NCBI GenBank assembly: GCA_002708905.1
Contig: PAPM01000023.1
Coordinates: 124,001 to 188,000, forward strand
Source of the DNA: Pseudomonadales bacterium
GTDB taxonomy: Bacteria > Pseudomonadota > Gammaproteobacteria > Pseudomonadales > Ketobacteraceae
Length of the DNA stretch: 64,000 nucleotides
Reading direction: 5' to 3'
In this document: in pieces, positions 1-64,000 of the stretch
Layout: each line of letters starts with the position of its first letter
Numbering within the stretch: the first letter of the stretch is position 1
Notes under the pieces: generated by a model
The model's database searches: none
What the model was told of the DNA's origin: nothing
The model's input: only the letters and a program-made list of their open reading frames with translations
Position numbers and translations under genes: made by a program

Positions 1-553
1 TCCTGCCGATAACTTCATCGACTTTATCGAGTTGGGCGAGCTGTGCCGGGAATACGGCATGATTCCTGTCGCCGTCCGTGGCGGTGGCGAAGAACAAATC
101 GTCTCTGCCAATGTGGCCGGGTTACCCAGTTTACCGCCTGCCAGTATCAGTCGCGCACCAGAGCCCACCGAGCCCAAAGCCGAAACCACTGTGGAAATCC
201 GCGAAGTGGAAGTGGAAGTCCCCATCAGTGCCAATAAGGTCATTACCACTCCGGTGCGTTCCGGTCAGCAGATCTATGCCCCCGGTGGCGATCTGGTGGT
301 GCTGGCGCCGGTCAGTGCCGGTGCTGAAATTCTGGCTGATGGCAACATTCATGTATACGCCCCGTTACGCGGTCGCGCGTTGGCGGGTGTCAAGGGCGAT
401 GACAGCGCCCGCATCTTCTGTCAGAGCCTGGAAGCGGAACTGATTTCCATTTCCGGGAACTATAAAGTGAACGAGGACCTGCAAGGCTCACTCTGGAAAC
501 AGGCCGTGAAAGCGGAGCTGGAAGGCGATCAACTCATCATCAGCCCATTGTAA
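1..553 (+). CDS. minC: Septum site-determining protein MinC (C-terminal part)
   Basis: The reading frame is open from the window edge (frame beginning at base 2) to a TAA at 551-553, so the 5' part of the gene lies outside. About 183 residues are visible. The last ~100 residues have the MinC C-terminal beta-helix character, with repeated glycine turns such as [16 protein letters not shown], a dimerising domain that binds MinD. MinC inhibits FtsZ ring assembly away from midcell. The stretch rich in Pro, Glu and Val before it (roughly bases 130-235) is the linker between the FtsZ-inhibiting N-domain and the beta-helix. minD follows after 32 bases and minE directly after that, the standard minCDE operon, which supports the name strongly. 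Confidence 0.95.
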
Positions 554-585
554 CGCAACAAGTTTAACGTTAAGAGGATACGACA

Positions 586-1398
586 TTGGCAGAGATTATC
601 GTGGTGACCTCAGGAAAGGGCGGCGTTGGCAAGACCACCACCAGCGCAGCCATCGGCACGGGACTGGCTTTGAAAGGCCACAAAACCGCTATCATCGATT
701 TTGATGTGGGTCTGCGTAACCTGGACCTCATCATGGGCTGTGAGCGACGTGTGGTATATGACTTCGTCAACGTCATCAACGGCGAAGCCAATCTGAACCA
801 GGCCCTGATCAAAGACAAACGGGTTGAAAACCTGAGCATCCTGCCGGCCTCACAAACCCGCGACAAAGACGCCCTCACCCAGGAAGGCGTACAGAAAGTT
901 CTGGATGAACTGAAGAAAACCTACGATTACATCATCTGCGATTCCCCGGCAGGTATCGAGAAGGGCGCCCACATGGCGATGTATTTCGCTGATCGTGCGG
1001 TGGTGGTTACCAACCCGGAAGTGTCCTCGGTGCGTGACTCCGACCGTATCCTCGGCATCCTGCAGAGCAAAACCCTGCGGGCGGAAAAGGGAGAAGCGCC
1101 GATCGAGGAACACTTGCTGCTGACCCGTTACAGCCCGGATCGTGTGGAACGGGGTGAAATGCTGAGCGTCAAGGATGTGGAGGAAATTCTCTCCATTCCC
1201 CTGCTGGGCGTTATCCCGGAATCCAAGGCGGTGTTGTCCGCCTCCAATCAGGGCCAACCGGTCATCCTGGACGAAGAGAGCGATGCGGGTCAGGCTTATA
1301 TGGATGCGGTTCGCCGCTTAATGGGCGAACAGGTGGAACACCGTTTCCTGAATATTGCCAAGAAAGGCTTGCTGTCGAGAATGTTCGGAGGGCGGTAA
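586..1398 (+). CDS. minD: Septum site-determining ATPase MinD
   Basis: 270 residues, the usual MinD length. MinD is a ParA-family ATPase that binds the inner membrane in its ATP form, recruits MinC, and is displaced by MinE, giving pole-to-pole oscillation. The deviant Walker A motif is near the N-terminus ([16 protein letters not shown]), followed by the switch region around [13 protein letters not shown], and the C-terminus ends in an amphipathic membrane-targeting helix (LLSRMFGGR). The start is a TTG at 586, preceded by AGAGGA at 572-577; the protein then begins [13 protein letters not shown], as in homologues. The stop codon overlaps the minE start. Confidence 0.98.
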
Positions 1399-1661
1399 TG
1401 AGCTTACTGGAATTCTTCAAAACCAAAAAGAAAAGCACGGCCAGCGTGGCCAAGGAGCGCCTGCAGATCATTGTGGCCCATGAGCGCACTGCTCGTGACC
1501 AACCCGACTACCTGCCCGCTTTGCAGCGGGACCTGGTGGCGGTGATCAGCAAGTATGTCCCCATTACGGATGACATGGTGTCAGTGGCGCTGGACCAGAA
1601 TGAAGACTGCGCTGTGCTGGAGCTGAACATTACCCTGCCGGAACCGGAAACGGTTCCCTGA
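1398..1661 (+). CDS. minE: Cell division topological specificity factor MinE
   Basis: 87 residues, typical for MinE. It stimulates MinD ATPase and releases MinCD from the membrane at midcell. The N-terminus [20 protein letters not shown] carries the membrane-binding and MinD-contact region; [13 protein letters not shown] is the conserved contact helix. The C-terminal half is the dimerisation domain that gives topological specificity. The ATG overlaps the minD stop (TAATG), implying translational coupling. A hairpin follows just downstream. Confidence 0.98.
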
Positions 1662-1670
1662 GCAGATTGC

Positions 1671-1705
1671 GGGCGTCACCGAAGTAATCAGTTTTCGGTG
1701 CGCCC
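1671..1705. terminator. Hairpin between convergent minE and the PilZ gene
   Basis: The arms GGGCGTCACCGAA (1671-1683) and TTCGGTGCGCCC (1694-1705) pair over 12 bp with a single bulged T, around a 10-base loop. It lies between the minE stop and the stop of the convergent PilZ gene, where a bidirectional terminator is expected. There is no clear T-run on either side, so intrinsic termination is not certain. Confidence 0.55.
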
Positions 1706-1716
1706 ACCCGCATCGC

Positions 1717-2475
1717 CTAGGCTAATCCAGCCTCTAACTCCCGCTGTCGTTGCGCCCGCTGCATACGCACCAGAAACCGCTCGATGATCTTGGACTGGCT
1801 GGTATTCAAGCCGGTCAAACGGGCTCCCAGCTCGGTATAGGGCTCTTCCTCAGCAGCCGGCTGCACGTGGCGTACCGATAGCTGGCTCACCATTGGGGCC
1901 TCCGAGCCCAGCCGCAATGCCACTCTGGTTTCTTCCCCCAACGCAGAAAATTCACCTGGTATCGCCAGCCGAATTCCCGCTGCGGACAAGTCCAAAACCC
2001 GCGCTGCCAGGTTACCCTGCTCGGGCACCCGCACCACGGCATCCACCGGCATACGAGCGTTCACCGCCAGACGGAAACTGCTGCGACGCTGAGCCGCCAT
2101 GATTTCGCGGGGCATCTCCACAATCAGGGCATTGCCCTGATCCAGGGCCAAGGCGCCGCTGACCCGGCTGTCAAAGCGGGTCGCCAGACCATTCTCACTG
2201 GTAGACACTTTGATGCGTCGTCCAATCCAGTACTGGGCAGGAAATCGATGGGGAAAGGGTTCGTCCAGAACGAGTTGATTCTGCTCCAGATCCACTTCCA
2301 ACAGGAGACTTTGGAAGACGTCGTCGACGCCGGTAAACCGGGTCTGCAACAGGCTGTGCTCGCGCCGTAACCGAAACAGGTGCATGACCTCCTCAGGTAC
2401 GGAGCGTTGTTCAATGGGTTTACCGTGGTATCTCTGCTGCCACCAGCTTTTCAGTTTGGCCGAAACGCCTTCCAT
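1717..2475 (-). CDS. PilZ domain protein, YcgR-like c-di-GMP effector
   Basis: 252 residues. The N-terminal ~115 residues look like the PilZN/YcgR-N beta-barrel (for example LLLEVDLEQNQLVLDEPFP), and the C-terminal part is a PilZ domain with both c-di-GMP motifs: RRSSFR at 130-135 (RxxxR) and DLSAAGIRL at 162-170 (D/NxSxxG). Proteins of this architecture bind cyclic di-GMP and commonly act on the flagellar motor or on surface behaviour. The pomAB stator genes lie 2.4 kb away in the same orientation and a diguanylate cyclase is encoded at 14626-15582, so a motility role is plausible but inferred. It is convergent with minE. Confidence 0.85.
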   Translation of the reverse strand: MEGVSAKLKSWWQQRYHGKPIEQRSVPEEVMHLFRLRREHSLLQTRFTGVDDVFQSLLLEVDLEQNQLVLDEPFPHRFPAQYWIGRRIKVSTSENGLATRFDSRVSGALALDQGNALIVEMPREIMAAQRRSSFRLAVNARMPVDAVVRVPEQGNLAARVLDLSAAGIRLAIPGEFSALGEETRVALRLGSEAPMVSQLSVRHVQPAAEEEPYTELGARLTGLNTSQSKIIERFLVRMQRAQRQRELEAGLA

Positions 2476-2606
2476 GTTTCGCTCCTGTTTGCTTGGATTT
2501 ACTCTTCAATTGAGTGTCAATTTGCAAAGATTTTGCCAAGTGCTCCATTGCCCAAAAAGCAAACAGACCAGAGCGTTATCTGATTATTACGCCTACCCCA
2601 GCGATA

Positions 2607-2628
2607 CGCCACCCCCACCCGGGTGGCG
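2607..2628. terminator. GC-rich hairpin downstream of the 340-residue gene
   Basis: Perfect 8-bp inverted repeat CGCCACCC (2607-2614) and GGGTGGCG (2621-2628) with a 6-base loop. It lies ~50 bases beyond the stop of the minus-strand gene 2679-3701 and before the PilZ start. It lacks a T-tract in the transcribed direction, so it may be a stabilising hairpin rather than a true intrinsic terminator. Confidence 0.4.
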
Positions 2629-2678
2629 CTTACTTGCCTGCGGCGTTACGACTCTTGCCGCTTTTGCCGCCGGTTCCG

Positions 2679-3701
2679 TTACGCCAGCGCCTCAGCGCAG
2701 GCATCACTGCCGTAGAAATCCGCCAAATTGGAACGCACCCGCGCTTCCACCAATTGCCACAACGCATCCCGAGCCAGGGCACCGGGTAAAATCTGTTTCA
2801 GTTCATTGGCCACATATTCCTGGGTGTAGCCGATCTCATTCACCAGGTCGGCCAGCTTTTTATCCCCGTTCTCATCCAGAATATGGTTCACAATACCGCG
2901 GATCATGTTGTGCAGATACTCGGCCTTACGGACCTCGGTCCAGAGATCGTCACCGATGGCAATGGAACTATCAATATCCTCTTCGGAGACATAGTTCTTG
3001 AACTTGGAGAAGTCTTTCTCACTGACGGTTTTCCAGAAATGGTCCGCAATGGTCTTGATATTGCCTTCCGACAGCGCGTTATTGAGGATTTTCTCACTCA
3101 GTTCCACCGAGCTGCGCAGGTTGCTGGCGATGAATTTCTTGATGGTGCTTTCGGCTGCTCCTTCCAGGCTGGGCATGGCCTTGTTGAGGCTCTTGGCACC
3201 GGCTTTCATCAATGCGCCCATGCCGGGAACCTTTTTCACCACCACGTTTTCCGTGGTGATGTAATCCTTGATGCCGTGATATAGCACATCGGTGATCAGT
3301 TCACTGTAGATAGGACTTTCCAACACCATCCGAATCACATCCATGCGCAACTTTTCAAACTTTGCATAATGGGAAATGGCCTTGTCGTATTCCGCCTTCG
3401 GCACCAGATTCTGGATGGTGGTGCCATCGTTGAATTCCGACTGAATACCGGTAATCACACTCTTTACCACGATGCCCCGCAACTCCTGGTTGAAAGGGGC
3501 GGTTTCCACCAGACGAACGATGGTGGTGATCAGCAGCTCACGATCAAGAATATCATTCAGGCTCACAGAACTGCCCCATTCCCAGGCCGCCGTCAGTTCA
3601 CGATCAATGGTGGCTTCCAGCCCTTCCCCCTGGAGCCGGGCCAGCAGAAACTGGACATGGGCTTCCTGTAGTTTGCTGCTTAGTTCGGTTTGTTCGGTCA
3701 T
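2679..3701 (-). CDS. Conserved hypothetical protein, mostly helical, 340 residues
   Basis: I do not recognise a named family. The protein is predicted mainly alpha-helical, rich in charged residues, with no signal peptide or convincing membrane segment. A more hydrophobic/glycine stretch (KKVPGMGALMKAGAKSLNKA, about residues 155-175) sits in the middle. The start ATG overlaps the stop codon of the upstream AraC-type regulator (TAATG at 3699-3703), so the two are translationally coupled and probably share a process. The last gene of this pair is followed by a hairpin. Function unknown. Confidence 0.7.
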   Translation of the reverse strand: MTEQTELSSKLQEAHVQFLLARLQGEGLEATIDRELTAAWEWGSSVSLNDILDRELLITTIVRLVETAPFNQELRGIVVKSVITGIQSEFNDGTTIQNLVPKAEYDKAISHYAKFEKLRMDVIRMVLESPIYSELITDVLYHGIKDYITTENVVVKKVPGMGALMKAGAKSLNKAMPSLEGAAESTIKKFIASNLRSSVELSEKILNNALSEGNIKTIADHFWKTVSEKDFSKFKNYVSEEDIDSSIAIGDDLWTEVRKAEYLHNMIRGIVNHILDENGDKKLADLVNEIGYTQEYVANELKQILPGALARDALWQLVEARVRSNLADFYGSDACAEALA

Positions 3702-4801
3702 TACTTTCCCTCAACATTGTTATTGTTAGCACTTTCGCGCCGGTAGCGGGCCGGAGTCATGCCTTCACAGCGCCGGAAGGCCCGGCTGAAATTGGATGCA
3801 TCGCTGTATCCCAGTGCCGAAGCAATGGCGTCGACGGACTGGCGCGAACCCGCCAGTAACTGCTTGGCCTGATGCATGCGAACCTTGTCGAGCAGGGCCT
3901 GGAACGTCGTCCCTTCCGCCTGCAGACGACGCTTGAAGGTACGGGAGGACAAATGCAGGCGTGAGGCCACTTCATCGAGCTTGGGATAATTGGGTTCCGC
4001 TTCTTTCAGCAGACGGTGCACACGGTACAGCAGGTCATCTTCCACTTGAATGGTCTGGAGTTCCCGCTGGCATTGCGCTTCGGCCAATTGCCGGGCCATG
4101 GGGTCCGACAGATTAAGCTGTCGCTTCAGCACGCTGTGCCGCAGGATCATCTGGTTGGCGGATTGGTTGAATTCCACCGGGGCACGCTGGGGAAACCACT
4201 CCTCCATGGCTTCAAAATAGGGCGGCTTGTCGCAGGTTCTGCGGATGCGCACCCCCTTCGGGATCTCCCCCAGCAGATTAATGCTCATGGTGCCGAAACT
4301 GGCCATCACCGACTCCAGTAAAAACGCCCCTGCCCGCCCCAGATCCAGCAGCTCATCCACCTGCAACACCACATCATCGCCCCGCTCAAACAGATCCAGG
4401 GCAAAAAAATCAAAACGGGTGCGGCAATATTTCACGGCCAGTTCCAAAGCCTCCCCCAAGGTGGCGGCGCTCATGGCAGCAAAGCCAAGGAATCCGTGGG
4501 TGGACAGCTTGAGTTGGAAGCCGAATTTGAAACCAAGGGCAGGATCATCGGACAGGCGTAGCGCATTTTCTATCAGCGCTTTGTACTGCCGCCCGGTCAG
4601 CCGGGCATCCAGGGATTTAAGGGTGTTCAGCTCAATCCCGGTTCCGGCCAACAACTCGCCCAGGGGGATTTTCTGTGCTACCAGCATTTCCACCAGAAGC
4701 GCAGCATAGACCGCGTTGGCACTGAGTTTGTCCAGCTCCCGGTCTGATTCCTGTGCTGACTCCTTGTGCAGCGGCGACTCCTTGTGAAGGGGAAGATCCA
4801 T
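3701..4801 (-). CDS. AraC-family transcriptional regulator (OruR/ArgR-like architecture)
   Basis: 366 residues. The N-terminal ~240 residues match the 'arabinose-binding domain of AraC, variant' found in OruR-type regulators; the C-terminal ~100 residues are a double helix-turn-helix AraC domain, with YPKLDEVASRLHLSSRTFKR as HTH1 and AIASALGYSDASNFSRAFRR as the second recognition region, ending in the typical GMTPARYRRE. Such proteins usually activate catabolic or lipid-related genes, but the ligand cannot be read from sequence. The start ATG (4799-4801) follows an AGGGTTGTTGC leader. It is coupled to the downstream 340-residue gene, a candidate partner or target. Confidence 0.88.
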   Translation of the reverse strand: MDLPLHKESPLHKESAQESDRELDKLSANAVYAALLVEMLVAQKIPLGELLAGTGIELNTLKSLDARLTGRQYKALIENALRLSDDPALGFKFGFQLKLSTHGFLGFAAMSAATLGEALELAVKYCRTRFDFFALDLFERGDDVVLQVDELLDLGRAGAFLLESVMASFGTMSINLLGEIPKGVRIRRTCDKPPYFEAMEEWFPQRAPVEFNQSANQMILRHSVLKRQLNLSDPMARQLAEAQCQRELQTIQVEDDLLYRVHRLLKEAEPNYPKLDEVASRLHLSSRTFKRRLQAEGTTFQALLDKVRMHQAKQLLAGSRQSVDAIASALGYSDASNFSRAFRRCEGMTPARYRRESANNNNVEGK

Positions 4802-4871
4802 GCAACAACCCTATTGGCCTTAAATGACCAAACAATACCTGCCTTTGCCCGGTTATGGCAAGGCCGGTTTA

Positions 4872-6053
4872 TCAGAAGAATTCATCGGCCGCTTTTTTTT
4901 CGGGCTGGGGGGCGAAGGGATCCACGGAAAGATCAAAAGGGGAAGGCGCCGGCTCGCCACCTGATTGAGGCTGCCCATCCACCGGTACCTGGTCTGCACT
5001 GGTTTCCGCAGGCTGGTCATCCTCCAGCACGCTGATCACGTCTTTGGTCTGATCCGTTTGCTGATCCGCCTCGTCCCCGGACAACAACTCAAACCCCTCC
5101 AGGTTCTCAATACCGGCTTCTTTCAGCAGTTCTGTATTGAATTCCGGGTCCTCCGGCAGTTGCTCTTCGCCGGACAGATACTTTTCATCTTCACTGCCCT
5201 GCTCGATCACAATTTCCACCCGCCGGTTACGGGAACGGTTTTCGGCATTGTCATTGGGCACCATGGGTTTGGTGTCGGCAAAGCCCTTGACGGTGAACTT
5301 GGCAGGATCCATGTCGCTGTTCTTCATGAGCTCATGGGCGACCGATACGGCCCGGGCCGAGGACAACTCCCAGTTGGAGCGAAAACGGGCCGTAGAAATG
5401 GGTAGATCATCCGTGTGTCCCTCAACGGAGTAAATCCCGTCAATGTCCTTAATCGCCTCTCGAATCTTGTCCATGATCGGCACAAAGTCCGGGCGCAGGG
5501 TGGCGGAACCACTGGGGAAGGAGCCCTGCTCTTTCACCCGGATCACAATTCTCCGGTTGCGGGTTTCCACCTCCACTGCTCCGCTTTGAATGTCTTGTTT
5601 CATCATCGAAGCCACTTCCACCGCGTCGGCCTGGGTCATGGCCACCAACCGCTCGAGGATTTCCGCCGAATGATCCGTCGACTGCTCCTGCGCATCTTCG
5701 CGCTGTTCACTGCGTCCGGGGGAGCAAAGCACCTCCAGGGTGTTGCTCATGGTTTCCGTAGTGGATTGGCGCACCTCATTGAGCGGGGTGGGCTGGGGCC
5801 GGCCGGGGGAGAATTCCTGGGCAATGATGGACGTGCCCTTGGGTATCTCCTTCATTTTAATTTGATCCTGAACGCCAAAGGCACTTTTCATGGAGCCGGC
5901 CACCTGCTTGTACTTTTGCACGTCCATTTCAGAAAACGCCAATAAGAGCACAAAGAAGCACATCAGCAACGACATCAGGTCGGCAAAGGTGGCCAGATAC
6001 GCGGGGAGCCCTTTCGGGCATTCAGGGCAGTCGCATTCTTCTTCGTCAGACAT
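4872..6053 (-). CDS. pomB: Flagellar stator protein PomB/MotB (OmpA-like peptidoglycan-binding)
   Basis: 393 residues, longer than a typical MotB because of a low-complexity acidic C-terminal tail. An N-terminal cysteine-containing segment (CDCPECPKG) precedes one transmembrane helix, TFADLMSLLMCFFVLLLAFS, with the ion-binding aspartate at residue 25, as in sodium-type PomB. An OmpA-family domain near residues 180-290 includes VEGHTDDLPIS and NRSRNRRVEIVIE, which anchor the stator to peptidoglycan. It is encoded 12 bases after pomA. The C-terminal ~100 residues (Gln/Asp/Pro-rich, ending KKAADEFF) are not part of the core domain. GGGAG precedes the ATG. Confidence 0.93.
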   Translation of the reverse strand: MSDEEECDCPECPKGLPAYLATFADLMSLLMCFFVLLLAFSEMDVQKYKQVAGSMKSAFGVQDQIKMKEIPKGTSIIAQEFSPGRPQPTPLNEVRQSTTETMSNTLEVLCSPGRSEQREDAQEQSTDHSAEILERLVAMTQADAVEVASMMKQDIQSGAVEVETRNRRIVIRVKEQGSFPSGSATLRPDFVPIMDKIREAIKDIDGIYSVEGHTDDLPISTARFRSNWELSSARAVSVAHELMKNSDMDPAKFTVKGFADTKPMVPNDNAENRSRNRRVEIVIEQGSEDEKYLSGEEQLPEDPEFNTELLKEAGIENLEGFELLSGDEADQQTDQTKDVISVLEDDQPAETSADQVPVDGQPQSGGEPAPSPFDLSVDPFAPQPEKKAADEFF

Positions 6054-6065
6054 GACTCGACTCCC

Positions 6066-6827
6066 TTACTCCTCACCTTCCTCGGAACGCTTGGAGGCAG
6101 GCAAATAGGTTTTCAGAAGACCCTGAATGACACGGGGGTTCTGGCCGGCCTGAATAGCCAGCAGCGCGTCTATGATCATGGATTGGATGCGGGCTTCCTC
6201 CTCCGAACGCAAGGCGACTTTGTCCGCCACCGGCAATGCCCACATATTGGCGATCATCGCGCCATAAAGCGTGGTCAACAGTGCCACCGCCATCGCCGGG
6301 CCGATAGCCTTGGGGTCATCCATGGCTGAGAGCATCTGCACCAGACCGATCAGAGTACCGATCATGCCCATGGCGGGGGCCGTGTCGCCGATATTGACGA
6401 AGATCGCTTTACCCATGGCATGGCGGGCAACCCCTTCCCGCACATCCTTACTCAGTATACTTTTCACCACTTCCGGATCATGGCCGTCCACCAGCAGCTG
6501 GATACCTTTCTGCAGAAAATCGTTGGAGACCTCTTTCCCTTCCAGCGACAGCAGGCCGCCTTTGCGCGCCACATCCGCCAGCTCGACCACTTCCACAATA
6601 ATTTCTTCGGGGGAGGACAATTTGAACTTAAAGGATTTCCCCATCACCTTCATGGCACCGACAAACTGGGCAATGGAGTATTTGGCCATCACCGCAAACA
6701 GGGTTCCGCCCACGACGATAAGAATCGAAGGCACATTGAGGAAAATCATGACATCACCGCCGGTCACCATGGCCATGACGACGATAACCAGCGCACCAAT
6801 TAAACCTATGAGGGTCGCTAGATCCAC
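6066..6827 (-). CDS. pomA: Flagellar stator protein PomA/MotA (sodium-type)
   Basis: 253 residues, four predicted membrane helices with a cytoplasmic loop between helices 2 and 3, the MotA/PomA plan. The signature region VNIGDTAPAMGMIGTLIGLVQML (helix 3) and GPAMAVALLTTLYGAMIANM (helix 4) line the ion path. Five PomA subunits surround two PomB. The sequence and the location beside xseB-ispA-dxs resemble Vibrio-type pomAB, so sodium is the likely coupling ion, which is inference. It is divergent from xseB across about 200 bases. No other flagellar genes are in this window. Confidence 0.93.
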   Translation of the reverse strand: MDLATLIGLIGALVIVVMAMVTGGDVMIFLNVPSILIVVGGTLFAVMAKYSIAQFVGAMKVMGKSFKFKLSSPEEIIVEVVELADVARKGGLLSLEGKEVSNDFLQKGIQLLVDGHDPEVVKSILSKDVREGVARHAMGKAIFVNIGDTAPAMGMIGTLIGLVQMLSAMDDPKAIGPAMAVALLTTLYGAMIANMWALPVADKVALRSEEEARIQSMIIDALLAIQAGQNPRVIQGLLKTYLPASKRSEEGEE

Positions 6828-7029
6828 ACCCCTACTCCATCTGACTAAAAAATGTTCAACAATTTGACTGTGAGCGGCCTACATCAGTAAGTCTAGACAG
6901 GAATTGGAGAAATTCCGCAATCTGGATGGATTGTGATTTATTGTGGCACCGCATTGACCTCATGTGCGGGATCACCGAAACTTGCGCCCTCACCCGATAA
7001 CCACTGTTTTCCGCAATCAGGAGCCCCCC

Positions 7030-7284
7030 ATGGCGAAGAAAAAATCCGCTGTTGATTTCGAACAATCCCTGCAGACGCTGGAACAACTGGTGGAATCCAT
7101 GGAAGGGGGCGACATGACCCTGGAAAAGTCCCTGGAAGCATTTGAGCAAGGCATCAAGCTCACCAAGGAGTGCCAGCAGGCCCTGCGGGAAGCCGAGCAG
7201 AAAGTGGAGATCCTGCTCAATCAGAACGGCGAGGAGCAATTGACGCCCTTTGCCGAAGACAAGTCAGAGGATGACGCGGACTAA
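7030..7284 (+). CDS. xseB: Exodeoxyribonuclease VII small subunit
   Basis: 84 residues from the ATG at 7030 (MAKKKSAVDFEQ), preceded by AGGAGC at 7019-7024; an upstream in-frame extension to 6964 is possible but has no ribosome site or homology. XseB forms a helical hairpin that binds the large subunit XseA of exonuclease VII, a single-strand DNA nuclease. The core FEQSLQTLEQLVESMEGGDM and LEKSLEAFEQGIKLTKECQ is diagnostic. The stop codon abuts the ispA start, the classic xseB-ispA-dxs order. Confidence 0.95.
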   Translation: MAKKKSAVDFEQSLQTLEQLVESMEGGDMTLEKSLEAFEQGIKLTKECQQALREAEQKVEILLNQNGEEQLTPFAEDKSEDDAD

Positions 7285-8181
7285 ATGAGCGCCTTCGATT
7301 TACCGCAGTACCTGGAAAGCTGCCAGCAGCAGGTGAACCAACGCCTGGAATTCTGGCTCAAGCAACAAAACGGATTGGCACCCCGCCTGGTGGATGCCAT
7401 GACCTACGCCACCTTCAATGGGGGCAAACGGGTGCGCCCGGTACTGGCCTACGCGGCGGCAAAAGCCGTGGGGGGCGACCCGCGCCAGGCAGACGACGTG
7501 GCCGCCGCCCTGGAGATGGTGCACTCCTACTCCCTGGTGCATGATGACCTACCGTCCATGGATAATGATGACCTGCGCCGGGGCAAACCCACCTGCCACA
7601 TTGCCTACGACGAAGCCACTGCCATTCTGGCCGGTGATGCCTTGCAATGCCTGGCCTTTGAGGTGTTAGCCTGCTCACCCATTGAATTGAACGCTGAAAT
7701 AAAGCTCAGGCTGATCCAGCTGTTGGCCACCAATAGCGGTACCCGGGGCATGGCGGGTGGTCAGGCGCTGGATCTGGCGGCAGAAGGGCAGTCCCTGACC
7801 CTGGAAGAACTGGAAACCATCCATCACCACAAAACAGGCTGCCTGATCCGGGCCAGTGTCACCATGGGAGCACTCACCTACCCCCAAGTGACCGCACCCC
7901 AGCTGCAGGCTCTGGATCGCTATGCCGAGGCCATTGGTCTGGCGTTTCAGGTACAGGACGATATCCTGGATGTGATCGGCGATACCAAACAATTGGGCAA
8001 GCAGCAGGGGGCAGACCAGGCCCTGGAGAAAGTCACCTACCCAAGCCTGCTGGGACTGGAGCAGGCCCAGCAAAAAGCCCGGGATTTGTGTGACACCGCC
8101 GTGTCCGCTTTGGCGGAGTTCGACCTTTGCGCCGAGCCCCTGCGACAGCTGGCCTATTACATCGTGTCCCGCAGCCACTGA
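7285..8181 (+). CDS. ispA: (2E,6E)-farnesyl diphosphate synthase
   Basis: 298 residues. It condenses IPP with DMAPP and then with GPP to give farnesyl diphosphate, the precursor of ubiquinone, undecaprenol and heme side chains. The first aspartate-rich motif DDLPSMDNDD is near residue 90 and the second, DDILDVIGD, near residue 225; both bind Mg-diphosphate. GGKRVRP at about 50-56 binds IPP. The ATG follows the xseB TAA with no gap, so it is translationally coupled. dxs lies 88 bases downstream. The product could also supply the UbiA-like enzyme at 35878, though nothing here shows that. Confidence 0.96.
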   Translation: MSAFDLPQYLESCQQQVNQRLEFWLKQQNGLAPRLVDAMTYATFNGGKRVRPVLAYAAAKAVGGDPRQADDVAAALEMVHSYSLVHDDLPSMDNDDLRRGKPTCHIAYDEATAILAGDALQCLAFEVLACSPIELNAEIKLRLIQLLATNSGTRGMAGGQALDLAAEGQSLTLEELETIHHHKTGCLIRASVTMGALTYPQVTAPQLQALDRYAEAIGLAFQVQDDILDVIGDTKQLGKQQGADQALEKVTYPSLLGLEQAQQKARDLCDTAVSALAEFDLCAEPLRQLAYYIVSRSH

Positions 8182-8190
8182 ACGCTGCAA

Positions 8191-8220
8191 TGGCCACAGC
8201 AACCAGAATTTCCGTATAAT
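8191..8220 (+). promoter_or_regulatory. Possible promoter ahead of dxs
   Basis: A perfect TATAAT lies at 8215-8220, 50 bases before the dxs start, with TGGCCA at 8191-8196 as a weak -35 (4 of 6 matches, 18-base spacer). It may give dxs transcription independent of xseB-ispA. Only sequence resemblance supports this. Confidence 0.35.
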
Positions 8221-8269
8221 GGCGGATTAACCCGATTCCTAACCGGATTGGCACACAGGCAATCGATTG

Positions 8270-10183
8270 ATGTTTACCGAAATACCGCTCAAACGCCCCG
8301 CGACCCCTTTGCTGGACCTGATCGACAGCCCGGCCCAGCTGCGCCAGCTGGATCTGGATCTGCTGCCCCAGCTGGCGGAGGAAGTACGGCACTATATGAT
8401 GTATGCCGTGGGTAAAACCGGGGGACATTTCGGTGCCGGAATGGGCGTGGTGGAACTGACCATCGCCCTGCACTTCGTGTTCAACACCCCGGAAGACAAA
8501 CTGGTGTGGGATGTGGGCCACCAGACCTACCCTCACAAGATTCTCACTGGACGCCGTGATGCCATGTTAAGCCTGCGTCAGCGCGGTGGTCTGTCCGGCT
8601 TTCCCAAACGCAGTGAGAGTGAATACGACAGCTTTGGTGTAGGCCACTCCAGCACCTCGATCAGCGCAGCCCTGGGTATGGCCCTGGCCAGTCGGGCCCA
8701 GGGCCGGAGAAACCAGAACATTGCGATTATCGGTGACGGTGCCCTCACCGCCGGCATGGCGTTTGAAGCACTCAATCACGCCAGCCACACCAAAGCCAAT
8801 ATGATTGTCATACTCAATGACAACGAGATGTCCATATCCGAAAACGTGGGTGGGCTATCCAACTATTTGTCCCGGGTCTGGGCCAGCCGCACCTACAATG
8901 CCCTGCGTGAAGGTGGCAAAAAAGTGCTGGAAAACATGCCCAGTGCCATGGAGTTTGTCCGCCGTACCGAAGAACATATGAAAGGCCTGGTGTCTCCGGG
9001 AACGTTGTTTGAGGAACTGGGCTTCAACTATATCGGCCCCATCGACGGTCACAATCTGGATAAACTGGTGACCTATCTTGGCAAACTCAAAGAAATCCCG
9101 GGACCACACCTGCTACACGTATTCACCCGTAAAGGCCGCGGTTTCTATCCAGCCGAACAGGACCCTATCGGCTATCACGCCCTGTCGAAAATCGAACCCA
9201 AGCCACCGGTTAAAACCGCAGATCCCAAACCAAAATTACCGAAATACAGCGACGTGTTCGGACAGTGGCTGTGTGATATGGCGGAGCAGGACAAACGCCT
9301 GGTCGGCATCACCCCGGCCATGCGGGAAGGCTCCGGCATGGTGGAATTTTCCAAGCGGTTCCCGGATCAATACGAGGATGTGGCCATTGCCGAACAGCAC
9401 GCCGTGACCCTGGCAGCCGGCCTGGCCTGTGAAGGACAAAAACCGGTGGTGGCCATTTACTCCACCTTCCTGCAGCGCGCCTACGATCAACTGGTGCATG
9501 ACGTTGCTCTGCAAAACCTGGATGTGACGTTCGGAATCGATCGGGCCGGTCTGGTGGGTGAAGATGGTCCGACCCATGCTGGAGCCTATGACCTCAGCTA
9601 CATGCGTTGCATTCCCAACATGGTGATCATGGCCCCGGCGGACGAAAATGAATGTCGCCAGATGTTGTACACCGGCTACCAGCACCCGGGCCCAGCCGCC
9701 ATACGTTATCCCCGCGGCACTGGGCCGGGCGTACAAATACAGCACACCATGACCGCTCTTCCCCTGGGTAAAGGCCGCATGATCCGGGAAGGCAACAGCC
9801 TGGCTATTTTATCGTTCGGCAGCCTGTTGACCGCCTGTCGCTCCGTGGCGGATCACCTGGGAGCGACGCTGGCCGACATGCGATTTGTGAAACCCATCGA
9901 CGAAGCGCTGATTCTGCAACTGGCGGACAGCCACGAGCTGTTGGTTACGGTGGAAGAGAATGCGGTTCAGGGCGGGGCGGGGTCTGCAGTACATGAAGTG
10001 CTGGCCAGACACGGCATCGTCATGCCGGTATTGAACCTGGGTATTCCTGACACCTACATTGAACACGGCAAACCGGCAGAAATGATCGCCCAGTGCGGAC
10101 TGGATGCGGAGGGAATTGAGCAATCCATCCGTGACCGCCTGCAGCAGCTGGCCAAGACCAAAATCAAAAAAGACGCGGTCTAG
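8270..10183 (+). CDS. dxs: 1-deoxy-D-xylulose-5-phosphate synthase
   Basis: 637 residues from the ATG at 8270 ([19 protein letters not shown]); a TTG directly before it is less likely. DXS is the thiamine-diphosphate enzyme that condenses pyruvate with glyceraldehyde 3-phosphate, the first step of the MEP isoprenoid route. The TPP-binding region [19 protein letters not shown]...[10 protein letters not shown] (GDG-N30-N) lies about residues 150-185, and the transketolase-like central and C-terminal domains follow ([37 protein letters not shown]). With ispA it places two isoprenoid enzymes in one operon. It ends 30 bases from a convergent gene. Confidence 0.97.
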
Positions 10184-10213
10184 GCTCCGACAAAACAGTA
10201 GGCACTGAAGCAA

Positions 10214-13200
10214 TTAGCCGAGCTGCAATTCGTCCAACACGGCAACGGCATCCGCAAACCTGAGATCTTCCATCGCATCGTTCAGTACAGCAATCTTCTG
10301 TGCACCCAATCGCTTGGTAAGCTCTGGGGTCAGATCCACAAACAACTCAACCGCCTCGATATTGGAATGATTGAGCCGGTCACGTAATTTTTCCAGAGCC
10401 TGGCCAAAGGCGCTTTGATCCATCATCGGCGCGGTTTCAGCCTGGCCCCCTGTGCCTGCCTCAGTATTGCGGTAGTGCTGCAGCCATGTGCTCGCCACCT
10501 GCACCATCTCGGCCAGGGCCTTTTGAAAGTCGGAAAGCAGTACTCCCCAATCCTCCACCTGATTTTGCTTGATGGCCTGCTCCAGGGCCTGCGCACATTT
10601 CATCACCCGGTCCGCGCCGAAGTTACCCATGGTTCCCTTCAGGGTATGGAAATGCCGGGCGGCATCCTCCAACCGCTCCTCTTCCAGCAACTGCCGTCCT
10701 TCCTCGACCGGCCCCAAATCTTCGGTCACGATACGCTCGATCATGGCCACAATTTCTTTCTCGCGGGCAGGCTTACCGCGCACAAACGACATGATGCGAT
10801 CCGGGTTGAAGACCCCCTCCACGATCGGCGGCGCTGCCATGGGCGGGGCTTCTGCGGCTTCGCCTTCTTCCTGTGCTGCAGCTTTTTTCACTAACGGCAT
10901 GGGGGCGCGCTTGGGCACGTAACGGGAAATGGTGTCCAGCATGCTTGGAATATCCAAAGGCTTACCCACAAAATCATTCATGCCGCTATCAATACACTGC
11001 TTTCTTTCGAATGCCAAAACCCCTGCGGTCATAGCGATAATAGGCACGGTCAGCCCCAGTTCCTCGCGAATTTTCCGGGTGGCGGTAAAGCCATCCATCA
11101 CCGGCATCTGCACATCCATCAACACCGCATCATACAATTGCGGATCACCACAGGTTTGCAGGCGTTCTATGGCCTCAGCCCCGTTATTGACCACATCCAC
11201 GATAGCACCCACCTGTTCCAGGACACCGACAATGATCGTCTGGTTGGATGGAGTATCTTCCACCAATAGTAATCGAGCACCATCCAGGCGGGTCAGGCTC
11301 ACATTGTTGACGTTTATGCGTTTGGTAACCTTATCTGAGAAGCGCTGGCAGGCTTCATTGATTCCGTCCAGGAACACGGCTGCAGTGACCGGCTTGGACA
11401 AATTCACAATTTTACTTTGCTGGACGCTGATCTTGCGCAGTTCCTCACGACTCATATTCCCGATCAACTTCACATGAGGCAGCGGCACATTCAGTTCGCC
11501 CAACGTACCCGTTTGCTCCAGGTTTTGATTAAATACCAACACATCATAAGGCAGCGGTTGTTCCTGCAATCTCTGCTTCAATTCATCAATGGACCTTACC
11601 ACCTCGCAACGCCAGCCCCAGTGATCACACCAGGCTTTCAGGCCGGCTACCGACGCCGCGTTACAATCGGCCAGCAGCACGCGCTTGCCCGCTTCGGGTG
11701 GCGGATCTGCGGCGCCGGCATCCGGATCCACATCCAACAGCAAACTGATCTGGAATTCAGATCCAACACCGGGTGTACTGGTGACGCTAATATCACCCTG
11801 CATTAACTCCACCAGCTTTTTACAAATGGTCAAACCCAGTCCGGTGCCACCAAACCGCCGGGTGATCGAAGTGTCCGCCTGGGAAAACGCCCCAAACAAT
11901 CGAGCCTGCTGCTCAGCGTCCATGCCAATTCCGCTGTCTTTGACGATGATCAGCAATTCCACTTGCTGATCACGCCTGCGGGCGAGTGCAAAGCGCACCA
12001 CCACTTCCCCCTGCTCTGTAAATTTAATGGCATTTCCCGTGAGGTTAACCAGAATCTGTTGAAGACGCAGGGCGTCACCCACTAAACGGTTGGGAATGGC
12101 AGGGTCAACGGCAATCACCAGTTCAAGATTTTTTCTGGATGAAGTACCGGACATAATGGTCGCCAATGGTTCCACCACGTCGTTTAAATCAAAGGGCGCG
12201 TGACTCAGCTCCATTTTTCCGGCTTCAATCTTGGACACATCCAGCACATCGTTAAGCAACGCCAGCAGCGCTTTACCTGAAGCGGAAATCATTCCCACGT
12301 GATTGCTTTGGTTCTTGTCGAGGTTGGTGTAACTCAATAACTGGGCGGCGCCCAGCACAGCGTTCAGGGGGGTTCGAATTTCATGGCTCATATTGGCCAG
12401 GAATTCGGTCTTGGCCCGGTTCGCACTCTCGGCGGCATCCCGGGAGCGTTGCAGCGAGCGCTCTGCCTCTTTCTGTTCCGAGATGTCATACACGTTAACA
12501 ATGGTGTGTACCACGCCATTGAGCAGCAACGGACTGTACTCCAGCAGCGCCTCGAATTGTTTGCCATCGGTACGCACGGCGATCCAATCCTGTTCACTGT
12601 GTTCCAGCGCCGCATGTCCGGTGGTTTCATAGTGGGAGAAATCCGGCAAATACAGCGCTATGTTCCGCCCCAGCATGGTGTGATCACAGGCGAACATCTG
12701 ATGCGCGCGGGAGTTGGCATTGAGTACCACGCCTTCACTGTCAAGCACCAGCATGGCGCCCGGCGCCAACTCAAACAGTGACTCAAACTCGTCCCGCATC
12801 TGCTGCGCCAGTTTGATCTGTTGTTCGAGAACGTTGTGGGCGGCACGAATTTCCCGCTCGGCAATCTTCTGCTGCAGGATGTTGCGGGCGATACCCAGAT
12901 AGCCTGTTATTTCACCCAGTTCATTGCGTACCGCCGTCACAGTGAGGTTGACCGGAACACGACGACCGTCTTTGCGTATGTAGGTCCATTCTTTGGATAC
13001 GGCTCGCCCTGCCTTGGCCTGTGCCACGAACACCTCAAAGCCAGCCACAGGATAACCAAGTTTCTCCGTGAGTCGCAGGCCTTCCTGTACTACCTCTTCT
13101 TCATCATGGAACACCGCCGGAGTGCACAGCCCTACCATTTCTTCCCGCGAATAGCCGAGCAATCGTTCTGCACCGGCGCTGAATACTTCGATTACGCCTT

Positions 13201-14527
13201 CTTTATCCACTGCAATTATCGAGAATTCGCTGGCGGCTTCGATTATGGAGTTAAGCTTGTCTTCCGCGGTTTTTACCGCTCTCTGGGCGCTGACCAATTC
13301 GCTCACATCCCAGTTCAGACCCACCATGCGCACCGGCTCACCCAACTCATTGCGAATTACAATCCCCGCCGCCTGCAGAGAGCGGCAGGTACCATCGCTG
13401 CGCACCAAGCGGAACTCCGTTTTATAGTCTGCGGTGCCTTCCAGTGCACGTTCCAAAGAACCTTCGGCGTGGCCGACATCATCCGGATGCAAGCGCAGTC
13501 GCCACTGCTCCACAGGCAATGCAGGCTCATCCTCCGCCACCTCATAGAGCTGGCGCATACGGGAATCCCAATAAATTTCACCGCTTTTGATATTCCAGTC
13601 CCAGAGGGCCAGGTCGACCGAACGGGATGCCAGGTCCAGACGCTCCCCCAGAGTAGCCAGCTCCTTTTGCCGACGCCGGATCTCATCAATGGCCAAACCC
13701 AGGATCATGGGGCCGAAAACAACCGCCGCACTGGCGGCCCAAAGGCCACCGGCCTCACTGGCACTCAATAGACGCGGAAACGACCACCACCCCCAGGCCA
13801 ACCCGGCCCCTAACGCCAGAAACACCAGGTTGGCCAACACCGCCACCCGTAACATGCCATAGGAAAGGGCAATGGCCATCAGGGGGAGGGATAAATAGGC
13901 AAAAGGGTGATCTATGAGCTCAAGCACAACAAAGCTGATCATGAACAGCCCAACCAGCTGCGCGCCAAGTGAGAGCAGCAAGCGCGGCGTTCCAATGCGG
14001 CCAAAACCGTCCACCGTCAGGCGCAAGGATGGCAACAGCAGTAGCGCTGCACCGATAATTTCTCCCAACCACCAATCAATGAGCGCGGAAGACCAGTTCG
14101 AGGATTCGGTAAACCACATAACAGTTGCACCCAGCAGCGCCGACACCGGAGCGGCCAGGAATACGTAGCCGAAAATCAGATAGGAGGAATCACGTACGGT
14201 GAGATGATCACGCAGCAACGCCTGGACCAGGCGCACCGCCAATATCACTCCCAGCAACCGGGCCAGGGAACATCCGAGAATGCAGAGTAGCGAACCGCCG
14301 TACAACCAGGCAACAAAGCTGTTGGCGAGAAATAAGGCTAAATACAGCGGGGTTCGATGCCGGGGAGCACAACCCCAGATCCAGGCAACCGCAACACTGG
14401 CCGGCAGCCAAAGGAGCGCAATGCAGGTACCGACTCCGGCGACGCCATAGGAAAAAACCGCCAGCAACGCATAGATTGCCGCCAACGCGCACGAATTCAA
14501 CATCCCATTGGATCTAATCTGATTCAC
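10214..14527 (-). CDS. Hybrid sensor histidine kinase: MASE1-PAS3-HisKA-HATPase-REC-REC-Hpt
   Basis: 1437 residues. Residues 1-290 form a MASE1-like integral membrane sensor with about eight helices. Three PAS domains follow (about 300-415, 430-545, 575-690). The HisKA phospho-acceptor is His715 in NMSHEIRTPLNAVLG; the ATPase has N-box NAIKF, DSGIGMD and GTGLGL. The first receiver (about 940-1065) is degenerate: where the phospho-Asp should be, VLVFNQNLE has Asn1000. The second receiver is intact with Asp1138 in VLMDVQMPVMDG. The Hpt domain carries His1294 in HFHTLKGTMGNFG. This is a BarA/GacS-like phosphorelay layout but with a different sensor. The adjacent REC-GGDEF gene (14626), same strand and 98 bases upstream, is a likely partner. 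The signal is unknown. Confidence 0.93.
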   Translation of the reverse strand: MNQIRSNGMLNSCALAAIYALLAVFSYGVAGVGTCIALLWLPASVAVAWIWGCAPRHRTPLYLALFLANSFVAWLYGGSLLCILGCSLARLLGVILAVRLVQALLRDHLTVRDSSYLIFGYVFLAAPVSALLGATVMWFTESSNWSSALIDWWLGEIIGAALLLLPSLRLTVDGFGRIGTPRLLLSLGAQLVGLFMISFVVLELIDHPFAYLSLPLMAIALSYGMLRVAVLANLVFLALGAGLAWGWWSFPRLLSASEAGGLWAASAAVVFGPMILGLAIDEIRRRQKELATLGERLDLASRSVDLALWDWNIKSGEIYWDSRMRQLYEVAEDEPALPVEQWRLRLHPDDVGHAEGSLERALEGTADYKTEFRLVRSDGTCRSLQAAGIVIRNELGEPVRMVGLNWDVSELVSAQRAVKTAEDKLNSIIEAASEFSIIAVDKEGVIEVFSAGAERLLGYSREEMVGLCTPAVFHDEEEVVQEGLRLTEKLGYPVAGFEVFVAQAKAGRAVSKEWTYIRKDGRRVPVNLTVTAVRNELGEITGYLGIARNILQQKIAEREIRAAHNVLEQQIKLAQQMRDEFESLFELAPGAMLVLDSEGVVLNANSRAHQMFACDHTMLGRNIALYLPDFSHYETTGHAALEHSEQDWIAVRTDGKQFEALLEYSPLLLNGVVHTIVNVYDISEQKEAERSLQRSRDAAESANRAKTEFLANMSHEIRTPLNAVLGAAQLLSYTNLDKNQSNHVGMISASGKALLALLNDVLDVSKIEAGKMELSHAPFDLNDVVEPLATIMSGTSSRKNLELVIAVDPAIPNRLVGDALRLQQILVNLTGNAIKFTEQGEVVVRFALARRRDQQVELLIIVKDSGIGMDAEQQARLFGAFSQADTSITRRFGGTGLGLTICKKLVELMQGDISVTSTPGVGSEFQISLLLDVDPDAGAADPPPEAGKRVLLADCNAASVAGLKAWCDHWGWRCEVVRSIDELKQRLQEQPLPYDVLVFNQNLEQTGTLGELNVPLPHVKLIGNMSREELRKISVQQSKIVNLSKPVTAAVFLDGINEACQRFSDKVTKRINVNNVSLTRLDGARLLLVEDTPSNQTIIVGVLEQVGAIVDVVNNGAEAIERLQTCGDPQLYDAVLMDVQMPVMDGFTATRKIREELGLTVPIIAMTAGVLAFERKQCIDSGMNDFVGKPLDIPSMLDTISRYVPKRAPMPLVKKAAAQEEGEAAEAPPMAAPPIVEGVFNPDRIMSFVRGKPAREKEIVAMIERIVTEDLGPVEEGRQLLEEERLEDAARHFHTLKGTMGNFGADRVMKCAQALEQAIKQNQVEDWGVLLSDFQKALAEMVQVASTWLQHYRNTEAGTGGQAETAPMMDQSAFGQALEKLRDRLNHSNIEAVELFVDLTPELTKRLGAQKIAVLNDAMEDLRFADAVAVLDELQLG

Positions 14528-14625
14528 TCAGACTCCAAAATCCCACATTACCTATGCTTGGTTGCCCTTATTCCCTAAGCTGCAACCTACCACGGCAGCA
14601 ACACGCCCTGTCACTACGATGGTAG

Positions 14626-15582
14626 TTAATCGAGAGGTTTGTCTGCCACCACTGAATGGTTGCGACCATTTGCCTTGGCTTGATATAAAGCCTTATCAGC
14701 AAGACCCAGCAACTGCGCCGGAGCAACTTGAACACTGGGTATGGTGCTTGCGAGCCCCACACTGATTGTGACACATTCCGACACCTGAGACTTGGCGTGC
14801 GGGCGTTCAAGATTTCTGATGTGTTCGCACAACCAAGGACCGATTTTATGCAATTCATGCTGGTCCGTATACGGCAGTATGATGACAAACTCCTCCCCGC
14901 CATAGCGGGCCACCTGCTCGCCCGGGCGGCGCATCGCATCTCTCAAACTATGAGCAACAGCCCGCAGACACTCATCACCTTCCTGGTGCCCGTATTCATC
15001 GTTATAGGCTTTAAAAAAATCCACGTCCACCAGCGCCAACCCCAGGGGACTGCGCTGGCGCTGGTGACGCCGCCACTCCTGAACAAACAGCTCATCAAAG
15101 TAGCGTCGGTTGTAAATACCCGTCAACCCGTCCTGTTCCGCCAGCTTATGGAGCTCATCTGCCTGTTTTTTTACCAAAAGCTGGGTTTTGACGCGGGCCC
15201 GTACCAAAGGAGCATTGAGTGGTTTGGTGATAAAGTCCGCAGCGCCGGCTTCCAACGCGGCAACTTCATGTTCAACGGACTTGTGGGAGGTGACAATCAC
15301 GATGTTGCTGCTGCGGGTGGACGTATCGGCCTTCAGTTGGCGGCAGACCTCATAACCGTTCATACCCGGCATTTCCACATCCAACAGGATCAGATCGGGT
15401 TTGGTTTTCGTTGCCATGGCAATGCCGGTGGAACCTGAAGTGGCGAAGACAACTTCACCAAAATCACGCACCAACAAACTTAAAGCTTTGATACTCTTAG
15501 GATTATCATCAATGATCAGAATGACAGAGTCGGCAGGTGCAAGCGGCTTATCCGGATAGTTTTCTAGACTGTCAGCCTGCAT
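14626..15582 (-). CDS. Response regulator with GGDEF diguanylate cyclase domain
   Basis: 318 residues. An N-terminal receiver domain (about 18-135) has the acidic pair DD at 25-26, phospho-acceptor Asp68 in LILLDVEMPGMNGYE, and Lys120 in the FITKPLN loop. The GGDEF domain (about 150-315) contains DGLTGIYNRRYFD and the active site GGEEF at 228-232, so it should make cyclic di-GMP when phosphorylated (WspR-like layout). The inhibitory I-site position reads RPGE (219-222) rather than RxxD, suggesting altered product inhibition. It lies just upstream of the hybrid kinase gene in the same direction and is probably its output. The PilZ protein at 1717-2475 is a possible receptor. Confidence 0.93.
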   Translation of the reverse strand: MQADSLENYPDKPLAPADSVILIIDDNPKSIKALSLLVRDFGEVVFATSGSTGIAMATKTKPDLILLDVEMPGMNGYEVCRQLKADTSTRSSNIVIVTSHKSVEHEVAALEAGAADFITKPLNAPLVRARVKTQLLVKKQADELHKLAEQDGLTGIYNRRYFDELFVQEWRRHQRQRSPLGLALVDVDFFKAYNDEYGHQEGDECLRAVAHSLRDAMRRPGEQVARYGGEEFVIILPYTDQHELHKIGPWLCEHIRNLERPHAKSQVSECVTISVGLASTIPSVQVAPAQLLGLADKALYQAKANGRNHSVVADKPLD

Positions 15583-15746
15583 TTACTTCGCCCTATTCCC
15601 TTTGCTGAATAACATGGATGCAACGTCCAATGTACCAGTTTAAGAATAGCAAACGAATGCAGAAAAGACCGAATTCTGTGTGGAATCGCACCGGCGCACA
15701 GGCCATCCCGCTCAAAATGACCCATGCACCGGGGATTCAACCCGTT

Positions 15747-17321
15747 TTAAGCAGCGTTGGTCTGCTCGTCTGATACCGATGAACGAATCAGGTAATCAAA
15801 AGCTCCCAATGAAGCCTTGGCACCCTCGCCCATAGCAATAATGATCTGCTTGTAGGGTACGGTGGTCACGTCACCGGCCGCAAATACACAGGGTGCTGAG
15901 GTTTGGCCCCGCTCATCCACCACCACTTCACCCCGGGGTGACAGTTCGATGGCTTCCCTGGCCCAGGCACTGTTGGGTACCAGGCCGATTTGAACGAAGA
16001 TCCCTTCCAGCTCCACCTTATGCATTTCACCGGTGGTACGATCCTCATAATCCAGCCCGATCACCTTGTTGCCGTCCCCGTGCACTTCCTTGGTCAGGGC
16101 AGAAACAATAATGGTGACATTAGGCAGGCTGTTCAGTTTTTTCTGCAGCACGGCGTCCGCCCGCAGCTTGTTATCAAACTCGATCAGGGTAACGTGGGAC
16201 ACGATGCCCGCCAGATCGATTGCTGCTTCCACCCCGGAGTTGCCGCCGCCGATAACCGCCACGCGCTTGCCCTTGAACAGGGGGCCGTCGCAGTGGGGGC
16301 AGTAGGCTACGCCTTTGCCGCGGTATTCCTTTTCGCCGGGAACATTCATTTCCCGCCAGCTGGCTCCGGTAGCAATCAATAACGCCTTACTCTTCAATTT
16401 AGCACCGTTTTCCAAAGTCACTTCGGCAATGCCGTCCGCGCGCAGGCCAACCGCTCTTTGGTTGGTTATGATGTCCACATCGTAGCTGCGCACGTGCTCT
16501 TCAAGCTGCGCCACCAGCTGGGGACCTTGTGTTTCCTTCACGGAAATAAAGTTCTCAATGGCCAGAGTATCCATGACCTGACCACCAAAACGGTCCGCCA
16601 CGATGCCGGTACGTATGCCTTTACGGGCAGCATAGATTGCGGCAGAAGCTCCAGAAGGGCCACCGCCCACCACCAGCAGGTCAAACATTTCTTTCTTGCT
16701 TAATTCGGCCGCTTGACGCTTGGCCGCGCCGGTGTCGGCTTTATTCAGAATTTCTTCCAGGGTCATGCGGCCAGCACCGAATTCCTCACCATTGAGGAAC
16801 ACAGTGGGCACAGCCATCACGCCGCGGCTTTCAACCTCGTCCTGAAACAATCCCCCGTCAATCATGGTGTGCTTGACGTTGGGATTGAGCGCCGCCATCA
16901 AATTCAGGGCTTGCACCACCACCGGACAGTTGTGGCAGGACAGGGAAATAAAGGTTTCGAATTCATACTCACCTTCCAGCTGAGCGGCTTGTTCCAGCAA
17001 CTTCACGTCTTCTTTGGGGGGGTGACCGCCCACGTGCAGCAGCGCCAGCACCAGCGAGGTGAATTCATGCCCCATGGGCAGTCCGGCAAAGCGGACGGAG
17101 ATGTCCTCTCCCGGGCGGTTCACACGAAACGAAGGCTTGCGCTCGGCATCATTACGCACTTCCTTCAAAGTAATCTTGTCACTCAGGGCAGCAACGTCAT
17201 TCAGCAATGCCAGCATCTCATTGGACTTATCCGAATCGTCCAGCGATGCGACCAGCTCGATATCCTTTTTCAGGTTAGTGAGATAAGTTTTGAGTTGCTC
17301 TTTGAGGTTTGCTTCTAACAT
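15747..17321 (-). CDS. ahpF: Alkyl hydroperoxide reductase subunit F
   Basis: 524 residues, normal AhpF length. It is an FAD flavoprotein that passes electrons from NADH to AhpC. The N-terminal domain carries the redox pair SCHNCPVV (around residue 130); the C-terminal thioredoxin-reductase-like half has the FAD site [19 protein letters not shown], the CxxC pair [14 protein letters not shown] and the NAD site [24 protein letters not shown] precedes the ATG at 17319-17321. It is downstream of ahpC, separated by 101 bases with a strong hairpin. Confidence 0.97.
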
Positions 17322-17376
17322 TGTTCCACCTGACTACGTCTGAACAGTAAGTAACTTTTCACTTGCCGCATCGCCT

Positions 17377-17403
17377 GCCGGAGGGAGCGAACTCCCTTCC
17401 GGC
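17377..17403 (-). terminator. Hairpin between ahpC and ahpF
   Basis: On the minus strand GCCGGAAGGGAG and CTCCCTCCGGC form an 11-bp stem with one bulged A and a TTCG tetraloop, a very stable RNA hairpin. It starts ~20 bases after the ahpC stop. No T-run follows, so it may be a partial terminator or a stabilising element that raises ahpC over ahpF. Confidence 0.6.
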
Positions 17404-17422
17404 CGGTTTTGCTCGGGATAGC

Positions 17423-17986
17423 TTAGATTTTGCCAACCAGGTCGAGAGAAGGCGCCAGGGTAGCATCACCTTCTTTCCACTTGGCAGGACATACTTCACC
17501 TGGGTGAGAAGCAACGTATTGAGCTGCTTTCACTTTACGCATCAGGTCGTCTGCGTCACGGCCGATACCTTCTGCGGTGATTTCCATGGCCTGAATGATG
17601 CCTTGCGGATCAACCAGGAAAGTAGCACGGTCAGCCAGGCCTTGGCCTTCACGCATTACACCAAAGTTGTTGGTGATGGTGCCGCTCTGGTCACCCAGCA
17701 TGTAGTACTTGATCTTGGCAATGGTTTCAGAAGCATCGTGCCAGGCTTTGTGTACGAAGTGAGTGTCAGTGGACACAGAGTAAACTTCCACACCCAGCTT
17801 TTGCAGTTCTTCGTATTTGTCCGCAACATCACCCAGCTCAGTGGGGCAAACAAAGGTGAAGTCAGCTGGATAGAAGAAGAAGATTGCCCACTTGCCTTTT
17901 ACGTCGGTATCGGAAACTTCAACGAACTCGCCGTCTTTGAAAGCCATAGTGGTGAACGGTTTGATTTCAGTATTGATCTGGGCCAT
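17423..17986 (-). CDS. ahpC: Alkyl hydroperoxide reductase subunit C (peroxiredoxin)
   Basis: 187 residues, a typical 2-Cys AhpC/Prx1 peroxiredoxin of the cytoplasm. It reduces H2O2, organic peroxides and peroxynitrite. The peroxidatic Cys is in [11 protein letters not shown] (around residue 47) and the resolving Cys in GEVCPAKW (around 165). AhpF regenerates it. A GAGC-type ribosome site (AGGAGC) lies 3 bases before the ATG. The upstream region holds a plausible promoter and a perfect inverted repeat. Confidence 0.98.
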
Positions 17987-18026
17987 GTTTGCTCCTAGTT
18001 AGGTCAGTTGTCTATCTCGTGGTGGT

Positions 18027-18054
18027 ATAATAAGGTTTCACCAATCATATACAA
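18027..18054 (-). promoter_or_regulatory. Candidate ahpC promoter
   Basis: Read on the minus strand, TTGTAT (18054-18049) and TATTAT (18032-18027) form -35 and -10 boxes with a 16-base spacer, 40 bases before the ahpC start. The -35 box overlaps the inner end of the proximal arm of the 10-bp palindrome at 18042-18077. Confidence 0.5.
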
Positions 18055-18077
18055 AATTGATTGTTCCTATATGATTG
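18042..18077. promoter_or_regulatory. Inverted repeat upstream of ahpC, candidate operator
   Basis: CAATCATATA at 18042-18051 and TATATGATTG at 18068-18077 are perfect reverse complements, 26 bases centre to centre. They overlap and extend upstream of the candidate ahpC -35 box, the place where OxyR binds in other bacteria. The arms contain partial ATAG/CTAT elements but not the full OxyR consensus, so the regulator is open. Confidence 0.5.
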
Positions 18078-18171
18078 ATAAAATTTCCAAATCACCATTT
18101 CTGACTGAATAATAATCAAAACAATCAGGTATAGTGGTGAGCCGAGTATACCAATTTGGGAGTGTTTGCAC

Positions 18172-19050
18172 ATGAAACCCGTTGTTTTTGGCATCTTGAT
18201 GACATTGCTGGCCTGCGTCGGACTGGGCTGGCTGTGGTATTCCCAACAAACCAACCGGCCTGAACCTGTGCCCGCTGTGGCAAATCAGACAGCCGCCCCT
18301 GAACCGGAAAAACAGGTGCACCCCATAATACGGGATCTCCCCCCCACTGGAGCCACTCCCAAACCAAACACGGATGCGACACCAACCCCATCGGTTGCAT
18401 CTACCGTAACGCAACTGGTGCCGGCCCCCACTGACCTCGGTCAAAGTGATACCCAAACCCGCGCGGCCGTGAAGGATCTTGCCAAACAAAAGGACCTTGC
18501 CAAATCAAATGAAAACAACACAGACCTTTTGCAGTGGCTGACACCGAAAGAGCAGATTCGAAAATGGGTGCTGTTGGTGGATAACGTGGCGATGGGAAAA
18601 GTGCCGGTAAAAAACCGGCCATTGGAATTTGCCATGCCGTCGTTCCGTGTGAGTGGTGCGGAAAACCAACCGATACTGGCAGAAGCCAACTTCAACCGGT
18701 TGAATCCGATGGTGGACGCCTTCGTCGCGTTGAACCCGGATCTGTTGGCGCGCTACTACCGGGCCTGGGAGCCATTGTTACAGGAAGCCTACAGCGAGCT
18801 GGGGCAGCCCGGTTCATTCCGGGACCGACTGCTGGAAGCCATAGACAGGGTACTGGCTGTGCGCCCTCTGGAAAGCACTTCCATCGCGCTGAAACAACCG
18901 TCTGTTTACTACCGCTTTGCCGACCCTGAACTGGAAGCCGCCACCGATCTGGAAAAGCTACTGTGGCGAATGGGCCCCCGCAGCACGGTGCGAATCCAGA
19001 GCCAGCTGCGGGATATCAAACGGGCGTTGACGGTTAACAGTCCGAGTTGA
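18172..19050 (+). CDS. DUF3014 family membrane-anchored protein
   Basis: 292 residues from the ATG at 18172, with GGGAG at 18158-18162 before it. An N-terminal hydrophobic helix (VVFGILMTLLACVGLGWLWY) anchors the protein with the rest in the periplasm. A Pro/Thr/Ala-rich linker of about 90 residues leads to the conserved C-terminal domain (from about 115), with VLLVDNVAMGKVPVKNRPLEF and FNRLNPMVDAFVALNPDLLARYYRAWEPLLQEAY, which I recognise as DUF3014. The function of this family is not established. It is divergent from ahpC and convergent with the carboxylase gene. Confidence 0.75.
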   Translation: MKPVVFGILMTLLACVGLGWLWYSQQTNRPEPVPAVANQTAAPEPEKQVHPIIRDLPPTGATPKPNTDATPTPSVASTVTQLVPAPTDLGQSDTQTRAAVKDLAKQKDLAKSNENNTDLLQWLTPKEQIRKWVLLVDNVAMGKVPVKNRPLEFAMPSFRVSGAENQPILAEANFNRLNPMVDAFVALNPDLLARYYRAWEPLLQEAYSELGQPGSFRDRLLEAIDRVLAVRPLESTSIALKQPSVYYRFADPELEAATDLEKLLWRMGPRSTVRIQSQLRDIKRALTVNSPS

Positions 19051-19057
19051 CGGATTA

Positions 19058-22000
19058 CTACCAGGTATCCACACAGGGCCGTTTCTTACCTTCGCGGGGC
19101 GACGGCTTTGGTGCTGACTGCAAGCCAGCCAAAAGCCAGCGCCGGGTATCCGCCGGATCGATCACGTCATCAAACTCGAAGAAGGTGGCGGTGTTAACGG
19201 CTTTGCCGCGTTCATACATTTCCGCCACCATGGACTCGAAGCGGGCCTTTTGTTGTTGAGGATCGGAGATGGCCTCCAACTCCTTACGAAAGCCCAGTTT
19301 CACCGCGCCTTCGAGCCCCATGGCGCCGAATTCACCGGTGGGCCAGGACACCGTAAATAACGGCGCCTTCATAGATCCACCCGCCATCGTCATGGCCCCC
19401 AACCCATAGGCTTTGCGCAGCACCACCGTAAAAAATGGAACGGTAAGACTGGCCGCATTCACAAACATACGCGCCGCGTGACGCACCAATGCGGTCTTCT
19501 CCACTTCCGGCCCCACCATGATCCCCGGGGTATCGCACAGGAACACCAGGGGAAGATCAAAAGCATCGCACAACTGCATAAAGCGGGTTGCTTTATCTGC
19601 CCCTTCCGCATCAACAGCTCCTGCCAGGTGCTGTGGGTTATTGGCAACCACGCCGACCGGACGGCCTTCGATCCGCGCCAGCGCCGTAATCATGCCTTTA
19701 CCGAAGCCCGCCCGCAGCTCCAGCACGGAATCCACATCGAACAAGCCCTGCAACACAGTACGCACATCATAAACGCGCAATCGGTTTTCGGGGATTACCG
19801 AACGCAGCAGACGCTGGTCCGGCACTTCCCATTGCGTCACGGCCCCCTGGAAATACGACAGATATTGTTTCGCCGCCTGCGTGGCCGCAGCCTCGTCTTC
19901 CACCAGGATATCAATCACGCCATTGCTCCCCTGCACGGAAACCGGGCCGACTTGCTCCGGTCGATACACACCCAGGCCACCCCCTTCAATCATGGCCGGA
20001 CCACCCATACCAATGTTGGCATTACGGGTGGCGATCACCACATCACAGCAGCCCAGCAACGCGGCATTGCCGGCAAAATTACGCCCGGATGCAATCCCCA
20101 CCAGAGGCACCAATGCAGACAGGCGGGCGAAGTACAGGAACGCCAGGCAATCCAGACTGGCCGAGGAGCCCAGCCCATCGGTATCGCCCGGACGACCGCC
20201 GCCGCCCTCACTGTACAGCACCACCGGCACCCTAAGCCGCTCCGCCAGTTCAAACATACGATCTTTTTTGTGGTGATTCTGAATCCCCTGGGTGCCCGCC
20301 AATACGGTGTAATCGTAGGTCATAACAACACAGCGGGAGGCCTCTTCACCGAACAACGCTCCATTAACGCAACCGAGACCGGCCACCATGCCATCCCCCG
20401 GCGTATTCTCCATCAGGTCCTGTATTTCACGGCGTCGTCTTTGCGCGGCAATCACCAAGGGTCCGTATTCCACGAAGCTGCCTTCATCACACAGGTCCGC
20501 AATATTTTCCCGGGCCGTACGCTGGCCGGTGGCGCGACGTTTGGCAACAGCGTGCGGACGATTCTGATCCAGCCCATAACCATGGCGTTCAATATTCTCC
20601 CGTAGATCCGGTCGAATGTGATCCGGATCCAGCTGCGCACTTTGCGCTTGTTCTGAGGTTTGATCATCAGTGATGTGGAAGCTCAACAAGGGTTGCCCTT
20701 CCATCACACCATCACCGGTTTCCACCAGCAGCGACTCCACGATACCGGACGCAGGCGCCTCGATCACATGCTCCATTTTCATGGCATCCATAATCAGCAG
20801 GGTTTCACCCTTACGCACCTCCTGGCCAACGGTTACCGCCAACTCAATCACCGAGCCCTGCATGGGGGCAAGCACACTGTTCTCTGTGATCGTCCATTGG
20901 TGGTTGGCGTCGTCTGAAATACCCGGGGCTTTTAGGTTCTGCGGCAATAAACTTTCTTCCGGTGTTATCAGTTCCTGCACATGCCGATCGATAAAACCGG
21001 TATCCAACTGATCCTGAATCACCAATGGGTGGGACACCAAACGCCTGAGCACCGATAAATTGGACGCGACGCCGTCAATGCGAAACTCTTTCAGTGCAAG
21101 CGCCAGCTTTCGCAATGCCGCTGAATAATCTCCCCAGGTACTGTGCACAATCAGCTTGGCCACCATGGAATCATAGCGCGGGCTGGTGTGGTATCCGCTG
21201 TAGACGTAGCTGTCGATTCGAACACCTTGACCACCAGGCACATCCCAAGCGGAAATGCATCCGACTGCAGGTTTAACCTGACCATTTTCCAACAGAGATT
21301 CCAGTGTAATTCGCGCCTGTAATGCAAACCCTACCGGCACCAACCCACTCAGATTCAAATCGGCCAATGCCGTACCGAACACCACCGCCAACTGCAACGC
21401 CACCAGATCCAACCCGAGAACGGTTTCCGTCACCGTATGCTCCACCTGGATGCGGGGGTTGGCTTCAATAAACACAAAACGGGTTTCGTTCCCCGCTTCA
21501 AACACCAGAAATTCGAAGGTGCCCAAACCGCAGTAACCGGAACGCCGCGCCATGGCCAATGCCGCGTCATACAGAGCCTGTTTGAGCATGGGCGTCAATC
21601 CGGGGCTGGGGGCCATCTCGATAACCTTTTGATGCCGACGCTGCAGAGTGCACTCCCGTTCGAACAAGTGCACACAGTCCTGCCCATCACCCAAAATCTG
21701 AACTTCGACATGGCGCGCAGCGGGCGCCCACTGCTCCACATAGACAGCACCATCGCCAAACGCACTCTGTGCTTCTGACTGGCAACGAGCATACGCCTCT
21801 GCGATTTCGCCGGCATGGTGCACCACCCGCAAACCGCGACCGCCTCCCCCGGATACCGCCTTGATCACCATGGCGGCACCATCCGGCAGTTTGCTGAAGA
21901 AGCTCTCCGCCTGCGGCAGACTAACGGCATGATCCAATCCATCCAAAACGGGCACATTGCATTCCGCTGCCAAAGCGCGAGCACGGGCTTTATCGCCGTA

Positions 22001-22338
22001 CTGATCCAGAGTCTCCGGCGCAGGACCAACGAACACCAAACCAGCCTGGCTACACGACCGGGCAAAATCACTGTTTTCACTCAAGAAACCATATCCGGGA
22101 TGAATACCGTGACAACCCTGTTGCGGGCAATTTCAAGTAGCTGTTGCTGATCGAGATAAGCCGATGCGCCCTGCCCTGTTAAGGGCACGGCCACATCGGC
22201 TTTTAAGACATGGAGGGATTGGGCATCATCTTCCGCAAAGACCGCAACGGATCGCCAACCCAATTCCGATAAGGTCCGGATGATGCGAACGGCAATTTCG
22301 CCACGGTTGGCAATTAAGATGGTTTTTGCGGTGTTCAT
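19058..22338 (-). pseudogene. Single-chain biotin-dependent acyl-CoA carboxylase, interrupted by a one-base frameshift
   Basis: Two overlapping frames make one ~1090-residue protein. 22081-22338 encodes the start of a biotin carboxylase (TILIANRGEIAVRIIRTL) and then drifts to a premature stop; 19058 to about 22125 continues from QQGCHGIHPGYGFLSEN in the other frame. One missing base at about 22118-22125 (CGCAACAG where CGCCAACAG is expected) explains it. Order: biotin carboxylase with GGGGRGL, BCCP with DAMKMEHV (Lys436 of the second frame, roughly 520 overall), then the two carboxyltransferase domains. This BC-BCCP-CT chain resembles single-chain long-chain acyl-CoA carboxylases (LCC). No other indel is visible across 3.2 kb, so a sequencing error or very recent mutation is likelier than old decay. 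Confidence 0.85.
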
Positions 22339-22375
22339 CTGCGACTCCAGCCCAAAACAGGAAGTCGCTATTAAA

Positions 22376-23020
22376 TCAGAATTTCTTCTCCAACATCAAA
22401 ACGCTGTTGTGCTCCTGGATCTTTACATACTCCAAATAGGACATTCCAAGTAGCACGTCCTGGGGATAGCCGCCTTCTATGACAATAGCCCTGACATTCG
22501 GCACACTGATTTCCCCCACTTTCACCGAATCCAGTGTGACCACCCAGGTCGCCACCACACCACTGGCGGTCACCGCCTGGGATTCCTGGCCATTGAGTTT
22601 GTAAAGCAGACCCAGGTTGCGCGCCTGGATCTCATTCATGGCCACCGTGTTGGCACCGGTATCCACCAGGAAACTGACGGTCTGCCCGTTAATGCTACCG
22701 CTGACGCGATACTGGTTATGATCGTTTTTTTTAATGACCACCTGGGTTACGTCCGCTTGCTGGTAGGTTCCGCCGATCGCGGTGTGCAATGCCAGCTCAT
22801 AGCGCTGACCGTTAATCTCCACAATCGCACGCCTGGCGGTGGCGTCCACCAAGGTCACGCCGCTGCTGTGGGAGCGGCCGTTCTTCAGCATCACCTGCTG
22901 ACCATCAATTTGTAACACGGCTGCACCCTTGAACAAGCCTTCCACTCGCACCTGCGGATCCGCCACCACCTGCACCGCTAAGCCCCAAACCAGAGCAGCC
23001 CCCAACATCCATTTCCACAT
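22376..23020 (-). CDS. Periplasmic retropepsin-like aspartic protease
   Basis: 214 residues. A signal peptide (MWKWMLGAALVWGLAVQVVA, cleavage probably before DPQVR) directs export. The C-terminal ~100 residues form a clan AA single-lobe aspartic protease with the catalytic FLVDTGANTVAMNE motif and the later VIEGGYPQDVLLGMSYLE region (second structural motif of retropepsins), like the TIGR02281 family. It would act as a homodimer. The substrate is unknown. It lies 37 bases upstream of the carboxylase gene, same strand. Confidence 0.85.
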   Translation of the reverse strand: MWKWMLGAALVWGLAVQVVADPQVRVEGLFKGAAVLQIDGQQVMLKNGRSHSSGVTLVDATARRAIVEINGQRYELALHTAIGGTYQQADVTQVVIKKNDHNQYRVSGSINGQTVSFLVDTGANTVAMNEIQARNLGLLYKLNGQESQAVTASGVVATWVVTLDSVKVGEISVPNVRAIVIEGGYPQDVLLGMSYLEYVKIQEHNSVLMLEKKF

Positions 23021-23860
23021 ATCAAATCCGAAATATTGCAGTTGTCATCTATCAAACCCTTTGCAAAGCCTGCAGGTTTGCCCCTCTGCATTCTAATCCC
23101 AAAGCCAGAGCGGATCTGTAACCGTCTGTATAAGGTACGCAGCCCGATAACTTATCTCTTCCCGCGCCCCTCATGCCAGCCGTAACATAATCACCCACAA
23201 AATCTTCCCAAAGGCTCTTGACATACAAAAAACGACAAGTTCGAAACCGAAACTACTTACCAGGCATCAACATTTGGCCCAAAAATGTAAATTAATTTTG
23301 CGAATCCCTTCATAAACAACAAAAAAGCAGAAATTAGACGTTGACCCATTTCGTCTCCTTTTGATACATTTTTCCGAAATGAACCACCGGTCACAACCAT
23401 ATAAAAAGTTCGAAAATGTTCAGTAAAGCGCGGACTACAATTAATTACTTTCCAAAACGCGCATTTTACTTATAATTTTATCCATCGATCTGGTGGGCAA
23501 AATTTGTCTGCAAGAAAAATTACATACTAAAAAATAAACATCTGCGCCGAGCCGCCCCCTTCATTGAAGGGCAAAAAAAAGCGGATCTGTTGCACCTGAT
23601 CGTAACGAGAACGAAACCTGCGGACAGGAGCAGCCCAGTGCAGATGCCAAACACCAGGGGACGTGAAACAGCGTATCCCCGACTTGAGTGCTTTTATTGC
23701 CACCATCACAAGTGGCTATGTATCGACCACGCCGTAGAGCAGACAGACGCTGACACTTTGGTATTCAAAGTTTGTGCCTAACCGTCAGCCGCCTGTGACC
23801 TGCTACCACTGAAACACCTATTGCGGCGTTCTACGCCGGGATTCGACTTGGTTGATATAT
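23021..23860. other. 840-base intergenic region upstream of the megasynthase gene
   Basis: No convincing gene. The stretch 23220-23570 is visibly AT-rich compared with the flanks. It holds a TATAAT at 23471-23476 with only a weak -35, a TTGACA at 23218-23223 without a good -10, and the 10-mer AAGTTCGAAA twice (23237-23246 and 23406-23415). A short inverted repeat CCTTCATTGAAGG sits near 23560, followed by an A-run. It separates the divergent protease gene from the lipid cluster and probably holds that cluster's promoter and control sites; none can be assigned firmly. Confidence 0.55.
23237..23415. repeat. Repeated 10-mer AAGTTCGAAA
   Basis: Identical copies at 23237-23246 and 23406-23415, each centred on the palindrome TTCGAA, 169 bases apart in the AT-rich control region. 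They may be binding sites for a regulator, but the short length makes chance possible. Confidence 0.35.
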
Positions 23861-26800
23861 ATGTTGCACAACTTCGCTCAATTCAAAAATATTGGAAACT
23901 GGCTGGAGTACTGGGCCGACCACACGCCTAATAAAGTGGCATTCCATTTCCTGGGAGAAAAGGACGGTGACATCGAGTCCGTTTCCTTCAGAGAATTACA
24001 GGAGCGAACACAGACCGTCGCGTTAGCGCTGTTGCAACATGCTCAACCTGGCGACCGGGCTGTTCTCACCTATCATCCCGGGATCGAGTTTTTCGTGGCG
24101 TTTCTGGGCTGCATTCAGGCCGGTTTGATCGCTGTTCCTGTCTATCCGCCCACAGCTCCCAAACACTGGTCCCGTTTCGCTAAGATTGTGATGAATTGCG
24201 AAGCAAGCGTGATTTGCGCTACCCGTAACCTGGCCCAACAGGTGCAGGCCGCAATCGAAACGACCGGGGAGCTGGCCCAGATAAGAGTGCTGGAAACGGA
24301 CAGCCTGTCAGGCACAGTGCAGGGCTATGTGGAATGCACTGCGAATCGGGACGCCATTGCTTTTCTGCAGTACACCTCAGGCTCCACCGGCGATCCGAAA
24401 GGGGTCATCCTCACCCACGGCAACGTCTACCACAACGAATGCCTGATCACCGAAGCCATGGAATGTGATGCGGACAGCGTAGCCGTGTGCTGGTTGCCGC
24501 AATATCACGACATGGGACTGATCGGCAACCTGCTGGGAAGCCTGTTCAATGGCGTAACGGCCGTATTGATGTCGCCCCTGAGTTTCCTGAAAAGCCCGTA
24601 TCGCTGGTTGAAAGCGATCAGCGATTACCAGGCCACTCACAGCGGTGGGCCAAATTTTGCCTACGAACAGTGCGTCGAGCGCATCAGCGAAAACCGTTTG
24701 GAAAGCCTCGACCTCAGCCGCTGGCGGGTGGCCTACAATGGCGCCGAACCCATCCGCGCCAACACGCTGGAACGCTTTCACAACAAATTCTCGCGCTGTG
24801 GCTTCCGTTCCAGCTCCGCCAAGCCGCTTTATGGCCTGGCGGAAAGCACATTGCTGGTCACCCACCACCCCTGCCAGACGCCGGTAAACCTGCTGACGGT
24901 GGATAATGAAAGCCTGCAATCGGGCCTCCCCCTGATTACCGGCGCTGACCAACAGAGCGCAACGCCGGATAACAGCCAGAGCAAGACTCAGAGTAAGACC
25001 CAGAGCAAAACACTGGTGTCCAGCGGACGACCGATCCACCAAACCGTCAAAATTGTGAACCCGCAAACCCTGACCCAATGCAATGAGAATCAGGTAGGCG
25101 AAATATGGGTGATGGGTGACAGTGTTGCCCAGGGCTATTGGAAGAATCCGCAAGCAACAGCAGACACATTCCAGGCCTTCACCAGCGATTCCAGGGAAGG
25201 CCCCTTTATGCGCACGGGGGACCTGGGATTCTTGAACGGCGGCAACCTGTACATCAGCGGTCGCCTGAAAGAAATGATGATTGTGGATGGCCGCAATCTC
25301 TACCCACAGGATATTGAGGAAAGCATCCAAGCCATCAGCCCTTTGTTCAGGGTCGGCTGCGGCGCGGTTTTCAGCCTGGAAGACGAATCCGTTATCGCCG
25401 TACAGGAAGTGGCACGGCGCGGCATCAAGGATGAAGGGGCGCTGGCCAAGCTGGTGCAAGCCGCCATGATGGAAGTGAACGAACAACATCAATTGGCGCT
25501 GAAGAAACTGATTCTCATTGAACAGGGCAGCTTGCTGAAAACCTCCAGCGGTAAAATACGCCGTGGCGCTATGGCAAAACTCTACCAGGAAGATCAACTG
25601 AGTGTCGTAACCGCCTTCACGCCAAAAGATTTCATCAAGCTTAACGCGGCGCCCGCTGCTTCAAACCCCAGGCAATCCCGGTCACACTATGAAGCCATCC
25701 TCCAGCAATTGGTGGCCGATGAACTGGGCATCAATCCCCAGGACATAAATCCACAAACCGCCTTCTCGGAGTTTGGTCTGGAATCGAAAAAACTGGTGGG
25801 ACTGGTCGGCAGCCTGGAACAGAAAATCGACCAGCAGCTGCCGGCGCAACTGTTTTTTGATTATCCCAGCATCAGCAAACTGGCCGCCTATTTAAGTGCA
25901 GACCTGTTAAGCGCAGACCTGTTAAGTGCAGACGTGGAATCGTCTTCACCGGAGACCAACGATACTGGAAAGGCACAACCGTGCGGGGATATTGCCATCG
26001 TCGGCATTGGCTGTCGTTTCCCCGGGCAGTCAGATTCCGCAGATGCTTTCTGGCAGCTATTGATAGACGGCAAAGATGCGATCACGGAAACCCCGGCCTC
26101 GCGCTGGAATAACCGCGACTTTTACGATCCTGACATCCTCGCCCCGGGCAAGATGATAACCAAATGGGGAGGCTATCTGCACCGGGTAAAAGACTTTGAC
26201 GCTGCCTTCTTCGGTATCAAAGACAAAGAAGCAACACTCCTGGACCCACAACAAAGGTTATTGCTCGAAACCAGCTGGCACGCGCTGGAACACGCGGGTA
26301 TCCCGGCCACCAGCACCGGCGGCAAATCGGTCGGTGTGTTCGTAGGCATATCCAACGTTGATTATCAACGGCACTGCAGTCGCTTGGGTGCCAGCAGTGA
26401 GCCCTACTCTGGTACCGGCATGGCCGCCTCAATTGCCGCCAACCGTCTTTCTTATTTCTATGACTGGCACGGACCCAGTGTCGCGGTGGACACTGCCTGC
26501 TCATCCTCTCTGGTGGCACTGCACCAGGCTTGCCGGAGCCTGCAACAACAGGAATGCGAAGTGGCATTGGCGGCCGGAGTGAATCTTATTCTGTCTCCGG
26601 ATCTGAATATCACATTTTCCAAGAGCGGTATGATGGCACCGGATGGCCGCTGCAAAACATTCGATGACAGTGCCGATGGTTACGTGCGCTCGGAGGGATG
26701 CGGTGTGGTTGTACTGAAGCCACTGCAGCAGGCACAGCAGCAGGGTGACAATATCATCGCAGTGATAAAGGGCTCCGCCATTACCCAGGATGGCCGCTCC

Positions 26801-29800
26801 AATGGCATTACGGCGCCCAACGGCCCGGCCCAGGTGCAGACCATTGAGCGCGCGCTCAACAACGGCGGACTTAAGCCGGCAGATGTGCAATATGTAGAGT
26901 GTCATGGTACCGGCACCGCCCTGGGCGATCCCATTGAGCTGAGCGCCCTCTCACAAGCCTATGGTTCAGGTCGAAGCACACCATTGATTGTCGGTTCGGT
27001 GAAAACCAACATCGGTCACCTGGAATCCGCTGCCGGCATAGCCGGTGTTATAAAAGCTGCGCTCTGTTTGAAGAAGCAAATGCTACCTCGCAGTTTGCAT
27101 TGCCACACACCGAACACCCGTTTTGACTGGAAGCGACATGCGATCAAAGTCGCAGACGATAACAGTCCCTGGCTGGTACCAGCAGGAACAGTGCGGCGCG
27201 CGGGCGTGAGTTCATTCGGATTTGGTGGCACCAATGCCCATATCATTCTGGAAGAAGCACCCGCTCACAGTGAAAGCGCCGACCAACCAAGTGCCGTCAT
27301 ACCATCTCACCTGTTTTGTCTGTCGGCCAAAGATCGCAGCGCATTGCAGGCGTTAATCAATCGCTACCTGCGTTTCCTGCCCCGAGCCAACCGGCCGCTG
27401 AGCGAACTGTGCATCGATCAGAACTGCAGCCGCTCCCACTTCGACGAACGTTTGGTGTTGAGATGCAGCAGCACTGAGGAATTACAGGAAAGCCTGCGCT
27501 CCATCAACTGGGCCAACCTGGAGAAAAACGTATTCTCCAGCCGCCGTCGTAAAAGCCAGTCCACACCGCATGTGACCTGGATGTTCACCGGACAGGGGTC
27601 ACAGTACCCCGGCATGGGCCGGGAACTTTATCAGTACAACACTGCATTCAGGCATACGATTGATCAGTGCCATGACCTGTTGCAGCATTATGCCAACATA
27701 GATCTGAAGCGCTTTATATTGAATGAAAGCGACGGAGACGTTTCCGAACTGATTTATCGCACCGATTATGGTCAGCCCGTGCTGTTTTGCTATGAATATG
27801 CTCTGGCTCAACTGATGCTGAATGCCGGCATTCGACCGGACACCTTGATCGGACACAGCCTGGGAGAAATCGTCGCCGCCACAGTGGCAGGTGTATTCAG
27901 CCTTGAAGATGGTATCCGTGTCGCCAGCGAGCGGGGAAGGTTGATGCAGGCTTTGGAGATACCCGGCACCATGATGGCGGTATTTGCTCACAAAGAAGAT
28001 GTGCTGCCACTCCTCAGCAACTATCCATTGGTTTCCATCGGTGCCTTGAATGGTCCGGGTCAAATTGTTCTCTCAGGCTGCTCAGTAAGTTTGCAGGCGC
28101 TGCAAACGCAGCTGGAAGAGCGTGATATCGGCACCCGTACCCTGACAGTGTCGCACGGTTTCCATTCTCCATTGATGAAGCCCATGCTGGAAGAGTTTCG
28201 CCGCCTGCTCACCAGCTTGAAATTGAACACACCGAACTATCGCCTGGTATCCAACACAACTGCCAAAGAAGCGCATGCTGAATTGGCGACCGCCGACTAT
28301 TGGTGCCAGCATGTACTGGCCACGGTCGATTTCCAAGGTGGGTTACAACAAGTGGCGGGCGACCAGAACGCTATTTTGATCGAACTTGGACCCAAACCTA
28401 TTCTAAGCGCGATCGCACAACGTAGCCTGAACCGGGATAGTGCCCGCATCATTCCATTGATAGGCGATCATCAGCAGGAATACACAAGTTTCCTGGATGG
28501 CATTGCCCAATGCTATACCTCTGGGCTGAACATACATTGGCAACTGTTTTTAGGTATTGAGTCCTATGCAAAGCAGGACCTGCCACTCTATCCATTCCAG
28601 CGCAAATATTTCTGGCTGAACGATGCCGCGCCCAGCCAGGTCACACCACCGACTACGCAAAAAGAGCATGCCTTCCATTCCCTGCTGGGCCGACGTCAGC
28701 ACTCTCCCCACCTCAAGAACGGTGAGTTGCATTACGTTACCTATCCCGGACTGGAATCCGCGAACTGGGTCAGCAACCTGGAGCGTCCGGCCCGAATTCA
28801 TTTCCACCTTGGGCATTTTATTGAAATGGCCATGGAAGTGGGAAATGAGGCATTCCAAACCAGCAAGCTCACCTTGCAGAATCTGGAACTGCACAGACGT
28901 ATGAATGCTCCCTACGGTAGCGATAACAGCATCCACACCATTGCGGAACGACGTGCCAACAATGCGTTGAAAGTGGATTTCTATACACTGGATAAAGAAG
29001 TGGAGGTGGGGGATCAGTGGGTGCTGATCTGCTCGGTGGGCATTACGCCTACTAAAACCGGCAAGACCTATGGTGGGCGCAGCTACGACCTGGATAAGAA
29101 GGTGCCCAACCCGTCGAGCGAGGACGTGTCCCAGTTTTTCAGTGCGGCAACGGCCGCTCAGTCCCTTTACTCCACCAAAGACAAAAACATAGTGCGCTCC
29201 GCCAACATGCAGGATGACTTACTGATATGTGACGTGGACTTCTCCGAACTGGTAGCCAATAGCACAGGACAGCAATGGCTTAAGCCTGAAGTCATTCAAG
29301 GCCTGTATCAATTAATGGGATTGTACTGCGAATCGTTACGGCACAATGATCAGATTCGTCCCGGTGTTGAATACATTCCCTACAGCGCACGCAGCATCGT
29401 CTGGACCGAGCACCTTCCGGCCCAAAGCAACATAGTAATAAGCCATAAGGATTCCTGGTCAGAAGACACTGAGCATACGGAACTGGACCTGGCGATCTTT
29501 GACAAGCAGGGTGTTTGCACACTGAAGATTGAGGGCATGCTCTTACGCTCACGGGCACTGGCGGGCAAAACCCTGGCAGAAAGAGTGCGTGAAGTCAGCA
29601 TGGAAGAGCGAACCGTCCTGATCAGCGCCCTGATTACGGAAAGCCTCGCCTCCAGTTTAGGGGGGCAACCCATGGATATTAACTTGTCTCACTCCCTGGC
29701 TGAACTGGGTGTCGACTCCATTACCGCAATCTCAACGCTTTCCCGCCTGAAAAACGAACTCAACCTGGACATCAAAGCCAGTGAGATCAATCGAGCCCGC

Positions 29801-31495
29801 TCCATCGATGAGTTCGCCACGCAACTGGCAGCGAAACTGACACCGAGCGAAGCGCAACAGGAATCAACAACTGAGGTACGGGGCAGCTGCGCCATTCTGC
29901 GGGCCGGTCATCCCGGCGTGCTGCCGCTGTTTTTCATCCATTCGGGGAACGAGGGCCTGCTTCAGTATCTGGATCTGGCCAATGCTTTCGGTGAAGACAT
30001 TCCTTTGCTCGCCATGTTGCCGGAGCTGACGGACAACGGCCGTGTCCGCAATCTTGATGATGTTGTTGAACTGCTGATCAGTGATATCCGCAAAGAACAA
30101 CCCCACGGCCCTTATATGCTTGCCGGTTGGTCACTGGGTGCCACCATGGCTGTTTTGGTAGCCAACAAGCTGGTCCGGAGCGGAGAAGAAATCAAGTTTG
30201 TGGCGGTCGTTGATGCACCCTGTATTCTGGGGAGTAACATTAGCGCCCAGACACTTCAGTACTGTATAGAGCAAACCAGCTCAGACCCGGCCTCCATGGA
30301 CCCCATCAGTCTGCAGCGATACAAATCGGATCTGTTTGAACTCTACGCCCAAACCCTGAAAGTCAAACAGCCCCAGCTGAGCTATGAGCTTCGACACTTC
30401 CAGACCGGACCCACCGGCAGCAACCTGATTGCCAATACTTCGGCCGGTGAGTGGGCCAACCTCTCCAGTCGCAAACTACATTCCAAAACCATTCCCGGGG
30501 ATCATCTCAGTCTTTTCAAATCAGGCAATGTTGAGACGCTGGCATCTTTCCTTCGTAAACTGGTGAGAAATTGTGGTGCCGCAGAAAACCGTTTCCGTAG
30601 GAAATCCCTGGAAAGCGTCAATTTGACCCAATCCGTACTGAAAGGTGTTCCCGAACTCAACGCAGACAAGCGGCCTTGTGCGACGTTACAAGTCAACGAG
30701 GAACATCCCTATTTCTTTGATCACGAATTGGATCATATTCCCGGCATTCTGATTCTGGCCGGAGCCTGGGAACTGGTATGCCGTTCCACCTTTGAATGTG
30801 ACCCGCTTAACCCGCTGATCTGCCGCAGTGTCAGTCATTATTCATTGCAGTTCGATCAGTTTGCGGAAAAGAATCGGGATCTTCATTACGAACTGCACTT
30901 CACCGGAGGCAACGCCTACCGACAGCAGATTGAATGTCTGGTCAGTCAGAGCGGAAAAGACATCGGCAGACTCTATCTAACCCTGGATTACCAGAACCGG
31001 AAGCCAATCAGCCTGTTACCTGGAAAGCGAGACACATTGCGTGAAAGCTTTAACCTGCTACATAAGCAGATTGAAGCCAACGTGTTGATCGATCAACCGG
31101 AGCACACAGAAACCTGTTGGATCTGCCACCCCCAGGCTCCAGAACCCGGCCATTATCTCAGTAACACCACACTGGCCTATGGCTGCCTGAATCCAATTTA
31201 CATTCTTGAGTCATCCAGGCAGTTCCTGACCTATCTGTCCCATCAACAATTCGGTGTCGCCCTTGGCACTCATGTAAATCTGATTGAAGTGACGCTGGAA
31301 TTCGAGGACACCGTCGATTTCAAGGATGTGCTGCAAATGGTGGTCCAACCACACGCAGACAGAGTGGAACAGGATGCATTCCAAACCATCACTGTAGCCT
31401 GGAAGCAGAAGGGACGCACGATTGTCCGCAGCCAGATTACCGCCCAGGTCACACGTCTGGAAACCTATATTCAACAAAGATCTCACAAACTTTAA
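23861..31495 (+). CDS. Type I PKS megasynthase FAAL-ACP-KS-AT-DH(inactive)-ACP-TE-AfsA-like
   Basis: 2544 residues from ATG 23861 (a TTG three codons earlier is possible). FAAL 1-590, with LQYTSGSTGDPKG near 169-181, makes an acyl-AMP from a fatty acid. ACP1 attaches at Ser642 (GLESKK). KS about 710-1140 has Cys880 (DTACSSS), HGTGT and NIGHLESAAG. AT about 1235-1550 has Ser1333 (GHSLGE) and HGFHS, closer to malonyl-type motifs. A DH fold (1600-1890) lacks its catalytic residues: WVSNLERPAR from Trp1636 replaces the WLxDH region and the HPxxxD site reads LKPEVIQ. No KR or ER. ACP2 at Ser1953 (GVDSI). TE about 2020-2260, Ser2091 (GWSLG) and a late GDH. The C-terminal ~275 residues are two hot-dog folds like AfsA. 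Tandem DNA repeats make two linkers. Confidence 0.88.
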   Translation: MLHNFAQFKNIGNWLEYWADHTPNKVAFHFLGEKDGDIESVSFRELQERTQTVALALLQHAQPGDRAVLTYHPGIEFFVAFLGCIQAGLIAVPVYPPTAPKHWSRFAKIVMNCEASVICATRNLAQQVQAAIETTGELAQIRVLETDSLSGTVQGYVECTANRDAIAFLQYTSGSTGDPKGVILTHGNVYHNECLITEAMECDADSVAVCWLPQYHDMGLIGNLLGSLFNGVTAVLMSPLSFLKSPYRWLKAISDYQATHSGGPNFAYEQCVERISENRLESLDLSRWRVAYNGAEPIRANTLERFHNKFSRCGFRSSSAKPLYGLAESTLLVTHHPCQTPVNLLTVDNESLQSGLPLITGADQQSATPDNSQSKTQSKTQSKTLVSSGRPIHQTVKIVNPQTLTQCNENQVGEIWVMGDSVAQGYWKNPQATADTFQAFTSDSREGPFMRTGDLGFLNGGNLYISGRLKEMMIVDGRNLYPQDIEESIQAISPLFRVGCGAVFSLEDESVIAVQEVARRGIKDEGALAKLVQAAMMEVNEQHQLALKKLILIEQGSLLKTSSGKIRRGAMAKLYQEDQLSVVTAFTPKDFIKLNAAPAASNPRQSRSHYEAILQQLVADELGINPQDINPQTAFSEFGLESKKLVGLVGSLEQKIDQQLPAQLFFDYPSISKLAAYLSADLLSADLLSADVESSSPETNDTGKAQPCGDIAIVGIGCRFPGQSDSADAFWQLLIDGKDAITETPASRWNNRDFYDPDILAPGKMITKWGGYLHRVKDFDAAFFGIKDKEATLLDPQQRLLLETSWHALEHAGIPATSTGGKSVGVFVGISNVDYQRHCSRLGASSEPYSGTGMAASIAANRLSYFYDWHGPSVAVDTACSSSLVALHQACRSLQQQECEVALAAGVNLILSPDLNITFSKSGMMAPDGRCKTFDDSADGYVRSEGCGVVVLKPLQQAQQQGDNIIAVIKGSAITQDGRSNGITAPNGPAQVQTIERALNNGGLKPADVQYVECHGTGTALGDPIELSALSQAYGSGRSTPLIVGSVKTNIGHLESAAGIAGVIKAALCLKKQMLPRSLHCHTPNTRFDWKRHAIKVADDNSPWLVPAGTVRRAGVSSFGFGGTNAHIILEEAPAHSESADQPSAVIPSHLFCLSAKDRSALQALINRYLRFLPRANRPLSELCIDQNCSRSHFDERLVLRCSSTEELQESLRSINWANLEKNVFSSRRRKSQSTPHVTWMFTGQGSQYPGMGRELYQYNTAFRHTIDQCHDLLQHYANIDLKRFILNESDGDVSELIYRTDYGQPVLFCYEYALAQLMLNAGIRPDTLIGHSLGEIVAATVAGVFSLEDGIRVASERGRLMQALEIPGTMMAVFAHKEDVLPLLSNYPLVSIGALNGPGQIVLSGCSVSLQALQTQLEERDIGTRTLTVSHGFHSPLMKPMLEEFRRLLTSLKLNTPNYRLVSNTTAKEAHAELATADYWCQHVLATVDFQGGLQQVAGDQNAILIELGPKPILSAIAQRSLNRDSARIIPLIGDHQQEYTSFLDGIAQCYTSGLNIHWQLFLGIESYAKQDLPLYPFQRKYFWLNDAAPSQVTPPTTQKEHAFHSLLGRRQHSPHLKNGELHYVTYPGLESANWVSNLERPARIHFHLGHFIEMAMEVGNEAFQTSKLTLQNLELHRRMNAPYGSDNSIHTIAERRANNALKVDFYTLDKEVEVGDQWVLICSVGITPTKTGKTYGGRSYDLDKKVPNPSSEDVSQFFSAATAAQSLYSTKDKNIVRSANMQDDLLICDVDFSELVANSTGQQWLKPEVIQGLYQLMGLYCESLRHNDQIRPGVEYIPYSARSIVWTEHLPAQSNIVISHKDSWSEDTEHTELDLAIFDKQGVCTLKIEGMLLRSRALAGKTLAERVREVSMEERTVLISALITESLASSLGGQPMDINLSHSLAELGVDSITAISTLSRLKNELNLDIKASEINRARSIDEFATQLAAKLTPSEAQQESTTEVRGSCAILRAGHPGVLPLFFIHSGNEGLLQYLDLANAFGEDIPLLAMLPELTDNGRVRNLDDVVELLISDIRKEQPHGPYMLAGWSLGATMAVLVANKLVRSGEEIKFVAVVDAPCILGSNISAQTLQYCIEQTSSDPASMDPISLQRYKSDLFELYAQTLKVKQPQLSYELRHFQTGPTGSNLIANTSAGEWANLSSRKLHSKTIPGDHLSLFKSGNVETLASFLRKLVRNCGAAENRFRRKSLESVNLTQSVLKGVPELNADKRPCATLQVNEEHPYFFDHELDHIPGILILAGAWELVCRSTFECDPLNPLICRSVSHYSLQFDQFAEKNRDLHYELHFTGGNAYRQQIECLVSQSGKDIGRLYLTLDYQNRKPISLLPGKRDTLRESFNLLHKQIEANVLIDQPEHTETCWICHPQAPEPGHYLSNTTLAYGCLNPIYILESSRQFLTYLSHQQFGVALGTHVNLIEVTLEFEDTVDFKDVLQMVVQPHADRVEQDAFQTITVAWKQKGRTIVRSQITAQVTRLETYIQQRSHKL
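24977..25012 (+). repeat. 12-bp tandem repeat in the FAAL domain
   Basis: Three copies of a 12-bp unit (CAGAGCAAGACT and variants) encode QSKT three times in a surface loop of the FAAL domain. In-frame, so length change would keep the protein intact. Confidence 0.85.
25892..25936 (+). repeat. 15-bp tandem repeat in the ACP1-KS linker
   Basis: Three near-identical copies of TTAAGTGCAGACCTG encode LSADL repeats between ACP1 and the KS domain of the megasynthase. An in-frame linker repeat that could expand or contract by slippage. Confidence 0.85.
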
Positions 31496-31506
31496 GGCGC
31501 TATACC

Positions 31507-32169
31507 ATGAATGATTCAACACAGTCTGACTTTAGAAATCGCGTTCCGCTCTATACAATGCTGGGAGCCATTGTCATCTTTACTCATATTGCCACGTTAA
31601 AACTTCAACACTGGGAAGGTGCGATGTGGTTAAGTGGGTGGGTTGCCGCTATCGGCTATATTATCTGGCTGATATCAGAAGCCAACGTTTCCATTACTGA
31701 ATCAGGCAAGGGCGAGACCCAAAAGGATCGCGGCACCTGCGAACTCTATGTTTTGGGGCGTATTCTCACCGTATTCAGTGCCATCATCCTGGGCACTCAA
31801 TGGCAGGAATTCAACTTCACCATGCTGCTCGGGCTGGTCTTGTTCGCCGGCGGCATTGCGTTTCGCCTGAACGCCATTGACACACTTGGAAAATTCTACT
31901 CCCACCGAGTGCGTCTGATTGATGAACACAGCGTGGTGGACACCGGCCCCTACCAGTGGGTTCGTCATCCAGCCTATACCGGCATGTTAATCGCCCATCT
32001 TGGCTTTGTGCTGGTTTTCTTCAATCTGTATGCCTTCTTGGCCTGGCTGTTGATTTTGCTGCCGGCCATCGTGAAGCGGATCAAAGTGGAAGAAACGGCA
32101 CTGCATGAACTGCCCGGCTACACTCAGTACGCCAACAGCCACAAACGTTTGATACCCGGTGTTTGGTAA
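31507..32169 (+). CDS. Isoprenylcysteine carboxyl methyltransferase-like membrane methyltransferase
   Basis: 220 residues with about five membrane helices. The C-terminal half has the ICMT/phospholipid-methyltransferase motif: VDTGPYQWVRHPAYTGMLI, then RIKVEETALHELPGYTQYAN (the EE...Y region), which binds S-adenosylmethionine. Relatives methylate carboxyl, amine or hydroxyl groups of lipids at the membrane. It begins 11 bases after the megasynthase stop and its stop overlaps the next start, so it probably methylates an intermediate or product of this cluster. The substrate is not readable from sequence. Confidence 0.85.
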   Translation: MNDSTQSDFRNRVPLYTMLGAIVIFTHIATLKLQHWEGAMWLSGWVAAIGYIIWLISEANVSITESGKGETQKDRGTCELYVLGRILTVFSAIILGTQWQEFNFTMLLGLVLFAGGIAFRLNAIDTLGKFYSHRVRLIDEHSVVDTGPYQWVRHPAYTGMLIAHLGFVLVFFNLYAFLAWLLILLPAIVKRIKVEETALHELPGYTQYANSHKRLIPGVW

Positions 32170-33155
32170 TGTCGGGCAGCAGTTCAACACTTACTATTGT
32201 TGTCATCGGCGCCAATGGTTACAGCGGCCGCGCACTGTTGCGCCTGGCCGCCCACCAGCCGGCAACCTATAGTATTCGAGCGCAGGTTCGCGAGCCCGGC
32301 ACCGTGCTTGATGCGGATAACATCCGCACATTTACAGGCAGCCTGGAGCAGATCAATCCAGAATTGTTCCCAGATGAACCCCATATTCTGGTGCATATGG
32401 CTGGCAAGAATATTGATCATGATGGAACCGGCTTTGAGCGGGTTAATATTCACGGCACTGAGAACCTGCTGGCCCACTGCAACCAACACACCCTTGGCAT
32501 TCTGTACCACAGCTCCCTTTCCGTCCTGGGACAAAATCATCAGCGTAATGTTTCCAATCAGCAAACGCCGTCGCCGAAGACCGATCTGGCGCGCTCCCGT
32601 GCCGGCGCCGAACAACGGGTGTTGGACTTCGCCATGAAGCATAACAAGTCTGCCTATTGCTTGCGACCACGGTTTATCCTGGGTAAAGAAGATGCCTTTG
32701 TCATACCAGCCCTGATAAAGCTGGTACAAAAGGGGCTGTACATCGGCGATGGCCAACAGCAGTTTTCCGTCATTGATGTCGACGACTATGCCCTACTGAT
32801 TCTGGAACTCTGCCACCGCCTTTATACCTGTGCTGAGCCCGAGCGTTTGGCGTTGAACGTGGGTTACCAAAAGCCGTTGTCATTTTCCCACATGTATGAG
32901 GCCCTCCAGACCCTGGACCCAAGTGCCCACATCAAACGGCGAATTACGCACCCTGGCGCTCTGGCCACCTCATTCAACTGGCTGCCGGTGAAAAAGCTCC
33001 GCTCTCTCGCCACCCAACTTCAACTGATTGGACTGGATCATTACAGCGACGTCAGCGAAACCCGCAAGCGTTTACGCAGCGATATATTGAACCGCGACAG
33101 TTTCGACTATTTCCGCGAACTCGCCCAACATTTCAAGGATTCATCATGCAACTGA
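32169..33155 (+). CDS. NAD(P)-dependent epimerase/dehydratase family protein
   Basis: 328 residues from the ATG at 32169, which overlaps the previous stop (TAATG). The N-terminal Rossmann motif VVIGANGYSGRALL binds NAD(P). Further family features are the VHMAGKNIDHDG region and YHSSLSVLGQNH, where the usual SxxxYxxxK catalytic set is only partly evident, so the activity could be reduction or epimerisation of a sugar-like or lactone-like group. It is an extended SDR by length and layout. In the cluster it is the only candidate oxidoreductase besides the hydroxylase, and could reduce a butenolide or keto intermediate, which is speculation. Confidence 0.8.
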   Translation: MSGSSSTLTIVVIGANGYSGRALLRLAAHQPATYSIRAQVREPGTVLDADNIRTFTGSLEQINPELFPDEPHILVHMAGKNIDHDGTGFERVNIHGTENLLAHCNQHTLGILYHSSLSVLGQNHQRNVSNQQTPSPKTDLARSRAGAEQRVLDFAMKHNKSAYCLRPRFILGKEDAFVIPALIKLVQKGLYIGDGQQQFSVIDVDDYALLILELCHRLYTCAEPERLALNVGYQKPLSFSHMYEALQTLDPSAHIKRRITHPGALATSFNWLPVKKLRSLATQLQLIGLDHYSDVSETRKRLRSDILNRDSFDYFRELAQHFKDSSCN

Positions 33156-35881
33156 CCATCGACTATCGACACCAGCCATCAGAACAACAAGTTGGCGGTA
33201 AGTTTGCCAAACAGGCGGACTTGATTGCCGCTGGACTGCCTGTACCGAAATTCGTCTGCCTGACCAAGGATTTTTATGCTGCCGTAACCGAACCACTGCA
33301 GGACCCGTTGCGCGCCATTCTGGAGGCCATCGATTTCGAAAAGCACAGCAGCATTCTGCAAGGTTCAGAGGCGGCACAACAGTTGATTGCCAATCTGAGC
33401 TTAAGCAGTGAACAGCAGAACACAATTCTGGCGGGTTTCGACACATTGTTCAGCATGGACACTCTGGTCTCTGTACGCGCTTCCACAGTGGGTCACAAGT
33501 TGGAGGAAAGCGAGGACTCCGTCAGCAACCCGTTTGCAGGTATGAGCGAATCCTTTCTGTATGTACGCCGTGATCAGATACTGCAACGGGTGCGACAGTG
33601 CTGGGCCTCCGGCTTTTCCCAGGAGTCCCTGATTTATCGTCATCAACAACACATGGATCTGATGGGGTTCAGTGTGGCAGTAGGGATTCAGGAAATGGTG
33701 TTCGGTGAGCGCTCCTTTGTGATGTTCACCGCCGATCCAAAAACCGCAGCATCGGACAAAATCATCATTGCCGGACACGGTATTGGTGAAGGGGTGGTAC
33801 AGGAAAAGGTCGCCGTGGATCACTACTTTATTAGCGGCAAAAACGGATTAATCAACCATACCATTGCCGACAAACCCACCCAGCTGGTATTCGATGCGCA
33901 AGCCGGCTATGGGTTGACCGAAGCACCTGTACCGCCGGAACGGCAAAACGAAGCCTGTCTCACCGATGCTGAAATCCAGCAACTGATTGCAGCCGGCAGC
34001 AAAGTGGAGTCCCTCTATGGTCTGCCCCAGGACATCGAGGGTACGTTTACCTCTGACGGAAAATTCTATCTGCTCCAGACGCGGCCCATTGCACTGGATT
34101 TCAATCGTCAGCTGGTATGGAGCAATACCAACGTAACGGAGAGTTACCCCGGCATCAGCAGCACGCTGACCTTTACCCACGCCAAGTATTTCTATCGGGT
34201 TATCTTTCGCGATCTCTACAAGCGCCTGAGTGTGGGCAACGAAGAAATCTGGAACAACTACCAACCTTTGGACAACATGATTGGCTATCTGAATGGCCGC
34301 ATCTATTACTGCCTGTCCCATTTCTATTTGTTGCACAAACAAAGCCCTTTATTCCCCCTGTTCGCTTCTCACTGGGAAAACATGATCGGCCTGCGTTCCT
34401 CATTCCACACCCAGGAACCCCGCACCCTGAAAGCACTGTTGAAAAAGGGCTGGGAATGGGCTCGCTTTGGCAAAGCCTTTGTGCTGACGCTGTTCGATTA
34501 TCTGGGTCATGACCGCGCCATGTATAACTACCATCGTTGGTGGGAGAACCGCATCGCCCCTATGCGCGGTCAATCATTTACCGGAGAGGACCCCCTGACT
34601 CTGGTTAATCGCTTTTATGAGATATGGACCGAAGTAGGCCGTCACTGGGGTGTTACCCTGACCACCGATGCGTACCTGATTCCGCTGTACGGCTGGACTG
34701 AGGCCCTGTTCAACAAGTGGGAGTTGAATCGTGAAGACCCGGGCCTCCTCTCAGACCTGCTGTGTGGAGACGAGCAATTACTCAGCGTTGAGATAATTCT
34801 GTCAGCGGTCAACCTCGCCGAACAGGTTCGGGCCGACGACAAATTGAAAGAACGTTTTAGCCAGTCTGATGAACATGAGTTGTGGCAGGCGCTGGACAAC
34901 AACGAGCTGGACCCCGCTTTTACTGCGAGTGTGCGCAAGCATCTGCACTTGTACGGCGATCGTGGTTTGCAGGAACTGAAAGTGGAACAGCCCAGCCTGC
35001 GTGATACGCCCTGGGTCCTAATGAAGATGATCCGCCAATACGCGGCCCAGGATGTCACCGTTGCCAGTTACCGCCAACATGAACTGGACGTGCGCAAAGG
35101 CGCCGACCAAAAGCTGGCGTCCCTGCTGGCCGGTCAACCCTGGAAATTCAAACTGCTGAACGATGTTATTTTGCCGCGGCTGCGCCGCCTGATTCGGCAT
35201 CGGGAAAATTCCCGTTATTGCCGCAGCGAATTGTTTGGCTTCAGCAAACAGATATTCAAAGCCCTGGCAGATTATTTAGTACAACGGGGTGTGTTGCGCG
35301 AGACCGGCGACATCGTGCATCTCTCTCAGGATGAAATCTTCGGCTATATCAACGGCATGGGCGTTACTGAAAACCTCCAGGCATTGGCAGACTTGCGGCG
35401 TGGTGAGTTCGAGCAATTCAATGCAGCCGAACCGGCAGAACAGATCACCACCCTGGGGGCCGTTAGAGATAACGATCTATGTCCGATGGAACTGCCAGAC
35501 CTCTCAGGCAACGCCCTGGTAGGCCTGGGATCATCCGCCGGGAAGGTACGGGGCATCGCCCGTGTCGTCCATGATCCCAACACCGTGGACACCACCGGCG
35601 AGAACATGATCCTGATTGCCCGGGAAACCGATCCCGGCTGGTTGTTCCTGATGCTGGCCTCAAAGGGTATGGTGGTGGAACGGGGCAGCATGCTGTCACA
35701 CACCGCCATCACCGGGCGTAAGTTCGGTATTCCCACGATTGTGGCTTTACCCAACGCCACCAAGCTGATTCCCGATGGCGCCCTGATTGAAATCGATGGC
35801 TCCTCCGGCGTGGTCACCATTGTGGATGAATCTGCAAGCACCAGCGAGGCTGAGGATAAAGACAACGGGGCCGCAGCATGA
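33146..35881 (+). CDS. PEP synthase/rifampin phosphotransferase-like phosphotransferase
   Basis: 911 residues. The N-terminal ~325 residues are a PPDK_N ATP-grasp domain: GGKFAKQADLIAAGLPVPKF, SVRASTVGHKLEESEDSVSNPF, MFTADPKT, GIGEGVVQEK and LPQDIEGTF...LLQTRPI. The central part (about 330-790) is of uncertain fold, in the place of the acceptor-binding domain of rifampin phosphotransferase. The C-terminal swivelling domain has the phospho-His852 in GSMLSHTAITGRKFGIPTIV. There is no PEP-synthase C-terminal TIM barrel, so it should transfer phosphate from ATP via His to a small-molecule acceptor rather than make PEP. The acceptor is probably a cluster metabolite. It overlaps both neighbours. 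Confidence 0.85.
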   Translation: MQLTIDYRHQPSEQQVGGKFAKQADLIAAGLPVPKFVCLTKDFYAAVTEPLQDPLRAILEAIDFEKHSSILQGSEAAQQLIANLSLSSEQQNTILAGFDTLFSMDTLVSVRASTVGHKLEESEDSVSNPFAGMSESFLYVRRDQILQRVRQCWASGFSQESLIYRHQQHMDLMGFSVAVGIQEMVFGERSFVMFTADPKTAASDKIIIAGHGIGEGVVQEKVAVDHYFISGKNGLINHTIADKPTQLVFDAQAGYGLTEAPVPPERQNEACLTDAEIQQLIAAGSKVESLYGLPQDIEGTFTSDGKFYLLQTRPIALDFNRQLVWSNTNVTESYPGISSTLTFTHAKYFYRVIFRDLYKRLSVGNEEIWNNYQPLDNMIGYLNGRIYYCLSHFYLLHKQSPLFPLFASHWENMIGLRSSFHTQEPRTLKALLKKGWEWARFGKAFVLTLFDYLGHDRAMYNYHRWWENRIAPMRGQSFTGEDPLTLVNRFYEIWTEVGRHWGVTLTTDAYLIPLYGWTEALFNKWELNREDPGLLSDLLCGDEQLLSVEIILSAVNLAEQVRADDKLKERFSQSDEHELWQALDNNELDPAFTASVRKHLHLYGDRGLQELKVEQPSLRDTPWVLMKMIRQYAAQDVTVASYRQHELDVRKGADQKLASLLAGQPWKFKLLNDVILPRLRRLIRHRENSRYCRSELFGFSKQIFKALADYLVQRGVLRETGDIVHLSQDEIFGYINGMGVTENLQALADLRRGEFEQFNAAEPAEQITTLGAVRDNDLCPMELPDLSGNALVGLGSSAGKVRGIARVVHDPNTVDTTGENMILIARETDPGWLFLMLASKGMVVERGSMLSHTAITGRKFGIPTIVALPNATKLIPDGALIEIDGSSGVVTIVDESASTSEAEDKDNGAAA

Positions 35882-36834
35882 AGCAGGCGCAACTCCGTAA
35901 CTATTGGCAACGTCTGAATGCGTTTGCCGAAATCATCTATGAACCCAAACAGCATTTTCTGTTTGCCGCCCTGTGGTTTCTCTCAATCCAGGGTTTGTTC
36001 ATACTGAAGAGCCCGGTCGATACCTGGCAGTGGGGCCTGTCCACCCTCATATCCGCCGGCAGCTTTTTTGGCGTATTGTTTGTATTGCGGGCCATTGATG
36101 AAGTGAAAGACCTGGAATATGACCGTCAATACAATCCGGATCGCCCGGTGGTGTCCGGTGTGGTGGGTCTGGGGGATATTCGTTCCTATGTGCTGTTGGG
36201 CACGTTGATCATTGCCCTGGCCAATATCCTGATCGCCTGGCAATTGGCGTTGTTTGTAATCGTGAACGTAGGCTACGGTCTGCTGTTAATGTGGCTTGAG
36301 AAAAAGATTCCTTTGATGGACCGCAGCATGTTCTTCAATTTGCTGCTGACCTATCCCGTCAGTATTGCCCTCAGTTTTTACACGTTGGTGCAGATTAGCT
36401 TTACCCAGCAGGTCGACGTGGCCTGGTGCCTGCTGCCGATTATCGGCTGCTACATTCTGGCTTTCCTGCATTTCGAAATCATCCGCAAGAGCATGTGGGA
36501 ACCGCTGGCGGATCCTGGAGAAAAGCTTTACTCCAATGAGATCGGCTGCAGTAAAGCAGTGTTGCTGGGCACACTGTGCGGCGTGCTGGCCATCAGCGGC
36601 ATCGTAGTACTGAATCAGCCCTGGCAACAAACCGGCGCAGCTGCCCTCACCGGCTGGTTGCCGCTGCTGGGGTGTGTATGGATTGGATTGAGTGTGAAAC
36701 TGTTTCTCACCCAACGCAGCCAGCGCTTTAACCCGAGAAAATACTCAGTGCCCTTTATCGTTACTTTTTATGGGTTGAACCTGGTGCACGCGTTAACTGC
36801 AAATCACCATCACTTTACCTGGTTGGGGAATTAA
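35878..36834 (+). CDS. UbiA-like membrane prenyltransferase family protein
   Basis: 318 residues, about eight or nine membrane helices. The first aspartate-rich motif is clear: RAIDEVKDLEYDRQYNPDRP, as in UbiA-family prenyltransferases (DxxDxxxD). The usual second motif is replaced by HFEIIRKSMWEP...EKLYSNEIG, so metal-diphosphate binding may differ and the donor may not be a standard prenyl diphosphate. It would transfer a hydrophobic chain to an acceptor ring or head group in the membrane. The ATG overlaps the previous stop (ATGA). The next start follows without a gap. Confidence 0.78.
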   Translation: MKQAQLRNYWQRLNAFAEIIYEPKQHFLFAALWFLSIQGLFILKSPVDTWQWGLSTLISAGSFFGVLFVLRAIDEVKDLEYDRQYNPDRPVVSGVVGLGDIRSYVLLGTLIIALANILIAWQLALFVIVNVGYGLLLMWLEKKIPLMDRSMFFNLLLTYPVSIALSFYTLVQISFTQQVDVAWCLLPIIGCYILAFLHFEIIRKSMWEPLADPGEKLYSNEIGCSKAVLLGTLCGVLAISGIVVLNQPWQQTGAAALTGWLPLLGCVWIGLSVKLFLTQRSQRFNPRKYSVPFIVTFYGLNLVHALTANHHHFTWLGN

Positions 36835-39150
36835 ATGAGTACTCTCGAAGACTGGACCCGCCTTCCTGTCCATCGCCCGTGGCTGGTCTTAGCGTTGTGC
36901 CTGTTGATCACAGCTGCCTGCGGCCTGGGCACCAGCCGCTACCACAACACATTGGACTTCCGTTTCTTTTTCAGTGGCGACAATCCCCAGCTGCAAGCCT
37001 ATGAGCAATTGCAATCCACCTACGGCTCTGAAGAATTCGTATTTGTGGCCATCGCCACCCGGGATGGCAGCGACCTGTTTACGGAAACCAACCTCCAGGC
37101 CCTGGCCTCCCTCACCGAGCAGGCCTGGCAAACGCCCTATTCCATTCGGGTGGACTCGCTGACAAACTTCCCCTACACCGTCGTCAGCGAAGACGATTTT
37201 GTGGTGGAGGATTTATACAATACAGACGCCGCCCTTGACTCAACAGACCTGCAAACCCGCAAGCAATTTGCGTTGCAGGAGCCTGCCACCATTAATGCTT
37301 TGATTTCTGAAGACAGCAGCGTCGCAGGCATGCGCATCCTGATCAAACTACCGGGCATCGATCGCGCCGTTGAAACACCCAAAGTGGTGTTTTTTATTCG
37401 GGACATGGTGGCCAAATTTGAACGGGATCATCCCCAATTCAAGACCTATCTTTCCGGACAAATTGTCGTGGACCAGGCCTTTCCGGAATCTACTGAAGCC
37501 GATATGGGATTTGTCTGGCCCGCCTTTTTTGTGGTGATGCTGGTGCTACTGGGCTTTATCTTCCGCAGCCTAGCGTTTGTGCTGTTCACCGTCTTAACCG
37601 CCATCTGCTCGATAGCCACCGGCATGGGTTTGCTGGGGTGGACCGGAATGAAAATCAATGCCGCCGTCACCGTCGCACCCATCATGATCCTGACACTGGC
37701 CATTGCCGACAGCGTCCACATCCTGACCCGCTACCGCTTGCTGCGACAACAAGGGCAGAACAAACAGGAGGCGCTGCACACCAGTTTGCAACAGAATGCG
37801 TTGCCGGTGTTGCTGACTTCACTGTTCACCGCAGCGGGCTTTCTTACCTTGCATTTCAATGATTCACCTCCCTACCAAGCCCTGGGTTATATTGTGTGCG
37901 CCGGGGTCATCGCGGCCTGGCTCTATTCCATGCTTTTGCTGCCTGCCATGGTGATGCTCATTCCCCATAAGATTCGCGCGCTGGAAAAAGCGTCTGCAAC
38001 CCTACCCATGGCACGATGGGCGGACTGGGTCATACAACACCAAAAGGCTCTGTTCTTTGGTGGCCTGGTTGTCATCATGGCAGGCTTGATGTGCCTTCCG
38101 CTGAATCGTATCAACGACGATCCGGTAAAGTATTTCGGCAGTCAACAAACCATGCGACAGCATATGGAGTTTGTGAATAACCGCATCACCGGCTTGGGGG
38201 CACTCAACTATTCTATTCCGGTACAGCAGGGAGAGAAGCTCACCAGCCCCAGTTATCTGCAGCGCCTGGATAACTTCAGCCAATGGCTGGCCCAGCAAAC
38301 AGACGTAGTGCATGTAGATTCCATGGCGGACATCATCAAGCGCCTGAATCAGTCCTGGCACAACGACGATCCAGCCTTCTACCGCATACCGGATGATGAA
38401 GAAGCCATTGCGCAATTACTGTTGCTCTACGAAATGTCGCTGCCCTTCGGTGGCGACCTCAGCACCATGATTTCCCGTCAGCACAACGCCTCCCGCGTGC
38501 GGGTAACCATGGACAACACGGCAGGGGATTATCATATCCAACTGGATCAACAAGCTTGGGTCTGGCTCGACAAACACAGCACAGTCACAAGCGACATTGT
38601 CTCCGCCAGCGCACCACTGATGTTTGCCCACATCGGTGATCGCAGCATGAAAGGCATTTTGGTGGGCCTGATCGGTTCCCTGTTTATCATGGGCATCGTG
38701 CTGGCCCGTTTGTTCCGTTCCACCAAACTGGGATTGATCAGCATCGTTTGCAACGTGGTGCCGGTGGCGCTGGCATTTGGCGTGTGGGGCCTGTTAAACG
38801 GCAATATCGATGTGGGCCTGAGTGTCACCCTGGGAATTGCCTTCGGCATTGTGGTGGATGACACCATTCACTTTCTCGGCAAATATCGGCATGCCCGCCA
38901 GACGCTGGCCATGGACAGTGAAGCCGCCGTACGCTTTGCCTTCGCCCGGGTTGGCCCAGCCATTGTGATAACCTCGGTGATCCTGATAGCCGGGTTTGCC
39001 ATGCTGGGTTTTTCCGCCATGAACATCACCGCCAACACCTCCATATTGACTACCGTTACCATCGCCATCGCGCTGGCGGTGGACCTGTTGTTTATACCGG
39101 CTCTTTTACTTCAGTTTGATCGTGCTCCCAGGGAGACTACACATGGATAA
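36835..39150 (+). CDS. MMPL/RND family lipid exporter
   Basis: 771 residues with the two-fold repeat of an RND/MMPL transporter: one N-terminal helix, a large periplasmic domain, then five helices, repeated. The core helices include APIMILTLAIADSVHILTRYR and GIAFGIVVDDTIHFLGKYR, where the Asp residues probably carry the proton path. MMPL proteins export lipids and lipid-linked metabolites. Its position within this operon suggests that the product of the megasynthase pathway is exported to the periplasm or outer membrane. It starts directly after the UbiA-like stop. Confidence 0.88.
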   Translation: MSTLEDWTRLPVHRPWLVLALCLLITAACGLGTSRYHNTLDFRFFFSGDNPQLQAYEQLQSTYGSEEFVFVAIATRDGSDLFTETNLQALASLTEQAWQTPYSIRVDSLTNFPYTVVSEDDFVVEDLYNTDAALDSTDLQTRKQFALQEPATINALISEDSSVAGMRILIKLPGIDRAVETPKVVFFIRDMVAKFERDHPQFKTYLSGQIVVDQAFPESTEADMGFVWPAFFVVMLVLLGFIFRSLAFVLFTVLTAICSIATGMGLLGWTGMKINAAVTVAPIMILTLAIADSVHILTRYRLLRQQGQNKQEALHTSLQQNALPVLLTSLFTAAGFLTLHFNDSPPYQALGYIVCAGVIAAWLYSMLLLPAMVMLIPHKIRALEKASATLPMARWADWVIQHQKALFFGGLVVIMAGLMCLPLNRINDDPVKYFGSQQTMRQHMEFVNNRITGLGALNYSIPVQQGEKLTSPSYLQRLDNFSQWLAQQTDVVHVDSMADIIKRLNQSWHNDDPAFYRIPDDEEAIAQLLLLYEMSLPFGGDLSTMISRQHNASRVRVTMDNTAGDYHIQLDQQAWVWLDKHSTVTSDIVSASAPLMFAHIGDRSMKGILVGLIGSLFIMGIVLARLFRSTKLGLISIVCNVVPVALAFGVWGLLNGNIDVGLSVTLGIAFGIVVDDTIHFLGKYRHARQTLAMDSEAAVRFAFARVGPAIVITSVILIAGFAMLGFSAMNITANTSILTTVTIAIALAVDLLFIPALLLQFDRAPRETTHG

Positions 39151-40069
39151 CGTCAAAGCATTACCCCACACAAGCACGCGCTCATTGCCGGCCGTTGCAT
39201 TCGAATGGCTGTTTTTTCCAGTGCTGTCCATCAGCGCAATCTATGCCACCGCTCAGTATCTGTATTCCGATCAGGTGGAACTGGCAACGCTGATCATTTC
39301 CACGTCGGTGTTACTGATCACCATGCTGTTCGAGCGCATTCATCCGCTTAATCCGCAATGGAATCAGTACCGGGGTGACCTGGGCCCGGATTTCAGTTCC
39401 CTCGTTCTGGTGGGCGTATTTATGGAAGGCGCCTTGAAGCGGATGGGGCCGCTGATTGCACTTTACCTGTTCCTGGCAATGGGCCTGCCGCAAAATTACC
39501 GATTGATTCCCGATAGCACACCACTGTGGGCGGAAACCATTCTGGTGCTGCTGATTATTGAACTTGCCAAGTACGGATTCCACCGATTAGGCCATGAACA
39601 TCCCAAGTGGTGGCCCTTGCATTCCGTGCATCACAGCGTCAAGCGCATGCACTTGCTTAATGGATTCCGTATCCATCCGCTCTATCATTTCTGCACCTTC
39701 CTGCTGGGTGTAGTGCCCTGCTACCTGATCGGTGCCAGTGCGGAAGCCTTGATTCTCAACAGCGTGATTCTGGCCATTGGCGGCTCCATTCAGCACTGCA
39801 ACATCAAGCTGCGCTATGGCTGGCTGAACTATATTTTCAACACCAACGAACTGCACCGCTGGCACCATTCCAAAAACATCAGCGAAGGCAACACCAACTA
39901 TGGTGCCGTATTGATTGTGTACGATGTACTGTTCGGCACCCACTACTACCGCCCGGATGCGAGCCCCGTGGAATTGGGTATCAGCAATGAAGAGCATTAC
40001 CCGATGAACAATTACTGGAAGCAGTTGCTGATTCCGTTTCGCTGGAAATCCCAGATACTGGACAAGTAA
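39143..40069 (+). CDS. Fatty acid hydroxylase / sterol desaturase family protein
   Basis: 308 residues from the ATG at 39143, overlapping the exporter stop by 8 bases. Several N-terminal membrane helices are followed by the three histidine boxes of the membrane di-iron family: HRLGH (HxxxH), HSVHH (HxxHH) and HRWHH (HxxHH), plus HP and HH residues between. Members hydroxylate or desaturate lipid chains or sterols using O2. Here it is likely to hydroxylate an acyl chain in the cluster lipid. The multiheme cytochrome gene begins 62 bases later. Confidence 0.88.
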   Translation: MDNVKALPHTSTRSLPAVAFEWLFFPVLSISAIYATAQYLYSDQVELATLIISTSVLLITMLFERIHPLNPQWNQYRGDLGPDFSSLVLVGVFMEGALKRMGPLIALYLFLAMGLPQNYRLIPDSTPLWAETILVLLIIELAKYGFHRLGHEHPKWWPLHSVHHSVKRMHLLNGFRIHPLYHFCTFLLGVVPCYLIGASAEALILNSVILAIGGSIQHCNIKLRYGWLNYIFNTNELHRWHHSKNISEGNTNYGAVLIVYDVLFGTHYYRPDASPVELGISNEEHYPMNNYWKQLLIPFRWKSQILDK

Positions 40070-40131
40070 ACGCTCAGCCAGCATGATAGCCCTCACAAAA
40101 GGCCCAAAGCTTACAGGGATTCAGGCTATCC

Positions 40132-42351
40132 ATGCGCTACCTCCACATTATTATCGGTTTGGTCCTTATCACAGCCTGTATAAGTGGCTGTGATAAGGAA
40201 CCCGGCCCAGCGCCTCAACCGGCCGAACACAAGCCTGCAGCCAAACTCCCACTACCCCAACCCCATTATGTCGGCGCGCAACATTGCCAGGGTTGTCATG
40301 AAAAGGCTTATCAGGATTGGCAGGATTCCCACCACGATCTGGCCATGCAGGAAGTCAGTGGCGATACGGTTCTGGGTGACTTCAACCAGACACGCTTCGA
40401 ATACAACGGTGTCACCACCGAGTTTTCCCAAGAAGATAACGAGTATTACATCAAAACCGACGGTCCGGACGGGAAACTGACCAGCTATCCCGTTGCCTAT
40501 GTATTCGGCGTCTATCCCCTGCAGCAATATTTGATCGCCCTGCCCGGTGGCAAATTGCAGGCCTTCGGCATCGCCTGGGACAGCCGCCCGCAAACCGAAG
40601 GTGGTCAACGCTGGTTCCATCTTTACCCGGATCAGCAAGTGGATCATCAGGACTACCTGCACTGGACCAATCAAAGTCAGACCTGGAACTTCATGTGTGC
40701 GGAGTGCCACTCCACCAACCTGAACAAGAATTACGATACTGGTCAGCGCAGTTACAACACCACCTGGTCGGAAATCGATGTGGCCTGCGAGGCCTGCCAT
40801 GGCCCCGGTTCCAATCATTTGTTGTGGGCATCTGAAGCAAAACGCAACGACTATAAATTTAAAGACAAGAAAGGCCTGACCCATTTATTTAATGAGCGGG
40901 CCAATGTTCATTGGATGATAAATACTGAAACCGGGCAACCCCAACGCAGCGAACCCGGCAATCAACGCACCGAAATTCAGGTGTGCGCTGCCTGCCATTC
41001 CCGCCGCGCGCAGTTCTTCGAAGATAGCCGACAGGGCCAGGGCTTATTGCAGAGTTACTTGCCGGCCACGCTGGATGCGGGGCTGTACCACAGCGATGGC
41101 CAGGTGAACGACGAGGTCTACGTTTACGGTTCATTCCTGCAAAGCAAAATGTATCAGGCGGGGGTTACCTGCAGCGACTGCCACAATCCCCATTCACTGG
41201 CATTAAAGTTGCCGGGCGACGGCGTATGCCTGCAGTGCCATGAATCCAGTTACGCCAAACCGGAGCATCATCACCACACAACCGATAGCGCTCAGTGCAT
41301 CGACTGCCATATGCCGGTGAAAAATTTTATGGTGGTGGATGCCCGGCGGGATCACAGTTTCCGCATTCCGCGCCCTGACTTGAGTGACAGCCTGGACACC
41401 CCCAACACCTGTAATCACTGCCATAACAAAGAGTCCGCTCAATGGGCCGCAAACCAAATCAAGAGCTGGTACCCGGAGCCCAACCTGGGGTATCAGGATT
41501 TTGCCGACATTATCGCTGCCGGTCGTGAATCAAATCCGTCAGCAAAAGCGCCCCTGCAAGGATTGGTTTCCGACCTCACCCAGACCGCCATCGTGCGCGC
41601 CACTGCGGCAACGTTGTTGGCAAGCTATCTGGACGCAAGCACGTTGCAAACCCTGTCCCAGGCCCTGCAAGATCCCGATCCTCTGGTTCGTATTGCCGCC
41701 GCCCGTTCACTACAGACGTTACCCCCGGATATGCGGTGGCCCCTGCTGAGCCCGTTACTGCAGGACGCTGTGCGTCTGGTGCGGGTCATTGCTGCCGAAA
41801 CCCTGTCGGATATTCCCAGTCAAACCCTGGCACCACAGGATGCCCGGTTGTTGCGACATGGTGTGGAGGAGTATGTGGCCTCGCAGAATTTCAATGGGGA
41901 CTCGCCCCAATCCCAGGTTAATCTGGGATTGCTGGCTGTGCTGCAGGGTCAACCGGATCAGGCGTTTGCTCACTATGAAGAAGCCATTGCCCTGGATGAC
42001 ACCTGGATTCCTGCTTACGTTAATCTGGCGGATTTGTATCGCATGCTGCAGCAGGATGAACAAGGTAAGACGGTGTTAAAAAAAGCGCTGAAGCGTTTCC
42101 CGCAAGATGCAGATCTGCATTTCAGTCTTGGATTACTGCTGATCCGGCAACAGCAGCACACCAACGCGCTTGAGCACCTGAAACAGGCGGCAGAACTGGC
42201 ACCCATGAATGCACGCTACCAATACGTCTACGCGGTTGGTTTACACAGTACGGGGCGAAGTGAGGAAGCGCTGCGCGTCACCCGCAACGCCTTAAAAACA
42301 CTCCAAGATCCAAATCTGACGGCGCTGGAGCAACAGCTCTCGAATCTTTGA
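40132..42351 (+). CDS. Octaheme cytochrome c lipoprotein with HEAT and TPR repeats
   Basis: 739 residues. The signal peptide ends at a lipobox-like LITACISGC (Cys20), so it is probably a lipoprotein. Eight CxxCH heme sites are visible in the first ~440 residues: CQGCH, CAECH, CEACH, CAACH, CSDCH, CLQCH, CIDCH and CNHCH. Then come helical repeats of HEAT type (LQDPDPLVRIAAARSL) and at least three TPRs (AFAHYEEAIALDD...), which mediate protein contact. The cytochrome part resembles cytochrome c554-type multiheme proteins. Its role is unknown: electron carrier, nitrite or hydroxylamine-type redox, or donor to the hydroxylase next door. The 62-base gap leaves the operon link open. Confidence 0.85.
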   Translation: MRYLHIIIGLVLITACISGCDKEPGPAPQPAEHKPAAKLPLPQPHYVGAQHCQGCHEKAYQDWQDSHHDLAMQEVSGDTVLGDFNQTRFEYNGVTTEFSQEDNEYYIKTDGPDGKLTSYPVAYVFGVYPLQQYLIALPGGKLQAFGIAWDSRPQTEGGQRWFHLYPDQQVDHQDYLHWTNQSQTWNFMCAECHSTNLNKNYDTGQRSYNTTWSEIDVACEACHGPGSNHLLWASEAKRNDYKFKDKKGLTHLFNERANVHWMINTETGQPQRSEPGNQRTEIQVCAACHSRRAQFFEDSRQGQGLLQSYLPATLDAGLYHSDGQVNDEVYVYGSFLQSKMYQAGVTCSDCHNPHSLALKLPGDGVCLQCHESSYAKPEHHHHTTDSAQCIDCHMPVKNFMVVDARRDHSFRIPRPDLSDSLDTPNTCNHCHNKESAQWAANQIKSWYPEPNLGYQDFADIIAAGRESNPSAKAPLQGLVSDLTQTAIVRATAATLLASYLDASTLQTLSQALQDPDPLVRIAAARSLQTLPPDMRWPLLSPLLQDAVRLVRVIAAETLSDIPSQTLAPQDARLLRHGVEEYVASQNFNGDSPQSQVNLGLLAVLQGQPDQAFAHYEEAIALDDTWIPAYVNLADLYRMLQQDEQGKTVLKKALKRFPQDADLHFSLGLLLIRQQQHTNALEHLKQAAELAPMNARYQYVYAVGLHSTGRSEEALRVTRNALKTLQDPNLTALEQQLSNL

Positions 42352-42353
42352 CC

Positions 42354-42404
42354 GCGATGCTTCTTCAGCTGCGATGTTTCTTCAGCTGCGATGCTTCTTC
42401 AGCT
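42354..42404. repeat. Three tandem copies of a 17-bp unit at the yejK 3' end
   Basis: GCGATGCTTCTTCAGCT at 42354-42370 and 42388-42404, with one variant base (GCGATGTTTCTTCAGCT) at 42371-42387. It spans the yejK stop, whose last codons lie in the second and third copies. The 17-bp length is not a multiple of three, so copy gain shifts the frame and the current TGA lies in copy two. Confidence 0.95.
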
Positions 42405-43380
42405 GACCTAGCAAAGATTTGGGAATGCTGTTGATGATCAGGCGTTCGTTTTCCGCATCGAACACCACTTCTTCCCCCAACAGTGAGGCGGCAAACTGCA
42501 GACTCATTTCCTTGGTGCGGCCATTAAACCGTACGTATTTGCGCAGACGGTTCTTATCCGGAATTAATTCTTCCCGCGGCTGCTCCTGCTGTTCCTGCAC
42601 AAAGCGTTCGAAGCGCTCAGGTTCCGCATCATCCAGATAATAGGATAATTCCTTGTACACCACCGGCTCGCCCTGCTTGTCCTGCTCGATGCAGTAGTCC
42701 ACCACCTTCTCCCGGTATTCCTTGCTTTCCTCTTCCGGCAAGTTCTGGGCATAGGCTTCCACGATGTTGAGGAACTCGTTGGTGTCTGCGGTGACGTTAA
42801 CGGTATCGGCAAAGCCGATCCATTGGTTGAACAAGCCCAACAATTCCCGTTCACCCCGGTTTTTGGAGATGGTCAGGTACTTCTCGGAAATCTGCTCCGA
42901 CCAGTGGGAGAGGTTCACCCGGGCACAAAAACCGATGTGGGACAGATCCGCATACACGGTTTCGGAGATTTCCAGATGGCTGTTGATCACCAGGCCCACC
43001 TGATGCTGCAGGTGCGCCACGTACAGCCATTCCGCATCGGCGTTGTTCTCCTGCCAGAACAGCAAATGGCCCTGGAACGGTACTTCCATCTGCTCCAGCA
43101 GCACCACAAAATGCTCGGTGAGCTTTTTACTCAACGAGGAAAACGGCATCTGCTGTTTAAGGAAATCCCGCAGCCAGGCCGGAATGGGGTTTTCCCCCAA
43201 ATCCGGATTGAAATGGCCATAACGCTTGGAGGTTTTGGTGCTGAATGCCTGTTTGATTTCATTGAGCAACTGGCTGGCGTAGTCGTCCAGCGCGATACCG
43301 TCGTCACGGTACTGAACCTGGGCGGACTGGTCCGGTTGGGCACGATCAATCTGGTGGGCTATAAAATCGGAAACGGGCAT
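42382..43380 (-). CDS. yejK: Nucleoid-associated protein YejK/NdpA
   Basis: 332 residues, normal for the NdpA (NA37) family. These proteins bind the nucleoid; the exact role is uncertain. Features: the N-terminus MPVSDFIAHQIDRAQPDQSA, HLQHQVGLVINSHLEISETVYAD in the middle and the C-terminal RLIINSIPKSLLGQLKKHRS. The protein is highly charged with no membrane segment. The end of the gene lies in a tandem repeat of 17 bp. It is convergent with the cytochrome gene. Confidence 0.92.
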   Translation of the reverse strand: MPVSDFIAHQIDRAQPDQSAQVQYRDDGIALDDYASQLLNEIKQAFSTKTSKRYGHFNPDLGENPIPAWLRDFLKQQMPFSSLSKKLTEHFVVLLEQMEVPFQGHLLFWQENNADAEWLYVAHLQHQVGLVINSHLEISETVYADLSHIGFCARVNLSHWSEQISEKYLTISKNRGERELLGLFNQWIGFADTVNVTADTNEFLNIVEAYAQNLPEEESKEYREKVVDYCIEQDKQGEPVVYKELSYYLDDAEPERFERFVQEQQEQPREELIPDKNRLRKYVRFNGRTKEMSLQFAASLLGEEVVFDAENERLIINSIPKSLLGQLKKHRS

Positions 43381-43441
43381 GACAACCTCACTGCGTTGGG
43401 GCTGCCATTATACGGGGGGCCAAGTACAAGCTCAAAGCGCC

Positions 43442-44410
43442 TCAGGAAACCGACTGATTTTCTAAAATTACTTTACCTTTCATGTGTCCAGTTTCCAGCA
43501 GGCGATGGGCCTCAGGCCCCTGGGCCATGGGCAGTCGATGACTGATATGCAGATTCAGGGCACCCTGATCCACCAGTTCCACTAACTGGATCAGCTGATC
43601 TTTATTGGGTTGCACGGTATAACCCTGCACCCGCTTACCCTCCGCCGCACCTGCGGCCACCAGCTCGGCCGCTGTTAGCGTGGGCACTGTCAGCATCAAG
43701 CCATCCGCGGCCAGCCAGTCCAAAGCCTGACGCCCCACTTCACCGCCCATCAGATCCAGAATCAAATCCCAGGGCCCGGCCGCCGCCAGCGCATCCGGCC
43801 GGGAATAGTCCAGGCACACCTGGGCACCGAGTGAGTGAAGAAAATCCTGATTCGAAGCAGAAGCGGTGGCCCCCACTTCAGCCCCCGCCGAGCGCCCCAG
43901 CTGAACCGCAAGATGCCCAACACCACCGGCACCCGCCAACACCAGCAAGCGCTGCCCGGTCTGCAGCGCGCCATGCTGGAATAGCCCTTGCCAGGCGGTA
44001 AGCCCCGCCAGGGGCAGCGCTGCAGCCAGCGCCAGCTCAACCCGCTTGGGGGCCGCCACCAGGTCTGCAGCCACTGCGGCGCAATACTCGGCACAGGCTC
44101 CCGCGCCTCTGCCTGCCTTTGTCAGGGGGAAATTCACCATCCCGATGACCGGGCTTCCGACCGCGAAAGCCTCGTTAGCCGTCTCCACCGTTCCCGCCAG
44201 ATCATAGCCCGGCACAAAACAAAAGGATTCACGCTCACCTAAACCCGCAGCCACAAAGCCTTTCCCGGCCCGGGTTTTCACATCGATGGGATTCAGGCCG
44301 GCCGCAGTCACCTTCACCAACACCTCACCTTTTCCGACCACAGGCAAGGGCAGATCACCTAACTGCATGCAATCCGCAGCGCCAAATTCGGTGTAGTACA
44401 GGGCCTGCAT
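43442..44410 (-). CDS. Zinc-free MDR family NADPH:quinone oxidoreductase-like protein
   Basis: 322 residues from the ATG at 44408-44410 (MQALYYTEFGAADCMQLGDL); an upstream extension is not supported. The medium-chain reductase fold shows GEVLVKVTAAGLNPIDVKTRAG, the cofactor site VLAGAGGVGHLAVQLGRSAGA, and a quinone-oxidoreductase-type Rossmann half. The zinc ligands of alcohol dehydrogenases are not apparent. It would reduce a quinone, enone or aldehyde with NAD(P)H. It lies 1 base after the nitroreductase stop, same strand, so the two are probably an operon. Confidence 0.85.
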   Translation of the reverse strand: MQALYYTEFGAADCMQLGDLPLPVVGKGEVLVKVTAAGLNPIDVKTRAGKGFVAAGLGERESFCFVPGYDLAGTVETANEAFAVGSPVIGMVNFPLTKAGRGAGACAEYCAAVAADLVAAPKRVELALAAALPLAGLTAWQGLFQHGALQTGQRLLVLAGAGGVGHLAVQLGRSAGAEVGATASASNQDFLHSLGAQVCLDYSRPDALAAAGPWDLILDLMGGEVGRQALDWLAADGLMLTVPTLTAAELVAAGAAEGKRVQGYTVQPNKDQLIQLVELVDQGALNLHISHRLPMAQGPEAHRLLETGHMKGKVILENQSVS

Positions 44411-44411
44411 A

Positions 44412-45095
44412 TCAGCGCCGGAATTGAACCAGTTGATCAATAGGTTCCCGATCGATCCAGGTTTTGTTGGCGGGCACTGAAGTGTCTTCGTAGCCGAAGG
44501 TGATACCCAGCAGGATATTGATCTCCTCACCAATCCCGAAGGCCTCCCGCACGATATCAGGATAATAACGCATGGTACCCTGGGGACAGCAGCCCACCCC
44601 ATGGGCGGTCATGGACAGCATCAGGGTTTGCATATACATGCCCACATCGATGGCCACCGAAGCGCCGAATATCCTGTCCATACCGATGAACACCACATGG
44701 GGCGCATCAAACATCTGGAAATTACGCAGCATGGCCCGGTTACGTCCCTCCTTGTCACCCCGCTCGATGCCCATATTGCCGTACAGCTCCATGGCGCAGT
44801 CCACCTGGCGCTTGCGGTATTCCCCATCAAAGGTATCCGGGTATTCATAGTCGGAATTGAAGGGCACCCCCTGCATGACTTTCTCCACCATCTGGTCCCG
44901 GATACGATCCTTCAGCGCGCCGGAGGCCACATACACTTTCCAGGGCTGGATATTGCAGTTGGACGGCGCCCGTTGCGCCAGGGTGAAGATGGATTCCAGG
45001 GTTTCCTGCGGGATTTCCTTATCCAGATAGCCGCGCACAGATCGGCGTGACTTGATGGCTTCCGCCAGGCTCATGGTTTCCGGTGATACAGACAT
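44412..45095 (-). CDS. Nitroreductase family protein
   Basis: 227 residues from the ATG at 45093-45095 (MSVSPETMSLAEAIKSRRSVRGYLDKEI), preceded by GAGGGA; a longer frame up to 45125 lacks a ribosome site. The FMN-binding nitroreductase fold is shown by SRRSVRGY near the N-terminus, RAPSNCNIQPWKVYVASG, and GVGCCPQGTMRYYPDIVREAFG. These enzymes reduce nitro, quinone or enone groups with NAD(P)H. It is followed directly by the MDR gene. Confidence 0.9.
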   Translation of the reverse strand: MSVSPETMSLAEAIKSRRSVRGYLDKEIPQETLESIFTLAQRAPSNCNIQPWKVYVASGALKDRIRDQMVEKVMQGVPFNSDYEYPDTFDGEYRKRQVDCAMELYGNMGIERGDKEGRNRAMLRNFQMFDAPHVVFIGMDRIFGASVAIDVGMYMQTLMLSMTAHGVGCCPQGTMRYYPDIVREAFGIGEEINILLGITFGYEDTSVPANKTWIDREPIDQLVQFRR

Positions 45096-45170
45096 AGTTT
45101 CCCTCAAAACTTCATGTTTCATCATTGCTAAGAGCAGCCATGATACCCCAATTTTCCAGCGGAGAGGGTG

Positions 45171-46250
45171 TCAGGAAAGATCAGCGATACGGTAGATCCG
45201 GGCAGCGTTATCGTGAAACAGCTTGCGCTGGTTTTCCTCCGGATAATGGGCCACCAGGGCGCCGTAGAATTCATAGAGCTGGGCCAGGGAGAGGGAAACT
45301 TTATCCATGGGGAAGTTGGATGCGAACATGCAGCGATCCACACCGAAAGTCTGCAGCACAAAATCAAACAGGGGGCCTGCGGTATTCAGCAGTTCCTCAC
45401 GGGTCGGTGGCATGGCCCGATGCTCATAACCCCAACCCACCACGGGCATAAACAGGCCGGACAGTTTTACCACCACATTGGGCAGCTCTGCCAATTCTTG
45501 CAGGCGCATCTGCCAGATACGCAGGGTGACATCACGGGCCGACTCCGTGCGCCCGTAGGAAGCAAATTGCCCGCCCAAACCAATGGGTGTGCCCATATGA
45601 TCCAGCACAAAGGTAATCCCGGGAAAGGCTTGCGCCAGCACCACCAGCTCATCCAGCTGATGGTGGAAAAACCAGGCATCGAAACTGAGGTTATGCTGTT
45701 CCAGCAATGACAGCCCTTGTTGCCAGTGCTTGTCACGGGACAGGTAAGGGCGCGGACAGAAGCGCATGATGCCTTCATCCAGATCAAAAGCCAGCATCTG
45801 GCGCACCCCGCTGAACTTGGCACTGGCCTGCTGGTGGGCGGCAATCACTGCCGCGGCATCGCTACGCTGCAACTCCACATAGCCCACCACCGCGCCCAGT
45901 TTTACAGGGCTGTTGTTATCTGAATCACTGAACAGGTTATTGAGCCAACGGGTTTCCCCGACCGGACCCAGACCTTCACGGTCACGCCACTCCGCTTCCA
46001 CATGCACGATATGGGTAAGCGGTAAACCCGCAGCATCGCCAATGTAATCCTCGGGCAGATAATCATGAGCCACAAAGTCAGGCCGACCCACATAACGCTT
46101 GTCGGTTTCACTGGCACCCAGCCGGATTGCAGTTTCATACAATTTTCGATTCCAACCCAACAGCCGCTTTGGCCAGGTCAGAATGCGCGGCGTATTGAGC
46201 AAGTCCCACTGGTGTATGTGCGGGTCAATAATGGGAAAGGGAAAATTCAC
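45171..46250 (-). CDS. Amidohydrolase family (Amidohydro_2) metal-dependent hydrolase
   Basis: 359 residues. The TIM-barrel hydrolase begins MNFPFPIIDPHIHQWDLLNTP, with the HIH metal motif at strand 1. Later barrel positions are HIVHVEAEWRD, GVRQMLAFDLDEG, FHHQLDELVVLAQAFP, FVLDHMG and CMFASNFPMDK (the FGSDFP-like motif). Members are lactonases, decarboxylases or amidohydrolases; the substrate is not clear. It lies downstream of no tight partner: 75 bases separate it from the nitroreductase start on the same strand. Confidence 0.87.
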   Translation of the reverse strand: MNFPFPIIDPHIHQWDLLNTPRILTWPKRLLGWNRKLYETAIRLGASETDKRYVGRPDFVAHDYLPEDYIGDAAGLPLTHIVHVEAEWRDREGLGPVGETRWLNNLFSDSDNNSPVKLGAVVGYVELQRSDAAAVIAAHQQASAKFSGVRQMLAFDLDEGIMRFCPRPYLSRDKHWQQGLSLLEQHNLSFDAWFFHHQLDELVVLAQAFPGITFVLDHMGTPIGLGGQFASYGRTESARDVTLRIWQMRLQELAELPNVVVKLSGLFMPVVGWGYEHRAMPPTREELLNTAGPLFDFVLQTFGVDRCMFASNFPMDKVSLSLAQLYEFYGALVAHYPEENQRKLFHDNAARIYRIADLS

Positions 46251-46292
46251 CCGTAGCGGCCCCTTTGTTATTGTTATGCCTGCTTAAGTCGG

Positions 46293-47432
46293 TTACCCCG
46301 CCTGAACCAACACGGCACAGCGCAGTCTGTTTTGTCCGAAGTACAGCATCATGTCAAAGCTGTCCCGGGGAATCGGAAGATAATGCTTTTCCAGCTGCGA
46401 GGCTTGTTCATTTTCATCAATGTCCGGATCATTAATATAGACAAAGTCCTCATCCATATCCACCAACAGCACCCAATGCGGCGCTTTTTTGCGATCGAAA
46501 CGATAGGTGCTGATCAGTACCAGCAGCATGGCATTGGCATCCAGCAAGGTTTTCATCTGGCCCAGAGACAACACTTCATGGTGAATCGGAACCTGCAATT
46601 CCGACAGCTTCTCCAGAAAATCATCGTGCACCAGTTCCAGCACCTGCTTCTTGCTGTCATTGCGAACACCTTCAGTAAACAGGGGACCGGCCTGGTTCAC
46701 ATACACATCCACCTTAAAGCCGCGCTTGGCCGCCGCATAGGCCAGCCCATGGGGGCCGCAACCGCCATGACCGGAAGTCATAAAAATGGTGGTGGCCTCA
46801 CGCCAGATCTGCAGCTCAGTGCGCTGGTCACAGACCACATCGTCCCGCAGGTCTTTCATGGCCATCAACAGAGAGGCAGCACCACAGGTAAAATCCGTAG
46901 TCTGCTCGTAGTAGGCCACCCGCTCACTGGGTTCGGACAGATGTTCTTCCACCCGCTCATGTGGAATGATGCGCTTTTGGAAACGCAGGGCATCGGCGTG
47001 GTCTTCATAGTAATCCGTATACAGTCCAAACTGGCGATAGCCCATGCGCTGGTATAAACCGATAGCAGCACTGTTATCGCGACGCACTTCAAGACGCATG
47101 AACATACGCCCTTCCTCTGCGGCGTCTTCCTCCGCTTCTTCCAACAGGCGCCGCCCCAAGCCCATGCCGTGGGCATCCGGCGATACGGCAATGGAATAGA
47201 GCCGTGCCAAACTGGTACCCTGGCGCATAAATACAAGGACGTATCCCAACAGGCTAGCTTCAGGTGAGGCATGCTGCTGCTCAGCCACCAGCAACAGGTT
47301 GTGATCCTGCTGCAACTGATGGCGAAAACTGCGCTTGCTCATACGATCGGAGTCAAAACACCGCTCCTCCAGATCCACCAGCTGATCCAGATCCTGCAGC
47401 GTCGCCTTGCGCAGGCTTATGGAGTCACCCAT
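46293..47432 (-). CDS. GNAT acetyltransferase fused to a peptidase C39-like domain
   Basis: 379 residues. An N-terminal RimI-like GNAT domain (about 1-160) has the acetyl-CoA loop SPDAHGMGLGRRLLEEAEEDA. The C-terminal domain (about 170-379) is a C39-like papain-fold peptidase, with catalytic Cys in TTDFTCGAASLLMA, and His/Asp in PHWVLLVDMDEDFVYINDPD. The gene overlaps the following DUF2817 gene (47425-47432) and is divergent from the RimK-type ligase beyond it. GNAT-peptidase fusions of this type occur beside RimK-like ligases and peptidases, and are thought to modify and trim peptides, but the substrate is unknown. Confidence 0.87.
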   Translation of the reverse strand: MGDSISLRKATLQDLDQLVDLEERCFDSDRMSKRSFRHQLQQDHNLLLVAEQQHASPEASLLGYVLVFMRQGTSLARLYSIAVSPDAHGMGLGRRLLEEAEEDAAEEGRMFMRLEVRRDNSAAIGLYQRMGYRQFGLYTDYYEDHADALRFQKRIIPHERVEEHLSEPSERVAYYEQTTDFTCGAASLLMAMKDLRDDVVCDQRTELQIWREATTIFMTSGHGGCGPHGLAYAAAKRGFKVDVYVNQAGPLFTEGVRNDSKKQVLELVHDDFLEKLSELQVPIHHEVLSLGQMKTLLDANAMLLVLISTYRFDRKKAPHWVLLVDMDEDFVYINDPDIDENEQASQLEKHYLPIPRDSFDMMLYFGQNRLRCAVLVQAG

Positions 47433-48552
47433 TCATCAAACCCTGACAGGCCATTTGAATCACCTGACGCCCCCGCATCAACACCAGCGTCTGCCACTGG
47501 GGCTCCGCCGGGTAGAACTGCTTTAACAACTGCTGCCGTACCCGCTCGCTGTCCGGATGAGCGAAAGGCTGCTGGCCGGGTTTGCGTACCCGGTGATCCT
47601 CCCGCAGACAACGCAACAACTCAGCGATGGGATAGGTGCCGAATTCCAGGGTGACATAGCAGCTGCGCGGCCCCATTACATCGTGAAAGGCGTAGTCCAC
47701 CAATCCGGTTTTCGGAACCGAACAACTGTCCCCGGACTCCGGTACGGTAACGGAATCGCCAAACCAATCCCGAGCTACCAACAACCCCGGTGAGCCAAGC
47801 GGATGATCACAGATCAACTCACCATAACCATAAGGCCCCAACCCGGTGTGCAGGTCGACTACCGCCACATCGCGATTGCCGCAGTCCAACTCGCTCAAGA
47901 CCAGCTCCAGATTGATCCGCGCCTGACAGCGGTCGCGGCCGCCATAAAACAAACCATCGGCAAATTCATACTGCCCGCCACTCACCGCCAGCTCATACTC
48001 GTACTGCCCATGCTGCTGCAGGTAATGCATTAGGCGTTGTTCATTCTGCACTAAAGATTCCGCAGCAGGATTTACCTCCTGTGGCACCAGGGCAGCGGCC
48101 AGCTCCCGATAACCGGCGTTGTCCGGCAGCGGCTGACGGAAGTCCACAAAATTTCGGTTCACATCAATACCCTGCTCGTCCACCCGCCGGCACCAGGCAA
48201 ACCCCCATGGGTTCACCGCATGCACCAGCAACACGGCCAACCCGTCCGGGACGGAAAGCTGGCCACTGGAAAGTCGCCGTACCAGGTCCTGCTGGATGGC
48301 TGAACCACAGAAGCCCTCGATGCCGTGTACAGCCGATAACAATACCAACACCCGGGGCGCATCCTGATCCCCGATCCATACCTGCCGGGTGGCTAAAGAT
48401 TCACCTGAAGGACCGCTGCCCTCATAGGGCAGGGAGGTCAGCCGCGCCGGCAATCCCAAAGCGGATACCGCGCCCAGGAAAGCCTGCTCAGCTTCCGCAT
48501 AGGAGCTTGAAAAAACGGATAATTCCCGGTGGGACAGCAATGGCGACAGCAT
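47425..48552 (-). CDS. DUF2817/M14-family zinc carboxypeptidase-like protein
   Basis: 375 residues. The fold of an M14 carboxypeptidase: HGIEGFCGSAIQ (HxxE zinc ligands), NPWGFAWCRRVDEQGIDVNRNF (substrate region), VVDLHTGLGPYG (third ligand His). DUF2817 is a conserved family with metallopeptidase features. It overlaps the GNAT-C39 gene by 8 bases and is 201 bases from the divergent RimK-like gene. The three probably act on one peptide or amide-linked product. Confidence 0.85.
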   Translation of the reverse strand: MLSPLLSHRELSVFSSSYAEAEQAFLGAVSALGLPARLTSLPYEGSGPSGESLATRQVWIGDQDAPRVLVLLSAVHGIEGFCGSAIQQDLVRRLSSGQLSVPDGLAVLLVHAVNPWGFAWCRRVDEQGIDVNRNFVDFRQPLPDNAGYRELAAALVPQEVNPAAESLVQNEQRLMHYLQQHGQYEYELAVSGGQYEFADGLFYGGRDRCQARINLELVLSELDCGNRDVAVVDLHTGLGPYGYGELICDHPLGSPGLLVARDWFGDSVTVPESGDSCSVPKTGLVDYAFHDVMGPRSCYVTLEFGTYPIAELLRCLREDHRVRKPGQQPFAHPDSERVRQQLLKQFYPAEPQWQTLVLMRGRQVIQMACQGLMNG

Positions 48553-48753
48553 GCATTTACCTCTTCAATCTGCACGAAAACACAGCGTAACCCTGGCCCC
48601 GTTTTTTTACCAGCGGCGACAATAAAAATAGTCGTTTAAAGGCTTGTAATTCCCCAAGGTTGAATCCAATATTTCCCGCAAGGCCCGCTTCCGGTTGCCC
48701 CTGAATCCGCGCCCAAGATCTCCCATTTACTTTGCGAACAAAAACAGGAAACC

Positions 48754-50238
48754 ATGTCACAACTTCTCGTAGTGGTCGATTCCCTGAAAGACTGGGCACC
48801 CTATTTTCCCGCTGAAGACGTTATCACGTTCGATGACTACTTGAGCCGCCAGGATGGCAAGAAGAAAACCCGCACCCGCGTCATCAACCTGTGCCGCAGT
48901 TACAAGTATCTGTCCAAGGGATACTATTGTTCCCTGCTGGGGGAGGCACGGGATCACCATGTAATGCCCTCCCTGCGGGTCATCAACGACCTGAACCAGA
49001 AATCCCTGTACACCCTGCACCTGGACGACCTGACGGAACTGAATGATCGGGAGCTGCATGATTCAGAGCTGGAAAAGGAAGTTACGTTCATTACCTACTT
49101 CGGCTCGACACCGGACATGGAATTCAAAACCCTGGCCAAGGATCTGTTCGAGAAATTTCCCTGCCCGATCCTGGAGGTGAGCCTGCGCTTTTCTGATCGC
49201 TGGCAGATTACGGAATTACAGGCATTGTCTCCCCACAACCTGAAAACCGACGAGCAGCAAACGGAATTCGCCAACGCCCTGGATCGCTTCAGCCATAAAA
49301 TCTGGCGCTCACCCAAGGCGCGCAAACAATACCGCTATGACCTCGCCATCCTAACCAACAAAGATGAAAAGCTGCCCCCCAGTGATGCCAAGGCCATCAA
49401 GCGCTTCATCAAGGCCGGCAATCAGCTCGGCGTGGACGTGGACATCATCGACCGCAAAGACTATGTTCGTCTGGCGGAATACGATGCCCTGTTCATTCGT
49501 GAGACCACCGCCATTGACCATCATACCTTTCGCTTTGCCAAAAAAGCGGAATCGGAAGGCATGGTGGTGATCGACGACCCCATGTCCATCCTGCGCTGCT
49601 GCAACAAGGTGTACCTGACGGACCTGTTCAACCTGAACAAGGTACCGTCGCCGAAAACCTTTATTCTGAGCAAACAGGATAAAGCTGCGTTGCAAAGCGC
49701 CATGGAAGCCATCGGCTTCCCCATCGTCTTGAAAATTCCCGATGGTGCGTTTTCTCAGGGAGTGTTCAAGGTAAACAACCCGGAAGAATTCGATGCCAAG
49801 ATCCAGGCCCTTTTCAAAAAGTCCGCCCTGGTGTTGGCGCAAGAATTCCTGTATACGGATTTCGACTGGCGCATCGGCGTCATCAACAACAAGCCCCTGT
49901 ATGCGTGCCGTTACTACATGGCCAAGGATCACTGGCAGATCTACAACCACGCCAGCAAAAGCGGCCGCTTCACCAGCGGTGGCTTCGACACCATGCCCAC
50001 CTATGAAGTACCCAAGCCCGTACTGGACGCAGCGTTAAAGGCTACCAAACTGATCGGCCCCAGCCTCTATGGTGTGGACATCAAGCAATCCGGTGACCGC
50101 GCCCTGGTGATCGAGGTGAATGACAACCCCAGTATTGAATCCGGGGTGGAAGACCTGTTCCTGGGCAACCAGTTGTATGAGCAGATCATGCAGGAGTTCG
50201 TTACCCGCATCGAATCCCGTCGCAGTCAGAAGAGCTGA
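48754..50238 (+). CDS. RimK-family ATP-grasp amide ligase
   Basis: 494 residues, longer than E. coli RimK. The N-terminal ~180 residues are a RimK-associated domain (LLVVVDSLKDWAPYFPAEDV); the C-terminal ~300 residues are an ATP-grasp fold, with VLKIPDGAFSQGVFKV, LVLAQEFLYTDFDWRIGVI and the Mg-binding VIEVNDNPSIESGVED. Such enzymes ligate amino acids to a carboxyl group, as RimK does with glutamate on ribosomal protein S6. The gene is divergent from the peptidase genes, across a 201-base gap with no further ORF. The substrate is unknown. Confidence 0.9.
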   Translation: MSQLLVVVDSLKDWAPYFPAEDVITFDDYLSRQDGKKKTRTRVINLCRSYKYLSKGYYCSLLGEARDHHVMPSLRVINDLNQKSLYTLHLDDLTELNDRELHDSELEKEVTFITYFGSTPDMEFKTLAKDLFEKFPCPILEVSLRFSDRWQITELQALSPHNLKTDEQQTEFANALDRFSHKIWRSPKARKQYRYDLAILTNKDEKLPPSDAKAIKRFIKAGNQLGVDVDIIDRKDYVRLAEYDALFIRETTAIDHHTFRFAKKAESEGMVVIDDPMSILRCCNKVYLTDLFNLNKVPSPKTFILSKQDKAALQSAMEAIGFPIVLKIPDGAFSQGVFKVNNPEEFDAKIQALFKKSALVLAQEFLYTDFDWRIGVINNKPLYACRYYMAKDHWQIYNHASKSGRFTSGGFDTMPTYEVPKPVLDAALKATKLIGPSLYGVDIKQSGDRALVIEVNDNPSIESGVEDLFLGNQLYEQIMQEFVTRIESRRSQKS

Positions 50239-50332
50239 CATCACCGCCAGGCTGGGCTACAGGCCCAGCCCGGATTTGACAATTCAGTGCGACCCCATGT
50301 TAACTGGTGAGAAATAACAAGAAGGGTCCGAC

Positions 50333-51223
50333 ATGAGCACCACCCCCCGCCAGTGGAAATCACTGGGCAACAGCCTGCGGTTGAAAGGACACTCCATCTT
50401 TGTCATTGATTCAGGTCCGCCGCTGCATAATCCGGATGCAGAGACCATTCTGCTGCTGCACGGCTATCCCACGTCTAGCTGGGACTGGGAACGGCTTTGG
50501 TCTTTGCTGCAAACCGACTTTCGCCTGATTGCCCTGGACCTGCTGGGTTTCGGATTTTCCGACAAGCCCTACCCCCACCGCTATTTGATCCAGGAACAAG
50601 CCGATATTGTAGAAGCGCTGGTGGAACGCATGGGCCTGAGCCGCTTTCATGTTCTCTCCCACGACTATGGTGACACGGTAGCGCAGGAGTTATTAGCCCG
50701 ACAAAATGAACTGGAACAGCCCCAATGGCTATCGCTGTGCCTGCTGAACGGTGGCCTGTTTCCGGAAACCCATCGCCCGCGCCTGGTCCAGAGACTATTG
50801 GCCAGCCCACTGGGACCGTATCTGACCCGGCATATGGAGAAAGCCTCTATCCACAAAACCATGAGCCAGATATTCGGGCCTGATACCCAGCCGGATGAGG
50901 AACTGATTGACGGCTTTTGGGAAGTGATCAATATCAACAACGGCCGCCGCACACTGCATAAGTTGATCGACTATATGAAACAACGTCGGCAATACCGGGA
51001 ACGCTGGGTGGGCGCATTACAACAATGCCGCATCCCCATCGGGCTCATCAATGGTAACGTCGATCCGATCTCCGGCGCTCATATGGTGGCCCGTTATAAA
51101 GAGGTAGTGGGGCCACCCTTGATGATCATTTCACTGGAGAACATTGGCCATTATCCACAATGGGAATCACCCGCCCAGGTGAACAGTGCCTACCGACAAT
51201 TTCTGAATGCAGCAACCGACTGA
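50333..51223 (+). CDS. Alpha/beta hydrolase, epoxide hydrolase / haloalkane dehalogenase-like
   Basis: 296 residues. The oxyanion motif LLHGYPTSSWDWERLW is at about 43-58, and the nucleophile elbow is LSHDYGDTVA, with Asp as nucleophile rather than Ser, typical of haloalkane dehalogenases and epoxide hydrolases. The acid may be Asp in GNVDPISG and the base His in ENIGHYPQW near the C-terminus. It lies 94 bases after the rimK-like gene and is convergent with dabA. Substrate specificity cannot be read. Confidence 0.87.
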   Translation: MSTTPRQWKSLGNSLRLKGHSIFVIDSGPPLHNPDAETILLLHGYPTSSWDWERLWSLLQTDFRLIALDLLGFGFSDKPYPHRYLIQEQADIVEALVERMGLSRFHVLSHDYGDTVAQELLARQNELEQPQWLSLCLLNGGLFPETHRPRLVQRLLASPLGPYLTRHMEKASIHKTMSQIFGPDTQPDEELIDGFWEVININNGRRTLHKLIDYMKQRRQYRERWVGALQQCRIPIGLINGNVDPISGAHMVARYKEVVGPPLMIISLENIGHYPQWESPAQVNSAYRQFLNAATD

Positions 51224-51229
51224 GATGGT

Positions 51230-53677
51230 TTATGCTGCATCGGCCACCTCGACCTCCTGCCATTCGCCGCGGTAATAGCGCGATAGAGTTTGCGCTTCCA
51301 GGTCCCATTGAAAAACATACAGCCAGTCGTTATTGATGAGATCGGCGACCATTTCATGGCGCTTGATAATATCGGCAATCGCCTGCTTCGGCGCGGCCAG
51401 ATACACACTGAGCCGCAGCGGCTGATGCATCCACTGCTTGCCATTGTGCAGCGATTGCATGGCCAGGCCGATACGCAGATCCCCGCCATTGCCTTCAAAC
51501 ACGCCCAGGTTGCCCCCGACAATATTGTGCAGAACCTTATTACCGCTGCCATATTTTCGATTATCCGTCACCGATGCGTTGTACTGCATGTTGATCCAGT
51601 TGGTGACGATCATTGGCGCGGTCATGATGAGTTCCAGAATGTTAAAACCTTCGTCATTCTGCCATCTATAGTCATGCAGGAAACTGCGGCCCGATAAATC
51701 CAGTGCGCGGGTAAAGGAGCGGGGGGCGACGATAAAGCTGGCGTTATTGGCCAAGCCCCATTCCGGTCTGACCTGCGACCAATCGCGGCTGCGTTTTTGC
51801 AACAAGCCAGCCAGTTTTGCGGGGTTCACCTCAGCAACATCAAGGCTTTTTGCCCGCGCCTGGCGGGCGGATTGGCCGGCATTCTTCAACCAGTCATTCA
51901 ATTGATCCTGAATCGGGCCACCCAAACAAGTGATTTCGTCCGTGGTAGTGTTGTGGAGTGCCGCCACAAAACGGCAGTCATCCGGAATAATCAGCGCCTG
52001 TTCGCTCAGGGAACGGCGGATGTCGCGATCGTTCAGCAAACTCGCCAACACCCGCACGTTGAGTTCGCCGGTTTGTCCCCCGCAGGCGCCGCAATCCAGG
52101 CCCGCCGCGTGGGGGTTGTTACAGCTTTGACTGCCATGACCAACCAGCAACACGATTTCGGCGAACTGATCGGTTAACCCCATGGCGGTTAATACCCCGG
52201 CCACCAGCTTAGTTTTCTCCTCCAAGCTAAGCCGTCGACCCTCCCGCGATAATTGCCAACCGCCAGCCCCCGGCAAATTATTGACCGGATGATGATGCGG
52301 GCTGGGGAAAAACGTATTTTTCAGCAGCTTATAGCCGTAGGCCAATCCCATGGCCTCCACCAGGCTAAACGTTGCCGGGGAGGAAGTCTGCAGATTCTGC
52401 AATCGCACCTTTTTGCGCAGGGCTTCGGGCCGGGCGGTGAGAGCGTCACCGGAGTGGTCGCTGGTTTCAGTGGCTTCAGTTACCTGAATGGCGGGTTTCA
52501 ACAGGCCCGGCAGGTGCGGCCGTCGCAGTGCGGTACCCTGGGGCCGGTATTCCAACGGCAAACCGAAAAAACCGGCAAAACCGCGCGTTTCAATGCTGGG
52601 GGATTGTGCCTCCAACGCTCGGCGCATGGGTTCGGAACGCACATCAATACAAAACACCGCCTGCAATGCGGGCACAGGTGTCGATGCCGGGAGGGCTACC
52701 GTCTGCAGCTGTTGGTGGAGTTGCGATTGATAAGCTATTTCCGCGGCAAGTTGCCACACCCAGGTTAAGCGCTGGGATTCTGCATGGGCAGAAACAATGT
52801 GCGGCAACCGCGCCCACTGCGACCGCCAGTTGGCGTTTAGTTTTTGAAACTCGCCGGGACGCTGACTGCGATAGTGGCGCCACAGTACCAGCTCCCAACC
52901 CAGCCGCACAGACAACAATTCTTCCATCAGGTGGATGCCGGTTTCTTCCTGCAAGCCTGCCTGCCAGTGTAAATACGCCGCCCAGGAGGCCCAGCCGTTA
53001 ATATCCAACAGCAGGGCGTGAAAAAAGTCGGGCAGGTGCGGTTCCTCAACCACGAGTTCCGCACACGCCTCGGCCAATAGCGCTTCGTAGTTGTCGGGCA
53101 GGCATTCAAATTGTTGGGCCAGGCCCGGCTCAGCCATCAGAATTTCCAAGCCGCGATCCTGCCGGGTTAAAGCCAGCCATTCGCGGTACAAACCGGCGTT
53201 GTTTGCCTGGCCAAAGTGGCGGTGGGATTGAAAAAATTCAGCACAAAACTGGCTGACCTGATGGGTGACTTCATCCTGCCAGGCCATTCGGTGCTGGCGG
53301 TTGCCAAAACTGTCCAACCAATCCGCCACATTATGCCAGTGGCCTTGTCGCTCACTGCTCTGCAAATGTTCCAGCAATGCCCCGATGCCCTCTTCCACCT
53401 TCCGTTCGCGAGCCGCTTGCTCAAGGTGTTCAGGTTGAATGTGTGTCAACCACAATTCCTGGTAATAGGCCTTTGGCATTAAACAACGCACCTTGGCCAA
53501 GGCGGCTAGTCTTGCGGACACATCGGCGAAGGGTTGCTGCCGCAGCTCCCACCAGGGATTGACGGCAATCAGCTGGTCCAGGGGCCATGTGGGCGCAATG
53601 CGGGCACAGGCTTGTTGAACCCCAGCATACTGGCGGTCCGATAAGGTGGCATAGGGCGTTTGTTGCAAGGCATTCAT
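51230..53677 (-). CDS. dabA: Inorganic carbon accumulation protein DabA (DUF2309)
   Basis: 815 residues, the DUF2309 family. DabA is a carbonic-anhydrase-like zinc protein that works with the membrane subunit DabB to accumulate bicarbonate. The zinc and active-site motifs are intact: Cys343 and Asp345 in FCIDVRSEPMRR, His514 in LVGHGSQSC and Cys529 in GLDCGACGG, matching the ligand set described for Halothiobacillus DabA2 (Cys351, Asp353, His524, Cys539). The start overlaps the dabB stop (ATGA). No RubisCO is visible, so the bicarbonate may serve carboxylases or pH balance. Confidence 0.93.
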   Translation of the reverse strand: MNALQQTPYATLSDRQYAGVQQACARIAPTWPLDQLIAVNPWWELRQQPFADVSARLAALAKVRCLMPKAYYQELWLTHIQPEHLEQAARERKVEEGIGALLEHLQSSERQGHWHNVADWLDSFGNRQHRMAWQDEVTHQVSQFCAEFFQSHRHFGQANNAGLYREWLALTRQDRGLEILMAEPGLAQQFECLPDNYEALLAEACAELVVEEPHLPDFFHALLLDINGWASWAAYLHWQAGLQEETGIHLMEELLSVRLGWELVLWRHYRSQRPGEFQKLNANWRSQWARLPHIVSAHAESQRLTWVWQLAAEIAYQSQLHQQLQTVALPASTPVPALQAVFCIDVRSEPMRRALEAQSPSIETRGFAGFFGLPLEYRPQGTALRRPHLPGLLKPAIQVTEATETSDHSGDALTARPEALRKKVRLQNLQTSSPATFSLVEAMGLAYGYKLLKNTFFPSPHHHPVNNLPGAGGWQLSREGRRLSLEEKTKLVAGVLTAMGLTDQFAEIVLLVGHGSQSCNNPHAAGLDCGACGGQTGELNVRVLASLLNDRDIRRSLSEQALIIPDDCRFVAALHNTTTDEITCLGGPIQDQLNDWLKNAGQSARQARAKSLDVAEVNPAKLAGLLQKRSRDWSQVRPEWGLANNASFIVAPRSFTRALDLSGRSFLHDYRWQNDEGFNILELIMTAPMIVTNWINMQYNASVTDNRKYGSGNKVLHNIVGGNLGVFEGNGGDLRIGLAMQSLHNGKQWMHQPLRLSVYLAAPKQAIADIIKRHEMVADLINNDWLYVFQWDLEAQTLSRYYRGEWQEVEVADAA

Positions 53678-55230
53678 ACCAATGGCTCCTGGCTTAAAAA
53701 GGGTTGCGGTAATTGTTTAACGTTCAGCGGGGAAGGCAGGTGTGTTGGCCAGATGGCCAGAGTCACTCTGGTTGACCACTCATCCAGGTACAGGCCAGAG
53801 AACATGGCGTTCCACAATCGTTTGCCCATTACCGTATCGTTCGCATAGGTCAGCAACCACGCGCCACCAAACAATAGGACGACCAACAACCCAAACCATA
53901 AATCGGCAATCGGGTTTGCTGACACCGCCACCTCCGCCACCAACCAACTGGCGCCGGATTTTTGCAGGCTATAGGTGGTGATCAACACCGCGCCAAGCAC
54001 CACAACAGACAGCAGTTGGGGCACGGCAAAATCGCGGCTGCGTTGTACCAGCAGCAACGCAACCATGCCCGTTAACAACAACCAGGGGCTATAGGGCCCG
54101 TGGCCGGCGAGCAACACGAAGGGAATCGCTACCAGTGCCAGGGCAATACTCAGGGCTACCGCCCATCGACCCAGGCCTGGTGTCTGGGAAGGCGCCATCT
54201 GCCGGTAGAGATAGTGCTCCACCGCCGCCCCGGCATTGAGAAAGGCATAGGCCTTGTAGCAGGAGTGCGCCACTAAATGCAGCAGTGCCAGTTCATAAAG
54301 CCCCAGCGCACACTCCACCAACATCAGCCCCATCTGTGCCGTGGTGGACCAGGCCAAACGCACTTTGACACTCACTCGGGTCAGCATGATCAGCCCCGCC
54401 AGCAGCGTGGTCAGCCCTGACACCACCAGGATTAACCATTGAGCAATTAGCGCCTGAGAGAGCAGCGGTGCAAACAATATCAACAGATAACCGCCCAGGT
54501 TAATAATGCCGGCATGCAACAGCGCCGATACCGGTGTGGGGGACTCTACAACCTGAATTAACCAGCCGTGGACAGGCAACTGGGCACATTTTATCAGCGC
54601 CGTCAGCGCCAGCAGCAGGGCGGCGCTTTCTTCATAGTGACTGAGCTCGTCAAGACCAGCCTGTGAGTAAGCCACCAGCACCTCATCGATTAACCAGGTG
54701 CCGTGCTCGATATAAAGCAACACCACGGCCGCCAGCAGCGACAGTTCCGCGACCCGGGCCAACAAAAATTTCTTGTGCGCCGCCAACGCCGCCCGGGGCC
54801 GATTGGGGTAAAACATCAGCAACCGATGCAGGCACAGACTGATAGCGACCCAGGCGGCCAGCAGCAGTAGCATGTGGTTACTGATGACCGCCAGCGAGGC
54901 CGCCGCCAGAGTGGCAAACAAGCTTTGGTAATAGTCCCGCTCATGGGGCTCCCCGGCGAGGTAGTGGACGGAAAAGCGGGAAATCACTGCACCTATCACG
55001 GTAATCAGCAGCAGCAACACCAAGCTAACCGGCGCCGACGATAGCCAGGGCGCGACGGCGGCGTCCGCCACCGACAAGTGGCCGATTACCGCCAGCAGGG
55101 CGGCCACCAGGGCCGCCAAAGCCGCGCCGAACTGCCATCGGGCCAGCCGTTGCGGCCAAAGCGACCCAGCCACATAGGCCAGCGGCACGCTGCATAGCAG
55201 GAAAGAAAGAACGAGCGAAGTGAATGCCAT
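53674..55230 (-). CDS. dabB: Inorganic carbon accumulation protein DabB (proton-conducting, NuoL-like)
   Basis: 518 residues from the ATG at 55228-55230 (MAFTSLVLSFLLCSVPL), with AGGAGGT directly upstream; an upstream extension is not supported. About 13-14 membrane helices of the proton-translocating NuoL/MrpA fold, with LLHAGIINLGGYLLI as the conserved Lys/His region and HLVAHSCYKAYAFLNAG. It pairs with DabA and would couple ion flow to bicarbonate uptake. The 4-base overlap with dabA implies coupled translation. The gene is divergent from a LysR regulator, likely its controller. Confidence 0.92.
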   Translation of the reverse strand: MAFTSLVLSFLLCSVPLAYVAGSLWPQRLARWQFGAALAALVAALLAVIGHLSVADAAVAPWLSSAPVSLVLLLLITVIGAVISRFSVHYLAGEPHERDYYQSLFATLAAASLAVISNHMLLLLAAWVAISLCLHRLLMFYPNRPRAALAAHKKFLLARVAELSLLAAVVLLYIEHGTWLIDEVLVAYSQAGLDELSHYEESAALLLALTALIKCAQLPVHGWLIQVVESPTPVSALLHAGIINLGGYLLILFAPLLSQALIAQWLILVVSGLTTLLAGLIMLTRVSVKVRLAWSTTAQMGLMLVECALGLYELALLHLVAHSCYKAYAFLNAGAAVEHYLYRQMAPSQTPGLGRWAVALSIALALVAIPFVLLAGHGPYSPWLLLTGMVALLLVQRSRDFAVPQLLSVVVLGAVLITTYSLQKSGASWLVAEVAVSANPIADLWFGLLVVLLFGGAWLLTYANDTVMGKRLWNAMFSGLYLDEWSTRVTLAIWPTHLPSPLNVKQLPQPFLSQEPLV

Positions 55231-55355
55231 GGAGACCTCCTGTTTCAACCGGGGGTAGTATGGCAATCACGCATAAGTTAAGTAAAATAGAATATAAAGA
55301 ATCATTCGTTCTGTTATAGTGAACACTCTTAGTGTCCGGTCTGCGAGGGCCCATC
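55231..55355. promoter_or_regulatory. Divergent control region between dabB and lysR-type gene
   Basis: An AT-rich stretch at 55270-55320 contains the dyad AGAATCATTCGTTCT (AGAA-N7-TTCT, 55298-55312), a shape used by LysR-type regulators. It is a candidate operator for the adjacent LysR protein acting on dabBA. No promoter boxes could be assigned with confidence. Confidence 0.4.
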
Positions 55356-56264
55356 ATGAACCGCCTGAACTATCACCACCTGTATTACTTCTATCGCGTG
55401 GCGCGGGAGGGCAACCTGACCCGCGTTGCCCAGGCCCTGCATGTATCCCAGTCGGCGCTCTCCTCGCAGATACGTCAACTGGAAGAGGCCATCAATTTGC
55501 GGTTGTTTGATCGCCAGGGTCGCACCTTGCGCCTCACCGAAGGCGGCAAGCGCGTACTGAGTTATGCGCGGGACATATTTGGCAAAGGGGAGGAACTGGA
55601 AGCTTTTCTTCAGCGCGGGATGCACGCGCCTGAACAGGTGTTGCGCATTGGTGTGTTGTCCACCATGTCGCGCAACTTTATCGAAGCCTTTATAACACCG
55701 CTACTCAGCACGCAAAATGTTCGCTTTAGCCTTTACACCCGAGGGTTTTCCAACCTGCTTTCGGGGCTCAGCAAACACCAGTTTGATTTAGCACTATCCA
55801 ACATTAACGTGGCCGCCCTGGAGGGTATCGTCGATGGCGAAGAACCCCTGTGGCAGTCTCAACTCCTGGCCCGGCAACCGGTCTCCATTGTCGGCCCGCC
55901 CCACGCAAAAATCGAATCGCCTTTCCCCAAAGGCTACCGGGACAAAACCTGGGTTTTACCGGCATACCCCAGTGAAATCCGCCGCGCCTTTGAAGGCTAT
56001 TGCGCCCTTTGGCAGATGCAACCCTCAGTGCAAATGGAAACTGACGATATGGCCATGTTGCGACTGCTAGCCAGAGACAGCGGTGCACTGGCAGTGCTCC
56101 CTCCCGTTGTAGTAAGAGACGAAATCCAACAGGGCCTGTTAGTGGAATATATGAAACTCCCCAACCAATTTGAAAGCTTTTACGCAATTACCATCAAGCG
56201 CCAGTTCGAATCACCTCTGGTGACGGAACTGCTGGCGAACCCCATTCAGGCGCTTGATCAATGA
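55356..56264 (+). CDS. LysR-family transcriptional regulator, NhaR-like
   Basis: 302 residues from the ATG at 55356 (MNRLNYHHLYYFYRVAREGN). The N-terminal winged HTH is LTRVAQALHVSQSALSSQIRQLEEAIN, typical of LysR; the N-terminus resembles NhaR. The C-terminal periplasmic-binding-like co-inducer domain spans about 95-295. It is divergent from dabBA, as expected for a LysR activator of those genes. The effector is unknown; CO2/bicarbonate or ion stress are possible. Confidence 0.9.
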   Translation: MNRLNYHHLYYFYRVAREGNLTRVAQALHVSQSALSSQIRQLEEAINLRLFDRQGRTLRLTEGGKRVLSYARDIFGKGEELEAFLQRGMHAPEQVLRIGVLSTMSRNFIEAFITPLLSTQNVRFSLYTRGFSNLLSGLSKHQFDLALSNINVAALEGIVDGEEPLWQSQLLARQPVSIVGPPHAKIESPFPKGYRDKTWVLPAYPSEIRRAFEGYCALWQMQPSVQMETDDMAMLRLLARDSGALAVLPPVVVRDEIQQGLLVEYMKLPNQFESFYAITIKRQFESPLVTELLANPIQALDQ

Positions 56265-56379
56265 AGGAGCTTTGAGAAGCGGAGCGCAGGTTGGCTTCCT
56301 GTGCATGCCCGTCGTTATAGTAAACGCACTGTGTCAAACATACCTCTATTGGAAGAGTTGGAGAGCCACCAAAGCGACA

Positions 56380-56859
56380 TCAAAGCGGAACAAATTTCAC
56401 CACTCCAAACAACACCACCCAGGCCATGATACCGGCAACGATGTCGTCCAGCATAATGCCCAACCCACCATGTACGTGCTTATCAAAATAACGCACCGGC
56501 CAGGGTTTCCAGATATCAAACAAACGAAACAGAACAAACCCCAACAACGCCCAATACCAGGTGACCGGTATCATAAACATGGTTATCCAATAACCGACAA
56601 ACTCATCCCAAACGATAGCGCCATGATCATGCACGCCCCAATCCTTTGAGGTCTTATCGCAGAGATAAATACCAATCACACCGGCCAGCAGCACCAGCGC
56701 GCCATACAATTCCACGCTCAGCAAAGAGAGCGGCACATACAGCACCACCGCAGCGACCGTGCCAAAGGTACCCGGGGCTTTGGGCGCAGCACCACTGCCC
56801 AGCCCAATGGCTAGAAAATGAATGGGATTGGTAAATGCCGTGCGGGGAACGGAATTCAT
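56380..56859 (-). CDS. pgpA: Phosphatidylglycerophosphatase A
   Basis: 159 residues from the ATG at 56857-56859 (MNSVPRTAFTNPIHFLAIGLGSG); a longer upstream frame overlaps thiL and is unlikely. PgpA dephosphorylates phosphatidylglycerol phosphate in the inner membrane. GSGAAPKAPGTFGTVAAVVL and VWDEFVGYWITMFMIP are the conserved motifs, with the latter holding catalytic Asp/Glu. It follows thiL in the standard nusB-thiL-pgpA order. Confidence 0.95.
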   Translation of the reverse strand: MNSVPRTAFTNPIHFLAIGLGSGAAPKAPGTFGTVAAVVLYVPLSLLSVELYGALVLLAGVIGIYLCDKTSKDWGVHDHGAIVWDEFVGYWITMFMIPVTWYWALLGFVLFRLFDIWKPWPVRYFDKHVHGGLGIMLDDIVAGIMAWVVLFGVVKFVPL

Positions 56860-56860
56860 A

Positions 56861-57823
56861 TTAAAAATGCCTGTAACCAGAAGCAGTAATGGGTTGCCCT
56901 TGCAGATCGATGATACCGCTGCCTTCAGTGATAGTACCAATTGCAGTGATGGGTAAATCAAGAACCTGTCCCATGGCGATCACCTGATCATGATCAGCAG
57001 GAGACGCCGTAAAGCATAACTCATAGTCATCACCGGCGGATAACGCCTGCATTGGGTCTAAACCCTGAGCGGTGGGTATCGCCGGCAAATCCAATTGCGC
57101 GCCAACAGCACTGGCCTGCAAAACATGATTCAAATCCGCCAGCAAGCCATCAGAGACATCAATACAGGCATGGGCAACGGTTTTGATAGCCCATCCCAAT
57201 ACCACTCGCGGTTCGGGCCGATGCAAACGTCCCAGCAAATGCTGATGATCCAGATCCTGCGACCAAAGTTCATCGCTTTCATTTTGCGCCAACAATAAAC
57301 CCAATGCCGCTTCACCCACACAGCCGGACACATAAATGGTATCCCCCACCTGGGCGCCACTGCGGGTCATGGCCTTACCCTGTGGCACCAATCCCATCAC
57401 CTGAATACTGATACTCAATGGGCCCCGCGTAGTATCACCCCCTATCAGCACAATGGGGCTGGGCTCCATCACTGCGGCCATACCCTCACAGAAAGACTCG
57501 ATCCAATTTTCAGACTGATCAGGCAAGGTCACACAGAGAGAAAACCAAGCCGGTTGCGCGCCCATGGCCGCCAGATCACTCAGGTTCACTGCCAGGGATT
57601 TATAACCAATATCGAAGGCACTGGCCGATTCCGGGAAATGCACACCCGCCACCAAAGTATCGGAGGACACCGCCAGCTGCATGCCGGCAGGCACGTTCAA
57701 CAGTGCGCAATCGTCACCAATGCCCAAAGCGGGCATCAATTCAGGGTGGGACGGAGACAACAACGCCCCGGCATGTTCGCTGAGGCGTTTGAAGTAAGCA
57801 TCTATGAGTGCGAACTCATTCAT
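56861..57823 (-). CDS. thiL: Thiamine-monophosphate kinase
   Basis: 320 residues from the ATG at 57821-57823; a GTG directly upstream is an alternative. ThiL phosphorylates thiamine phosphate to the active cofactor TPP. GIGDDCALLNVPAGMQLAVSSD (ATP/Mg), DTLVAGVHF and IGGDTTRGPLSI are family motifs, and the C-terminal half has DVSDGLLADLNHV. TPP is the cofactor of dxs. Its start lies 3 bases after the nusB stop; pgpA follows after 1 base. Confidence 0.96.
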   Translation of the reverse strand: MNEFALIDAYFKRLSEHAGALLSPSHPELMPALGIGDDCALLNVPAGMQLAVSSDTLVAGVHFPESASAFDIGYKSLAVNLSDLAAMGAQPAWFSLCVTLPDQSENWIESFCEGMAAVMEPSPIVLIGGDTTRGPLSISIQVMGLVPQGKAMTRSGAQVGDTIYVSGCVGEAALGLLLAQNESDELWSQDLDHQHLLGRLHRPEPRVVLGWAIKTVAHACIDVSDGLLADLNHVLQASAVGAQLDLPAIPTAQGLDPMQALSAGDDYELCFTASPADHDQVIAMGQVLDLPITAIGTITEGSGIIDLQGQPITASGYRHF

Positions 57824-57826
57824 CAC

Positions 57827-58291
57827 TTACTCGGCGGGCTTGTCGTTGGCTTTCATTTCCAGTACACGCAGTTTTTGCGCCACTTTATCCAGAATGCCGT
57901 TCACATACTTGTGACTTTCGGTGGCGCCGAAATACTTGGCCAGTTCAATGCCTTCGTTGATAGCCACCTTGTAAGGCACATCCACGCGCTTACTGAGTTC
58001 GTAAGTGCCAATGCGTAATATGGCCAACTCCACCCGATCCAGATCCTTGATCTCACGATCCAGAAACGGGCTGAAGTAACCATCCAGTTCATTGATGCAC
58101 TTGGGAATTTCGTGCAGCAATTCGTGAAAATAAGCGACATCGGTTTTACGCATGTCGTTGTCCACACGGAACTGGGTTTCAATTTCTCCCAGGTTGGTGC
58201 CGGTCATCTGCCACTGGTACAGGGCCTGCACTGTGAACCGGCGCGCCTTGCGACGCGCAGATGGAGAAGGTTTTTGCGAAGCGGTATTCAT
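57827..58291 (-). CDS. nusB: Transcription antitermination factor NusB
   Basis: 154 residues, all-helical RNA-binding fold. NusB with NusE/S10 binds boxA RNA for rRNA antitermination. The N-terminal [19 protein letters not shown] and the C-terminal [17 protein letters not shown]-like region ([21 protein letters not shown]) are diagnostic. It sits between ribH and thiL, a conserved order in gammaproteobacteria. Confidence 0.96.
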
Positions 58292-58310
58292 CGACTACCA
58301 CAGACCTCAA

Positions 58311-58781
58311 TTAAAGATTGCGAAGCAGACTGACCATTTCCAGTGCACCGATAGCAGCTTCGGCACCTTTGTTGCCTGCCTTGGTACCGGAGCGTTCAAT
58401 GGCCTGCTCAATGGTGTCAGTGGTCAACACACCGAAAGAGATGGGCACATCAGTATCCAGCATTACATTGGCCACACCTTTGGTACATTCACCAGCCACA
58501 TAATCAAAGTGCGGGGTGCCGCCACGAATCACGGCGCCCAGTGCCACAATCGCATCCGGCTTGCGCTTTTGGGCCACTTGCTTCACCGCCAACGGCAATT
58601 CAAAAGCACCTGGTACACGAATCACTTCGATGTTGGCTTCAGATACACCGTGACGCACCAGCGCGTCGATGGCACCAGTCAGCAGGCTTTCTACCACAAA
58701 GCTGTTGAAGCGGGCGACCACGATGGAGAACTTGGCATCGGTTGCGCGAAAATCACCTTCCACTACGGTTACGTTTGTCAT
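58311..58781 (-). CDS. ribH: 6,7-dimethyl-8-ribityllumazine synthase
   Basis: 156 residues. It condenses the pyrimidine and the butanone phosphate to lumazine, the penultimate step of riboflavin synthesis, in a 60-mer or decamer. [53 protein letters not shown] and [15 protein letters not shown] are the active-site signatures. It lies between ribBX and nusB on the same strand. Confidence 0.97.
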
Positions 58782-58840
58782 GTTGCTGTTACCTTATTTC
58801 CAATCAATAAAAGAGTTATTCAAATATTTTTCGTAGCGCC

Positions 58841-59971
58841 TTAATTCGCAATGTCGCTTTCAACGTATTCCACGATTTCCAGATCAAAGCCGGACAAGGC
58901 GTTAAAGCGCATGGGGGAGCTGAGCAGGCGCATTTTGCTCAGACCCAGATCCCGCAGGATTTGCGAACCGGTACCGATGGTACGGTATATACCGGTGCCG
59001 TCACCTGTGGTTGGGCGAGCCGGGCTGCGTCCGGAGAAAAAGCTGTCTACCAGATCTTCAATGTTGTGCTGTTCGAAGGAGTCACCCAACAACAGAATCA
59101 CACCCGGTTCGGAATGCTGGCCCAGGAAATCCAGGGATTTCGACAGATTCCAGCCACTGGATTTCTCTTTCACCGCCATCATCAGATCACGCAAGGGATC
59201 TGCCACATGCACCCGCACAAAGGGCGCGTCCACTTTGCTCACGTCGCCTTTCACCAAAGCAACATGCTTTTGCCCGTCGATCAGATCCCTGAACAACACC
59301 AGATCGAAATCGCCATATTGGGTGGGCAGAGTCTCACGGCGCACCTGTTCCACCGTGCGCTCATTTACCGTGCGGTAATGGATCAGATCGGCTATGGTGC
59401 CGATTTTCAAGCCGTGCTCTGCAGCGAACTTTTCCAGATCAGGGCGGCGCGCCATGGTGCCGTCTTCATTAATGATTTCCACAATCACGGAGGAAGGCTC
59501 CAGACCGGCCAGACGTGCCAGATCACAGCCGGCCTCCGTATGACCGGCACGGCGCAAAACACCACCGGGCTGCGCCATGATGGGGAACACATGTCCGGGC
59601 TGTACGATATCGGCAGGTTTCGCATCCCGTGCCACGGCTGCCTGCACTGTGCGCGCACGATCCGCTGCGGAAATACCAGTGGACACGCCTTCTGCCGCCT
59701 CGATGGACAAGGTGAAATTGGTACCAAACTGGGAACCATTGGCTCCGGACACCATCAACGGCAGATTCAGCTGCTGGCAGCGCTCGCGGGTCATGGTGAG
59801 GCAAACCAAACCGCGGGCATGCTTAATCATGAAATTGATGTCTTCCGGCCGCACCATGGTGGAGGCCATCACCAGATCACCCTCATTTTCCCGGTCTTCG
59901 TCATCCATCAGGATAACCATCTTGCCGTGACGAATGTCTTCAATCAGCTCTTCAACTGTGTTCAATTGCAT
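58841..59971 (-). CDS. ribB: RibBX: DHBP synthase with a GTP cyclohydrolase II-like domain lacking zinc ligands
   Basis: 376 residues. The N-terminal half (about 1-205) is 3,4-dihydroxy-2-butanone 4-phosphate synthase, with MDDEDRENEGDLVMA, RAGHTEAGCDLARLAGL and HARGLVCLTM. The C-terminal half resembles GTP cyclohydrolase II but the zinc/catalytic motif (GSVRxHSEC...GDVxxSxRCDCG) is missing; its place holds VRVHVADPLRDLMMAVKEK. This matches the RibBX type described in other gammaproteobacteria, in which the RibA-like part is not active. A separate ribA should exist elsewhere. Confidence 0.9.
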   Translation of the reverse strand: MQLNTVEELIEDIRHGKMVILMDDEDRENEGDLVMASTMVRPEDINFMIKHARGLVCLTMTRERCQQLNLPLMVSGANGSQFGTNFTLSIEAAEGVSTGISAADRARTVQAAVARDAKPADIVQPGHVFPIMAQPGGVLRRAGHTEAGCDLARLAGLEPSSVIVEIINEDGTMARRPDLEKFAAEHGLKIGTIADLIHYRTVNERTVEQVRRETLPTQYGDFDLVLFRDLIDGQKHVALVKGDVSKVDAPFVRVHVADPLRDLMMAVKEKSSGWNLSKSLDFLGQHSEPGVILLLGDSFEQHNIEDLVDSFFSGRSPARPTTGDGTGIYRTIGTGSQILRDLGLSKMRLLSSPMRFNALSGFDLEIVEYVESDIAN

Positions 59972-59981
59972 AAATAAAGCC

Positions 59982-60644
59982 TTACTTTAAAAAACCGTTT
60001 TCCGCCAGAAAGCTCATGGTGATATCACCACCGGCTTTGGGGTCTGCCGCTTTGTCGCCCAACAGCATGCGTTCAAGATAGCGGGCAATCACGTCCACTT
60101 CCAGATTCACTTTTACACCCGGCTGCCATTGGCCCACCGTGGTTTCCTGCACAGTATGGGGCACAATATTCAAATCAAAAATGGCACCACTGACCGCGTT
60201 CACCGTCAAACTGATTCCGTCCACACAGATGGAGCCTTTGTGGGCGATGTACTTGGCCAGTTCATCCGGGGCTTTCACTTTGAAATGAATGGAACGGGCG
60301 TCTTCCGAGCGGGACACGATCTCACCCAGGCCATCCACATGACCGGACACCAGATGCCCGCCCAGGCGAGTGGTGGGGGTCAGTGCTTTTTCCAGATTGG
60401 CCGGTGAACCGGTCTTCAACTGGCTAAAGCTGGTGTGGTTCAGGGTTTCCAGCGACACATCCGCCCAGAAGCCATCACCGGGCAAATCAACGACGGTGAG
60501 ACATACGCCATTCACTGCAATACTGTCACCCAGTTTCACGTCCCCCAAATCCAGCTTTCCGGTCTGGATACGCAGGCGCATATCTCCGCCCTTGGCTTCC
60601 ATATTGGCAATCTTGCCCACCGCTTCGATGATCCCTGTAAACAT
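59982..60644 (-). CDS. ribE: Riboflavin synthase alpha chain
   Basis: 220 residues from the ATG at 60642-60644 (MFTGIIEAVGKIAN). It dismutates two lumazines to riboflavin. The two-fold repeat of the lumazine-binding barrel is present: GDSIAVNGVCLTVV and ICVDGISLTVNAV, with FWADVSLETLNHT. A TTG two codons earlier is less likely. It lies 10 bases upstream of ribBX and 2 bases downstream of ribD, in one operon. Confidence 0.96.
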   Translation of the reverse strand: MFTGIIEAVGKIANMEAKGGDMRLRIQTGKLDLGDVKLGDSIAVNGVCLTVVDLPGDGFWADVSLETLNHTSFSQLKTGSPANLEKALTPTTRLGGHLVSGHVDGLGEIVSRSEDARSIHFKVKAPDELAKYIAHKGSICVDGISLTVNAVSGAIFDLNIVPHTVQETTVGQWQPGVKVNLEVDVIARYLERMLLGDKAADPKAGGDITMSFLAENGFLK

Positions 60645-60646
60645 GA

Positions 60647-61807
60647 TCAAGGTCTCCAGCTATAGGTCATACGAATGTCCTGGCCGATCTGGCGCAGGTC
60701 CGTTAAGTGTAGATCCCGGGCCTGGCTCATGGTTTCGATATCCATGTCCAGTACCGGGCGGGCACTGCTGCCCATTAATTTGGGGGCCATATAGCAGACC
60801 CACTGATCCATCAACTGCTGTTGGGCAAAGGCACCGGCCAACACGGCTCCGGCCTCCACCAGCACTTCATTCACTTCCCGCGTGGCCAGTTCCTGCAGCA
60901 AGGCATGCAGATCGACACGCCCCTCAACTGAGGGTAGCTGGAGCACTTCAGCGCCTGTGGCTTCCAAAGCCTGGCGCCGCAACGGCTCAGCTTGGGTACA
61001 GACAATCAGAGTCTTACCGGTTTGGGACAGGATTTTCGCAGTAACCGGGGTACGCAGCGTGGAATCCACAATCACCCGCAGGGGTTGCTTGGGCTCGAAG
61101 CCAGCAGGCCAGTTCCAACCGCATAGAGAATCGTCCCCGGCCACAGCCTGGGGCCACATCTCGGGGCGCACCGTGAGGGAGGCATCGTCAGCGATGACCG
61201 TTTCCACCCCGGTAACGATGGCCTCCGATCGCGCTCGCAACCGCTGCACATCAGCACGGGCCGCAGGCCCTGTAATCCACTGGCTTTCACCATCGGCCAT
61301 GGCGGTGCGGCCATCCACACTCATGGCGGATTTCACTACAACCCAGGGTAAACCGGTGCGCATGCGTTTATTGAAACCGGGATTAATGCGCTCTGCCTGC
61401 TCCTGCAGCAGACCGCAGGCAGTCTGGATACCGGCGGCTTCCAGCAACTGGTGGCCGCGGCCGGATACTTTGGGATTGGGATCTTCCATGGCACTGATAA
61501 CTTTGGCCACACCGGCCTGGATCAGGGCTTCGGCACAGGGTGGGGTCTTGCCGTGATGGCTGCAGGGTTCCAGGGAAACGTAGGCGGTGGCGCCTTGGGC
61601 ATTGGCGCCTGCCTGAGACAGAGCGTTGACTTCGGCATGGCCTTCACCGGCAATCTGATGCCAGCCCTGACCCACCACTTGACCATCCTTCACCAATACA
61701 CAGCCCACCCGCGGATTGGGGTGAGTGGTATACAGACCACGCCACGCCAGCCGGATTGCCTCGGCCATATGCTGGTGATCGGTATTGGTAAAGAGCGCTG
61801 CGGTCAT
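60647..61807 (-). CDS. ribD: Riboflavin biosynthesis deaminase/reductase RibD
   Basis: 386 residues from the ATG at 61805-61807; a GTG at 61819 is an in-frame alternative. The N-terminal deaminase has HAEVNALSQAG and PCSHHGKTPPC (zinc), the C-terminal reductase VVKSAMSVDGRTA and LVEAGAVLAGAF. It makes the second and third steps of the pathway. The start region (LFTNTDHQHMAEAIRLAWRG) is like homologues. It follows nrdR on the same strand with about 50 bases between. Confidence 0.95.
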   Translation of the reverse strand: MTAALFTNTDHQHMAEAIRLAWRGLYTTHPNPRVGCVLVKDGQVVGQGWHQIAGEGHAEVNALSQAGANAQGATAYVSLEPCSHHGKTPPCAEALIQAGVAKVISAMEDPNPKVSGRGHQLLEAAGIQTACGLLQEQAERINPGFNKRMRTGLPWVVVKSAMSVDGRTAMADGESQWITGPAARADVQRLRARSEAIVTGVETVIADDASLTVRPEMWPQAVAGDDSLCGWNWPAGFEPKQPLRVIVDSTLRTPVTAKILSQTGKTLIVCTQAEPLRRQALEATGAEVLQLPSVEGRVDLHALLQELATREVNEVLVEAGAVLAGAFAQQQLMDQWVCYMAPKLMGSSARPVLDMDIETMSQARDLHLTDLRQIGQDIRMTYSWRP

Positions 61808-61860
61808 GGAATCGGCCACTACCTGAAAATTCGGTGGGGGAGTATACCACAGCCAATGGA

Positions 61861-62334
61861 CTATTTAACGCTGTTGATTTTGCCGTTTTTCTGCAATCTG
61901 GCGATCTCGTCGGAGAACTGGCTGATGTCCTGGAAGTCCCGGTAGACGGAGGCAAAACGCACATACGCCACCTGATCCAGCTCCCTCAGCGCCTCCATGA
62001 CTTCCTCGCCAATGGCCCGGGAGGGCAGCTCCCGCTCACCAGTGGCCCGCAGCTTGTGGCAGATCTTGGTGACGGCCGCTTCCACCTGCTCCACCGCCAC
62101 CGGGCGCTTCTCCAGTGCCCGCTGGATGCCGCTCCTGAGTTTATGCTCGTCAAACGGCTCCCGGGTGCCATCGGATTTCACCACTTTCGGCATCAGCAAC
62201 TCAGCGCTTTCATAGGTGGTGAAGCGCTCATTACAGGCCAGGCATTCCCGGCGACGACGCACCTGATTGCCTTCGGCGACGAGGCGGGAATCAATAACCT
62301 TGGTGTCATCGGCGTTACAGAATGGGCAATGCAT
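61861..62334 (-). CDS. nrdR: Transcriptional repressor NrdR
   Basis: 157 residues from the ATG at 62332-62334 ([19 protein letters not shown]), preceded by AGGA; longer frames lack support. An N-terminal zinc ribbon (CPFC...CLAC) is followed by an ATP-cone domain ([30 protein letters not shown]). NrdR senses dATP/ATP and represses ribonucleotide reductase genes. It is usually upstream of ribD, as here. Confidence 0.97.
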
Positions 62335-62402
62335 GGTTGGTTCCTGTTTCCTATGACCCTTTGCGAGCCAGTAAAGTGGGCGAATCATACCGCAAAATAG
62401 AC

Positions 62403-62858
62403 CTATATGGGTATGGAGGTTTTATCCACTACCTTGCGCATGACAAAACTGGAATGTACGCCGGAAACCCCTTCTATTCGGGTCAGCTTACCCAGTAGAA
62501 AGGCCTGAAAATGATCCATATCCCGTACCACCACCTTGAGAATGTAATCCGCACTTTGCCCGGTGATCAGGTAACAGGACTGGACCTCGGGGAATCCGGA
62601 CACTTCTTCCTCAAAGCGGGCGAAACGTTCCGGTGTGTGCTTGTCCATGGAGATCTGGATTAAAGCCGTCATTTTCAGCCCCAGCTTGTCCGGATTAAGC
62701 AACGCCACATAGCGGTCGACGACCCCATCCGCCTCCAGCTGACGTACCCGGCGCAGGCAGGGGCTGGGGGACAGGCCGATGCGCTCCGCCAGATCCTGGT
62801 TGCTGATGCGGCCGTCTGCCTGAATTTCTTCCAAAATGCGCTGATCGTACTTGTCCAT
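62403..62858 (-). CDS. Lrp/AsnC family transcriptional regulator
   Basis: 151 residues. An N-terminal HTH ([20 protein letters not shown] and [20 protein letters not shown]) and a C-terminal RAM domain ([20 protein letters not shown]-type, with [11 protein letters not shown]). These proteins sense amino acids and regulate amino acid metabolism. It is divergent from leuA across 307 bases and may control it. Confidence 0.92.

Positions 62859-64000
<1,142 letters not shown>

Follow-up and report, generated by a model that had tools for sequence, protein, structure and literature searches.

Seven tightly packed, co-directional genes from a genome of the Ketobacteraceae (Pseudomonadales) constitute a genuine unit, which on balance probably makes and exports a long-chain lipid of the A-factor type by way of a butenolide phosphate. 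The genes (g1 to g7) occupy positions 23852-40069 on the plus strand of the window, i.e. the whole stretch of 64,000 nucleotides that was analysed. The packing with overlaps or gaps of at most 11 bases, as proposed in the initial annotation, agrees with the open reading frame list of the window, all junctions being overlaps or zero gaps apart from a single gap of 11 bases. Pfam and NCBIfam likewise agree with the gene families proposed for g2-g4, g6 and g7. The megasynthase gene g1 (23861-31495; the frame is open from a TTG at 23852, with an ATG at 23861) is followed by genes for an ICMT/PEMT-type membrane methyltransferase (g2, 31507-32169), an extended, epimerase/dehydratase-like SDR (g3, 32163-33155), a protein resembling PEP synthase and rifampin phosphotransferase (g4, 33146-35881), a UbiA-like membrane protein (g5, 35878-36834), an MMPL/HAE3-type RND exporter (g6, 36835-39150) and an OlsE-like fatty acid hydroxylase (g7, 39116-40069, an alternative start being possible at ATG 39143). 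Between 23021 and 40200, a scan counts 8 promoter-like and 21 terminator-like sites, shuffled sequence averaging 12.9 (sd 4.1) and 16.1 (sd 3.8) respectively, and for this reason no regulation is claimed for the cluster.

The set is not a chance arrangement, since all seven genes were read in four genomes (the window's own, two congeners and one of another genus), and g2-g7 together with g1 from residue 714 onward in a named Ketobacter record, L020. The search for the same gene order suggested in the initial annotation thus found it in G126 and G066, while in G151 the hydroxylase gene is divergent and upstream. The L020 piece begins inside g1, and may come from the same genome as G1554, where g5 alone was searched. 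Matches to g5 were obtained in five of 194 genomes of the order at E 0.001 (the window's own included, and one very weak), and at E 1e-10 in five of 15 genomes of the family, with four of six within the genus. In all three cluster-free genomes examined, out of ten family genomes without a g5 match, the flanking protease and NA37 genes have matches separated by 2.0-2.6 kb, which implies insertion or loss of the unit at that place; in G126 NA37 is about 30 kb from the unit, which counts against a fixed site. The upstream acyl-CoA carboxylase, protease and DUF3014 genes were excluded from the unit, as the congener L078 carries them without the cluster. In one congener, about 3.5 kb separate the megasynthase gene from the upstream protease gene (L010, 4737-8301). 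Just downstream of the unit a cytochrome/HEAT/TPR protein is encoded (40132-42351), which is present in L020 and gave no match in L007, L009 and L081.

The initial annotation of g1 as a FAAL-primed polyketide synthase with an AfsA-like end agrees with its Pfam/NCBIfam families (in Pfam: AMP-binding, two PP-binding, KS, AT, TE and AfsA) and its PDB relatives, and the domain order is FAAL, ACP, KS, AT, DH-like, ACP, TE, AfsA. Among PDB entries, the first domain is closest to 7r7g, named a polyketide synthase, to saframycin Mx1 synthetase B, and to acyl-AMP ligases such as FadD23, FadD32 and FadD28. Motifs of KS, AT and TE were located by pattern scan and the ACP serines by eye; the AT carries the stretch SHGFH, which we take to suggest malonyl. 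The domain segments of g1 are also present in L007/L008 and L009/L010, from KS onward in L020, and, at the threshold used, all except the second ACP in L011. FAAL-primed type I polyketide synthases are exemplified by olefin synthase and the FadD/Pks13 systems. Their FAAL-ACP-KS-AT start is shared by g1, which differs from them in having no KR, a probably inactive DH-like domain, and a TE followed by AfsA.

The stretch between AT and the second ACP (28658-29626), absent from the initial annotation, is weakly similar to two dehydratases, CurK and CurF (best E values 0.00035 and 0.0091). In five of five aligned sequences the presumed catalytic His is replaced by Leu or Phe and the presumed catalytic Asp by Gln or Glu, both positions being our assignment. 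The domain is probably inactive, a judgement that leans on this assignment, since the CurK PDB chain also has Phe at the presumed His place and its alignment ends ahead of the presumed Asp. Since Pfam finds no KR in g1 and these DH residues are replaced, the chain on the second ACP should be beta-keto. The FAAL, the lack of KR and the DH replacements thereby support the fatty-acid-primed, once-extended beta-keto lipid first proposed.

Preceding AfsA is a thioesterase domain (29924-30559; Pfam, and GWSLG by motif scan), which the initial annotation also lacked. Its place does not fit readily with the best explanation and counts against it. An intact-looking GWSLG motif in this position, together with the missing KR and a divergent AfsA, would suit direct release of the beta-keto lipid by the TE, the AfsA-like end having some other role and the product being a tailored beta-keto acid or ketone devoid of a lactone ring. 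Such a release is nevertheless unlikely, given that both AfsA halves are conserved in the window protein and the four relatives scored, and that in two Streptomyces a free-standing AfsA is accompanied by homologues of the four genes after g1.

The AfsA end itself (30644-31474) is a double hotdog whose halves are swapped, the C-type half (30644-30979) preceding the N-type half (31055-31474). Both hotdogs were recognised by PF03756, with two matches in the g1 frame of 42.8 bits and 24 bits (the latter over 27 positions, just at the cut-off), and by half-specific models trained on six loci, L034-L039. The customary order is N then C, as in L034-L039. The C-type half comes first in all eight of the window protein, L007, L009, L020, L011, L023, L024 and L082; in the first seven of these the C model scores 39-58 bits on the first half and the N model 17-37 bits on the second, where the C model also reaches up to 13 bits. 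The N-first order occurs in 13 actinobacterial loci, i.e. the six used for model building and seven of seven independent ones (L084-L088, L090, L091). Of the six actinobacterial loci of the ICMT type, three (L025, L083 and L089) gave only a C-type half above 20 bits, which counts against the best explanation. Identity of the g1 AfsA is 60-66% in three congeners, 35% over the aligned part in G151 and 22-24% to two Streptomyces AfsA proteins; with this low similarity across phyla and the swapped halves, AfsA function is not assured. Swapped AfsA was found in none of 311 other gammaproteobacterial genomes drawn (E 1e-12), a search in which the known positive congeners were also missing among the matches.

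A named-genome scan showed that in S. scopuliridis and S. diastatochromogenes genes for AfsA, ICMT, SDR, a PPDK-like protein and a UbiA-like protein are contiguous and in the window's order, at 22-41% identity to the window proteins. This shared block makes A-factor-type butenolide/butyrolactone chemistry the best reading, and a long-chain butenolide or butyrolactone lipid of that type the likeliest product. The tailored, exported lipid of the initial annotation is plausible, and the shared block gives it this more particular direction. The Streptomyces operon is like the window in the five ordered steps and in the swapped AfsA halves, and unlike it in that no match above 25 bits to FAAL, KS-AT, MMPL or hydroxylase was found within 20 kb; an NRPS lies near the operon in L023. 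AfsA, ICMT, a PEP/pyruvate-binding protein and a UbiA-like protein (annotated hypothetical), with no SDR between, are encoded on a plasmid of S. clavuligerus. UbiA-like matches, L023's genome included, were obtained in seven of 396 actinobacterial genomes at E 1e-10 and in 18 of 246 genomes of L023's genus at E 1e-30. All 19 actinobacterial loci read, each of which was chosen via its UbiA-like gene, contain PPDK-like and AfsA genes, and six contain ICMT; in L082 a weak MMPL match (38 bits) lies some 5 kb from AfsA. In 12 of the 19 (L034-L038, L084-L088, L090, L091) the PPDK gene stands several kb before an AfsA-UbiA pair with AfsA in N-C order, a layout, as in L038, which we take to be of the salinipostin type. 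Pfam annotation among these 12 covers L038, with AMP ligase, acyl reductase, NDK-like, AfsA, UbiA and glycosyltransferase, and L036, where one in-between frame is NDK-like. Loci such as L038, taken here for this type, resemble the window in bringing together AfsA, phosphotransferase and UbiA-like genes; L038 differs in its separate AMP ligase, acyl reductase and NDK-like gene, none of which is among the seven, in lacking ICMT, in its AfsA order and in a PPDK on a distant branch. The arrangement PPDK-UbiA-DUF6182-...-AfsA-KAS III in L039 (6355-15710) differs from both main layouts.

The phosphotransferase g4 contains PPDK_N and PEP-utilizers domains in Pfam and aligns across the ATP-grasp and the swivelling His domain with 5hv2, deposited as a phosphoenolpyruvate synthase and, we presume, a rifampin phosphotransferase; it has no PEP/pyruvate C-terminal domain, as befits its PEP-synthase/rifampin-phosphotransferase-like class. 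The UbiA-like identity of g5, claimed in the initial annotation, finds no Pfam match at E 0.001 and is suggested by weak matches and relatives: NCBIfam prenyltransferase PRK13592 gave 58 bits, far under its curated cut-off of 443, archaeal DGGGP synthase aligns over 91 positions with a profile of g5 and six relatives (E 1.8e-5), and Pfam UbiA recognises a distant homologue in L038. All 15 aligned UbiA-like sequences preserve the first Asp motif, RxxD[DE]xxDxxxD. Where we expect the usual second Asp motif, all 15 instead read E-x-x-R-K followed by Y-[S/T/V]-x-x-x-G, so that the two Asp motifs of UbiA prenyltransferases are not both recognisable in g5, a reading made by eye in an alignment without a canonical UbiA. 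The prenylation suggested in the initial annotation is weakened by this altered motif. Were g5 an ordinary UbiA prenyltransferase placing an isoprenoid onto a phosphorylated polyketide lipid, the weak prenyltransferase matches would be accounted for, as would DGGGP synthase being its sole relevant solved relative; the altered motif and the companionship of the UbiA-like gene with a phosphotransferase gene in 19 of 19 actinobacterial loci make this improbable. Trees of the PPDK-like and UbiA-like proteins from 23 of 29 loci are correlated (Mantel r 0.56, reached by none of 5000 permutations), with shared ancestry as a confounder; L034, L035, L084, L040, L043 and L044 were dropped, as a gene was cut or broken.

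In five of five distant gammaproteobacterial loci, read over 8-19 kb, PPDK-like and UbiA-like genes are present and no AfsA was detected, and the steps proposed below for g4 and g5 are for that reason guesses. Neither partner was seen beside a weaker sixth gammaproteobacterial match (G168; L013, L045). L041 (2716-13415) holds a different lipid-like cluster, in which genes for an HMG-CoA reductase carrying a fused kinase-like domain, a CDP-alcohol transferase likewise joined to a CarS-like domain, a formyl transferase and an AMP ligase that includes an alpha/beta hydrolase domain are followed by UbiA-like and PPDK-like genes. The PPDK/UbiA pair is common to L042-L044, and L040 (8770-13970) has four tandem PPDK-like pieces close to a UbiA-like gene, which may represent two enzymes that are split or broken.

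Among the tailoring and export genes, Pfam recognises ICMT/PEMT in g2, epimerase in g3, MMPL in g6 and FA_hydroxylase in g7. The ICMT motifs RHPxYxG and EE of g2 are invariant in four of four aligned sequences, the His clusters of g7 were identified by eye, and the Tyr-x-x-x-Lys of classical SDRs is not recognisable by eye at its usual place in g3 (seven of seven sequences compared).

Known AfsA enzymes act on a beta-ketoacyl thioester and condense it with DHAP. For the present unit we infer every reaction and product from the sequence. The FAAL would adenylate a fatty acid and load it onto the first ACP, KS-AT would add one malonyl unit, and the chain would remain beta-keto on the second ACP for want of a KR and an active DH; the FAAL-PKS, in place of primary metabolism, would thus supply the beta-ketoacyl chain. 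The AfsA end would then condense this chain with a glycerol-type phosphate and, by intramolecular condensation, yield a butenolide phosphate, and would thereby act as an off-loading domain, while the TE may edit or assist. Compared with A-factor synthesis by AfsA, the domain is the same and is here fused to the polyketide synthase that would make its substrate. Subsequently, g4 might phosphorylate the phosphate group or activate it, and g5, with its retained Asp motif of the Mg/diphosphate type, might form a further ester or ring from the activated intermediate, giving a product akin to the phosphate-ester lactones of the cyclophostin/salinipostin kind. Such a phosphate-ester end product is doubtful, and the weakest part of the best explanation. 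Finally, g2 would methylate, g3 would alter the redox state or stereochemistry or dehydrate, g7 would hydroxylate and g6 would export the lipid.

A signalling butyrolactone for gene regulation, as A-factor, concerns the role of the product and is compatible with the best explanation. AfsA chemistry speaks for it, and in Ruegeria pomeroyi killing requires an AfsA cluster, the expression of most of which depends on afsA (PMC7426152). Signalling is rather unlikely here, with no regulator gene among the seven (Pfam), and with a dedicated megasynthase, hydroxylase and MMPL exporter that suggest more than trace amounts.

According to the literature, cyclophostin, cyclipostins and salinipostins are structurally related to A-factor, with a common origin suggested (review, PMC6681047), the spt family alignment in a Salinispora study spans 13,368 bp (PMC8609351), and AfsA-domain proteins occur mostly in gammaproteobacteria and actinobacteria (PMC7426152). 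Chromobacterium also has an AfsA cluster, which, like that of R. pomeroyi, differs from the window's in the partners named in the excerpts (PMC7426152, PMC12114271). A paper cited in PMC12114271 reportedly found butyrolactone cluster homologues across 12 phyla and might already include the window's cluster. The literature search returned nothing joining FAAL, AfsA and polyketide synthase, nor AfsA and UbiA, nor anything on Ketobacter biosynthetic gene clusters. The absence of a described pathway, noted initially, holds for the full seven genes in this search, a weak absence with the primary spt literature outside its scope; it does not extend to the core block, which is related to loci in Streptomyces and, probably, to salinipostin-type clusters.

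New elements are the swapped AfsA halves, the UbiA-like subfamily with an altered second motif and, apparently, a polyketide synthase with in-line AfsA off-loading. That this synthase is off-loaded by the half-swapped AfsA onto glycerol phosphate, with the phosphotransferase/UbiA-like pair leading to a new class of exported phospho-lactone lipids in gammaproteobacteria, is put forward tentatively. If true, it would add a new mode of polyketide chain release, link the butyrolactone chemistry of Streptomyces to a gammaproteobacterial lipid pathway, and give the recurring phosphotransferase/UbiA-like pair a testable role, with a bearing on how natural phosphate triesters are closed.
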